Below, piece by piece: positions 1-64,000 of a stretch of 64,000 nucleotides of DNA. How positions within the stretch are numbered: position 1 is the first letter of the stretch; each line of letters starts with the position of its first letter. The notes below the pieces were generated by a model. It was not told the DNA's origin. It was given only the letters and a program-made list of their open reading frames with translations, and did not search any database. The DNA comes from Salvelinus alpinus (lineage: Eukaryota > Chordata > Actinopteri > Salmoniformes > Salmonidae): contig NC_092122.1 of the NCBI RefSeq assembly GCF_045679555.1, forward strand, positions 13,009,043 to 13,073,042, given 5' to 3'. The translations under genes and the position numbers were made by a program.

Positions 1-1588
<1,588 letters not shown>

Positions 1589-4500
1589 ATGGAACTTCTT
1601 TGCTTCGAGGACAAAGTCGTGCTTGCCCAAATTGACCCCAACATTCTCTATGACGACAGAGTATTGCAACGTCTGCTAACCATAGAAGACAGGTTTCTAC
1701 CGCAATGTTCGTATTTTAAATGTGTCCAGAAGGACATTCAGCCACATATGAGGCGAATGGTTGCAGGATGGATGCACGAGGTTTGTGAGCGTTTTTAGCC
1801 TACATGTGCATTGGTCAGGTATAGTGCTGTTTTCAAGGCATTTGTGCATTGGTCAGGTATATTGTTTGAAGGCATATCTCACTATAATAAGTGTGCTGTG
1901 TATAATACGATTTGATTTCTCTAAAACAAATGAGCCTACAGGGGTGTGTGCGTTTTGTATAAGAATGTTGCATGTTCTAATAACTCTGTAATAAGTTTGT
2001 CTATTTATTCAGATGGTTTATTAAAGTTTCATAGCATGGTTGTTTTGAGAGCTGGCATGCATGGCATGTAGCCGAATTTTTACAATTTAATTCACTGAGA
2101 CATGACCGATGCAAGGCATGTGGTGCCTGGGAAGTTCCACCAGGCTAGCTAAAGTCATCACCATGCGTTTAAGTTAGCTGAATGTCAATATCTTGGATTG
2201 TATTGGTTATGGAATCAGTTAAATGGAAGAAGACATTCTAAGCTTCATTTTCATGTTGAATCTATCCAATTTGTCCGTTCTAAATAATTATGACACATTT
2301 TTGAAAAAAATCTTTCCAGTTCTTGCTGCCTCAAAATAGCAAGCACGCACAGGCTACTTTAGTTTTTGCCATTATTAACTTTAATCGAAGACAAATTACT
2401 TTCTCAATTTTCGGGAATGGTTTAGGAATGGCTTATGAACATTACGCATACAATTTTCCTGCTGTAGCTAATTTATTTATATTTGTAATTATTTTTTGAA
2501 AATATGACGGACATGGCGAAATGAGCAGCGTGGGTGTTTGGGCACGACTTCCGCTACAGGCTATAACGAATGAGAACTCTTTGATATACTTTGATATTGA
2601 AGCTTTTAATGCGGATCCACTGAATATCGACAACATAGATCACATTTGGTTTTCCCATCATGCAAATGTTGAAAAGGGATATTTTCTTGTTTCTGCAGAC
2701 ATTCATGTACATATTGATAGAATAATTAAAAATAGTAGGCCTAATATAATAATACTATTCTCTCCCACCAGGTTTGTGAAGAGGAGAAGAGTGAGGAAGA
2801 CGTTTTCCCCTTGGCTATTAATTATTTGGACAGATTTTTAGCGGTGGCGCCCACTAGAAAGTGTTATTTGCAACTTCTAGGAGCTGTATGCATGTTCCTT
2901 GCAACAAAGTTAAAGGAGAGTCGTCCATTAACTGCAGAAAAGCTGTGCATGTACACAGACAACTCCATCACACCAAGGGAACTGCTGGTAAGAAACTATT
3001 GTTTTCTCTTAATGCATGGAAAAGTATGCAATTACTTAAAACATCATACATTCATGTATAGCCCAATAATTGTACAATATAAAGTTTTTTTCTTCTGCCA
3101 TATTTGGTTAAATATGTCAGTGTACAGTTCTGGAGACTGATTCATTCCTTGGCCATACAGTGGGCCTATGCATGCATGAGGAGAGTGCCTGATCAGGTCT
3201 GAACTAAAGTGGCCTGTGTTGCCACCTAGTGGCAGTTATCCAGTTTGTCTTGTGGTAGAAGGATTTCAACATTTCCAACATTGTGGATTAATCATTTGTA
3301 GAAAGGAACAGTAGTGCATACTTCCACAAAGGTTTCTATTAATATCCACTGGTTGAGGAAGTTTATATACATTTGTTTCATAATATCCAACGGTGTTTTC
3401 TTGACCACTTTCTGTTAATTGAATGATTGGTCTCACTCAGGGGACTGTTCACAGGTTATTCCACAGGGGACCCCCCCCCCCCCCCCCAGTTAACCAGCCT
3501 CCCCTCTTAGCAACTGTTTAAAGTCTGTGACTCCTTAGTATCAGATAAAACATTCCTCCCTACCATTACACTACAATAAATGGCATGTCCCACCCATGTT
3601 GCTCAAGTGTCCAAATATGAATCACCATAGGAGAGCTATAGGACTGTGTCCTCTTCTCCTCTGCTGTCCAGCTGCTGGGGTTGCGTCATCACACAACCCT
3701 TGTGCTAGAGGTTTCCTTGGAAAAAGTGAATGGAAACTTATAGGTAGAGGCTGGTCCCAGATGTGTTTGTGCTGTCTTGCCAATTCCTAAGGTCACAGTA
3801 ATGCCAACTCATGCTAGACGGCACAAACAGACCTGGGACCAGGCTAAGAAGAAACATGGATGGTGAAATTGAGATTCTTTGTCAATGAGCCACTGCTGGT
3901 GTATCAGCTGGGAGAGAGCGGGGAATTCAGGGGGTTTCTAGCAAGGGCAGCTGTCCAGGAAGTGAGCGCAGCAGCGACAATAGCACAGACCTCCCTGCAC
4001 ATCTTCAGTCAACATTCTCCACAGGCTTACCATAGGTTAATCGTTTGCATGTGTGGCGCTGCGCTGGTAGGAAACGCATATAGATTAATGAAGTCCCGCT
4101 GTATGGCTGCCGCTTGTTCTGGGCTGCCCCTATAATCTGAGAGAGCTGCTCAGAGATGGGCCTGTCCCTGTCCACACTAACAGAGGGGTTTCAGTAAACA
4201 TGGGCGTTCCCTGCCACAGTCTCCATCTCGGGTTGACCCATCATCTCAAAAGAGGAAACCAGTCGGGGGATCAGCTGAATTTGTCACATTGGCTGTTTTG
4301 TTCCATTCCTTTTCCCCTTGGGGTGAGGCTGCTTTTAACATGAAAGCTCCCCGCAGCGTGCTAACCAACACGGGCGGTGCAGACCAAAGACGCTAGCTAA
4401 GGCTTGTGACAGGAAGGAAGCAACTGTGGCTGTGATGCTGCTGTCTCTGGCTGGAACCAGTGGCGAGGCTCGACACGTCACATGAAGAGCAATGAGAGAA

Positions 4501-7500
4501 CCATGCAGAGAGAGAGAGTGTCAAGGAAAATGTTGCTCTGGTGTTGAATGATGTCTCCTCTGAATTGAGACAGACTTGTTGGTATGCATGGTATTTCATG
4601 GCAAACAGAAGAGTAACAGGATCAATAATCCTCAAACATACCCTATAGTGCAACAGAATAAAACCACTAATAAAAGTCCCATGATGGTAGTGACTGCCCA
4701 TTACCGCTTATCACTTATTAAGCATCATTTCACATTATTTTACTTTTAATAAACTATTTCAGTTATGTATATTACACTTGTTTTATTTGAGGACTATTAT
4801 TTCATTCCAAGTCCTCTCATCTCTATAGAGCTGCTGCCTATTCTGTCTGACAAAATCACTATTTTAGTACTTCAAAGTAAATAAGGCATATTTTTATGAC
4901 TGCTGAATACCAACAATCTATTTTCAGGTAGATTCCTCGCGAAGCAACAGCTGCTCTCTATCACCTCATGCATTTATCTCTCCTCCGTAGCAGGCGTAAA
5001 ATAAACCCAGACCGGACAAGTAGATGCGCAATGGATTATGGTTATTGTAGTTAATTACTTCACTAAACTATGCAGAATATTGGCCTGTTGGAAACGACAA
5101 CACCCTACTACATCGCACAGTTCAGGCTCGATATGATTTATCTCTAGAGAAACTGGACGATGTGTGCATTGAGCTCACAGAAGAAGAAACAAAAACAAAA
5201 TGCAATTCTAATAATTGAACCGACGTCAGTCAATTAGTAGTTTAAAAACCAACATTTTGGTTAATCGTTTAGCACTAATACCCTATAAAGTGTTAGCAGC
5301 TTATAAACCCAGCTCATGCATTTGTTGACAGTAAGGCTGAGTAAAGTGGTGAATGCATAATAATGATCCACAAGACATTGCAATTCTTCTCAAGCTTTTG
5401 TTTTCTTCCTTCTGTCTCTGTCCTCTAGGACTGGGAGTTGGTGGTCCTAGGGAAGTTGAAGTGGAACATGGCAGCAGTCATCCCAAATGACTTTGTGGAT
5501 CACATCCTACACAGACTGCCCCTGCCCAAAAAGAAGCTATCTGTGGTTCGCAAGCACACACAGACATTCATCGCCCTGTGTGCCACAGGTAATAACAGGA
5601 AATTACCTCAGGAGAACTTCTGCTTCCTGATAGGATAGTCTCGCCTTTTTCTCGTTCACAATCTATCTGACATTGTGACTCATCGTTGATTGCACTCATC
5701 TGACCCTCTACTCAGCAGTCTAAGGGCAGGGACCACAAACACACATCCATCCAATGGCTGCTCTCCACGTTTCTCTTCCCATCACTGGAACACTTCTCGT
5801 AGCCTAATGGGGTCATCTTTACATTAGAACGGCTACTAAAAGCAGATGCAAGCTGTATCGAGAGCACTTTGAGCATATAAGGCATTAATAGTATAGTTAA
5901 AGGAGGCTGGGAGAATCCTCTCAGTGCGTGTAGTGTTTAGGTTAGCCTCCCCCTGTGATGACAGTGGGTGGATGAGTCTCCTCGCCTGCTGTTTGGCTCC
6001 CCTTCCACCTCCTCCTCTGTGGACTAGGATGCAGCAGCTGGATTGCTTTCTCTCTCTGCGTATTGTTTATTGACAGAGGCCCTTCCAGGTTTGATAAGTC
6101 AGAACTGGCAGCCGGCAGTCTTCCTTCCTCCCCTAGCCTCTGTACATCTCTGCTGTGGGGCAGGATGGACTCAGATGCTGCTTCAGACCCTTCCTAAACT
6201 CTAAGGATGAATCCCAATGGGTTTGTTTCCTTTATCCTATTGTATTTTTTACCTTTATTTAACTAGGCAAGTCAGTTAAGAACAAATTCTTATTCACAAT
6301 GACCGCCTAGGAACAGTGCCCCTGAACTTCCTTGTTCAGGGGCAGAACGACAGATTTTTACCTTGTCAGCTCGGGGATTCGATCTAGCAACCTTTCGGTT
6401 ACTGGCCCAAAGCTCTAACCACTAGGCTACCTGCCCTACCTCCTATGTCCTTGTTCTGATTGAATGGACTGCAGTAATAAGACAGTCCGATCTAGCTGAC
6501 CTGTAGGCAGCTGCTGCTCTCTCTCTCTCTCTCCTATATATTACATCTTTCACGTCAGATAATGTTAGAGGGAGGAAATGCAACTTAGGAAAAAAGTCCA
6601 CTTTGATGTATTGAGATTTACTGCCACGTGTCTCTTTGATCCGATCTGGCCCATAAGTCCTTGTTTACTACAATATGGTATTCAAGCCATAGGCTCCTTC
6701 AATGAGGTTCATGCCCTGTAGCTGTTTAGTGCCATTTTAGTGTTGCTTTTTTATTTGGGCGTGTTTCAGCGGTCTCCCCACTATTCATAAGCAGCCCGTT
6801 TATATCACAAGCGCAAAACAGCCACAATAAAAAAAAAGAGTCTGCTGTGGTTTAGCAATAATGTAAATGTTTGGGGTTTTATGTGCTGCACTGAATGTTG
6901 TTCTCATGACAGGGGAGCTCTCTGGCCTCTGCACAGCTGGCCTCTTGAGGAGGAGACGAGAGTGGTTGGACTACTCCCTGGGGTTGATCCAAAGCTATCA
7001 GTCGCATCCTCTTTCTATAAAGAGAGAGAAGGCCACAGCACAGAGACCAGGGTCTGTGCTTGGGCTAGAGCTGGAGCTGAAGCTAAACCCAGTCCACTTT
7101 AGGGCCGTTTCCTTTCCTCCAGGCCTGCTTCCTCCCTCCCCCGCCAGCAGGCAGGGCTATTGTCGCTCAGCGCTCTGGGCCTGGTTGATGGAGGACAAGA
7201 GGGAGTAGTTTCTGGAACTCATTGCTCACTGAGTAGGAGGATTCCTGCTATGTTTTCCTAATCACAGTTGAGGCAGAGTGAGGGAAAACACACAGGCTCC
7301 ACCACGGCCATGTTGGACATGTGTTAGACTGTGGGAAAGTTGGGTTAAGCTCTTTAAGAACTCATATTAAGAGATTATGAAGATGTTTGAACGTCTTTAA
7401 ATGCTCAGCTACTTCGTTTGGACTACATCTTGACTTGATAGTGCATCTTGTGTGAATGTGTTAGTATGTGGGAAAGTACAGTTCAACTCAGTTCGTAACT

Positions 7501-10500
7501 TATATTGTAGATTTTCCCCCTCTAAATGCTTCCTCACTTCCTTTGGACTACTCCTTGACTTGAATGTGCAACTATGATTCTGGTTTGTCACCCCTTGACT
7601 GTTGTGAACTCACTGATGTCCGACAGGTGACTGACGGATCACGTTGTCTCTTATCCTCAGATTTCAGCTTCGCTATGAACCCCCCCTCCATGATCGCTAC
7701 GGGCAGCGTGGGGGCGGCCGTCTGCGGCCTGCAGCTGGACCAATCAGACCAGGCCCTGAGTCGAGACCGTCTAACTGACCTGCTGGCCAAGATCACCAAC
7801 ACTGAGGTGGTAAGTAGTGTCTATAGCCTGATCCCAGGTCTGTTTTTAATGTTTGGCCAATTCCTTGTTATGTCAATGAATGACAAGGAGTTAGCGAGAC
7901 AGCACAAACAGATCTGATATCAGGCTAGGTAAGTGCTACATGGCAGACATTTTGGGAGCATGGCGGGAAACGAGATGATTGAAGAGATGGTAATATCAGT
8001 GTTGGCGAGCGTATAAATACTTAATGTGTTCCAACAATGGGCACCGACACCCTCTTTGGCTGCCTGTTAGACTTAGCTATTCACCAAAGTTCCTGGGCTT
8101 GGAGCACGGAGATCTTCCTGGTAAACAAGAGCGATGCTACAGTATGCCTGCAGTAGTCGCACATTGAAGCTATTTACTTTTCATGGAGTCAGAGCCTGTG
8201 GGTCTTGGCTCAGGACCTAGACTGCAGCTATAAAGAGCAGAGGCAAGGGAATGTCTTCTTAGAACCCAGGGCCCACATTCTTGTGGTAGGACACAGGCAG
8301 GCAGTTCCTTTGCATGGCTCCCACTTTAACTCTTCTCTTATGCCTAACAGAGGCTCCATCTTTCCAGGGGAAATGGCAGACGAGAAACTCACAGATTTCC
8401 TAACTCCTTAAGATGACATGCATTGAGAGCTCCCACACCATATATATTAGTGGAGGCTGGTGGGAGGCGCTATAGGAGGATGGGCTCATTGTAATGGCTG
8501 GAATGAAATTAATGGAACGGTATTAAACATATGGAAACCACATGTTTGACTCTGTCCCATTTATTCCATTCCAGCCATTATTATAGCTCCTCCCACCAGC
8601 CTCCACTGCTATATATATACACACACACACACAGTGCCTTCGGAAAGTATTCAGACCCCTTGCCCTTGACTTCTTCCACATTTTGTTAGGTTACAGCCTT
8701 ATTCTAAAATTGATTCAAAAAAAATTTCATCAATCTACACAAAATACCCCATAATGACAAAGCAAAAACAGGTTTTTAGAAATGTTTGCTAATTTATATA
8801 TATTTTTTAAAACAGAAATATCACATTTACATAATAATTCAGACCCTTTACTCAGTCCTTTTTAAAGCACCTTTGACAGCAATTACAGCCTGGTGTCTTT
8901 TTGGGTATGACGCTACAAGCTTGGCACACCTGTATTTGGGGAGTTTCTCCCATTCTTCTCTGCAGATCCTCTCAAGTTCTGTTAGGTTGGATGGGGAGCG
9001 TTGCTGCACAGCTATTTTCAGGTCTCTCCAGAGATGTTCGATCGGGTTCAAGTCCGGGCTCTGGCTGGGCCACTCAAGAACATTCAGAGACTTGTCCCGA
9101 CGCCACTCCTGCGTTGTCTTGGCTGTGTGCTTAGGGTCGTTGTCCTGTTGGAAGGTGAACCATCGCCCCAGTCTGCGGTCCTGAGCACTCTGGAGCAGGT
9201 TTTCATCAAGGATCTCTCTGTACTTTGCTCCGTTCATCTTTGCCTTGATCCTGACTAGTCTCCCAGTCCCTGCTGCTGAAAAACATCCCCACAGCATGAT
9301 GCTGCCACCACCATGCTTCACTGTAGGGATGGTGCCAGGTTTCCTCCAGACGCTTGGCATTCAAGCCAAAGAGTTGACGCTTGGTTTCATCAGACCAGAG
9401 AGTCTTGTTTCTCATGGTCTGAGAGTGTTTAGGTGCCTTTTGGAAAACTCCAAGCATGCTGTCATGTGCATTTTACTGAGGAGTGGCTTCCATCTGGCCA
9501 CTCTACCATAAAGGCCTGATTGGTGGAGTGCTGCAGAGATGGTTGTCCTTCTGGAAGGTTCTCCAATCTCCACAGAGGAACTCTAGAGCTCTGTCAGAGT
9601 ATCCATCGGGTTCTTGGTCACCTCCCTGACCAAGGCCCTTCTCCCCCAATTGCTCAGTTTTGCCGGGCGGTCAGCTCTAGGAAGAGTCTTGATGGCTCCA
9701 AACTTCTTCCATTTAAGAATGATGGAGGCCAATGATGCAGAATTGTTTTGGTAACGTTCCCCAGATCTGTGCCTCGACACAATCCTGTCTCGGAACTCTA
9801 CAGACAATTAATTTGAGCTCATGACTTAGTTTTTGCTCTGTAATGCACTGTTAACTGTGGGCCCTTATATAGACAGGTGTATGCCTTTCCAAATCATGTC
9901 CAATCAATTGGATGTACCATAGGTGGAATCCAATCAAGTTGTAGAAACATCTCAAGGATGATCAATGGAAACAGGATGCGCCTGAGCTAAATTTCGAGTC
10001 TCATAGCAAAGGGTCTGAATACTTATGTAGATAACCTGTTTTCGCTTCGTCATTATGGGGTATTGTGTGTAGAATGCTGAGGATTTTTATTTATTTAATC
10101 CATTGTAGAATAAGGCTGTAACGTAACAAAATGTGGAAAAGGTCAAGGGGTCTGAATACTTTCTGATGGCACTGTATATGTATATATACTGCAGATGAGA
10201 AAATCTATAATTTTGCGTCACAGATTAAATCGCTGTTTTGTTGTCTAAGATATTTCTTTATCACTGTAAGTCTGCACTCTTGGCTTACACAAAGGAACCT
10301 GAGGCCAGTTCAGCAGCACACAGGGACTCAGGGGCCACAGTCAGTCTAAGACCAGGAACAACCCAGCAGCTCTCGATAGACCTGTGGTTATTATGTGGCC
10401 ATGGCAACGCTGGCGCTCAGACTGTGGCCCATTAAGTTTGAGTTATCCGTACATTTCAAAGGAATGTTGGCCTCTTTGCGAGCTGTGTGCACTCTTTAGG

Positions 10501-11265
10501 GCCCGCTCTTTCGGCTCCATAGAGTCAGACCTCCCACGAGACGACGCACGGAATCAGGGAAATTACTTTTGAGATTCACCCGCTGTGTCCTGAGTGATAA
10601 GAAAGGTTTCTTTGGTCTCAGGGCTGCTGTGTTCCTCTCAACAACCCAATAGGCCTTGGTCAAAAATGTTGCAGTATAAAGGGACTATGTAACCATTTGG
10701 AAGTCTAGCCCATTATTGACTTTAGGACTATTAGGAATGTTCTACCCACACCTCACGTGTGTTTAGGAGGATTCAAGGGCCCATTGAGTCGCCACTCTCT
10801 GCCTGGTGTCTGTGTGCGCTGGTACCCATTGTTCTAGTGACTGACTGGTCATGAAACAGGCACGACCACCTATCACAAGACTCATAATACCCTCCCGGTC
10901 TGGCCTGCCATGCATGTGACCAAAGCTGTTCCAATAACAGTCAGTTGTCGAACGTGTAACTGCATGACAGCGTTAACTGTTCGTCCACAGGTGTCTGGGG
11001 TCAATCAAGAGTGTGTGTACAGCACCTAAATTAGAGGTGTTAGTGAATTGATGTTTCTTCTCTGTGTCTGTTGCAGGACTGTCTGAAGGCGTGTCAGGAG
11101 CAGATCGAGAGGGTGTTGGCCAGTAGCCTGCAGCAGGAGCAACAGCAGCAGAGGCAGATGGCCCAAGGCAGGCCAGGCAGCAAGGCAATGGAGCAGCAAG
11201 ACCAGTCCAGAACCCCAACAGACGTATCCAGCACCCCAACAGACGTACGCGACGTCAACCTATGA
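1589..11265 (+). CDS. ccnd2: Cyclin D2, five coding exons
   Basis: G1/S cyclin that activates CDK4/6 to phosphorylate RB in the nucleus. Coding exons are 1589-1780, 2772-2987, 5429-5588, 7661-7809 and 11077-11265 (192, 216, 160, 149 and 189 bp). Every junction has GT/AG and the phases agree; exons 2-4 have exactly the lengths I recall for vertebrate D cyclins. The predicted protein has 301 residues (human CCND2 has 289). It begins MELLCFED, giving the RB-binding LxCxE motif at residues 3-7. The cyclin box contains [20 protein letters not shown] and [15 protein letters not shown]. The tail is glutamine-rich (QQEQQQQRQ) and ends [17 protein letters not shown], with the phosphodegron motif doubled. 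The start sits in a good Kozak context (accATGg). Family members ccnd1 and ccnd3 are unlikely because MELLC and STPTDVRD are D2-like. Salmonids should carry several ccnd2 paralogues, so the a/b suffix is left open. Confidence 0.97.
3471..3487. repeat. Poly-C tract
   Basis: Run of about 16 C in ccnd2 intron 2. The exact length is prone to sequencing error. Confidence 0.85.
3747..3846. mobile_element. Short fold-back MITE in ccnd2 intron 2
   Basis: The ends are inverted repeats: ggctggtcccagatgtgttt on the left and a matching cagacctgggaccaggct on the right, about 100 bp in all, with an inner arm gtgctgtcttgccaa / cggcacaaa. A relative lies at 7824-7927 in intron 4. Confidence 0.7.
6250..6435 (-). 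mobile_element. tRNA-derived SINE, AvaIII/SlmI-like
   Basis: Read on the minus strand it starts ggcaggtagcctagtggtta, a tRNA-like A box, followed by a B-box-like stretch (rAACC...TCGAATCC) and an RSg-1-type tail ending in ttaaataaaggt. It lies in ccnd2 intron 3. The element class is clear; the subfamily name is from memory. Confidence 0.75.
7824..7927. mobile_element. Short fold-back MITE just after ccnd2 exon 4
   Basis: Starts tagcctgatcccaggtctgt and ends acagatctgatatcaggcta, near-perfect inverted ends over about 104 bp. It begins only 14 bp after the exon 4 donor site. Same family as 3747-3846. Confidence 0.72.
8453..8609. mobile_element. Palindromic non-autonomous DNA element
   Basis: Left end agtggaggctggtgggaggc and right end cctcccaccagcctccact are inverted copies, with an inner arm cattgtaatggctggaatg / cattccagccattatta. 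It is about 157 bp, has no coding capacity and abuts the Tc1 element that follows. Confidence 0.8.
8632..10174 (-). mobile_element. Tc1-like transposon, nearly full length, transposase broken
   Basis: Ends cagtgccttcggaaagtatt and (inverted) gaatactttctgatggcactg are the terminal repeats, with TA next to the right end. The transposase is on the minus strand in at least three frames: 9583-9807 (DNA-binding half, [15 protein letters not shown]), 9206-9457 ([13 protein letters not shown], first catalytic Asp) and 8848-9360 ([13 protein letters not shown] and [11 protein letters not shown], second Asp and Glu). All three DDE motifs remain, but frameshifts separate them, so it is dead. It lies in ccnd2 intron 4. 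Confidence 0.93.
11206..11247 (+). repeat. 21-bp tandem duplication in ccnd2 exon 5
   Basis: Two adjacent 21-bp units differ at one base (tccagaacccc / tccagcacccc) and encode TPTDV twice at about residues 285-289 and 292-296. Confidence 0.95.
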
Positions 11266-14200
11266 GCTTCCCACCACCACCATCTACATGAGTGATGCCC
11301 ACCAGTGAGCTCGCACCAATTACGTCGCTCTGTCAATCTATGGGATCTAACAACATTCGCAATGTCAAGCAATGAGCTGCCAGCACATACGCCAAGTCAA
11401 CCAATGAACTCCCACTACTAAATGCCACACCAACCTACGAGTTCCCACCCTTGTTTGTTAAGTCAACCTTTAAGGTCCCACAAAGTTTGGGATGGCAATC
11501 TATGAGCTGTCAACAGCATCATGCTGGAATTATCAACTGATAAGAACTTTTACAAACAATATAGAGAATAGGTAAAAAATAATTCAATGGGTTCTATATT
11601 GACATATGTGCCATATTAAATTAAACAAGCTTTTTTTAGACCCAATGTATTTGAAAACTTGATAGTGCCTTAGGTTTGCAGAAAGGAAACCTGAATAGAT
11701 TTGCGTCATTGAATTATTAAATATAGAAATATATGTTTTTTTACTTGATAAAAATACAAAATATAGTTTTTCACTCTAAAAAAGCTAGCAAAAACATTTA
11801 TTATTCATATTATTGTATTCTAATTATTGTTATTCTAGATATTGTTATTATTTCAATATAATTTAGTTTTATGATTATTATAATAATTGTTAATCATTAG
11901 TAAGCATTTATCAATTTCACAGTGGGTGGGTGTTTCCCTCAATTTCAAATACAGGAAGCCCCTGTAGTATTGTGTTCATTACATTAAGTACTGGTTTGGT
12001 TCTGCACAGTGTTCATACACCTTTATTTAGGAGAAGCTAATGTACAGGACCAGGAGAGCTGCATCTCCTGCCTGCTAAACTGCATCTGTAGCACTGCTTC
12101 CTATTTATGCTCTTATATGCTGGCCAGGAGAGGGCTGGGCCCACTCACACAGAACACACAGAGAGAGAGAGAGGGTAGAGAGAGACAGGTAAGGAGTCCT
12201 GAGGGTGTGTATATACTGCCCCCTAAGGGTGAGAGCGAGGACAGAACAACTATCAGCTGTTAAGGTCTTGATTTCATTACCAAGTTAATACCAAGCCAAT
12301 ATTTACTTTCTAATTGAACAAAGCTATTTTTGTTGTTATATGTTATTGGGTTGTGTGCTCTGAGAAACTCCTGCATGTTATTAGAAAATTATTGAGGATC
12401 ATGTATACATTTTATACCAGGGAGCACTGTTTAAGTCTGTCAGGAAAGTTGGCGTGAAAGCATGTTTTTGTTCTGGGTCAGCCAAAGCCACTACTAGGGA
12501 AAGGGAGATGGCATGTTGGAGGGATGGTCTTAGTCTGGAGATGAGAATGAAACTACAGTTGTTAGTGTCAGATGGCTTGTTAAAAAAGGTTTGTAGAGTT
12601 GGAGTGTGGAACATTTAGAGCAGTGGAAGTTTGGCAAAGGTGGAGTAGCCTATTGGAGAGTGAGAGGAGATGGCAAAAAAGGGAGGTTTTGAGAATGGAA
12701 CTAGAGACGGCACGATTGGTGCCATGAAATGAAGGACTGCAAACAGTTCAAATGAGGGGGAAATGGATGAAGACATGGTAGGAAGCTCTCGTGGCACACC
12801 AGAACAAGCCTGTTCTTGATTGGAAGGGCTGCAGGCGGTTGTCATTCTGATAGGTCAAGAGTTGATCACGAGGGAGCAGTTTGGTGTGCTAGAACATTTC
12901 CTGTAAGGGCCTCCTGTTAAATCCAACTAGATATTTAAGTCGGTCAAAGACTTGGATCAACCTAAATGCACTTTTAAAAACATGTTCCTTAAAAGCTGAA
13001 GTGGATGGTGATCAAACGGGGTAGGTGGGTTTTCTAATGTTTTATTTTTTTAATGATTTTAATTTTTTTTTTTAAGTTATTTGATTTTCTCTGGGCTGGA
13101 TTCCCACTTAGGGTGATGCACAAGGACTAGAAGGCATTTCCTGACCAATGAGTAGGAGAAGGGTTTACCAACATGGAACCAAATCAATTGCAATGCAAAC
13201 CTAGGAAAGCTTTAAAAATCACATCTAGACTTGATTCTTTGATTACATCCATTTAACTTGAATTTTATTTTTGCCTTCTTCATATCCAAATCAATATGAT
13301 GGTCCTAAGAAAGGATTACACAATGTTTTTTTCTGGTTCATAGTTTTTTAGTATTTTGTTTTGCTCCACAGTTCAGCTTGTTTTTCAGATAAGAAAAAAA
13401 AGAACATACTGACTTTGAACCTATGGGCAGAAAACTTTGCTCTTTACTTTTGGCATCCACGTTCACCAAAGCAGAAAGTACTTAAAACCTATTTGCTTTT
13501 TCTCATGAAATGAAATTTGCTATAAACTGAGAAAAGATATGGGTAAGCGTTTTAAAGTTTTGTTTGTTAATTACTTAAATGAATTTCTAAGTGATGAAAG
13601 CCAAAATGGATCTGTTTATCTTTGATATCTTTTTCTTGCTGCTATTAAGCTTTTTGTTTTTCAATCTTAGAATTGTGATATTCACTTGAGTGTGCTGCTA
13701 AATTATGAATTTTAAAGTATCATTATTTCCTTGCTTTTTCCTTGCTGTATGTAAACTGGAGAGCGGTAAAGTGGGACACGTCTTCGACTGGAAATACCTT
13801 CTGCAGTTTTCTAAAATAGCATGTTTTACTCTTTCCATTTATCTGGTGTTCTGTCGTTTCCTTGCTGCATTCTACCATTGAAATGTTGTTGTACCTCAGG
13901 TTCATTGGACAATACCTCACAACTCAGCAGTTTTTCAGGGAGTTAGTGGAATCAAATCTGACTCTGATACGTTTTTGATAGGTTCTAGATTTTTCCCTGG
14001 ATGAGAGGCAGGATATTCACGTGGCACCTCCTCTCTTCAGACAACAGAAGTTCCTTGTCATCCGTCAGATTACACTGATCTGTCGTTGGCCAAGTAAAGG
14101 ACCATATACCAGGTATTTCATATCATACCTAGTGCTAAATAAGAGACGGCTATATAAAATGTATTTGGAAAACAATAAAAAATATATTTTGTATCTTATT

Positions 14201-14769
14201 TTTCCTACATATGAGTTACAATTTAATTGGCACATTTAGGATCAGTGTATTGGATTAAGTGGAATGCATTTTGTGAGGTACCCATTTAGTGAGTTTTTTT
14301 TTTATATGATCAAAAAATTTTTGTGTAATCCTTCAGTGTGGAAAACTGTGGGTTTCCAGTTCGTTTTGACCCCCACCACATGTACCTCAGAAGTGTCTGA
14401 TCCACAACTTCTGTTCAATAAATTTGACCCACAAAAAAGAGTGAAGCATCTTTACTGGCTAGTAATGTACTTCTGTTCTGTGCTGGTTAAGGGAAGGTTA
14501 ACCTCGTCCCCAGGCTCAAATTGCTGGTGCATAGAGAGCCAGCTGGTGGATGAGATAAAGGGAAGGTGAAATGTGTAGAGTAATTGGGTTGGTGGTGGTG
14601 TACTGTGCAGTCAAGTAACTATGCAGGCCCATATGAAGGTAAGTTGAAGCTTGAAGGTGCTAAATGGCTTCTCATTTGATTGAAGATATGCTGCACCAAA
14701 AGGCTATTTTGTGTCTGCAGCTATAGGCTTATCTGACCTAGTGGCCGTGTGTTCAAACTTCTTATGGGG

Positions 14770-15615
14770 TGGGATCCTTACGCCAGAACCAGAGACTCCT
14801 TCAAACGTTCTCCTTTGTAATTTTGACAATGAGAGTTGCAAAAATGTATACAAAAGCACACATCGATGATATTAAACCCACAACCTCTTGGCTGTAAGTC
14901 AGTTCTATGATTATTAAACCACCAAGTCTGTACCCCTTTCCTGCAGACAAATGACCTAGTGGCCTCAAGTGGAATCATTAATATTTTACATAATTTCATA
15001 AATAATAAACTATTTATTTTTACGCCCCAAATCTGGTGTTTATGTAAAACTGTTTTGCTATATTTGTGTTCTGTGATGTATTTAAAGTGTAATATTGGGA
15101 TGCAGACAAAAAAATGTATACATTTCAACTCTAAATCTGATATGGTACAGGTTTTTTCTTTTTTTTAATCCCATAACCATGTGTGTGAGGTGTATACCTT
15201 TGTTTCAAAGTAGATTTGTTTAAGACTACCAAGAAACACTGCATGACCCTGATACTGCCCACTGCAGTAAAAGGTTAATGCTTCTTCCTCTGTATGTTTG
15301 ACGTTAAGAGTTGCAGAAATCCACACTGAAGTGTAAGAGTATAGGATAAAACATTCAACTCAGGTGCAAGTTATGGTTTTAACCTCCGAGCCACAGACTT
15401 CTTCACACTTTTTATACTCTTTGTAATTTTGACATCGAGAGTTGCAGAAACGTACACAAACACACACACAAGATATTTGAACCTACAAATTCTTGGCTGC
15501 ATGGTATTGTTTAAACCGCAGAGCCACATACCTCTTCACACTTCTTACAATTCTCTTTGTATAATTGACATAGAGTTTTGGAAACGTACACTAAAGCACA
15601 AGTTGTTTGGGTATT
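14770..15615. repeat. Degenerate tandem repeat, about three units
   Basis: The phrase 'ttgtaattttgacat/aatgagagttgcagaaa' followed by cacaca-rich sequence, 'cttggctg' and 'taaaccgcagagccac' recurs near 14815, 15420 and 15555, with a weaker copy near 15300. The units are strongly diverged, and part of each looks like a decayed reverse tRNA-SINE head. Confidence 0.55.
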
Positions 15616-16164
15616 ATATATTCTCACTAACAATTGCAGTATTGAATCTTCAGAGGTGAGATACTAGTAATGACTTACTATATAGCAGCTTTCTTTTAGA
15701 TGATAAAATATACAGTGGTAAACAACCTATAATGTTGAAGAAAATATATCCAACGCAAATGGAATGGTTTTGTACCTTTTCAGTTGCAAGCATCCTTAAA
15801 CTCCCTCTCTTTACTTCAATGAATAGGCTACATTTATCACATACCATTACACACCAATGGCTGGTAGACAAGCAATCCAATTCGGATAATTTTTCCACTA
15901 ATTCAGCCCCCCCCCAATAGTTGTAGTTCATTGACAAATGTATTGCTTTTTTAATGCCTTGCCTATTCTCTCTGGAATTGCATACAAAACGGTTATCTTC
16001 ACCTCACGAAAGGCATTTAGTGTTCATGAAATTATTATTCTAGACAACAATGTTCTAAGAATTGTTCAAAGAATTGTGTTTGACCAGGGAACAATCTTAC
16101 TAATAACGTTTGTATTTATTTTTTAACTAGAACATGTATTATTCATTTCTCACCTTCTGCAATG

Positions 16165-16215
16165 CCATTGGTCTGTTAGAGTAGACCTCGTGACGTTTGA
16201 CGTCAAGTCCACGTG
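16165..16215 (+). promoter_or_regulatory. Candidate tigar promoter: inverted CCAAT, CRE, E-box
   Basis: Within 125 bp of the tigar ATG lie ATTGG (inverted CCAAT) near 16167, a full palindromic CRE TGACGTCA at 16198-16205 preceded by a half site, and an E-box CACGTG at 16210-16215. Control by CREB has been reported for mammalian TIGAR as far as I recall. That these sites act here is inference. Confidence 0.5.
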
Positions 16216-16287
16216 TCATAGAACTAGGAAAAAACCCGTAAACATTGAGCCGGTAAGGAGGCAGAAAATCTTTTGGCTAAGCCTAAA

Positions 16288-19200
16288 ATGCTTACATTTA
16301 GCTTGACCGTTGTTCGACAGTAAGTAAATACCACCACCTTTCTGTTTTGTGTTCTGTATGTATAATATATTTACTAAAATGTACGTAGGCTTCTGCATTC
16401 TTGACAACCCTATTGAACCACTTCAAAGCACAGCTGTCAGTTGCCGACAATATTAGCTAGGAAGCGTGTTGCCTATTCAAATGTATCATCTAACAGTATT
16501 AGTCTGTGCCAAAGCGGCTGCCTAGCTAAATCCATAGGTTTCTTATTCTGCCACCATATCGAAGCAGTGTCACCCTGAGTGTCCTCTCTCCATAGACCAC
16601 ATATAAAGCCTCTCTCCCATGCAGCCTCCTTGAAAGACATGCAAGTGATTAAAGCTATTAACGTTAAATTCTAGAGGTGAAAAGTTATCTGATACTCTTT
16701 ATCCTCAGAAAATTGCTGTGCATGTAATTTTCAAAATGATTATCTTCTCAATTTCACAGTGGGGAGACACAATACAACAAGGAGAAGTTGCTACAAGGTA
16801 TGTTGTCATTTGTAAACATTCCAACCTTGACCAGTAATGACCTTCACTCGGGAATCATGTGTGATTTAAAAACAAAGGCTGTAAGAACCAGCTATAAACC
16901 TTTCCTTGTTGCTCATGTATCAGCTAGTAGAATCAAAGTTATTGATCCTCATCTGTTTCCATGTTCACTTGAGAGGGAATGTTAAAATAATGGTAATTCA
17001 CACAAACACTGACTAATCCCTTATCCAACTGGTTTTCTAAGTGTGTATACAGTTGAAGTCGGAAGTTTACATACAGTTAGGTTGGAGTCATTAAAACTCG
17101 TTTTTCAGCGACTCCCCAAATTTCTTGTGAACAAACTATTTTTTTGGCAAGTCTGTTAGGACATCTACTTTGTGCATGACACAAGTCATTTTTCCACCAA
17201 TTGTTTGCAGACAGATTATTTCACTTATAATTCACTGTATCACAATTCCAGTGGCTCAGAAGTTTACATACACTAAGTTGACTGTTCCTTTAAACGGCTT
17301 GGAAAATTCCAGAAAATTATGTAATGGCTTTAGAAGCTTCTAATAGGCTAATTGACATCATTTGAGTCAATTGGAGGTGTACCTGTGGATGTATTTCAAG
17401 GCCTACCTTCAAACTCAGTGCGTCTTTGTTTGACATCATGGGAAAATCAAAAGAAATCAGCCAAAACCTCAGAAAAAAATTGTAGATCTAAACACATCTG
17501 GTTCATCCTTGGGAGCAATTTCCAAACGTCTGAAGGTACCATGTTCATCTGTACAAACAATAGTACGCAAGTATGAACACCATGGGACCACGCAGCTGTC
17601 ATACCGCTCAGCTCATCTCCTTGAGATGAACGTACTTTGGTGTTGAGAAGTGCAAATCAATCCCAGAACAACAGCAAAGGACCTTGTGAAGATGCTGGAG
17701 GAATCAGATACAAAAGTATCTATATCCACAATAAAACGAGTCCTATATTGACTTACCCTGATAGGCCGCTCAGCAAGGAAGAAGCTACTGCTCCAAAACC
17801 TCCATTAAAAAAAGCCAGACTACGGTTTGGAACTGCACATGGGGACAAAGATCGTACTTTTTGGAGAAATGTCCTCTGGTCTGATGAAACAAAAATGGAA
17901 CTTTTTGGCCATAATGACCATCGTTATGTTTGGAGGAAAAAGGGGAGGCTTGCAAGCCGAAGAACACTATCCCAACTGTGAAGCACAGGGATGGCAGCAT
18001 CATGTTGTGGGGGTACTTTGCTGCAGGAGGGACTGGTGCACTTCACAAAATAGATGCCATCATGAGGGAGGAAAATGATGTGGATATATTGAAGCAACAT
18101 CTCAAGACATCAGTCAGGAAGTTAAAGTTTGGTCGCAAATGGGTCTTCCAAATGAACAATGACCCCAAGAATACTTCCAAAGTTGTGGCAAAATGGCTTA
18201 AGGACAACAAAGTCAAGGTATTGGAGCGGCCATCACAAAGCCCTGACCTCAATCCCATAGAAAAGTTGTGGGCAGAACTGAAAAAGCGTGTGCGAGCAAG
18301 GAGGCCTACAAACCTGACTCAGTTATACCAGCTCTGTCAGGAGGAATGGGCCAAAATTCACCCAACTTATTGTGGGAAGCTTGTGGAGGCTACCTGAAAC
18401 GTTTGACCCAAGTTAAACAATTTAAAGGCAATGCTGCCAAATACTAATTGAGTGTATGTAAAATTCTGTCCTGTCTGGTCCAGCGACGGTGGGTTTGTGC
18501 CCATAGGCGACGTTGTTGCCGGTGATATCTGGTGAGGACCTGCCTTACAACAGGCCTACAAGCTGTCAGTCCAGCCTCACAGCCTATTGCGGACAGTCTG
18601 AGCACTGATGGAGAGATTGTGCATTCCTGGTGTAACTCGGGCAGTTGTTGCCATCCTGTACCTGTCCTGCAGGTGTGATGTTCGGATGTACCGATCCTGT
18701 GCAGGTGTTGTTATACATGGTCTGCCACTGCGAGGACGATCAGCTGTCTCCCTGTAGCGCTGTCTTAGGCGTCTCACAGTATGGACATTGCAATTTATTG
18801 CCCTGGCCACATCTGCAGTCCTCATGCCTCCTTGCAGCATGCCAAAGGCACGTTCATGCAGATGAGCAGGGTCCCTGGGCATCTACCTTTTTGGTGTTTT
18901 TCAGAGTCAGTAGAAAGGCCTCTTTAGTGTCCTAAGTTTTCATAACTGACCTTAATTGCCTACCGTCTGTAAGCTGTTAGTGTCTTAACGACAGGTGCAT
19001 GTTCATTAATGTTTATGGTTCATTGAACAAGCATGGGAAACAGTGTTTAAACCCTTTACAATGAAGATCTGTGAAGTTATTTGGTTTTTTAAGAATTATC
19101 TTTGAAAGACAGGGTCCAGAAAAAGGGACGTTTCTTTTTTTGCTGAGTTTAGAAGTACAGTAATGAGGGAAATTTTTGTTTCTAGCCTAGTAGCTGATTT

Positions 19201-20251
19201 GGTTGTAGGTGTGGAGATTAAGACAATGTTGTCATTGTTCACACATCCTTATCCTTTGTCAGACTGCAGAAATCATTATGAGGAACAATGTTCACTCCTC
19301 GGGTGTTGAAATGGTCTTTGACCCGTTACTCAGAGAGAGGGTAAGTCTTTCATATGCCTCCTATTGCATGTATGTTGTATACATTTGATCCAGCCCAGTC
19401 TACCTCAACAGGGACCTTAGAGTTTGACATTCAAATACAATGCATAGAAAAGTATCATCAAAGTGGTTCATCAATCATACAGGATTTTGGGATCGCAGAA
19501 GGACGGCCCAAGGAGGATCTAAAGAACATGGCTAACAGAGCCGGCCAGTCGTGTCGAGACTATACTCCTCCAGGAGGGGAGACCTTGGAACAGGTTAGAC
19601 TGGGATCTAAACATTTAATCAGCTTTCCCTTTGGCCCTGCTGTTGGCTAGCTGCCAACAGCTCAGAGCTGGATTCCATGGCCAACAGTGCCATGCAGGGG
19701 TTCAACTCGGAACTTCAAGGCAGAAGCTCAACACATCATTAATAGATGTTTCTTCTAGGGAGATAAGTATTATTTTAGTCCTTGTATAATTTAAACGTGT
19801 GTCTGTCTCCCTCAAGGTAAGGCTGCGATGCAAGAAGTTTCTAAAGTCCCTTTACCAGCGCATGGTTGACGACCACGGCTGCTCAGGACAGAGTTCTGCT
19901 GCTGTAGGGAGAGAGGCCGGGGCCGGTGCAGCTGAGTCTGGCACAGATGGGCCCCTACCTGGTCTGACTGACGACGGGATGGAGGGTGTCCCTCTCCATG
20001 CCCTGGTTGTGAGCCACGGGGCCTACATCCGTGTGGCTGTGAGACATTTTGTGGAGGACCTCCAGTGCTCTCTGCCCCAGGGCCTGAAGATGTCCAAGTT
20101 GTTGTCAGCCTGCCCCAACACGGGCATCAGCCGCTTTGTCCTCATCGTGTCTCCCACAGAGTCTGGCCTGGCGCTCTCTGCTGTCCGCTGTGTTTTCACC
20201 AACAGGAAGGACCACCTGACCTCCCGTAACATATGTTACATCACACATTAA
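16288..20251 (+). CDS. tigar: TIGAR fructose-2,6-bisphosphatase, third coding exon missing (possible pseudogene)
   Basis: Histidine phosphatase that lowers fructose-2,6-bisphosphate and diverts glucose to the pentose phosphate pathway, mainly cytosolic. Recognised exons are 16288-16319 ([10 protein letters not shown]), 16760-16797 ([13 protein letters not shown]), 19263-19340 ([14 protein letters not shown]...LLRER), 19483-19593 (DFGIAEG...[11 protein letters not shown]) and 19817-20251 (VRLRCKKF...VSHGAYIRV...to stop). Catalytic elements RHGET, RER and SHGAY are all present, and splice sites are good. Between the second and third recognised exons the usual exon of about 122 bp, which encodes GQxVDxPLSxTG...RAKQ, is not found. 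Joining exon 2 directly to 19263 shifts the frame and meets a stop after about 16 codons. An internal ATG in the 19263 exon could start a shorter protein lacking the catalytic RHG. Either the gene is dead or the assembly is wrong here. The rest of the coding sequence is intact, so any loss is recent. Confidence 0.85.
17050..18468 (+). mobile_element. Sleeping Beauty-type Tc1 transposon, 3' end missing
   Basis: Left terminal repeat cagttgaagtcggaagttta is the signature of the salmonid family from which Sleeping Beauty was rebuilt. The transposase is on the plus strand but frameshifted: 17352-17576 and 17637-17981 cover the N-terminal half and first catalytic motif ([13 protein letters not shown]); 17930-18397 covers the rest. 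The second catalytic Asp is replaced ([11 protein letters not shown] where the family has MDNDPKHTS), while [11 protein letters not shown] keeps the Glu. The right repeat of roughly 200 bp is absent: similarity stops at gagtgtatgtaaaattctg and joins another Tc1 element. It lies inside tigar. Confidence 0.93.
18469..19150 (-). mobile_element. Different Tc1-like transposon, half element
   Basis: Read on the minus strand it starts with the terminal repeat aaactcagcaaaaaaagaaa (19150 downward) and encodes the DNA-binding half [20 protein letters not shown]...ADRPRSGRP (18577-18882). Similarity ends at gaccagacagga near 18469, so the catalytic half and other terminal repeat are missing. It is fused to the Sleeping Beauty-type element. 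Confidence 0.88.
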
Positions 20252-22480
20252 AGATGGACAAGGCAACACAAAAGGTTTAGTCACTACTCTGTTCTGTTTA
20301 AATGTTATTTACTGTAGCTAACAAACCACTGAAAGTAAAGAATATCTGGCACAGTGACCTGTCTAATATTGATGATATGAGTTGGGGGGAGATTTTAGTA
20401 GGGTCATCGAAGAACACAAATCACCAATTGATTCATTTTTTATTTTATACACAGTAAATAAATTAAGCATTTTTGCACAGTTTATATCTTCGCCTGTTTT
20501 AAAGCTTTTTAAGTAACCTACACGTTATGTGACCTCACCCATGGTGACCTAGGCTCTTTTATGCATATGTATTGGAAGTGCCCCAAAGTGGATAGATTTT
20601 GAAGATTGGTATCTTCTACCTTTGCTGATGTTCTTGGAGTCACTATACCAGTCCTTAATGATGACTCATCACACACACTGTCACTCCAACAATGACGTGT
20701 AATGCTGACAGGTTTGACAAAAGCAGAAAAGATGCTGGCGCTGCGATGGCAATTACACACAAAAATGTACTACCTCAGTTGTTCTTTTGATTGTGTATTT
20801 ATTTGGCTAGAGATCGGGGTGGGTTGGCTTGAGAGGTCGGATGGTGCAGCTTGAATCAGTCTGAAGTTGGGTCCATATCCCTGTAGTGATATCATGTATC
20901 TATTTTACATAATTTTGTTCCTTTGTCATTGAGGTTTGTCTGTTTTTCCCGTTCTATTAACAAATGTAATCAGAAATTGATCACGAGAGAGGAATGAATA
21001 CCCGACCACAGACAAGTACACTGAGAAGTAGAGGACACAGTATTATGGGAATACAGGGTAAATTATTAGCTTTTTAGCTGTCAATGGACCCTTTTTACAG
21101 TAGATCAGTGCAAATTCTGCAGAACTATTGGCAGGATGTTTGTATATCCTGTGTGAGTCGATTTTCCCGGTCTTCCAATATTTATCCATGGAATGTTCTA
21201 TGGAAACTAAACACTTCCTGTGTCATAGTCCAATGAAATGAGGACTTGTTTGGAATGTTTTAGTGTGGATAATGTAATGGTTTGTTTCCACTACTAAGTC
21301 GCTCATGTTGAAGATTTAGTTGTTGTTTTTGTCATATTATACCAAAGGCAGAAAAGTGTGAGGAATGTCATTATCTTTTAAAGCCTTTACAATGCAATGT
21401 GGAGTTATCACTTTTTGTTGTCCTTGTCCATTATGAGATAATAAATTATACACTGCAAAAAGTACAGAGTTACAGTATTGTTTGGTATTATTTTGGTTGT
21501 GATTAATCAATACAATACAAGGCTTCAATATTGGTGTTTAACATGTTCAATGGCTATGTATTTCAAGTGTTCAAAGTGGTCACAAGCTTCCTCTGATCTT
21601 GCTCAAATGTAATTGTCACTAAAGGTTGCATGAGGCAATAGCTTGTGCAAGTCTTGTAGTTTCTTCATGCAAAGCAGGATTTGAACCCGTGGACGTTTGC
21701 AGGTTGGGAAATATCAGGTTTAATCACCCGAGGGCCCACTTCCGAGTTACAGGCTTGCTCATGTTTAAAACCTGATAGAAATCACTTTGTTTCAGTGCTC
21801 AGGCAGAGCGTGACCGGTCAAAGAACTGGGGCAATTGAAAATTCTGCGACAGCTACTGACCTGTGTCTAGATTGTTCGAGACAACCATGAGTAATGTTCC
21901 GAAGGCACCAGTGGCAGCATAAACATCTGTACTAAATCTGATCCTTCAACATGAATGGGTGGGTTTGCATAAAACTCGAGTGTTATTACAGCTCTTTTTT
22001 TGAAAGAATATTGCAATGTGTGAATAAACTGCCTAAAAAATATTGAAAAATATCTACACTATCATATCAATCAAAAAAATGTGCCTTCACTCATGACCAC
22101 CACTGAGATTGTTAAGGCTCCTCTCAGATGTGACAGCCAGGTCAATGTGGTTTAACCTCAGTGAAACAGGACAAAGATTAGTGGTCACTGTAATGTGTTC
22201 CTTTGACTAAAATACCTCCAACATGTTACTTAGTGAGAGTGAAACAAAATTAGAATGTGGAAATGTTTATTTGTAGACAGTGATGGTTTGGCAAAAACTA
22301 AGATATGACAATTTTCTCCATAATGAGATGCGGAAGCCTGAGACATGCAACTTTAATGACTGGAAGCTCGAAGTGAATGAGTCAATGGTCAACCTGCTTA
22401 GCACAATGTGACACAGAGCTTCCTCACACATTTAGCCTGTACTTATATGATTGCATCATACATAGAATTCTAGGATGAAG
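20252..22480. other. tigar 3' flank and spacer to the fgf23 duplication
   Basis: AT-rich, no coding exon recognised. The tigar 3' UTR is probably in the first few hundred bases. No recognised mobile element. Confidence 0.5.
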
Positions 22481-23228
22481 TGGCTGTGAGTATACAGTTC
22501 TTCATCCTGAAGTTCTAAAATATTAATCTAAAATACAATATAAATTAATTGTAAGTCATATTTTCTTCAACATTATACATTTTTTCAAGATAAATGTCAC
22601 TAGCCCTCACACACATAACCTGTAAGTTATGAGAAGGCTTTCAGAATTCCTCTTTAAGTTAAGCATCCATATAAATACTATAAATAACAAATTAATAGAT
22701 TTAAATCAATATAACCTGTCGTATTTGTTCTGATACCCTGTAGAGGGGACCATTAATTTCCGTTTAAAATAAAACGTCTCCCTTGAAGAACATGCATTAT
22801 AACATGCATGCCTACTGGCACATTAAACATTATAGTAGGGCTAATTTTAGATGGAATATGTTTAAGTTTCATATCAAGAATCCTCCCCGTAAACAGAGCG
22901 CAATCAAATACAGAATTTGCGTCCTGGAATCAAAAATTACGGAAACCAAGAGTTACTCACTGTGCTATAGTGAAGAATGGCCGAAATAAAACGTTCTAAT
23001 GTGGTACTTTTTTGGATACATATTTCATCTTATGACTACATATCAATTACTAATATGCCCTAATAAGGGTGGCACGGTCCGACTTTCACAAGTATTACAT
23101 CTGTTTAAAACATTGAGGGTTGATTGCAAAACTGCTGGAAAAGACCCAACGTGAACACATACATAGCTTACATTGATAAACCCAAGCGTACAACTGCGAG
23201 TGCCCTGTCCTCTTATCCCATCATTCCA

Positions 23229-24417
23229 TTAATGATACGGGGGCTGGGAGGGGGGTTTAGGGAATGCACGTTCCACGGGTCGTCGAGGGAGTCTTTGACT
23301 TTGACATCCCTCGGGGAGTTCAGCCTCCTGGTCCATCTCCAAGGTGTCATCCAGCTCCGTCATTGCCCGGGAGTCCTCATCCTCCTCCGTTTGACCCAGC
23401 ATGCTGTAAGGATCAGAAGAATCAACCACCCGGTTCCTCTTCTCCCGGTGCAAGAGGCGCTCCAGCGGCACGGTGTTCATCTCCGATAGGAAGAGGGAGG
23501 TTTGCGGTAGATTCTGACTCACAGTGTACACTTGCTTTATCCCTTCCAAGTTGAGCAGAATACCAGTTCTGCAAGAGTAGTACACGTCGCGGTGGTTTTC
23601 CAATAACTTGTGGTTAAAAGGACAGTCTTTCTTGTGGCAAACAGTCTGTAAACAGATTAATTTACGCAAACAGACCATTTATAAACGTACATAAAATAAC
23701 TTCATTGTCAAAGTGTTACTTGAGTGCTAAACACAAGAACACTTCGACCAATGTAAAAATGTGATATTATATTGGCTATGTGTTTGGATAAAAGTGGTCT
23801 GAAATCCGTGCGTAAAAGCGCATTTTTGGTAGGCATATGACAGAAAGAGCTCAAATTAGGAAACTTCTGAGTCTTATTCTACATGTTAAGAACACATGTA
23901 TTTCAGTTCAATGGATAATGAAAATGGGCATTTACTTACAGAGCTGAAAGGGTTTCCCAGGGCATCCATGCACAGGTAGCGGTTACTTTTGACTCCAAGT
24001 ATCGCCACGCGCTCTCTTGTTTCCGCCTTCAATAAAATCACACCTGTTGACAAAATGAAATGTGTTAGCCTATAGAAGCAGATTAAAGACAAAGACTTAA
24101 AACAAAATTTCAATCAAAACCAAACGGCAAAAATGTAATAAGAACTTACTGTATGAGCCTCGAAGTGTAGTTTTGCGCAAGTGGCCATTTAAACTGATCT
24201 CAATGTAGAAATTGTTCACGTCTGAAGACGTCTGCAAACTGGCAAACTGGCAACCTTCAGCTGATCTGATGGTCCAACGTCTTCTCGGATTCCCCCAGTT
24301 GGATCCTATGAGAGGTGATGGGTTTGGAAGAGCGTCTACTAGTCGAAATCCCAGAAGAACAGCCAGTAAGAGCACAAGGACGGCGTCCCTCATCCCAGAT
24401 GTATTGGTTATTTCCAT
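23229..24417 (-). CDS. fgf23: Fibroblast growth factor 23, tandem copy 1
   Basis: Secreted endocrine FGF that acts with Klotho and FGF receptors to control phosphate and vitamin D. Coding exons on the minus strand are 24417-24150, 24043-23940 and 23645-23229 (268, 104 and 417 bp; 262 residues). Donors are GTAAGT and the phases match the FGF family. A signal peptide lies in the first 30 residues (DAVLVLLLAVLLGFRLVDA). The core has NPSPLIGSNWGNPRR, ERVAILGVKSNRYLCMDA and NHKLLENHRDVYYSCRTGI. A furin-type site follows (REKRNR), then DPYSML, which aligns with the human DPLNVL Klotho contact. Exon 1 has 11 extra residues next to NPRR that copy 2 lacks. The C-terminus ends KPPSQPPYH, in a different frame from copy 2 after a net 14-bp difference. 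The second ATG (MRDAVL) could also start. Intact, but it looks like the more diverged of the pair. Confidence 0.95.
24237..24280 (-). repeat. 44-bp leader-derived segment inside fgf23 copy 1 exon 1
   Basis: Where copy 2 has 11 bp (YVH), copy 1 has 44 bp encoding about RWTIRSAEGCQFAS. Its core cttcagctgatctgatggtc and following caacgt match the fgf23 leader at 24498-24523 (one mismatch) and the copy 2 leader at 31391-31416 (no mismatch over 26 bp). Confidence 0.9.
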
Positions 24418-24536
24418 CTTTTACCCCTAAAATACAGACAATGTATCCCAGAGATTTCGGATGTAGCTTTGAATTCAGCAGCAAGCTGTTGGCAAACTTC
24501 ATCTGATCTGATGGTCCAACGTTTGAGAACGGCTCA

Positions 24537-24543
24537 ATTTAAA
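24537..24543 (-). promoter_or_regulatory. TATA-like box of fgf23 copy 1
   Basis: TTTAAAT on the minus strand about 120 bp upstream of the ATG, conserved in the duplicate. The core role is inference. Confidence 0.45.
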
Positions 24544-25235
24544 GGGATCCAAGTGCCACTCCTGCTCGCATCCTTTAGCCTACGCAGCGCTCGCCCCCAA
24601 CGCAGATGTGGGTCTTTCTCTCGGCGGGAGGAAGGGGGTGCATCTCCACCTGAATGTTTGTCTAAAGGTATTGGTCACCAAATAACGTAGTAGTCTCCTT
24701 GAGCAATGTCTGTACAAAAGTGACGTATTTTTTCAAACATCAGCACTTTCATAACCATGATCCTTGCACTAATATTTAAATTGCATATGTCATCACAGTG
24801 TGTGCAATATAACCCTCTGTCCAGTAAGCATATTATAATAGACTTATATATTTTCTATAGATATAGAAACATATTAATAATTTCACATTGAAAAACTGAC
24901 TATAGATAAGTCTATAGATAATCTATACAACCAATTCCCAAGGTTTCCTGTTCCTAATCTATACAACATATTCCCAACACCTTTCCAATGTTTTGAAAAC
25001 GTAATTATATCATAGTAATTGAACATTATGGTACAATCTGTTCGAATTAAATGATAAGACAACATCTTAAACTTCGAAAAATATTTGACACTTTAAAAAC
25101 ACAGATCTAATGTAGTGCTGTATTTCTATCTAGTATTTTCTATACAATTATAAAAACATAAATCCATGCCTGAATAATACTAATTAAGCTCCCAAATTAA
25201 CATTACACTGTGCGTATAGTTGATGATGACTGGGG

Positions 25236-25715
25236 GAGCTAGACTTACTTTGTCCAATATTACCCCTTGTGTAGAAACAACACTGCCGCTTCTTGTTTAG
25301 GTTACTTCCTATGTGAATTACACAACCATTGTCCTGTCTTCCTTTTGATTCCTACACATCTGTAATGGAACCACTTCACCATGCAGCAGATGATCTTGCC
25401 GAACAGATGTCTATTGCAGGAACAGATTACTGCTGATCCCTCCTCCTATTCATTCAATACCATTTGCAACTTCCTTTTCTGCAACTCTGGAATCAGGTGA
25501 TGTTCAACAAAGGCTTGGGTTCTGATCAACAGGTCTTGAATGAATGCCTCATCTCAGGGAAGATTGATGACAGAAATGCCTTGCTGTGTCCAGACAACAA
25601 AGTTACCCTGTTGACATCCTGTGACAAGCAGTTGTGTTTGAACTTGAGTGAAGTACTGGTGTTTTCTCTTCAACCAATTGGTTTCCAGGCAAAATGCTGC
25701 ATCCTCCAGTTGAAC
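25236..25715. other. Spacer between duplicated units
   Basis: Unique sequence with no gene or repeat recognised; it ends at a Tc1 terminal repeat. Confidence 0.5.
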
Positions 25716-25956
25716 TACAGTACCACTCAAAAGTTTATTCAAGAGTTTGTCTTTATTTCATTTTTTCCCTACATTGTAGAATAATAGTGAAAACATCAAA
25801 CTATGAAATAACACATATGGAATCATGTAGTAACCAAAAAAGTGTTGAACAAATCAACATATATTTTAGATTTTAGATTCTTCAAAGTAGCCACCCTTTG
25901 CCTTGATAACAGCTTTGTACACTCTTGGCATTCTCTCAACCAGCTTCATGAGGTCA
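25716..25956 (-). mobile_element. Tc1-like transposon end fragment
   Basis: Begins acagtaccactcaaaagttt, a salmonid Tc1 terminal repeat, and continues as 'cattgtagaataatagtgaaaacatcaaa' and 'tagccaccctttgccttgat', the reverse complement of the transposase C-terminus. It stops at 'cttcatgaggtca', so only about 240 bp remain. Confidence 0.85.
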
Positions 25957-26261
25957 GCTTAAGCTTTTATAGATTATATTGAAAGAACAAGGGGGAAACA
26001 TATCGCAATTGAAAATTGATTAATGTTTAAATTTAGTATTTGGCTGTTTTGGGCTGCCAGAGCCAGTCTACCTCTGAAAATAACATAAGGTTGTTGGACT
26101 TTAAGGAGTAATGGTAACGTTAGGCTCCTTAAAGGACAGATCGAAATGTACCAGGGGGGAGGGGCCTATCCAACTCAAGGTGTCATAAAAAAAATGCAAA
26201 TGAAAAGTTACAATATTTCCACATGACCCTCCCCTTTTACTTTAAAATAAATTGAACACCC

Positions 26262-26275
26262 CCCCCCCCCCCCCA
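26262..26275. repeat. Poly-C tract
   Basis: About 14 C in a row in the spacer between the fgf23 copies. Confidence 0.85.
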
Positions 26276-26560
26276 TAGAATTTCCTCAAAATAATGTTTA
26301 CGACCACAAATAACAATAACTGTAGCGACCCTGTGTTTATAAAGGTGGATATCAACTTTGCCACTTCGGCATGCTTTTGTGGCAGAGTCGATGCCATGCA
26401 GGGCTACGGGACAGACGTTTGAGGGTTCACCGACTACCACAAACGAGCTCACTTTTCCTGCCTGTTTCATTATATTATAATCAGAGCTGGCTGCAGACAA
26501 TGATCAGCTAGGGGGAAATAAGATTTTAAACAGTTTGATGCCATTTATAATTATATAAAA

Positions 26561-27545
26561 TATACTAAACAAAAATATAAATGCAGGGCCTCCCGAGTGG
26601 CGCGGTGTTCTAAGGCACTGCATCGCAGTGCTAGCTGTGCCACTGGAGATCCTGAAGACCCATGGCAATGCAAGCTGACACGGTCGACAGGTGTACAGTG
26701 TTTCCTCCGACACATTGGTGCGGCTGGCTTCCGGGTTAAGCGGGCATTGTGTCAAGAACCAGTGAGGCTTGCCTGGGTTGTGTTTCGGAGGACGCACGGA
26801 TCTTGACCTTCCCCTCTCCCAAGTCTGTATGGGAGTTGCAAAGATGGGACAAGACTGTAACTACGAAAAAGGGTTCAAATATATAAATGTGACATACAGC
26901 AATTTCATTCATTTGCAGTACATAGGAGGAAATCATACATTTATTAGACTTTAATCTATGGATTTCACATGACTGGGAATACAGATACCTTAAAAAAATA
27001 TGGGCCTCACAATGTGCCTCAGGATCTCATCACAGTATTTTTGTGCATTCAAATTGCCATAGATTAAATGGAATTGTATTCATTGTCTGCAGCTTATGCC
27101 TGCCCATACCATAACCCCACCATCACCATGGGGCCCTCTGTTCACAACATTGACATCAGAAAACCGCTCGCCCACACGACACCATACACGTGGTCTGAAG
27201 TTGTTAGGCCGGTTGGACATACTACCAAATTCTTTAAAATGATGTTGGAGGCGGCTTATGGTAGAGAAATTTAAATTAAATTCTGGCAACAGCTCTGGTG
27301 GACATTCCTACAGTCAGCATGCCAATTGCACGATCCCTCAACTTGTGACACCTGTAGCATTGTGTTGTGTGACAAAACTGCATATTTTAGCATGGCCTTT
27401 TTATTGTTCCCAGCACAAGGTGCACCTGTGTAATGATCATGCTGTTTAATCAGCTTCTTGATATGCCGCAGGTGGATGGATATGTCAGGTGGATGAATTA
27501 TCTTGGCAAAAGAGAAATGCTCACTAACAGGGATGTAAACAATAA
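26561..27545 (-). mobile_element. Tc1-like element remnant, internally deleted, with a SINE inside
   Basis: The left end tatactaaacaaaaatataa is the terminal repeat of a well-known salmonid Tc1 family. On the minus strand 27080-27289 encodes [20 protein letters not shown] joined to [19 protein letters not shown] and VMVWAGIS, so the part between the DNA-binding and catalytic domains is deleted. The far end (near 27541) stops at 'aacagggatgtaaac' without its terminal repeat. Confidence 0.85.
26586..26868 (+). mobile_element. HpaI/SmaI-like tRNA SINE
   Basis: Starts gggcctcccgagtggcgcgg, the tRNA-like head of this salmonid SINE family, and continues through 'ctccgacacattggtgcggctggcttcc'. Flanks aaatataaatg (about 26575) and aaatatataaatg (about 26877) look like a target-site duplication in the host Tc1 element. 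Confidence 0.85.
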
Positions 27546-28432
27546 TGTAACAGGGATGTAACACTGGTGCGATTGCTAACCTTTCAAACAGCAACACACA
27601 GCAAGTTAAGTTTTTATGTCAAATACACAAGTACAGTGAAATACATTTCTTGCAAGCTCTAAACATAAGCAAAATAACACATGAAAAATCTTATATGGCT
27701 GAATATGGGATTTATTGTAATTTATATAATTACAAAGTCCCTAACGTTGTAGATTACTGTCAATATCAAGTCCATTCAGACGATTCAGAAACAAAACAGA
27801 GTACGCCTTTTTCTCCACCCAGAACTGCATTTGCTTGCTATTATGACATCATGGGGATCTCAGGTATGCCGTTTTTCATCCTTAAGTACTAAAATATTTA
27901 TCTAAAATATAACCCCCAAAAATAAATACATTGAAAAAAAGTCATATTTTGTTCATAATAATTTATTTTTCAAGATAAATGTCACAAACACTCACACACA
28001 GCCTACTCACAACTAACCTAATGTAGCAGCCATAAAAGAAACGCCTGAGCTGAGTCCCCACATCCGGTTTTCTGGGGAAACGGAAGCTATATCCCATCAA
28101 AGGCCAACTCAGAATTCCTCTTTAACAGTTAAGCATCCATATAAATACTAGAAATAACAATAAATGAATAGATTTAAATAAATAAATACTTTCAACTTTC
28201 TTGGGATTGGCTTTGTTGCTTGCTTTTGCTGGCCAGCACCTATCACCAACCTGTTCTTTCTATGTGTTCTGATACCCTGTAGGGTGTAGGCCTGCCATTC
28301 ATTCCCGTTTTAAATTAAATGTCTCACTGCAAGAAAATGGCCTATAACATGTAGGCGTACTGGCATATTAAACATTGTAGTAGGCCTAATTTTATATGGA
28401 ATATGTTTAAGTTTCATCATCATAATCTGACC

Positions 28433-29676
28433 TTGTACTCTTAGATTTAAGTGCTGCGTTCGACACTGTTGACCATGATGTCTTTCTGGACAGACTGAAG
28501 AGGTGGGTTGGCCTCTCCGGTCCAGTTCTAAATTGGTTTAGGACCTATTTAACTGGTCAAGAGTTCTCTGTCACCCTTGGTGAACATAACTCGGAGAAAA
28601 TACATATCATGTTGTTCCACAACGTTTGATTGTGGGTCTGGTACTGTTCAGTTTATATATGCTACCCCTTGGCAGCGTTATCAGAAAGCACAGAATTGAT
28701 TTGCACTGCTACGCAGACGATACACAACTTTGCATTTCTGTGTCACCAGAGGATTTTAGCTCCACGTATAAATTATTATTTAAATACTTGGTTGGCTCAC
28801 AACTTCCTCCAGCTAAATCAAGAGAAGAATGAGGTACTTATTGTTGGAGCCAAAGCCCAGAGAGAGAATCTAGCCGCACATTTTAATTCACGGGCAATAA
28901 AGATAAAACAACCAGGTAAAAAACGATGTGTTATTTCAGATGCTGAACTAAATTTCAAATCACACATTAGGAATGTGACCAAAATAGCTTTTTACCACGT
29001 GAGGAACATTGCCAAGGTGCGGCCGTTTCTCACTCAGGCTGATAGAGACTCATCCATGCTTTTATTACAAGCAGGCTTGACTACTGTAATGGTCTCCTGT
29101 CTGGTCTACTCAAGAAAGCCATTAGTCAACTACAAAACATAGAATGCAGCAGCACGGGTACTGACCAAGACCAGACGGAGAGTACACATTACACCAATTT
29201 TAAAGGTCTCTGCACTGGCTGTCTGTGAGTTTTAGAATTAATTTTAAGACTCTTCTATTGGATTTTAAATCTATCCATGATTGTGCACCTCAATACATGT
29301 CAGACATACTTTTATGTTAGGTCCCTCAGGTCCAATGGCACTGGCCTTTTAACAAACCCAAAGCCTATGACCAAGAAGCATTTAGAGGCATGCCAGACAA
29401 CCTGAGGGGGGCCGAAACTGTGGACATATTTAAAAGAGATCAACTGTGGACATATATAAAAGAGATCTTAAAACACACATTTTAGCTTTGCTTTTCATTG
29501 GGGTCCTTTTTTTGTTGTTCAGTTTGTGTCATCTTTTGTTTTTTATCTCATGTTTGTTCTTTAGTAAATATTTCAGCTTCTATTTTCATCGTTTTTTTTA
29601 CAATGTTTTTCCTGTAAAGCACATTGTGTTGCGTTCCATGTCTGAAATGTGCTGTATAAATAAAGCTTGATTTGAT
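28433..29676 (+). mobile_element. LINE fragment (L2-like), RT C-terminal part
   Basis: Encodes [19 protein letters not shown], the RT core with its first catalytic Asp, then [25 protein letters not shown] (the catalytic pair is kept), but in several frames. The 3' end gtgctgtataaataaagctt followed by ttgat repeats is the poly-adenylation-like LINE tail. It sits between blocks shared by the fgf23 units, so it inserted into unit B only. Confidence 0.85.
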
Positions 29677-30102
29677 AAACCAAGTATTTTCTTGTAGGCT
29701 TCTTACATTGTAAAACATTTAATAAAGTGACTTCAGCTCAACTTACTTTTTTTCTTCGAAGAAGACGCACAAATATTTCGTGTTTCAGCATGATTCTCAT
29801 AAGAATCCATCCCGTAAACAGAGCGCACTCATGTGCAGAATTTGCGTCCTAGAATTAAAAAGCACGGTAACCAATAGTTACTGTACATACCCACTAGCTA
29901 CTGTGCTATAGTGAAAAATGAACAAAATACAATTTTCCGTCTTATGACTATATACAAACGACTAATATGCCTGTCACGGTCAGCCTTTCACAGGTGTAAT
30001 AGTTAGGGTCTGTTTCCAGACCAGCTGGAAAAGATCCAACGTGAACGCGCACACAATTTATATTCTTAAAACCAGGTGTACAACGGCAAGTGTCCTGTCC
30101 TC

Positions 30103-31311
30103 TTATCCCACCATTGCATTCATTATACGGGGGCTGGGAGGGGGGTTTAGGGAATGCACGTTCCACGGGTCGTCGGAGGGAGATTGGGGGGTCTCCCTGG
30201 AGATGTTGCGTCCCTCGGGGAGTTCAGCCTCCTGGTCCGTCTCCAAGGTGTCATCCAGCTCCGGCATAGCCCGGGAGTCCTCATCCTCCTCCGTCTGCCC
30301 CAGCATGTTGTACGGATCAGAAGGGTCAACCACCCGGTTTCTCTTCTCCCGGTGCAAGAGGCGCTCCAGTGGCACCGTGTTCTTCTCCGACAGGAAGAGG
30401 GAGGTTTGCGGTAGATTCTGACTCACAGTGTACACTTGCTTTATCCCTTCCAAGTTGAGCAGAATACCAGTTCTGCAAGAGTAGTACACGTCGCGGTGGT
30501 TTTCCAATAACTTGTGGTTAAAAAGACAGTCTTCCTTGTGGCAAACGGTCTGTAAACAGATACATTTACGTAAAAACTGCAATTTAGAAACGTATATCCA
30601 TTAACTTAATTGTTTAAGTGTTGCTTGAGTGCTAAACACAAGAACACTTCGACCAGTGTAAAACAAAACAAAAAAGGATAAGATATAGGCTGTGTGTTTT
30701 GATAAAAGTGGTCTGAAATCCGTGCGTAAAAGCGCATTTTTGGTTTATGTCAGGAAGGGTTCAAATGAGGAAAAAGTGCCATTCAATTATCTCACGTGTC
30801 TTATTCTAAATGTTAAGAAAACATGTATTTCAGTTCAATGGATAATGAAAATGGGCATTTACTTACAGAGCTGAAAGGGTTTCCCAGGGCATCCATGCAC
30901 AGGTAGCGGTTACTTTTGACTCCAAGTATCGCTACGCGCTCTCTTGTTTCCGCCTTCAATAAAATCACAGCTGTTGACAAAATTAATTGTGTTAGCCTAT
31001 AGAAGCAGATTAAAGACAAAAACTTCAAACCAAATTTCAATCAAAAAGAAACGGCAAAAGTGTAATAAGAACTTACTGTATGAGCTTCGAAGTGTAGTTT
31101 TGCGCACGTGGCCATTTAAACTGATCTCAAGGTAGAAATTGTTCACGTCTGAAGACGTCTGCAGGTGTACGTATCTTCTCGGATTCCCCCAGTTGGATCC
31201 CAGGAGAGGTGATGGGTTTGGAAGAGCGTCTACTAGTCGAAATCCCTGAAGAACAGCCAGTAAGAGCACAAGAACGGCGTTCCTCATCCCAGATGTCTTG
31301 GTTATTTCCAT
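30103..31311 (-). CDS. fgf23: Fibroblast growth factor 23, tandem copy 2
   Basis: Same role as copy 1. Coding exons on the minus strand are 31311-31077, 30970-30867 and 30549-30103 (235, 104 and 447 bp; 261 residues). The mature N-terminus NPSPLLGSNWGNPRRYVHLQT is very close to the zebrafish Fgf23 I remember, so this copy keeps the ancestral exon 1 form. The exon 2 junction codon reads Thr where copy 1 has Ser. It has the same furin-type site (REKRNR) and keeps DPYNML, matching human DPLNVL better than copy 1 does. The C-terminus ends PPPSPRIMNAMVG. The signal peptide resembles that of copy 1 (NAVLVLLLAVLQGFRLVDA). All splice sites are good and no stops are seen, so it appears functional. Confidence 0.95.
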
Positions 31312-31430
31312 CTTTTACCCCCAAAACACAGAAAATGTATCCCAGAGATTTTGGATGTAGCTGTGAGTTCTGCAGCAAACTGTTTGCAAACTTCAGCTGA
31401 TCTGATGGTCCAACGTTTGAGGACGGCTCT

Positions 31431-31437
31431 ATTTAAA
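31431..31437 (-). promoter_or_regulatory. TATA-like box of fgf23 copy 2
   Basis: TTTAAATAGAG on the minus strand about 120 bp upstream of the ATG, slightly better than the copy 1 site (TTTAAATTGAG). Confidence 0.45.
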
Positions 31438-32125
31438 GGGACCCAAGTGCCACTCCTGCTCACATCCTTTAGCCTACGCAGCATTCGCAGATGTGGGTCT
31501 TTCTCTCGGCGGAAGGAAGGGGGTGCATCTCCACCTGACTGTTTGTCTAAAGGTATTGGTCACCAAATAACGTAGTAGTCTCATTGAGCAATGTCTGTAC
31601 AAAAGTGAAGTCTTTTTTTTCACGCATAAAAACGTTCACAATCAGGATCCTTGGACTCATGTAACCTCTGTCATTTCAGTGTGTGAAATATACCCCTCTG
31701 TCCAGTAAGCATATTATAATTACCTATATATTTTTGGGAGGTATAGAAAAAAACAATGAGTCAAGGTTATGCCCTTTATTGGGTCCAGTTTTACCCATTT
31801 TATAAGGCTAAAGATAATCTATACAACCAATTCCCAAGGTTTCCTGTCCCTAATCCATACAACATATTCCCAACACCTTTCCAATGTTTTGAAAACGTAA
31901 TTGTATGATAGTAATTGAACATTATGGTACAATCTGTTTGAATTAAATGATAAGACAACATCTTAGACTCAGATACATATTTGACCATTTAAAAACACAC
32001 ATCTAATGTAGTGCTGTATTTCTATCTGACATTTCTATTTAATTATAAAAACATAAATCCATGCCTGATTAATACTAATTAAGCTCCAAATTAACATTAC
32101 ACTGTGTGTATATATGACGATGAGT

Positions 32126-34660
<2,535 letters not shown>

Positions 34661-34941
34661 TTAAAGCTACAGTCTATGATTCGAAAAACAAACGCTGCCT
34701 AGCCACTAGTTTTTATTTTTTTCACCTATTTTTAACCCATAGTATTTGTTTACAATTACATTGTTCACAAACAGTAGAATAAACCAAGCGTATATTTTGG
34801 GTTCTGATGGGGTAAGACTGTTTAACTAAGGTCATGAGAAATTTCTAAGTTATATTCTTTAAGAATAAATGGCTATAAAGGCTCATTACATTACATTTAA
34901 TGTCCAAAAATGGATGCACCAATCACAGACTGTAGCTTTAA
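34661..34941. mobile_element. TTAA-flanked MITE (piggyBac-like)
   Basis: TTAA at 34661-34664 and 34938-34941 flank inverted ends agctacagtctatgatt and atcacagactgtagct. The interior is 273 bp, AT-rich and non-coding. Confidence 0.75.
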
Positions 34942-36729
34942 AGCCACGCTTATAAGAGCAATTAAGGACAAGATGGAAGTCTTGGAGGCCACTGATGGTC
35001 TTTCTATGGAGACCATTCAAACAGTGCATAAATAATTCCATAAATAAATAATCAACCCAGTACAGCCATGTATGTCCCTTTAAAACCGATCAACTAGCTT
35101 TACATCAAATTCATTGCAAATGAATCAAATAGAGAGATAACACTATCAAATAGAGACAAACATTGATTTGATGGGAGGTGACCCAAATAGCAGACCACCC
35201 TGGACACAGAGTCAGGGTCAACACTGGTCCATGACTCTGACCGTGAACTAAAAAAGGACTAAAGCAGGAGAGGAAGCTCCTAGGTTACTGCTGGAATCCC
35301 AAGGTCCCTCCAGCCCCATGGGTTTTCACAGGGGTATCTGACGTCCGGGGTGGTACTGGTTAAAGGGGAGTATGTGGGGAGCAGCCAGTCATCCTGGCCG
35401 AGACACATTCTTGCAGGGGATTCAACAAACAGAGACAGCAGGCCGCATCCCATAAGTCTTTCCTAGGTTAAAATAGTCCTGCTCCTCCTCGGCTCCACCA
35501 AAGAGAACATTCCCAGAGGGTGACTTGGGGTCGGGTAGAATGAGAAGCCTCAGTTTTCAAGTAACCAGCAGCAGAGGAAAGAACACTATCAACTATGAGG
35601 CACTGCACTGTCCTTCAGTCCGGTGCTACACATTGACTCTAGGAACTGAACCTCCCGTAATTACATTTAAAACCATCCAACTACAGCTTCCAACAACTTT
35701 CTGGCACTGCAATGGTGCTGCAGAGCACACTGATCTGGGATTTCACCAAACACATTAACAAACAACTAAATAAATAATCATGTATGGGAACGATTCTCAC
35801 CAACATAAAAGACATCAGGCACCATCATGGATGGTCACTGTGCAACCTGAACTGCGCAACTTGTTCCTGGTACTTTTTTCTGTTTCACATTTGTCAATAT
35901 TTACATCATTTTTCATTGGCTTAATAGACATGTTTATGTATGGCGATGCACAAAAGCTTGCAATTTTACATTTCACACACTCACCCAAAGCCAAACGCTA
36001 AAGCTTTTGGGTGTCAGCAGTGTCCCAGTTTGTGAGCAGATACATGTTTTATTGTGCGTTCTTATGCTAGTCCCTTTTTCAGTTCATTTCAAGCCATGAT
36101 GCAAATGAGCTCTGAGACAAAGGAGGTTTGAATCCAGTCTGTAACACATAACTGCCCCACCATGTTTAAATGACCTTGTGGAGAGACTAGAGTCTCACAT
36201 GGCGGTTAAACTTCTACTGTGGGTGGGCAACTGAGTTTCTCTACCTCCCCACACTCATGGCTGAGTTCTCCTCTAGTCTTCTCTCTGTGTACCAGAGTGT
36301 ATATTACTTAATCGATCTAATAACAGAAAAAGAAAATAAACCAGAGATAGACCTGCCCCCCCGACGCCCTCCTCGGAGTGTCAGCCCTATTTCTGACTAC
36401 AGTGGGTGTCTCTTACATGCAAGTTTAAGGGGGCCACAAGTGGGAACACCAAGGCACCTCACATCGTGCAGCAGGGGAAGTGCATTTAAGTAGTCTCGTT
36501 CTCAATCCCCCTTTTTGCTTGAAAATAGCAAACGTGAACACAGGGGAGTTGACCAGCAAGTGCTCAAAGGTCTCAAAGAAAGGATAAACTAAACAGGTAT
36601 TACCTTGAGCATACAGTAACTCCATGCATCTCTTTATCCAGTCAAGTGGTTCTTTGAGGTAATAAAAAGTATCCATTTCACTCCTAAAAGCTAAGGATAT
36701 TAGTCATCCAACCCAAAGACAGGGTGAAG
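34942..36729. other. Unassigned sequence downstream of fgf6
   Basis: No exon or known repeat recognised. It may be fgf6 3' UTR or intergenic. Confidence 0.4.
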
Positions 36730-37274
36730 CTGCCCCAGTATCTGTGAGTTAGAGATGTCTTTAACGCCCAGGAAGCTCCGATTCAAACTCCCATTAGACA
36801 GCTATGCAAGCGTTATAATGTCAAAATCCGTTTGTTATGGAGTTTGACTGAGTAAATATGGAGTTTGGCTGAGCAACTATCTTAATTTACTCAAGTTACG
36901 ATCAGTATGTACTTCCAGAAAAGGTGTAAATAAAAATTGACAAGCAACAGAAAAAATGCCTATTCAGCACCTCCAATCACCCATCACTCATTAATGCCAC
37001 GCACAGGTCCGAAGTCTACAACATCTCAATACATTGGAGGTGCCGAATAGGAAAAAAATGTTAGTTGCTCGTAAATTTTTTGTTTGTCCTTTTTTGGAAG
37101 TACATACCGTCTGTAACGGGATTAAATTACGATAGTTTCTCAGCTGAAACTATTTTGATATTATAACACTTGCAGATCTGTCTAATGGGAGTTTGATTTG
37201 GAGCTTCCTGGGAGTTAGAAAGAAGACACGTCATACTCATCGTCGACATCTCTAACGCACAGATACTGGGGCAG
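36730..37274. mobile_element. 545-bp palindromic element
   Basis: The left arm starts ctgccccagtatctgtgagt and the right arm ends with its complement (cagatactggggcag). Arms of roughly 250 bp match, including caggaagctccnattcaaac, cccattagacag and 'cctattc.gcacctccaat', with a short central loop near 36985. A fragment of the right arm recurs at 39197-39248. Family unknown. Confidence 0.82.
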
Positions 37275-37553
37275 GGTGACGCGTACCTCCATTACGGTAC
37301 GCATCAAAGTAAAGTGAAGACTGGCAAAGCCTTACACTCCTCAATCGATAATGATACGTGATAAGCAGCAAATAATGGCACATACATAAGTTCTAATACA
37401 AAGGTAGCTATCCAAATATACATATATAAAGATAATAAATACTTGTGTAGTTTTTGCAGTCCTTTTGTAATGGTGTATATGTATATTGTATAATTCTATA
37501 TTACCTGGGAGAACATCCACATGTGCAAATTAGTGAGTTATTGCCAGCTTTGA

Positions 37554-40500
37554 TCATAATAATCGTGGGAGGAAGTGTGTGACAGTCATGGCGGTGGTTG
37601 CCTTGTTGCCTCTTTTTGCGCGGCCATGTTTGCTGAGGGCGATGTAGGAGCCCTTGTAAACCGAAGACTCATAGGCATTATAGTTGTTTGGCAGCAAGGT
37701 CTCCTTGAATTTGCACTCGTCCCGGAAGAATTTCTAAAAATGGCAAATGGAGAGACAATGTCAACAAAAAGCTCAAGTTAGGAGGACCACAGGATGAACA
37801 TTACACTACAAGCATGCTTTGGCAAAAGCTTAGATGGATGGCATAGATCCTCTTGCTGCACCAGACCACATGACAGAGTTCAGTAGACAAATATTGTTGG
37901 GGAACATTTGAGATGGATTATATTTTGCTCATTATTAAAGGGGCAGTGCATTCAAAAACCTGATTTCAATTTTTTTTAATGATATTTCCAAACTATGAGG
38001 TTGAAATAACGCTCTGAAATTGTGAACATTTTGATAATGTCCTTTTAGTGTAAGAGCTTTTGGAAAAAAACGCCTGGAATTTCAGTCTGTTAAGGTGGGA
38101 TGGAGTTTTTGGCCCACAGCATGACATCATAATCTGATCTGGTTATTCTGACCAACGACCGGTCATCTTTTATTTGCATATGTATCCTCCTACTGTGAAG
38201 GGGAAACGGGTCAGGCTCTATAGTCTAGACGATCCTATCCACCAATCATGGTTGTTTATGTAAATATATTTAAATTTGTATCAACCCAACTACATGATCA
38301 GACATAATTTCAATGGCAAAAGTGAAATAAATTATAAAAATCATATTTGGAGTTATTTTCCATGAAATAGACATACAGTGATGATTAAAAATGTTAATTA
38401 GAAAGACTGCATGCTGGCTTTAAATGACTACTTCAAACTTCTAAAACCATATGCTCTAAATTTCTGTTGTATTCTGTTGTAGTCATATTCAATAATTGCC
38501 AAGTTCTATAGTAATAATTTTTTGGGATAATTTTTCATGATTCAAGTATTGGGTTTTCTGCCAATCTAACATAAACATACAGACAATAAACTATTTCAAG
38601 AGTTTTCAAAATTCAGAGGAAACAGAGGACTGGACTAAATGTGGCTAAAAGGAGTTCAGACACTCCTTGTTCATCAACGTCATGATGAATCATTGCCTGC
38701 TGATTTACAGTGTCTTGTCAAGCTGAACACATTAAATACATTTCAGAAAGTTGTAGATCTCCTCCACGGCAATAGATTTGGATGTTTACTGCAGCTAAAC
38801 ACTACTCAGTTCAGTCAGTTTCTCAACCCAGAGGCCCAACATCGCGAGACTTCTGGAAACCTTTGAGAAGTCAATGAGAGAAGTGAGAAATTCTTCCTTA
38901 GTTGTTCATTTTCTCGAAATCTGACACTTACATGTTGTAATTTTTGTCAAAAACAACTTTATATCAAAGGAGTGCCTTTGATTGGTGGCCTGCACATGCG
39001 CAGTTCGACACCGAACGACCATTAATACCGATTATGTGTTTCTGCGCATGAGTTTAGCTAGCCAACGTTGCCATGACATCACCCACAAGCGTGATAGGGG
39101 ATTTCTATTGGAGATGCAGTTTCTACATAAGGTAAAACTTAAATTAATAGCCAGAGCGGTTTATTTGCTTCAATCACCGAACACAACTGGCGCATACATT
39201 ATAACACTTGCAGATCTGTCTAATGGGAGTTTGAATTGGAGGCTTCCATTTGAGCAAGGAATCTATTGCTCAACAACATGTTGAAAAGACTACCACACTT
39301 TATTGTGACCAGTATGACCAGTATAAACATTATAATAACACATCCATTGCAGATCAGACTTGCAATTTCAGCTTCAGCATCATTCTCTCACTCTTTGTAT
39401 CCACTGTAATTGAGGCGACCATGTCAAACCACACTGTAGTCTCATCCATGGCAATACTGTTGCTCTCCTGTATCTTCTATTGCGCAATCTTTACCATTTG
39501 CACTGAAGTTCACTTGTAAACAATGTATTTAGATCCATCGTTTTTTTTTTAAACATGCCCGGCTATTAAAAGGAACAGGCAGCTATTTGAGACTGCATTT
39601 AATTGAAGTTTTATGGTATCTTCATACTCAACCATCTTTGACTGCAGGACAAAAGCAGGGTGCAGTTTTATAGGCTAAAATGTCAGGGCCTAATGTTTGC
39701 CAATTCAGACCAATTTACAGCAGTAGGCAAACACTATGGTGCAATTCATTCAACAATGGGCCATAAAATCAATCTTGATATCATCAATGCTAAAACTCCT
39801 TCTCTTTAGATTAGTAGGCCTACCTTGAAAGTTGATTGATTCCTTCAATAAATAGCTTCAGACATTCAACTGCCAGAAAAGCAATCAGATGATTGATAGA
39901 CTATTAGGCTAATGTTAACTAACGAGTTCAATAAGCATCGGTTATATCGTCTTATTCAACAGATCATATTTCAATAATAATTATATGTTTGTTATCGTTT
40001 ACAAAACCCCTTTAAATTATTCTACACGGGTTACAGGAAGACCATACTGAAACAAGCTATACCCTGTGCAATTGGGAATTATGAATAATTTATAATGGAT
40101 TCATTCCGTACCTCATGAATGCTCCCATCAGTGAGGTAATATTTGATTCACACAGAACAAAATAATGCATAGGCTCTACTTAACAAAACAAATTCTTGAT
40201 CAAATATAATTTGTAATAACATATTAACAAAGAATTTAGCTCATCTCAAACACATTGCGTTTTTCTCCATCTCTCTTAGAAACAGCATGCCCAGCAATAG
40301 AGGGAAATACAATTGCGCACACCTACCGTTCCATACAACCTTCCTCTGCTGTTCATTGCGACAAACAGCTCACTTTTCACCCCATACATACTTAGCACTC
40401 CTATCTCCACCGTGGAGATCTCTATTAGACCTAGTCAAACAAAGCATGGTGTTATACAGAGGAACCTTGTCAAATTGACAGTGTATCAATGCGTTTGATT

Positions 40501-41279
40501 ATGGAGGAACAAAGACGTGCATAATACAGTGGTGGGTGTAACCTTGTAGGTGGCTACTCTGCACGCATCGTCTTTGTTCTGTATAATTTGGGGAGCAATG
40601 CTGTTCATCTCCTATTGCCCAAATAAATATCTATCATAACTGCACTTTCTGACGTGCATGGCAATCCTTTTCTGGGCCACAGAAGGAGCCAGTGTAAAAA
40701 TAAGTTGGCGTCTATATTGGTCCAAGCATTCATGTCATGTTTTGGCCTGGGAAGATATTTAGCACTGACTGATACAAGGTTTTTTAATAGATTTGTCTTT
40801 GCTTTGAGAGACATTCAATGTTGTCGACCCCAATGATTAAATATCATGCAAGACCGACAAGGAGCTCTCAAGTCGCCTTTACTTGGGACCGCTCATATTA
40901 TATGTTCTCTATTGAATTACATTTCAGGATGCGACTCACTGTACTGGTTCTCATTATGTACACCGTTTATCCTGCCGTCAGGGAGGATCTGCAGGTGAAA
41001 TCCAATGCCCACGTTGCAGTAAAGTCGCCGCACTCTCTTGATGCCCAGCAAATAGTCACTCTCCCAGTTCATGTCCGATTTCGCCCCAGAGATTCCCAGA
41101 ACGGAGCGGGAAAAGAGGGTCTCCCACCTTTGCTCCAATAAAGTTGCATTAGTCCTGCTTGGAATCGGATATGATGACACAATCCCCAATAGAGACCCCA
41201 AGAGAACAATTGCAGTCAACGTCCAGTGCGTGCTTGCCTCGTTGCACATACCGATGAAGAACCTTTGCGCAATGGCCAT
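37554..41279 (-). CDS. fgf6: Fibroblast growth factor 6, three coding exons
   Basis: Secreted heparin-binding FGF of the FGF4/6 group, mainly linked to skeletal muscle growth and repair. Coding exons on the minus strand are 41279-40940, 40430-40327 and 37733-37554 (340, 104 and 180 bp; 207 residues, as in mammals). Start [11 protein letters not shown] aligns with human MALGQKLFITM; a hydrophobic signal segment [19 protein letters not shown] follows. The core contains [38 protein letters not shown], exon 2 [19 protein letters not shown], and exon 3 [20 protein letters not shown] then [10 protein letters not shown]. Splice sites are consensus (acaGTGAGT, acgGTAGGT, tttttAG) and phases 1 and 0 match the family. 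FGF4 is less likely because of the N-terminus and the position next to fgf23. The a/b paralogue is not decided. Confidence 0.95.
37935..38424. mobile_element. Possible TTAA-ended non-autonomous element in fgf6 intron 2
   Basis: Bounded by attaaaggggcagtgcattc and (inverted) tttaaagccagcatgcagtc, weakly matching ends of TTAAAG...TGCA type. No coding capacity. Boundaries and class are uncertain. Confidence 0.35.
39197..39248. repeat. Fragment of the 545-bp palindromic element
   Basis: cattataacacttgcagatc and the following tgtctaatgggagtttgaat match 37158-37208 with few changes. It lies in fgf6 intron 2. Confidence 0.8.
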
Positions 41280-41569
41280 CCAGTTTACCTTCGGGGCACG
41301 TGGTCAAAGTTAATGGCCCTAAAAATACCTCTCTTCTTGTTTTTCTTCCTTTGGCATGGTGGTAAAAGCTTATTTTTGGAAGGCAGGTCAGGTCTTCTGG
41401 CTTGAAATGACAGCCCGAAAGAGGAGTAGAAAAAGGAGAGAGCGTGACAGAGCTTGAGGTGGTGGTGATGATCATCTTTTGCAGCTCCGCGCCTCTCTCG
41501 ATAGGCAACGCTGGCTGTGGAGAATACCACTCACCAAAAACCTATGTCACCTTGCCAGGCACTCGCATC

Positions 41570-41577
41570 CTTATATG
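41570..41577 (-). promoter_or_regulatory. Candidate TATA/CArG-like site of fgf6
   Basis: CATATAAG on the minus strand about 290 bp upstream of the fgf6 ATG, resembling both a TATA box and a CArG half-match. Inference only. Confidence 0.35.
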
Positions 41578-41599
41578 ACATCACTCTGACTTCATTGCT

Positions 41600-42765
41600 G
41601 CCCGTCGAAGTGAGGGAGGGGAGAGAGAGAGGAAGAAAAAGTTGCAACCCAGCAAGTGTATGCAGCAAGCGCTGAGCTGCAAGTCTGATGAGAGAATGTG
41701 CAGCCGCTGTCACCTCACATGTGAGATGGGGCAGGGGGAGAGGAGTTTCATTGGGTAGAGTTGAGCAATCATGGGATGCGATGGGTACTTTGACGGAGCC
41801 CAAATTGGGACGCTGGTCATATGTCTGACAGGCTGCTTCCTTATTTAGAATGAAGGTGTAAAAACAGTCCAGTAGTCACCGGAGAGCAATGGCAATCCTG
41901 TCCGCCACTTCCTTCGCTGTTTGTTCAGGAAGTTTATACAACAACACATTTCGGAATGCCTGAAAATATTTATTATTATTATTTCGGAATGCCTGGAAAG
42001 TTTATTATATAGAGAATGCACTTGTTACCGATTAAAAAAGGAAAACCCATGTCACAGGAATGTGAGTGATCTTTCTGTCTCGGGGTTCCCTTACCCCCCC
42101 AAACTTCGGGATACTGGAAAACGCGGTGCTATTGTCAGCCTTGAACAGACGACATAATACATATGCCGCGGGGAATGCCCATACGTCAGAGAGTACCATG
42201 CTACGTGGTTCCCCAAGTGCTCTGGGTGCCAAGGAGCACAAGTCAAGTCATACCTTGGCAACCACTAAGAGGGGCGCTGTTGCTGATACACAAACAACAG
42301 TTATATGAAATCATTGCTGTGCTTTGGCAACATTTTCAATTTGAAAAGACAAAGCATTTTGTCTGCTACATCATTTATATCTATACATTTCTTAAAATCA
42401 GAATTTATGAGAAATAAGATTTTATTACATAGCAAATATTGCATTTGTATAGGTCTACAGGAATGGAGTTGATAGCCTGATTTTTGTTCTTCCAGAAGTG
42501 GATATGGACTGTTCTTCTATTTGTGAAATAACATAAAACACTCCATTACTATACAATAAGCAATAACTGTTGTTAATGTTGTAACTTCCAAAAATGATTG
42601 CTATAAAAATTCTAATTGGGACAGTTGTAGTGGGGTACCAAAGAGTCAGAATATTCCAATATTTTTCACAATTATACAGTTTAAGTGATCTACAGTTCAA
42701 GTGAAAGGGGAACAGTAGAATAGGCAAGCATGGCAGAGAGTTTTTTCAGCAGGCCCTCAGTCTGC
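41600..42765. other. fgf6 upstream sequence
   Basis: No exon recognised. It has a short local duplication of 'cggaatgcctg' near 41953 and 41985 separated by a TTA-rich stretch, and is otherwise unremarkable. Confidence 0.45.
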
Positions 42766-43220
42766 ACAGAGGCCAACAAGCAGTTACAGAGACCAACAAA
42801 CTGTTATAGAGGCCAACAAACAGTTACAGAGGCCAACAAACCGTTACAGAGGCCAACAAACCGTTACAGAGGCCAACAAACAGTTACAGAGGCCAACAAA
42901 CAGTTACAGAGGCCAACAAACCGTTACAGAGGCCAACAAACAGTTACAGAGGCCAACAAACCGTTACAGAGGCCAACAAACAGTTACAGAGGCCAACAAA
43001 CAGTTACAGAGGCCAACAAACAGTTACAGATGCCAACAAACCATTACAGGAGGCCAACAAACAGTTACAGAGGCCAACAAACAGTTACAGAGGCCAACAA
43101 ACCGTTACAGAGGCCAACAAACCGTTACAGAGGCCAACAAACAGTTACAGAGGCCAACAAACCGTTAGGGAGACAAACACACCGTTACAGAGGCCAACAA
43201 AGCCTTACAGAGGCCAACAA
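42766..43220. repeat. 20-bp minisatellite, left block
   Basis: About 22 units of cagttacagaggccaacaaa, with variants (ccgttacag, agacaaacacacc). The same array resumes at 51364-51570 on the far side of a LINE. Confidence 0.97.
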
Positions 43221-43644
43221 ATCAAATCAAATTTATTTATATAGCCCTTCTTACATCAGCTGATATATCAGTGCTGTACAGAAACCCAGCCTAGAACCCC
43301 AAACAGCAAGCAATGCAGGTGTAGTAGCACGGTGGCTAGTAAAAACTCCCTATAAAGGCCAAAACCTAGGAAGAAACCTAGAGAGGAACCAGGCTATGAG
43401 GGGTGGCCAGTCCTCTTCTGGCTGTGCCGGGTGGAGATTATAACCTAACATGGCCAAGATGTTCAAATGTTCATAAATGACCAGCATGGTCAAATAATAG
43501 TAATCACAGTGAACAGGTCAGGGTTCCATAGCTGCAGGCAGAACAGTTGAAACTGGAGCAGCAGCATGGCCAGGTGGACTGGGGACAACAAGGAGTCATC
43601 ATGCCAGGCAGTCCTGAGGCATGGTCCGAGGGCTCAGGTCCTCC

Positions 43645-43651
43645 GAGAGAG

Positions 43652-43692
<41 letters not shown>

Positions 43693-43700
43693 AAGAGAGA
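43645..43700. repeat. GA/GAAA microsatellite inside the LINE
   Basis: gagagagaaagaaagaaaga and similar, about 55 bp in the LINE 3' region. Confidence 0.9.
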
Positions 43701-44555
43701 ATTAGAGAGAGCATACTTAAATTCACACAGGACACCGGCTAAGACAGGAGAAATACTCCAGACATAACAGACTGACCCTAGCCCCCCGACACATAAACTA
43801 CTGCAGCATAAATACTGGAGGCTGAGACAGGAGGGGTCAGGAGACACTGAGGCCCCATCCGATGATACCCCCAGACAGGGCCAAACAGGCAGGATATAAC
43901 CCCACTCACTTTGCCAAAGCACAGCCCCCACACCACTAGAGGGATATCTTCAACCACCAACTTACCATCCTGAGACAAGGCCGAGTATAGCCCACAAAGA
44001 TCTCCGCCACGGCACAACCCAAGGGGGGGGGGCGCCAACCCAGACGGGAAGACCACGTCAGTGACTCAACACACTCAAGGGATGCACCCCTGCTAGGGAC
44101 GGCACGGAAGAGCACCAGTAAGCCAATGACTCAACCCCTGTAATAGCGTTAGAGGCAGAGAATCCCAGTGGATAGAGGGGAACTGGCCAGTCAGAGACAG
44201 CAAGGGTGGTTCGTTGCTCCAGTGCCTTTCCGTTCACCTTCACACTCCTGGGCCAGACTACACTCAATCATAGGACCTACTGAAGAGATGAGTCTTCAAT
44301 AAAGACTTAAACGTTGAGACCAAGTCTGCGTCTATCACATGAGTAGGCAGACCATTCGTAAAAATGTAGCTCTATAGGAGAAAGTCCTGCCTCCAGCTGT
44401 TTGCTTAGAAATTCTAGGGACAATTAGGAGGCCTGCGTCTTGTGACCGTAGCGTACATGTAGGTATGTAGGGCGGGACCAAATCGGAAAGATAGGTAGGA
44501 GCCAACCCATGTAATGCTTTGTAGGTTAGCAGTAAAACCTTGAAATCAGCCCTTG

Positions 44556-45032
44556 TGTAACGGCTGTCCTCCTCCTCTTCATCCGAAGAGGAGGAGCAGG
44601 GATTGAACCAAGGTGCAGCGGGTTGTGAATACATAATGAAATTTATTGACAAGACGAAAAAACGAACACGAACTACACTTGAAATGATACAAAATAACAA
44701 ACGACGTAGACTGACCTAAACATGAGAACTTACATAGACACGAAGAACGCACGAACAGGAACAGACTACATACAAACCGAAACAGTCCCGTGTGGTACGA
44801 AATAACATACAGACACGGAAGACAACCACCCACAAACAAACAGTGTGAAAACACCTACCTTAATATGGCTCTCAATCAGAGGAAATGAAAACCACCTGCC
44901 TCTAATTGAGAGCCATATCAGGTCACCCTTAAACCAACATAGAAACAGAAAACATAGACTGCCCACCCAAACTCACGTCCTGACCAGCTAACACATACAC
45001 AAACTAACAGAAAACCGGTCAGGAACGTGACA
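44556..45032 (-). repeat. 3' LTR of element A
   Basis: 477 bp, nearly identical to 46965-47441. Confidence 0.93.
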
Positions 45033-45299
45033 TAACCCCCCCCTCAAGGTGCATACTCCGAACGCACCACCAAAAGTCTAGGGGAGGGTCTGGGTGGGCA
45101 TCTGACCACGGTGGTGGCTCCGGCTCCGGACGCTGTCCCCATCCCACCATAATAAATCCCCGCTTCTGTGTCTTCCTCAAGGTGGCGACCCTCGCCACCG
45201 ACCTTGGACTGGGAACCCTAGACATGGGTCCCGCTGGATTTAGGGGCCGCCCCGGACTGAGGGACGGCAGCTCCGGACTGAGGGACAACACCGGACTGG

Positions 45300-45900
45300 C
45301 TGGCGGATCCTGGCTGGCTGGCTCTGGCGGATCCTGGCTGGATGACGGCTCTGGCTGGTCATGGCTCGCTGACGGCTCTGGCTGGTCATGGCTCGCTGAC
45401 GGCTCTGGCTGGTCATGGCTGGACGGCTCTGGCTGGTCCTGGCTGGACGGCTCTGGCTGGTCCTGGCTGGACGGCTCTGGCTGGTCCTGGCTGGACGGCT
45501 CTGAAGGCTGGTCCTGGCTGGACGGCTCTGAAGGCTGGTCCTGGCTGGACGGCTCTGAAGGCTGGTCCTGGCTGGACGGCTCTGAAGGCTGGTCCTGGCT
45601 GGACGGCTCTGAAGGCTGATCCGGTCTGGCGGAAGGCTCTGGCTGATCCGGTCTGGCGGAAGGCTCTGGCTGATCCGGTCTGGCGGAAGGCTCTGGCTGA
45701 TCCGGTCTGGCGGAAGGCTCTGGCTGATCCGGTCTGGCGGAAGGCTCTGGCTGATCCGGTCTGGCGGAAGGCTCTGGCTGATCCGGTCTGGCGGAAGGCT
45801 GTGGCTGATCCGGTCTGGCGGAAGGCTCTGGCGGCTCCTGTCTGGCGGACGGCTCTAGCGGCTCCTGTCTGGCGGACGGCTCTGTAGGCTCTTGGCAGAC
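45300..45900. repeat. 27-bp repeats within element A
   Basis: Units such as gatccggtctggcggaaggc followed by tctggct recur with a 24-30 bp period. Because the period is mostly a multiple of three, several frames on both strands stay open. Confidence 0.9.
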
Positions 45901-46964
45901 GGGCGGCTTTGCAGGCTCATGGCAGACGGGCAGCTTTGCAGGCTCATGGCAGACGGGCAGTTCAGGCGCCATTGGGCAGACGGGCAGTTCAGGCGCCATT
46001 GGGCAGACGGGCAGTTCAGGCGCCGCTGGGCAGACGGGCAGTTCAGGCACCGCTGGGCAGACGGGCAGTTCAGGCACCGCTGGGCAGACGGGCACACCTG
46101 TAGGGAGGAGACGGAGAGACAGCCTGGTGCGTGGGGCTGCCACAGGACCCACCAGGCTGGAGAGACCTACAGGAGGCTTGATGTTAAAAGGCACCTGAAG
46201 GACCGGGCTGTGGGGGAGCACTGGAGCTCTGGTGCGCAGCCTTGGCACCACTCCCCCAGGCTGGCATACTACTCCAGCCCGTACCCTCCAGAGTGCAGGC
46301 ACAGGTTGAACCGGGCTGTGGATGAGCACTGGAGATCTAGTGCCTACTACGCGCACTTCTCCCTTAGGCTCCACTCCCACATTTGCCCGGTACGAGCGGA
46401 GCGTAGGCATAGGACGCACTGCACCCTCCCAGCGCCCCGGAGACACAGCACGCAGAGCCGGCGCAGGATACCCTGGACCGAAACTGCGTACTGGAGACCA
46501 GACGCGCTGAGCAGGCACAATACGCCCCGGCTGGATGCCCACACTCACTTGACACTTTCGGGGGGCTGCCCTATAGCGCACCAGGCTATGGGCACGCACT
46601 GGCGACACCGTGCGCTTAACCGCATAACACGGTGCCTGACCAGTGACGCGTTGCTTATAATAAGCACGAGGAGTGCGCTCAGGTCTGCTACCTGGCTTAG
46701 CCACACTCCTCTCTAGCCCCCCCCAAAAAAAATTCTGGGGTTGCCTCTCGTACCTGTCCCGCTGCCGTACTGCCTCCTCATATCGCCGCCGCTCAGCACT
46801 CGCTTCCTCCAGCTCAGCTTTGGGGCGGCGATACTCCCCAGCCTGTGCCCAGGGTCCTTCTCCATTCAAGATCTCCTCCCATGTCCATGAATCCTGGGAT
46901 TTCTGCGGTTGCTTTCGCTGCCCTTTTCCCCGCTGCTTGGTTCTGGTAATTTGGTGGGTGGTTC

Positions 46965-47441
46965 TGTAACGGCTGTCCTCCTCCTCTTCATCCGAAGAGG
47001 AGGAGCAGGGATTGAACCAAGGTGCAGCGGGTTGTGAATACATAATGAAATTTATTGACAAGACGAAAAAACGAACACGAACTACACTTGAAATGATACA
47101 AAATAACAAACGACGTAGACTGACCTAAACATGAGAACTTACATAGACACGAAGAACGCACGAACAGGAACAGACTACATACAAACCGAAACAGTCCCGT
47201 GTGGTACGAAATAACATACAGACACGGAAGACAACCACCCACAAACAAACAGTGTGAAAACACCTACCTTAATATGGCTCTCAATCAGAGGAAATGAAAA
47301 CCACCTGCCTCTAATTGAGACCCATATCAGGTCACCCTTAAACCAACATAGAAACAGAAAACATAGACTGCCCACCCAAACTCACGTCCTGACCAGCTAA
47401 CACATACACAAACTAACAGAAAACCGGTCAGGAACGTGACA
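46965..47441 (-). repeat. 5' LTR of element A
   Basis: 477 bp; it contains the start of the long reading frame. Confidence 0.93.
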
Positions 47442-47806
47442 CCTTGCCTTAACAGGAAGCCAGTGTAGGGAGGCTAGCACTGGAGTAATATGATCACATT
47501 TTTTGGTTCTAGTCAGGATTCTAGCAGCCGTATTTAGCACTAACTGAAGTTTATGTAGTGCTTTATCCGGGTAGCCGGAAAGTAGAGCATTGCAGTAGTC
47601 TAACCTTGAAGTAACAAAAGCATGGATTAATTTTTCTGCATATCTTTTGGACAGACAATTTCTGATTTTTGCAATGTTACGTAAATGGAAAAAAAGCTGT
47701 TCTTGAAATAGTCTTGATATGTTCGTCAAAAGAGAGATCAGGGTCCAGAGTAACGCCGAGGTCCTTCAGAGTTTTAATTGAGACGACTGTACAACCATCA
47801 AGATTA

Positions 47807-47953
<147 letters not shown>

Positions 47954-50900
47954 TCACCATGTTTCATCGAAATGTACAGCTGTGTGTCCTCCGCATAGCA
48001 GTGAAAGTTAATATTATGTTTTTGAATGACATCGTCAAGAGGTAAAATATATAGTGAAAACAATAGTGGTCCTAAAACGGAACCTTGAGGAACACCAAAA
48101 TTTACAGTTGATTTGTCAGAGGACAAACCATTCACAGAGACAAACTGATATCTTTCCGACAGATAAGATCTAAACCAGGCCAGAAGTTGTCCGTGTAGAC
48201 CAATTTGGGTTCCCAATCTCTCCAAAAGAATGTGGTGATCGATGGTATCAAAAGCAGCACTAAGGTCTAGGAGCACGAGGACAGATGTAAAGCCTCGGTC
48301 TGACGCCATTAAAAGGTAATTTACCACCTTCACAAGTGCAGTCTCAGTGCTATGATGGGGTCTAAAATAAGACTGAAGCATTTCGTATACATTGTTTGTC
48401 TTCAGGAAGGCAGTGAGTTGCTGCGCAACAGCTTTTTCTAAAACTTTTGAGAGGAATGGGAGATTCGATATAGGCCGATAGTTTTTTATATTTTCTGGGT
48501 CAAGGTTTGGCTTTTTCATGAGAGGCTTTATTACAGCCACTTTTTGTGAGTTTGGTACACATCCTGTGGATAGAGAGCCATTTATTATGTTCAAGTTAGG
48601 AGGGCCAAGCACAGGAAGCAGCTCTTTCAGTAGTTTAGTTGGAATAGGGTCCAGTATGGAGCTTGAAGGTTTAGAGGCCATGATTATTTTCATCATTGTG
48701 TCAAGAGATATAGTACTAAAACACTTGAGTGTCTCCCTTGATCCTGGGTCCTGGCAGAGTTGTGCAGAATCGAGACAACTGAGCTTTGGAGGAATACGCA
48801 GATTTAAAGAGGAGTCTGTAATTTGCTTTCTAATGATCATGATCTTTTTCTCAAAGAAGTTCATGAATTTATTACTGCTAAAGTGAAAGCCATCCTCTCT
48901 TGGGGAATGCTGCTTTTGAGTTAGCTTTGCGACAGTATCAAAAATAAATTTCGGATTGTTCTTATTTTACTCATTTAAGTTGGAAAAATAGGATGATCGA
49001 GCAGCAGTGAGGGCTCTTCGATACTGCACGGTACTGTCTTTCCAAGCAAGTCGGAAGACTTCCAGTTTGGTGTGGCGCCATTTCCGTTCCAATTTTCTGG
49101 AAGCTTGCTTCAGAGCTCGGGTATTTTCTGTATACCAGGGAGCTAGTTTCTTATGACAAATGTTTTTAGTTTTTAGGGGTACAACTGCATCTAGGGTATT
49201 GTGCAAGGTTAAATCGAGTTCCTCAGTTAGGTGGTTAACTGATTTTTGTCCTCTGACGTCCTTGGGTAGGCAGAGGGAGTTTGGAAGGGCATCAAGGAAT
49301 CTTTGGGTTGTTTGAGAATTTATAGCATGACTTTTGATGCTCCTTGGTTGGGGTCTGAGAAGATTACTTGTTGCGATTGCAAACATAATAAAATAGTGGT
49401 CTGATAGTCCAGGATTATGAGGAAAAACATTAAGATCCACAACATTTATTCCATGGGACAAAACTAGGTCCAGAGTATGACTGTGGCAGTGAGTAGGTCT
49501 AGAGACATGTTGGACAAAACCCACTGAGTCGATGATGGCTCCAAAAGCCTTTTGGAGTGGGTCTGTGGACTTTTCCATATGAATATTAAAATCACCAAAA
49601 ATGTGAATATTATCTGCTATGACTACAAGGTCCGATAGGAATTCAGGGAACTCAGTGAGGAACGCTGTATATGGCCCAGGAGGCCTGTAAACAGTAGCTA
49701 TAAAAAGTGATTGAGTAGGCTGCATAGATTTCATGACTAGAAGCTCAAAAGACGAAAACATCGTTTTTTATTTGTAAATTTAAATTTGCTATTGTAAATG
49801 TTAGCAACACATTCGCCTTTGCGGGATGCGCGGGGGATATGTTCACTAGTGTAACCAGGAGGTTTGGCCTCATTTAACACAGTAAATTCATCAGGCTTAA
49901 GCCATGTTTCAATGAGGCCAATCACATCAAGATTATGATCAGTGATTAGTTCATTGACTATAACTGTCTTGGAAGTGAGGGATCTAACAATAAGTAGGCC
50001 TATTTTGAGATGTGAGGTATCACGATCTCTTTCAATAATGGCAGGAATGTAGGAGGTCTTTATTCTAGTGAGATTGCTAAGGCGAACACCGCCATGTTTA
50101 GTTTTGCCCAACCTAGGTCGAGGCACAGACACGGTCTCAATGGGGATAGCTGAGCTGACCTCACTGACTGTGCTAGTGGCAGACTCCACTAATCTGGCAG
50201 GCTGGCTAACAGCCTGCTGCCTGGCCTGCACCCTATTTCATTGTGGAGCTAGGGGAGTTAGAGCCCTGTCTATGTTGGTAGATAAGATGAGAGCACCCCT
50301 CCAGCTAGGATGGAGTCCATCACTCCTCAACAGGCCAGGCTTGGTCCTGTTTGTGGGTGAGTCCCAGAAAGAGGGCCAATTATCTACTAATTTTATCTTT
50401 TGGGAGGGGCAGAAAACAGTTTTCAACCAGCGATTGAGTTGTGAGACTGCTGTAGAGCTCATCACTCCCCCTAACTGGGAGGGGGCCAGAGACAATTACT
50501 CTATGCCGACACATCTTTCTAGCTGATTTACACGCTGAAGCTATGTTGCACTTGGTGACCTCTGACTGTTTCATCCTAACATCGTTGGTGCCGACGTGGA
50601 TAACAATATCCCTATACTCTCTACACTCGCCAGTTTCAGCTTTAGCCAGCAGCATCTTCAGATTAGCCTTGACGTCGGTAGCCCTGTCCCCTGGTAAACA
50701 GTGTATGATCGCTGGATGATTCGTTTGAAGTCTAATACTGCGGGTAATGGAGTCGCCAATGACTAGGGTTTTCAATTTGTCAGAGCTAATGGTAACGGGA
50801 GGAGTAGAGACCAGAGAAGGCTCGGCCTCTGATTCCGACTCGCTGCTTAATGGGGAGAACCAGTTGAAAGTTTCTGTCGGCTGAATGAGCAACACCGGTT

Positions 50901-51363
50901 GAGCATTCCTACAGCATTTCCCTCCAGAAGCCATGAGAAAGTTGTCCGGCTGCGGGGACCGTGCGAGGGGATTTATACTACTATCTGTACTTACTGGTGG
51001 CACAGACGCTGTTTCATCCTTTCCTACACTGAAATTACCCTTGCCTAACGATTGTGTCTGAAGCTGGGCTTGCAGCAAAGCTATCCTCGCCGTAAGGCGA
51101 TCATTCTCCTGTATATTATGAGTACAGCGACTGCAATTAGAAGGCATCATGTTAATGTTACTACTTAGCTTCGGCTGCTGGAGGTCCTGACGAACCATGT
51201 CCAGAAAAAGCGTCCGGAGTGAAAAAGTTGAATGAAAAAAAAGTTGAGTGAGGGAAAAACAAAAAAATATAAACGTAATTAAAAAGTTAAAACCGTAAAG
51301 TTGTCAGGTAGCAAAGTAAGGTTAGCAACAAAACGCACAGCAGCACGTAAACAAGTCTGCTTG

Positions 51364-51570
51364 TTGTTGGCCTCTGTAACAAACAGTTACGGAGGCCAAC
51401 AAACAGTTATGGAGGCCAACAAACAATTACAGAGGCTAACAAACCATCACAGAGGCTAACAAACCGTCACAGAGGCCAACAAACAGTTACGGAGGCCAAC
51501 AAACAGTTACGGAGGCCAACAAATAGTTGCAGAGGCCAACAAACTGTTACACAGGCCAACAAACAGTTGC
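51364..51570. repeat. 20-bp minisatellite, right block
   Basis: About ten units of the same repeat as 42766-43220. The first unit (51364-51380, ttgttggcctctgtaac) is inverted relative to the rest. Confidence 0.95.
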
Positions 51571-51668
51571 TGTTGACGTGCCCTTGGTGAGGGCGCTTGA
51601 CCCTGGGTGCTCCTGTGGGTCGCTCTGGATGGGAGTGTCTGCTAGATGATTGGAATGTAATGTACATT
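51571..51668 (+). mobile_element. V-SINE-like conserved domain
   Basis: cctgtgggtcgctctggatg and the following ggagtgtctgctagatgatt match the central domain shared by fish V-SINEs. Head and tail are unclear. Confidence 0.55.
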
Positions 51669-51849
51669 TTGAATGGCTTCACTACAGGTAGATTGTATGT
51701 TTGAAAATTCAACAACACCAAAAAAAACTGTTACATAGGCGCTTTGCAATCTTCACTCATTAATCTATATGAGCTGCATGCCCACAGCGCTGTTCAGTGA
51801 CCGTGGTGCTGAATCACCGATTTTCTGTTTTCTTTTCGTTGATTGCTGT

Positions 51850-52325
51850 GTTGTCCATGGTTCCGAATGTTTGGCTGCACTGTTCCGTTTAGTTCGTGCT
51901 GATCGAGGTACTGTCCATGGTGCTGAATGTTTGACCGTACTGTTCTGTTTAGTTCGTGCTGATCAGGGTAGGCCTACTGTCCATGGTGCTGAATGTTTGA
52001 CCGTACTGTTCTGTTTAGTTCGTGCTGATCAGGGTAGGCCTACTGTCCATGGTGCTGAATGTTTGACCGTACTGTTCTGTTTAGTTCGTGCTGATCAGGG
52101 TAGGCCTACTGTCCATGGTGCTGAATGTTTGACCGTACTGTTCTGTTTAGTTTGTGCTGATCAGGGTAGGCCTACTGTCCATGGTGCTGAATGTTTGACC
52201 GTACTGTTCTGTTTAGTTCGTGCTGATCAGGGTAGGCCTACTGTCCATGGTGCTGAATGTTTGAGTGTGTGCTGTTCTATTTACTTCGCGCTGATCGGGG
52301 TACTGTCCATGGTGCTGAATGTTTG
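51850..52325 (+). repeat. 66-bp minisatellite
   Basis: About five near-identical 66-bp units (ctgtccatggtgctgaatgt...gttcgtgctgatcagggtag) with diverged units at both ends. The unit is a multiple of three, so a frame stays open at 51769-52341 with a 22-residue repeat (VHGAECLTVLFCLVRADQGR...). No signal or domain supports it as a gene. Confidence 0.95.
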
Positions 52326-52329
52326 TGCG

Positions 52330-53887
52330 CCGTGGTATTAGGGGGTATTAATATGCAGTGATGCATCGCCTAGCCACGCTAGCTTTGTCCAGAGTGGCTC
52401 GTCATGTGGTTTCTAGCAAGCAGACAACATGCTAGGTAGTGCTCGGTATCAACAGCCAATGCAGTAGGGGCTTGAAGCTATAGTGAGCTTCGATTGGTCA
52501 ATAGCCCCGCAATATTGCTGAGTACTTGCATAAAGTTCCGTTTTCCCCAACTTACGTCCCGCCTTGGTCACGCTCCCTCACCCACTTTGCTTCTCATCAC
52601 TTTTCTTCCATTGAAAAGGAATGACTTCCTTTGTTTCATCGCCTCACATCGTCTTCATTTAACACGAGCCGTTAGTGCACAACAATGGTCGTCACTATCT
52701 GGCCAAGAAGCCCTGGTTTCTTAAAGTCTGATTTTGAACCTAACCCTAAGCAAATTCTTTACCCATACATTTTAACGATATAGACAAATTTGATTTTGCA
52801 GCTTGGCCATAGTGGGAACCCACAACAATGGATTCCTGCAAGCTAGTTAGATGTCTTCATTGTACCTGCTGCTTCTACAATTGAAGTTACAACATCAGTA
52901 AACAATGCTGAAAAGCACATTTATTGTATGCCTACAGCATTTAACTTGCTGGGCAAGCTGAAAGTCCTGCAGACAGCATCTGAATAGGCAAAAGGAAGAT
53001 GTCATTGACAAAGTAAACCTTAAATCAATTTTGGGAAAGCTATGTTAATGAGAACCATGCTGAGGCCCCGACACTGACGCTGCTGAGCTCTCAGACACAG
53101 ACATGGACCACAGAGAACTTTCAATAGTCTGATTAAAGTGCAGCTCAAACTGCTGGGTGTAATGACATAGCCTAACAGATAGTGATTTTAGAGTAGACCT
53201 TGCTATACCACCACCATCATCATCAGCTTACCACCATATGTCCAGTCCTGACAATACTGCATGGATACTTGATGATAATGTAAATACCTAATATTGGCCA
53301 TCATATCTGTATCCTCTGTACAAAAAAATCATGGCAAAAAAATATGATTAACTGCTTTCGTCCAGAATTTCCATATCAAGTGCATCTGTACTGACAAAAT
53401 GTAGGGGTTTCTTTAGCAGAAATGAAAGAGATCCACTGTCAAATTTGAAGTGCACAGCCATTATGGGTTGTTTAATCCTAGACATCCTAGAAATAACGTT
53501 CTGGAGCAAAGTTAATATTTAAAATGCTTAGGGGGGTTGCCCAATGGCCACGTTAATCTTGTTCATTTTATGAACGACCCCTAGACACCTCTGCATTTTG
53601 AACCGTGACAATACTTTCAAAGCCTCAATACAGACCATGACGAGATGATGGTATGGGAGGAAAACTAATGGGTATCAGCCAAGAACATTGCAATTTCCCA
53701 GAGCATGTTCTGACATACTTTCCATTAGCATTTAGAATGGATTATGTCACACAGCGAGATTAAAAGACAACACGTCTAGATGCATGAATGCTTGACAGAG
53801 ACAACTGTACTTGACCCATTAACAGCTGGGTTACTATCCACAGCAATCTGACTAGAAAGATACAATTAAACACAGCTGCCTGCAGCA
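52330..53887. other. Unassigned intergenic sequence
   Basis: No gene, exon or known repeat recognised between the 66-bp minisatellite and LTR element B. Confidence 0.45.
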
Positions 53888-53892
53888 CAAGA

Positions 53893-54386
53893 TGTAACGG
53901 TGCTCTAGCTCTTCCTCCTCCTCGGACGAGGAGAGGAGAGAAGGATCGGAGGACCAATACGCAGCGAGGTATGATGACATAATGAATTTATTAAATTAAA
54001 GACGAAACACGAAGAACACTTGAATAACTTACAAAATAAGAAAACGACATAGACGAAACCTGAACATGGAACTTACATAAAGACACGAAAGAACTCACGA
54101 ACAGGAACAGACTACATAAAACGAACAAACCGAAAACAGTCCCGTGTGGTGCACAGACACAGACACGGAAGACAATCACCCACAAACAAACAGTGAGAAC
54201 AGCCAACCTATATATGATTCTCAATCAGAGGAAATGAATAACACCTGTCCCTGATTGAGAACCATATAAGGCTAATTAACCAACACACTCCCACATAGAA
54301 CAAACAACACAGACTGCCCATCCCAACTCACGCCCTGACCAACTAAACACATACAAAACAATAGAAAACAGGTCAGGAACGTGACA
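53893..54386 (-). repeat. 3' LTR of element B
   Basis: 494 bp, matching 57139-57632 without a difference that I can see. Confidence 0.95.
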
Positions 54387-54559
54387 TAACCCCCCCCTCA
54401 AGGTGCGAACTCCGGATGCACCACCAAAAAGTCTAGGGGAGGGTCTGGGTGGGCATCAATCCACGGTGGCGGCTCAGGCTCTGGGCGTGGTTCCCACCCC
54501 ACCATAGTCACTACCCGCTTTCGTAGCCTCCTCCAAATGGCCACCCTCCAAATTAACCC

Positions 54560-55940
54560 CACTGGATTAAGGGGCAGCACCGGACTAAGGGGCAGCACCG
54601 GACTAAGGGGCAGCACCGGACTAAGGGGCAGCACCGGACTAAGGGGCAGCACCGGACTAAGGGGCAGCACCGGGATAAGGGGCAGCACCGGGATAAGGGG
54701 CAGCACCAGGATAAGGGGCAGCTCCGGACTGAGGGACGGCAGCTCCGGACTGAGGGACGGCGGATCCTGGCTGGCTGGCTCTGGCGGATCCTGGTTGGCT
54801 GGCTCTGGCGGATCCTGGCTGGATGACGGCTCTGGCGGATCCTGGCTGGATGACGGCTCTGGAGGATCCTGGCTGGATGACGGCTCTGGAGGATCCTGGC
54901 TGGATGACGGCTCTGGCGGATCCTGGCTGGATGACGGCTCTGGCGGATCCTGGCTGGATGACGGCTCTGGCTGGTCATGGCTGGATGACGGCTCTGGCTG
55001 GTCATGGCTGGATGACGGCTCTGGCTGGTCATGGCTGGATGACGGCTCTGGCTGGTCATGGCTGGATGACGGCTCTGGCTGGTCATGGCTGGATGACGGC
55101 TCTGGCTGGTCATGGCTCGCTGGCGGCTCTGGCTGGTCATGGCTCGCTGACGGCTCTGGCTGGTCATGGCTCGCTGACGGCTCTGGCTGGTCATGGCTCG
55201 CTGACGGCTCTGGCTGGTCATGGCTCGCTGACGGCTCTGGCTGGTCATGGCTCGCTGACGGCTCTGGCTGGTCATGGCTCGCTGACGGCTCTGGCTGGTC
55301 ATGGCTCGCTGACGGCTCTGGCTGCTCATGGCTCGCTGACGGCTCTGGCTGCTCATGGCTCACTAACGGCTCTGGACGCTCATGGCTCACTGGCGGTTCT
55401 GGACGCTCATGGCTCACTGGCGGCTCTGGCAGATCCTGTCTGGTTGGCGGCTCTGGCAGATCCTGTCTGGTTGGCGGCTCTGGCAGATCCTGTCTGGTTG
55501 GCGGCTCTGGCAGATCCTGTCTGGTTGGCGGCTCTGGCAGATCCTGTCTGGTTGGCGGCTCTGGCAGATCCTGTCTGACGAATGGCTCTAGCGGCTCCTG
55601 ACTGACTATCGGCTCTGACGGCTCGGTACAGACGGGCGGCTCTAATGGCTCGGGACAGACGGATGGCTCAGACGGCGCTGGGGAGACGGATGGCTCAGAT
55701 GGCGCTGGGGAGACGGATGGCTCAGATGGCGCTGGGGAGACGGATGGCTCAAATGGCGCTGGGGAGACGGATGGCTCAGACGGCGCTGCGGAGACGGATG
55801 GCTCAGACGGCGCTGCGGAGACGGATGGCTCTGGCTGATCCAGTCTGGCGGAAGGCTTTGGCTGCTCCTGTCTGGCGGAAGGCTCTAGCGGCTCCTGTCT
55901 GGCGGAAGGCTCTAGCGGCTCCTGTCTGGCGGAAGGCTCT
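54560..55940. repeat. Coding minisatellites in element B
   Basis: Blocks of 15-27 bp units: ggggcagcaccggactaa, ggatcctggctggatgacgg, tggtcatggctcgctgacgg, and others. They keep open frames on both strands (for example 54537-55601 +), which are by-products. Confidence 0.92.
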
Positions 55941-57138
55941 GTAGGCTCATGGCAGACGGGCGGCTTTGCAGGCTCATGGCAGACGGGCGGCTTTGAAGGC
56001 TCAATACCGACGGGCAGTTCATGCGGCGCTTGGCAGACGGACAGTTCAGGCGCCGTTGGGCAGACGGCAGACTCTGGCCGGCTGAGACGCACTGTAGGCC
56101 TGGTACGTGGTGCCGGAACTGGAGGCACCGGACTGGAGACACGCACCTTCAGGCTAGTGCGGGGAGCAGGGACAGGGCACACTGACCTCTCAAAGCGCAA
56201 TATAGGCCTGGTGCGTGGTACCGGCACTGGTGGCACCGGGCTGAGTGCACGCACCTCAGGACGAGTACGGGGAGAAGGAACAGTGCGTACAGGGCTCTGG
56301 AGACGCACAGGAGGCTTAGTGCGTGTTGTCGGAACTGGAGGCACCGAACTGGATACACACACCATAGGAAAAGTGCGTGGAGGAGGAACAGGGCTCTGGA
56401 GACGCACTGGAAACCTGGTGCGTAGTGTAGGCACTGGTGGTACTGGGCTGGGGCGGGGAGGTAGCGCCGGAAATACCGGACCGTGCAGGCGTACTGGCTC
56501 CCTTGAGCACCGAGCCTGCCCAACCTTACCTGGTTGAATACTCCCCGTCGCCCGACCAGTGCTGGGAGGTGGAATAACCCGCACCGGGCTATGTAGGCGA
56601 ACCGGGGACACCATGCGTAAGGCTGGTGCCATGAATGCCGGCCCGAGAAGACGCACTGGAGACCAGACGCGTTGAGCCGGCCTCATGACACCTGGCTCAA
56701 TGCCCAATCTAGCCCTACCAGTGCGGGGAGGTGGAATAACCCGCACCGGGCTATGCACACGTACAGGAGACACCGTGCGCTCTACTGCGTAACACAGTGT
56801 CTGCCCGTACTCCCGCTCTCCACGGTTAGCCTGGGAAGTGGGCGCAGGTCTCCTACCTGCCCTTGGCCCACTACCTCTTAGCCCCCCCCCAAGAAATTTT
56901 TGGGATTTCTTCTCGGGCTTCCTGGCCAGCCGAGTACCTTCATAACTGCGGTTCTTCACTCCGGTAGCCTCTGCTCTCCTCAATGCCTCCAGCTGTTCCC
57001 ATGGGAGGCGATCCCTTCCAGCCAGGATCTCCTCCCATGTGTAGCAACCCTTTCCATTTAAAACGTCCTCCCAAGTCCACGAGTCCTGGTTCCTCTGCTC
57101 GACATTACGCTGCTTGGTTCTGGATTGGTGGGTGATTC

Positions 57139-57632
57139 TGTAACGGTGCTCTAGCTCTTCCTCCTCCTCGGACGAGGAGAGGAGAGAAGGATCGGAGGAC
57201 CAATACGCAGCGAGGTATGATGACATAATGAATTTATTAAATTAAAGACGAAACACGAAGAACACTTGAATAACTTACAAAATAAGAAAACGACATAGAC
57301 GAAACCTGAACATGGAACTTACATAAAGACACGAAAGAACTCACGAACAGGAACAGACTACATAAAACGAACAAACCGAAAACAGTCCCGTGTGGTGCAC
57401 AGACACAGACACGGAAGACAATCACCCACAAACAAACAGTGAGAACAGCCAACCTATATATGATTCTCAATCAGAGGAAATGAATAACACCTGTCCCTGA
57501 TTGAGAACCATATAAGGCTAATTAACCAACACACTCCCACATAGAACAAACAACACAGACTGCCCATCCCAACTCACGCCCTGACCAACTAAACACATAC
57601 AAAACAATAGAAAACAGGTCAGGAACGTGACA
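57139..57632 (-). repeat. 5' LTR of element B
   Basis: 494 bp; it holds the start of the long frame. Confidence 0.95.
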
Positions 57633-57637
57633 CAAGA

Positions 57638-58713
57638 AGGAAACAGAAACAGGTCAACAGCAACTGCCGTTGTCTAACAAACTGGGTCTCAAATGTGTGT
57701 TTGCTTTCATTTATAATAATATACAACCAATTTCAGAAAAACTAAGGATACCATCGAAAAGAGAAATTCTCTACTCTGAGAAGAAGTAACCCCCTCCATG
57801 GAGTTCATATTATCGTTTCTCTTCCTCCCTCCCCATAAAATTTCTAAGACCTTACAGTTTGTTTGATATGTAGAATATCACTGAGTCGGCAGGATTATTC
57901 AACACTGAGGGTGAAAGAGAGATTTACAGCACTATAAATGATTGATAAGCAAACTCAGCCTAGGCCTACTACTAATCTGGCACAACGGCACATAATATCA
58001 AGATGTGATTTAGCCTTCTGTAAGGTTAACAGCTAGATCAAAATGCATTAATTGACTTGCCTTGACCTCAAACATTAATAGTATGTGCGTGTGTGCGTGT
58101 GCATGTATGCGCGTGTGTGTGTGTGTGTGTGTGTGGAATGATTATATACGGAACAAAGAAACAGACATTTACCCAGAGGGAAATGTGCCAGAGAGGTTTC
58201 TTTTGTTATTGGCAGGTCAGCTGTCTCCATACCAATTATAGGGTCCTCTATTCAACACACACACAGACACACACAGACACACAGACACACAGAATGGGCC
58301 GAAGGGTATAGCCATTCATAGAGGCTTTGTGTACAAGTGCAAGTAACTGGATATACTGGGATATCAAGCTCCTTCAATTAGGCTTTTATTAACGTGGGGT
58401 TAGATGATATTGAAACAACAGCTGGGGAGACCCAGTATGCATTGGAAGAGAATTGTTCAAGGATGACATCAGAACCACTAGCATACCCCCAGCAGTGTAT
58501 TCAGCACAGATATCTTCAAGCAACTAGCCCAACCAGCACTGTTAGTGTAGCCTATATGATAGAGCATTCTTTAAACATAGGATACTATGAGAAACATTCT
58601 GTTGAAAGTCAATACAGTACTTAAAAATTGTTGCACGATTGCATGTCTGCTCATCTATCAATTATCCCTTTCAGTACTAACATTCCTGACCATTACATTT
58701 CAGGAATTGACAT
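57638..58713. other. Unassigned intergenic sequence
   Basis: Contains a short GT run near 58095-58135 and a CA-rich run near 58255-58292. No gene recognised. Confidence 0.5.
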
Positions 58714-58989
58714 CCCACTGGGCACAGATGTAATTTCAGCGTCTAGTTTTGATTTAGATTTGATTATGTTGTCAACTAACGAGAGTTCAACGTGAAATGA
58801 ACAAAAATGTGATCATGTCATTAGATTTAGGTTAAAAGTTGGTTGAAAAAAAGACGAAATTCCCTTACGTTGATGACTTTTTGCAAATCCAATCTGTTTT
58901 CCACATTGATTCAATGTCATAAAGTAGATTTTTTAATTGTTGAAATTACTTGGAAACAACGTTGATTCAACCTGTTTTTGTCCAGTGGG
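58714..58989. mobile_element. MITE with CCCACTGG ends (hAT-like)
   Basis: Left end cccactgggcacagatgt and right end gtttttgtccagtggg are inverted. The interior carries the salmonid phrases 'aacgttgattcaacc' and 'tgacatt.attcaatg'. No coding capacity. Confidence 0.65.
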
Positions 58990-59235
58990 ATGAGAAATTC
59001 ACATTTGAACTTGAACCCAAAACTAGCAGTAACTCTGCTGCACGAGCTCATTCAGATTACAAAACTGAATTTCCAACTTCGAAATCGAGCAATAAAACTC
59101 ACAAAAACAAAGTGGACAAGCATTCACTTCAGTGATATGGTGACAATTAAGAAACCCAGTAATCAATATGGGATAGACTTGAAATGAAAAGCATTGGATT
59201 TCAGTTGGAAGTAATATAAGCCAGTCAAGTCAAAG

Positions 59236-59352
59236 GGGACTGGATACAACGTGGGGACTGGATACAACGTGGAGACTGGATACAACGTGGGGACTGGATA
59301 CAACATGGGGACTGGATACAACGTGGGGACTGGATACAACGTGGGGACTGGG
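59236..59352. repeat. 18-bp minisatellite
   Basis: About six units of ggggactggatacaacgt with single-base variants. Confidence 0.95.
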
Positions 59353-59479
59353 GACTATTTTCTTGCTGATGCAGCTGATCCATAATCCATCAGCAGAAAA
59401 AGAAGCAGTATGACTTGGCCGTTTGGCATTTTCTACGACAGCAGGAACTGGCAGTGTTGTATTTATTTATTAATTCTGT

Positions 59480-61385
59480 TTGATGGAGCATGTGCTTGTA
59501 CACTTCAGCAAGCAGGCCTTTCTAATCGACCTGGCCCGGGTATCCTGGAAGGATATTGACCTCATCCCGTCAGTAGAGGATGCCTGGTTGCTATTTAAAA
59601 GTGCTTTCCTCACCATCTTAAATAAGCATGCCCCATTCAAAAGACTTGACTGCCCTTGGCCAGCACAAAAACATCCTGTGGCGTTCTGCATTAGCATCGA
59701 ATAGCCCCCACGATATACAACTTTTCAGGGAAGTCAGGTACCAATATACACAGGCAGTTACGAAAGCAAAGGCTAGCTTTTTCAAACAGAAATTTGCATC
59801 CTGTAGCACTAATTCCAAAAGGTTTGGGACACTGTAAAGTCCATGGAGAATAAGAGCCCCTCCTCCCAGCTGCCCACTGCACTGAGGCTAGGAAACACTG
59901 TCACCACTGATAAATCTACGATAATAATTTCAATAAGCATTTTTCTACGGCTGGCCATGCTTTCCACCTGGCTACCCCTACCCCGGCCAACAGCTCTGCA
60001 CCCCCTGCAGCAACTTGCTCAAAGTTGCAACCCCCCCTCGCTTCTTCTTCACCCAAATCCAGACAGCTGATGTTCTGAAAGAGCTGCAAAACCTGGATCC
60101 CTACAAATCAGCTGGGCTAGACAATCTGGACCCTCTCTTTCTAAAATTACCCGCCGAAATTGTTGCAACCCCTATTACTTGCCTGTTCAACCTCTTTTTC
60201 GTATTGTCTGAGATCCCCAAAGAATGGAAAGAACAAACCTCCAAACGAGCTTCAATGCCATTACAACACTCCTTCCGTGGCCTCCAACTGCTTTTAAATG
60301 CTAGTAAAACTAAATGCATGCTCTTCAACCGATCGCTGCCCGCACCCGTTCGCCCGAATAGCATCAAGACTCCGGACGGTTCTGACTTAGTATATGTGGA
60401 CAACTACAAATACCTAGGTGTCTGGTTAGACTGAAAACTCTCCTTCCAGACTCACATTAAGCATCTCCAATCCAAAATTAAATCTAGAATCGGCTTCCTA
60501 TTTCGCAACAAAGCCTCCTTCACTCATGTCGCCAAACATACCCTTATAAAACGGACTATCCTACCGATCCTTGACTTTGGCGATGTCATTTACAAAATAG
60601 CCTCCAACACTCTACTCAGCAAACTGGATATAGTCTATCACAGTGCCATCCATTTCATCACCAAAGCCCCATATACTACCTACTACTGCGACCTGTATGC
60701 TCTCGTTGGCTGGCCCTCGCTATATATTCGTCACCAGACCCACTGGCTCAAGGTCATCTATTAGTCTTTGCTCGGTAAAGCCCCGCCTTATCTCAGCTCA
60801 CTGGTCACCATAGCAACAACCCACCCGTAGCACGCGCTCCAGCCGGTATATTTCACTGGTCATCCCCAAAGCCAACACTTCCTTTGGCCGCTTTTCCTTC
60901 CAGTTCTCTGCTGCCAACGATTGGAACGAATTGCAAAAATCACTGAAGCTGGAGACATATCTCCCTCTAACTTTAAGCATCAGCTGTCAGAGCAGTTTAC
61001 CGATCACTGTACCTGTGCACAGCAAATCTGTAAATAGCACAGCCAACTACCTCATCCCCATATTGTTTTTCTCTTCTTGCTCTTTTGCACCCCAGTATCT
61101 CTAATTGCACATCATCATCTGCACATAATCACTCCAGTGTTAATGCTAAATTGTAGTTATTTTGCCTCTATGGCCTATTTATTGCCTTACCTCCCTAATC
61201 TTCTACATTTGCACACACTGTACATAGATTTTTCTATTGTGTTGTTGACTGTACGTTTGTTTATCCCATGTGTAACTGTGTTGTTTTGTCACACTGTTTT
61301 GCTTTATCTTGGCCAGGTCGCAGTTGTAAATGAGAACTTGTTCTCAACTGGCCTACCTGGTTAAATAAAGGTGAAATAAAAAAGT
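59480..61385 (+). mobile_element. RSg-1-like LINE, 5' truncated and internally deleted
   Basis: Encodes ARVSWKDIDLIPSVEDAWLL (endonuclease C-terminus), then LKELQNLDPYKSAGLDNLDP (RT start), then after a junction near 60231 LNASKTKCMLFNRSL and YVDNYKYLGVWLD (post-catalytic RT). The RT catalytic core, including the YADD region, is missing. Stops and frameshifts are common. The tail tcaactggcctacctggtta then aataaaggt is the tail shared with HpaI-type SINEs. Confidence 0.9.
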
Positions 61386-62572
61386 AAATAAGTAAATAAA
61401 ACATGCATGATACTATGCTCACATACTTATGCATGCCGCTTACTCAGAAAGGTAACTGATAGCCTAAGTTATGTACTGTGGATAACATGTGCATGCATAA
61501 GATTCTGATAGGAATAAACACGTGAAAGAGTCAGAGGTGTATGGGAGAGATTGAACAGCAGTGAGCACGCCACACAACACAGTAGCCTACATTCACTAGC
61601 CTAACAAAAAAACAAAATACACTACTAAACAGACAGGCTGCCACAGAGGGCCCACTGAACGTAATCAATAATAAACCCTGGTTCAAATGGCATGCTCAGT
61701 CCGACCTTTTGGCGGCATTGAATTGGGTAAGCGCAGCTTGGCAGACGGGAGTGTTCAGAGTGCAAAGCAGTTTTCAAGGATACAGCCTCTGCAGAGAAAG
61801 GAAAAGTGCATCTGGTACACAAGCGTCACAGAAATTCTCAAATGGGCATAAGTGTTTGAGGGGAAATGTACCAGGGCAGAGGTGACCTTTCTGCAGGTCC
61901 ACATTAATCGATGACACAGCACAAATAATTGGCATTTTACTTGAGTCAAAAATACTATTTAAACAGGAACTGCTAGCATACTTCTAGCAAAATGTTCTGG
62001 ACTGTCTTAGAAGAGGGTTGTAGTCAGAAGGATATGATACTTCTCCAGTATCTCCAAAGAGGTTTCTCAGTCTATAAATACAATACACCATGTATGACAA
62101 CAACGTAACCCAATGCGGATAAATTGTCAGCCATACTCAATTGTGCGTTTAAGTCCATTCAATACACTTTAAGCAGAATCTGATATGAAGCCTTTAGATA
62201 CTGTATTTATTTTGATCACAAGGTTGCAAATTCAATGGACAAAATTAATTGGAGAATGTTGACCATGGGAACATTTTCTCCTCATCTGGCTTGAGTGGTG
62301 AAAAGCAATTCCTGTCGAGCCACATCACTCATAGGCTAACTAATAGATTGGCTTTCACTCCAACTGACAAGAGGATGCTTCACAACATGGACATTGATTC
62401 ACCCCATGAGAGGTGAGGGGAACAGCAATGCCTCTTCAATGAGATGTGATCGAACAGACTGGTAGGCCTTACATGGCAAAATGTTCAGGGCATTCCAATC
62501 TTCCTGCTACACCACTATGTCTGTGTCAATTTTCAGTTCATCTGACTATTCCCTCATCAATGAGTTTTCAGT
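61386..62572. other. Unassigned intergenic sequence
   Basis: No gene or known repeat recognised. Confidence 0.45.
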
Positions 62573-62671
62573 CATTATTAGGATCCCCAGTTAGCATCTT
62601 CCTGGGTTCCAAACAGGAAACAACACAACAAATAAAATACATCATATACATAAATATACATACATAGCACT

Positions 62672-62765
62672 ACATTTACATGATAATTTAGCCATTCAGC
62701 AGACACTCTCATCCAGAGCGACCCACAGCTATTGCATTCATCTTAAGATAGCCAGGTGAGACAAC
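62672..62765 (-). mobile_element. V-SINE-like conserved domain
   Basis: Reverse complement reads gggtcgctctggatgagagt then gtctgctgaatggctaaatt, the same domain as at 51571-51668. Inserted in the LINE 3' region. Confidence 0.55.
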
Positions 62766-63564
62766 CACATATCACAGCTGTATCCCAAACACATATCACG
62801 AACATAATACAATACAATACACAATACAATGCAAATACAATACAAAATGCATAAAAATGTCTGTGTCTCTTCACTGTTCCTGTCGTGCTGTAAGGTGTTC
62901 TTTTATATGTTTTTTTTTGCCAGCTTGTGTTACCTGTGGTGGCAGAGAGTTCCATGTAGTCATGGCTCTATTTAGTACTGTGTGTTTCCCAGCCTCTGTT
63001 CTGGACCTGGAGACAGTGAAAACACCTCTGGTTGCATGTCTTGTGTTGTACCAATGAGTGTCTGAAATGTGTGCCAACTGCTTGTGTTCAAGACAGTTCG
63101 GTACCTTCAACACATCACACCTCACACAAAGACCAATAGTGATGAAGTCAATCTCTCCTCAACTTTGAGCCATGCATGCATGTCATTGACATTCGCCCTC
63201 CGTGTACATCTAAGTGCAGTACGTGCTGTTCTGTTTTGTACCAACTGCAATTTGGCTATGTCCTTCCTGACCACACAACTGGACAGTAGTCCAGGTGCGA
63301 TGAAACTAGGGCCTGTAAGACCTGTCTGGTTGACTGAGATATCAAGAAAGCAGAGCGACGCCTTATCATGGACAGACCTCTTCCCATTTTAACAACCATT
63401 ATGCCTATATGTTTTGACCATGTTAGCTTGCTATCTAGGGTAGCACCCAGCAGTTTAGTCTCTTCAACTTGCTTAGTAGCCACATTATTCATTAATAGAT
63501 CCAGATGAGGTTTCGGGTTGAGCGAGTGATTTGTCCCAAAAATTATGCTTTCACTTATTTTAAA

Positions 63565-63928
63565 ATATATATTTTTGACTTTTTAGCCCTTTTTCTCCCC
63601 AATTGGTAGTTACAGTCTTGTCCCATCGCTGCAACTCCCGTATGGACTAAGGAGAGGCGAAGGTCGAGAGCCATGCGTCCTCCAAAACACGACCCTGCCA
63701 AGCCGCACTGCTTCTTGATACACTGCTTGCTTAAATTGGAAGCCAGCAGCACCAATGTGTAGGATGTGTCAACGTGTATGTGCCTGGCCTGCCACGGGAG
63801 TCGCTAGAGCGCAATGGGACAAGGACATCCCGACCAGCCAAACCCTCCCCTAACCCGGACGACTGCGACACAGCCCGGGATCGAACCCGGATCTGTAGTG
63901 ACGCCACAAGACCGCTGCATCACTTGGT
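63565..63928 (-). mobile_element. HpaI/SmaI-like SINE inserted in the LINE
   Basis: Minus-strand reading begins aagtgatgcagcggtcttgt, the tRNA-like head, with B box gggttcgatcccgggctgtg, and ends in an A-rich tail near 63570. It is the long form of the family also seen at 26586-26868. Confidence 0.85.
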
Positions 63929-64000
63929 TTTTGAGATATTTAATACCAGCCTATTGCTAGTACACATTCAAAAAATGACTGTAGCTCTATGTTAAGGGTG

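Follow-up and report, generated by a model that had tools for sequence, protein, structure and literature searches.

In the sections of the literature drawn on here, polymerase-theta joining in flies leaves insertions whose templates, whole or in part, lie in the adjacent sequence (PMC2895639), while the variants of the human germline include templated insertions, with direct and complex ones among them (PMC8421209). As for the hormone concerned in this study, a review states that the N-terminal part of FGF23 binds the receptor domains D2 and D3 (PMC10628560), and the FGF23 tail is described as containing two sites, each able to bind Klotho (PMC8465397), and when one of them is lost, the other can compensate (PMC10628560).

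The window, i.e., the whole 64 kb stretch of DNA that was analysed, contains a tandem duplication of fgf23, with copies 1 and 2 both on the minus strand and approx. 6.9 kb between them (Table 1). In the spliced models, the frame of either copy is open across three coding exons, with a spliced length of 262 residues (codons) for copy 1 and 261 residues for copy 2, while the coding part of exon 1 is 33 nt longer in copy 1 (268 nt) than in copy 2 (235 nt). The FGF core domain (Pfam PF00167) is present in both (47.1 bits in copy 1 and 51.9 bits in copy 2, with a cut-off of 24), and the top four PDB sequences are FGF23 for either copy (best E of 1.6e-22 for copy 1 and 3.9e-29 for copy 2). In the profile search, neighbouring domains were found at 1508-1798 (Cyclin_N) and 40917-41303 (FGF); we take these exons to be ccnd2 and fgf6, respectively, and the ccnd2/fgf23/fgf6 neighbourhood is the usual gene order in vertebrates. 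When the copies are compared, the two introns show identities of 0.925 and 0.872, the 500 bp preceding the start 0.849, the sequence farther upstream 0.920 and a stretch of the tail and the 3' region 0.803, and because of these values the duplication is probably not very recent. Viral contigs were scanned once for stray fish DNA, using residues 1-226 of the 261 of copy 2, and no relative was returned.

Several other features of the window may be described. The stretch 28440-29660 looks by eye like the remnant of a reverse-transcriptase retroelement, flanked by parts that match the copy 1 unit, and no such stretch was seen in the copy 1 unit itself. Open frames resembling Tc1-type transposases (by eye) lie at 8848-9360 and 17918-18397. 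The long minus-strand open frames at 45019-47124 and 54398-57241 (701 and 947 codons) contain many short peptide repeats, e.g., QPEPSARPD and QPEPSSSHD, and their starts are somewhat similar by eye, while at 42719-43263 there is a repeat array with all three plus frames open and with units such as YRGQQTVTEANKQLQRPTN.

Table 1. Coordinates of the fgf23 features in the window, with the strand and the basis of each placement.
Feature	Position	Strand	Basis
fgf23 copy 1 exon 1, coding part	24150..24417	-	spliced model
fgf23 copy 1 exon 2	23940..24043	-	spliced model
fgf23 copy 1 exon 3, coding to the stop met past the tail frameshift	23229..23645	-	spliced model, tail alignment
fgf23 copy 2 exon 1, coding part, without insert	31077..31311	-	spliced model
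fgf23 copy 2 exon 2	30867..30970	-	spliced model
fgf23 copy 2 exon 3, coding part	30103..30549	-	spliced model
Inserted segment, 43 bp replacing 10 bp, fgf23 copy 1 exon 1	24237..24279	-	copy 2 alignment
Run of 26 bp matching the copy 2 leader throughout (its base 24280 belongs to the flank and also to the exon)	24255..24280	-	
Counterpart of the run in the copy 1 leader (25/26)	24497..24522	-	
Counterpart of the run in the copy 2 leader (26/26)	31391..31416	-	
Complex change, net -14 bp, copy 1 tail	~23284..23308	-	tail alignment, limits by eye
Sites of the three qPCR primer pairs on copy 2	30251-30270 with 30365-30384; 30314-30333 with 30364-30381; 31174-31193 with 30530-30549		

Between flanks that are common to both copies in the gene alignment (GAGAAGA and TGCAGACG), 43 bp of copy 1 exon 1 (24279 to 24237) correspond to 10 bp of copy 2, which makes a net gain of 33 bp with the frame kept and no stop; this is the sole gap within the displayed coding part of the alignment. 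At the protein level, GNPRR-YVH-LQTSSDV of copy 2 corresponds to GNPRR-RWTIRSAEGCQ-FAS-LQTSSDV of copy 1, so that 11 residues (RWTIRSAEGCQ, as placed in the spliced model) are added ahead of the FGF core, three residues at the core start are changed from YVH to FAS, and one new cysteine (position 56) is brought in. The original prediction had given the size as 44 bp for 11 bp, which is the same event with the same net +33, only counted one base wider, and its range of 24237-24523 spans the insert plus the copy 1 leader that resembles it. Its further claims, that the change is in frame with 11 net residues beside NPRR and that it adds coding sequence at the start of the FGF fold, are borne out by the gene alignment and by the open frame of the spliced copy 1 model. 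Frame preservation alone is weak evidence, as it has one chance in three.

The insert belongs to a three-member direct repeat, where 24248-24280 is matched by 24490-24522 in the copy 1 leader (94%) and by 31384-31416 in the copy 2 leader (94%). In this repeat, a 26 bp run from ACG to GAAG (ACGTTGGACCATCAGATCAGCTGAAG) agrees with the copy 2 leader in 26/26 positions and with the copy 1 leader in 25/26, as had been claimed (a perfect match and one mismatch, respectively). With a 44 bp query, the copy 2 leader scored 64 and the copy 1 leader 56; once scan pieces overlapping either leader are set aside, no other place in the window exceeds 22, while in 60 Markov-1 random windows of 64 kb the best score per window had a mean of 25.2 and a maximum of 36. 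The insert matches nearby leader DNA far above chance. Past the 26 bp run, the gapped alignment continues via TTGC, CAGTTTGC and TGCAG to the 3' junction; in the alignment to the copy 2 leader, a single mismatch and two small indels occur before TGCAG. The search for an alternative source of this second part of the insert, with nine of its 17 8-mers inspected, gave no match of 10, 11 or 12 bases in 22000-33000 outside the insert. Since there is no match of at least 10 bases, templating of the second part needs indels. Candidates for junction microhomology are ACG at the 5' end and, via the gapped alignment only, TGCAG at the 3' end.

To explain these results, we consider it quite probable that a templated insertion from an fgf23 leader took place during break repair or template switching, which is an event of a known kind. 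In the proposed mechanism, the tandem duplication of fgf23 would have come first, followed by a break or fork stalling within copy 1 exon 1, and in the course of mending, a short fgf23 leader tract would have been copied in the same orientation (by polymerase-theta end-joining or a template switch kind of process). Copying may have started at the shared ACG and stopped at the shared TGCAG, with 10 bp of the exon lost. By luck, length and frame would have been tolerable, so that copy 1 would have stayed open with 11 more residues ahead of the FGF core and FAS instead of YVH. At some time, before or after the insert, copy 1 also lost the frame of its tail. The insert, its likeness to a leader, its derived state relative to copy 2 and human FGF23, the open frame and the tail frameshift are seen in the sequences, while the pathway of repair, the microhomology at the junctions, the identity of the donor and a weakened function of the hormone are inferred. 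The original prediction had proposed templated repair or conversion, of which templated repair stands as the best explanation, while gene conversion by the paralogue was rejected and the term is wrong, because source and target are at non-homologous places (leader sequence in a coding exon).

As in the alternative end joining of flies by polymerase theta, the insert is like sequence close by, its repeats are imperfect and bases were lost at the site, although it is longer and its template is farther away (PMC2895639); 43 bp at a distance of 242 bp is long and far when compared with the 5-8 nt repeats of flies, and this speaks against the proposed explanation, as do the indels needed for templating of the second part, the dependence of the TGCAG microhomology on the gapped alignment and the shortness of ACG, which could occur by chance. 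With the templated insertions of the human germline, the insert shares the short local copy, the replacement, the complex junction and inheritance (PMC8421209). The same survey sought inverted copies within 100 bp and also met direct duplications, whereas the insert of copy 1 is direct, lies 242 bp from its like and is found in a coding exon. Judged from this one sequence, polymerase-theta joining and template switching are candidates for the repair pathway.

In a variant of this explanation, the donor is the copy 2 leader, approx. 7 kb off, reached through ectopic interaction of the tandem copies, and we regard this as a serious, although the less probable, possibility. The leaders differ at four places in the tract, one of which falls in the gap and one in letters supplied by the exon, so two are scorable. 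Both of these (CAG[C]TG and CAG[T]TTGC) have the letter of the copy 2 leader, the gapped score of the insert is 70 for the copy 2 leader vs. 58 for the copy 1 leader, and the insert 8-mer AGTTTGCA is found at 31392 in the copy 2 leader. However, two scorable sites are few, and their letters were compared with today's two leaders only, which does not tell old letters from new ones; moreover, the insert 8-mers GTTTGCCA and AGTTTGCC are present in the copy 1 leader (24497 and 24498) and absent from that of copy 2, and the copy 1 leader, just 242 bp away, fits equally if it changed later. The 8-mer GTTTGCCA is also present in exon 3 of both fgf23 genes (23642 and 30546). Between the two putative donors we favour the copy 1 leader, solely for its nearness.

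In the tail alignment with copy 2, a complex change that removes a net 14 bp puts the C-terminal tail of copy 1 out of frame. The original prediction mentions neither this frameshift nor the replacement of YVH by FAS. The tail of copy 2 has SDPYNML and DDPWNVH, which, together with their counterparts in copy 1, were likened by eye to the two human Klotho sites; copy 1 has SDPYSML, and its second stretch is out of frame, with DDPWNVHSLNPPPSPRI still in the tail DNA in another frame. The second putative Klotho-binding stretch is lost from copy 1 because the tail is out of frame, although this loss alone need not end function, since one site can compensate for the other (PMC10628560). There are six cysteines in copy 1 and four in copy 2, with the extra ones at 56 (insert) and 238 (shifted tail). 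When a donor for the tail lesion was searched for in the whole window, the best score was 25, a value without a random control for that query.

Over 223 codons (insert, FAS and shifted tail excluded), the copies differ at 15 nonsynonymous and 13 synonymous codons, with a dN/dS of 0.33, these and the following counts being small numbers from one gene pair. In the 177 codons past the insert, there are 11 nonsynonymous and 12 synonymous differences (dN/dS 0.25), in the exon 3 part without the shifted tail 7 and 10 (dN/dS 0.18), and in the 46 codons preceding the insert 4 and 1 (dN/dS 1.10); with the shifted tail and FAS included (243 codons), dN equals 0.072 and dS 0.153. In the constraint simulations (1500 runs per setting), an unconstrained copy 1 is not rejected, as the probability of so few nonsynonymous differences is 0.24-0.35 on 223 codons and 0.12-0.19 on 177 codons. 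A copy 1 with w of 0.5 together with a copy 2 with w of 0.1 fits, and on 177 codons it is the best of the settings tried (mean 10.0 vs. 11 seen), while equal constraint of 0.2 in both copies is disfavoured on 223 codons (P 0.027) and less so on 177 codons (P 0.117). Five of the sites at which the copies differ have the human FGF23 residue in one copy, and as judged by eye, copy 1 is the changed one at 4/5 and copy 2 at 1/5. The counts fit a loosened copy 1, without proving it.

It could be argued that the insert was adaptive and gave copy 1 a new receptor preference, which we consider unlikely. The insert sits just ahead of the FGF core, and it is the N-terminal part of FGF23 that contacts D2 and D3 (PMC10628560); also, the frame was kept, dN/dS is 0.25 past the insert and 0.18 in the exon 3 part, and the half-constrained copy 1 gave the best fit on 177 codons among the settings tried. 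Still, the same simulations do not reject an unconstrained copy 1 (P 0.12 to 0.35), and the tail frameshift with two extra cysteines indicates loosening. It is similarly doubtful that copy 1 would be a working, altered hormone with a longer receptor-facing N-terminal part, with one Klotho site instead of two and with a job unlike that of copy 2, made by chance DNA changes after the duplication. A loosening duplicate is likelier than innovation for copy 1.

An error of assembly or consensus that would have placed leader sequence in the exon is very improbable: a near-identical tandem gene pair can confuse assembly, but a misjoin of local sequence would leave matches, and the second part of the insert has none of at least 10 bases in 22000-33000, while the flanks and the frame are clean.

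The direction of the change can be judged from human FGF23, which lacks the insert and whose IHL faces VHL in the alignment to copy 2, while its alignment to copy 1 has a 14-residue gap and falls to 83.8 bits from the 105.6 bits of copy 2 (same chain). In the human structures (5w21, 7ysh, 7ysu and 2p39), the core and the layout at the insert site are like those of copy 2, except that at NPRR human FGF23 is three residues shorter than copy 2. The published amplicon of the S. salar XM_014153467.2 primer pair is 241 bp (PMC10135761), and the predicted product of this pair is 241 bp on copy 2 with 0 mismatches, and 274 bp on copy 1 with two mismatches in the reverse primer. Since human FGF23 matches copy 2 and the salmon amplicon fits copy 2, the insert, judged from these comparisons, is derived relative to copy 2 and human FGF23. 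The same segment in fgf23 exon 1 of an outgroup had been named as an observation that would tell against the prediction, and human FGF23 is without it. That the insert is ancestral and was later lost from copy 2, for which we found no supporting point, is ruled out for practical purposes by human FGF23, which agrees with copy 2 across the site, and by the S. salar amplicon length, which fits an insert-free gene. Among the matches listed, the titles and abstract openings of open salmonid fgf23 papers mention neither the insert nor tandem fgf23 copies, which leaves their absence from the literature unproven.

The gene fgf23 is a phosphate-hormone gene, and it is used to mark phosphorus supply in farmed salmon. 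Ten published salmon fgf23 primers were placed on both copies. The qPCR pairs of PMC5905282, PMC5158070 and PMC10135761 have 0 mismatches to copy 2, while their mismatches to copy 1 are 2 and 3, 2 and 2, and 0 and 2, respectively. The exact fit of Atlantic salmon primers to copy 2 is in keeping with a salmonid source of the window. Among the four identification primers given in PMC5905282, one differs from either copy at 4 bases, another is exact on copy 2 with 1 mismatch on copy 1, a third is exact on copy 1 with 1 mismatch on copy 2, and the remaining primer has 2 mismatches on copy 2 and lacks a good site on copy 1; therefore, the salmon sequence used for their design is identical to neither copy. 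The product in that paper is reported to be 100, 95 and 96% identical to three predicted transcripts. The Atlantic salmon transcripts named there (XM_014153467, XM_014208327 and XM_014208328) are of the same gene, with most published primers matching copy 2 exactly, and XM_014153467.2 is, by its amplicon size, insert-free, unlike copy 1.

Each of the three assays uses two primers that fit copy 2 without mismatch, of which one or both differ from copy 1 at 2-3 bases. If the fish studied has copy 1, its transcript may go unmeasured because of these mismatches. The locus offers a readable case of noncoding leader sequence turned coding, in a hormone gene.
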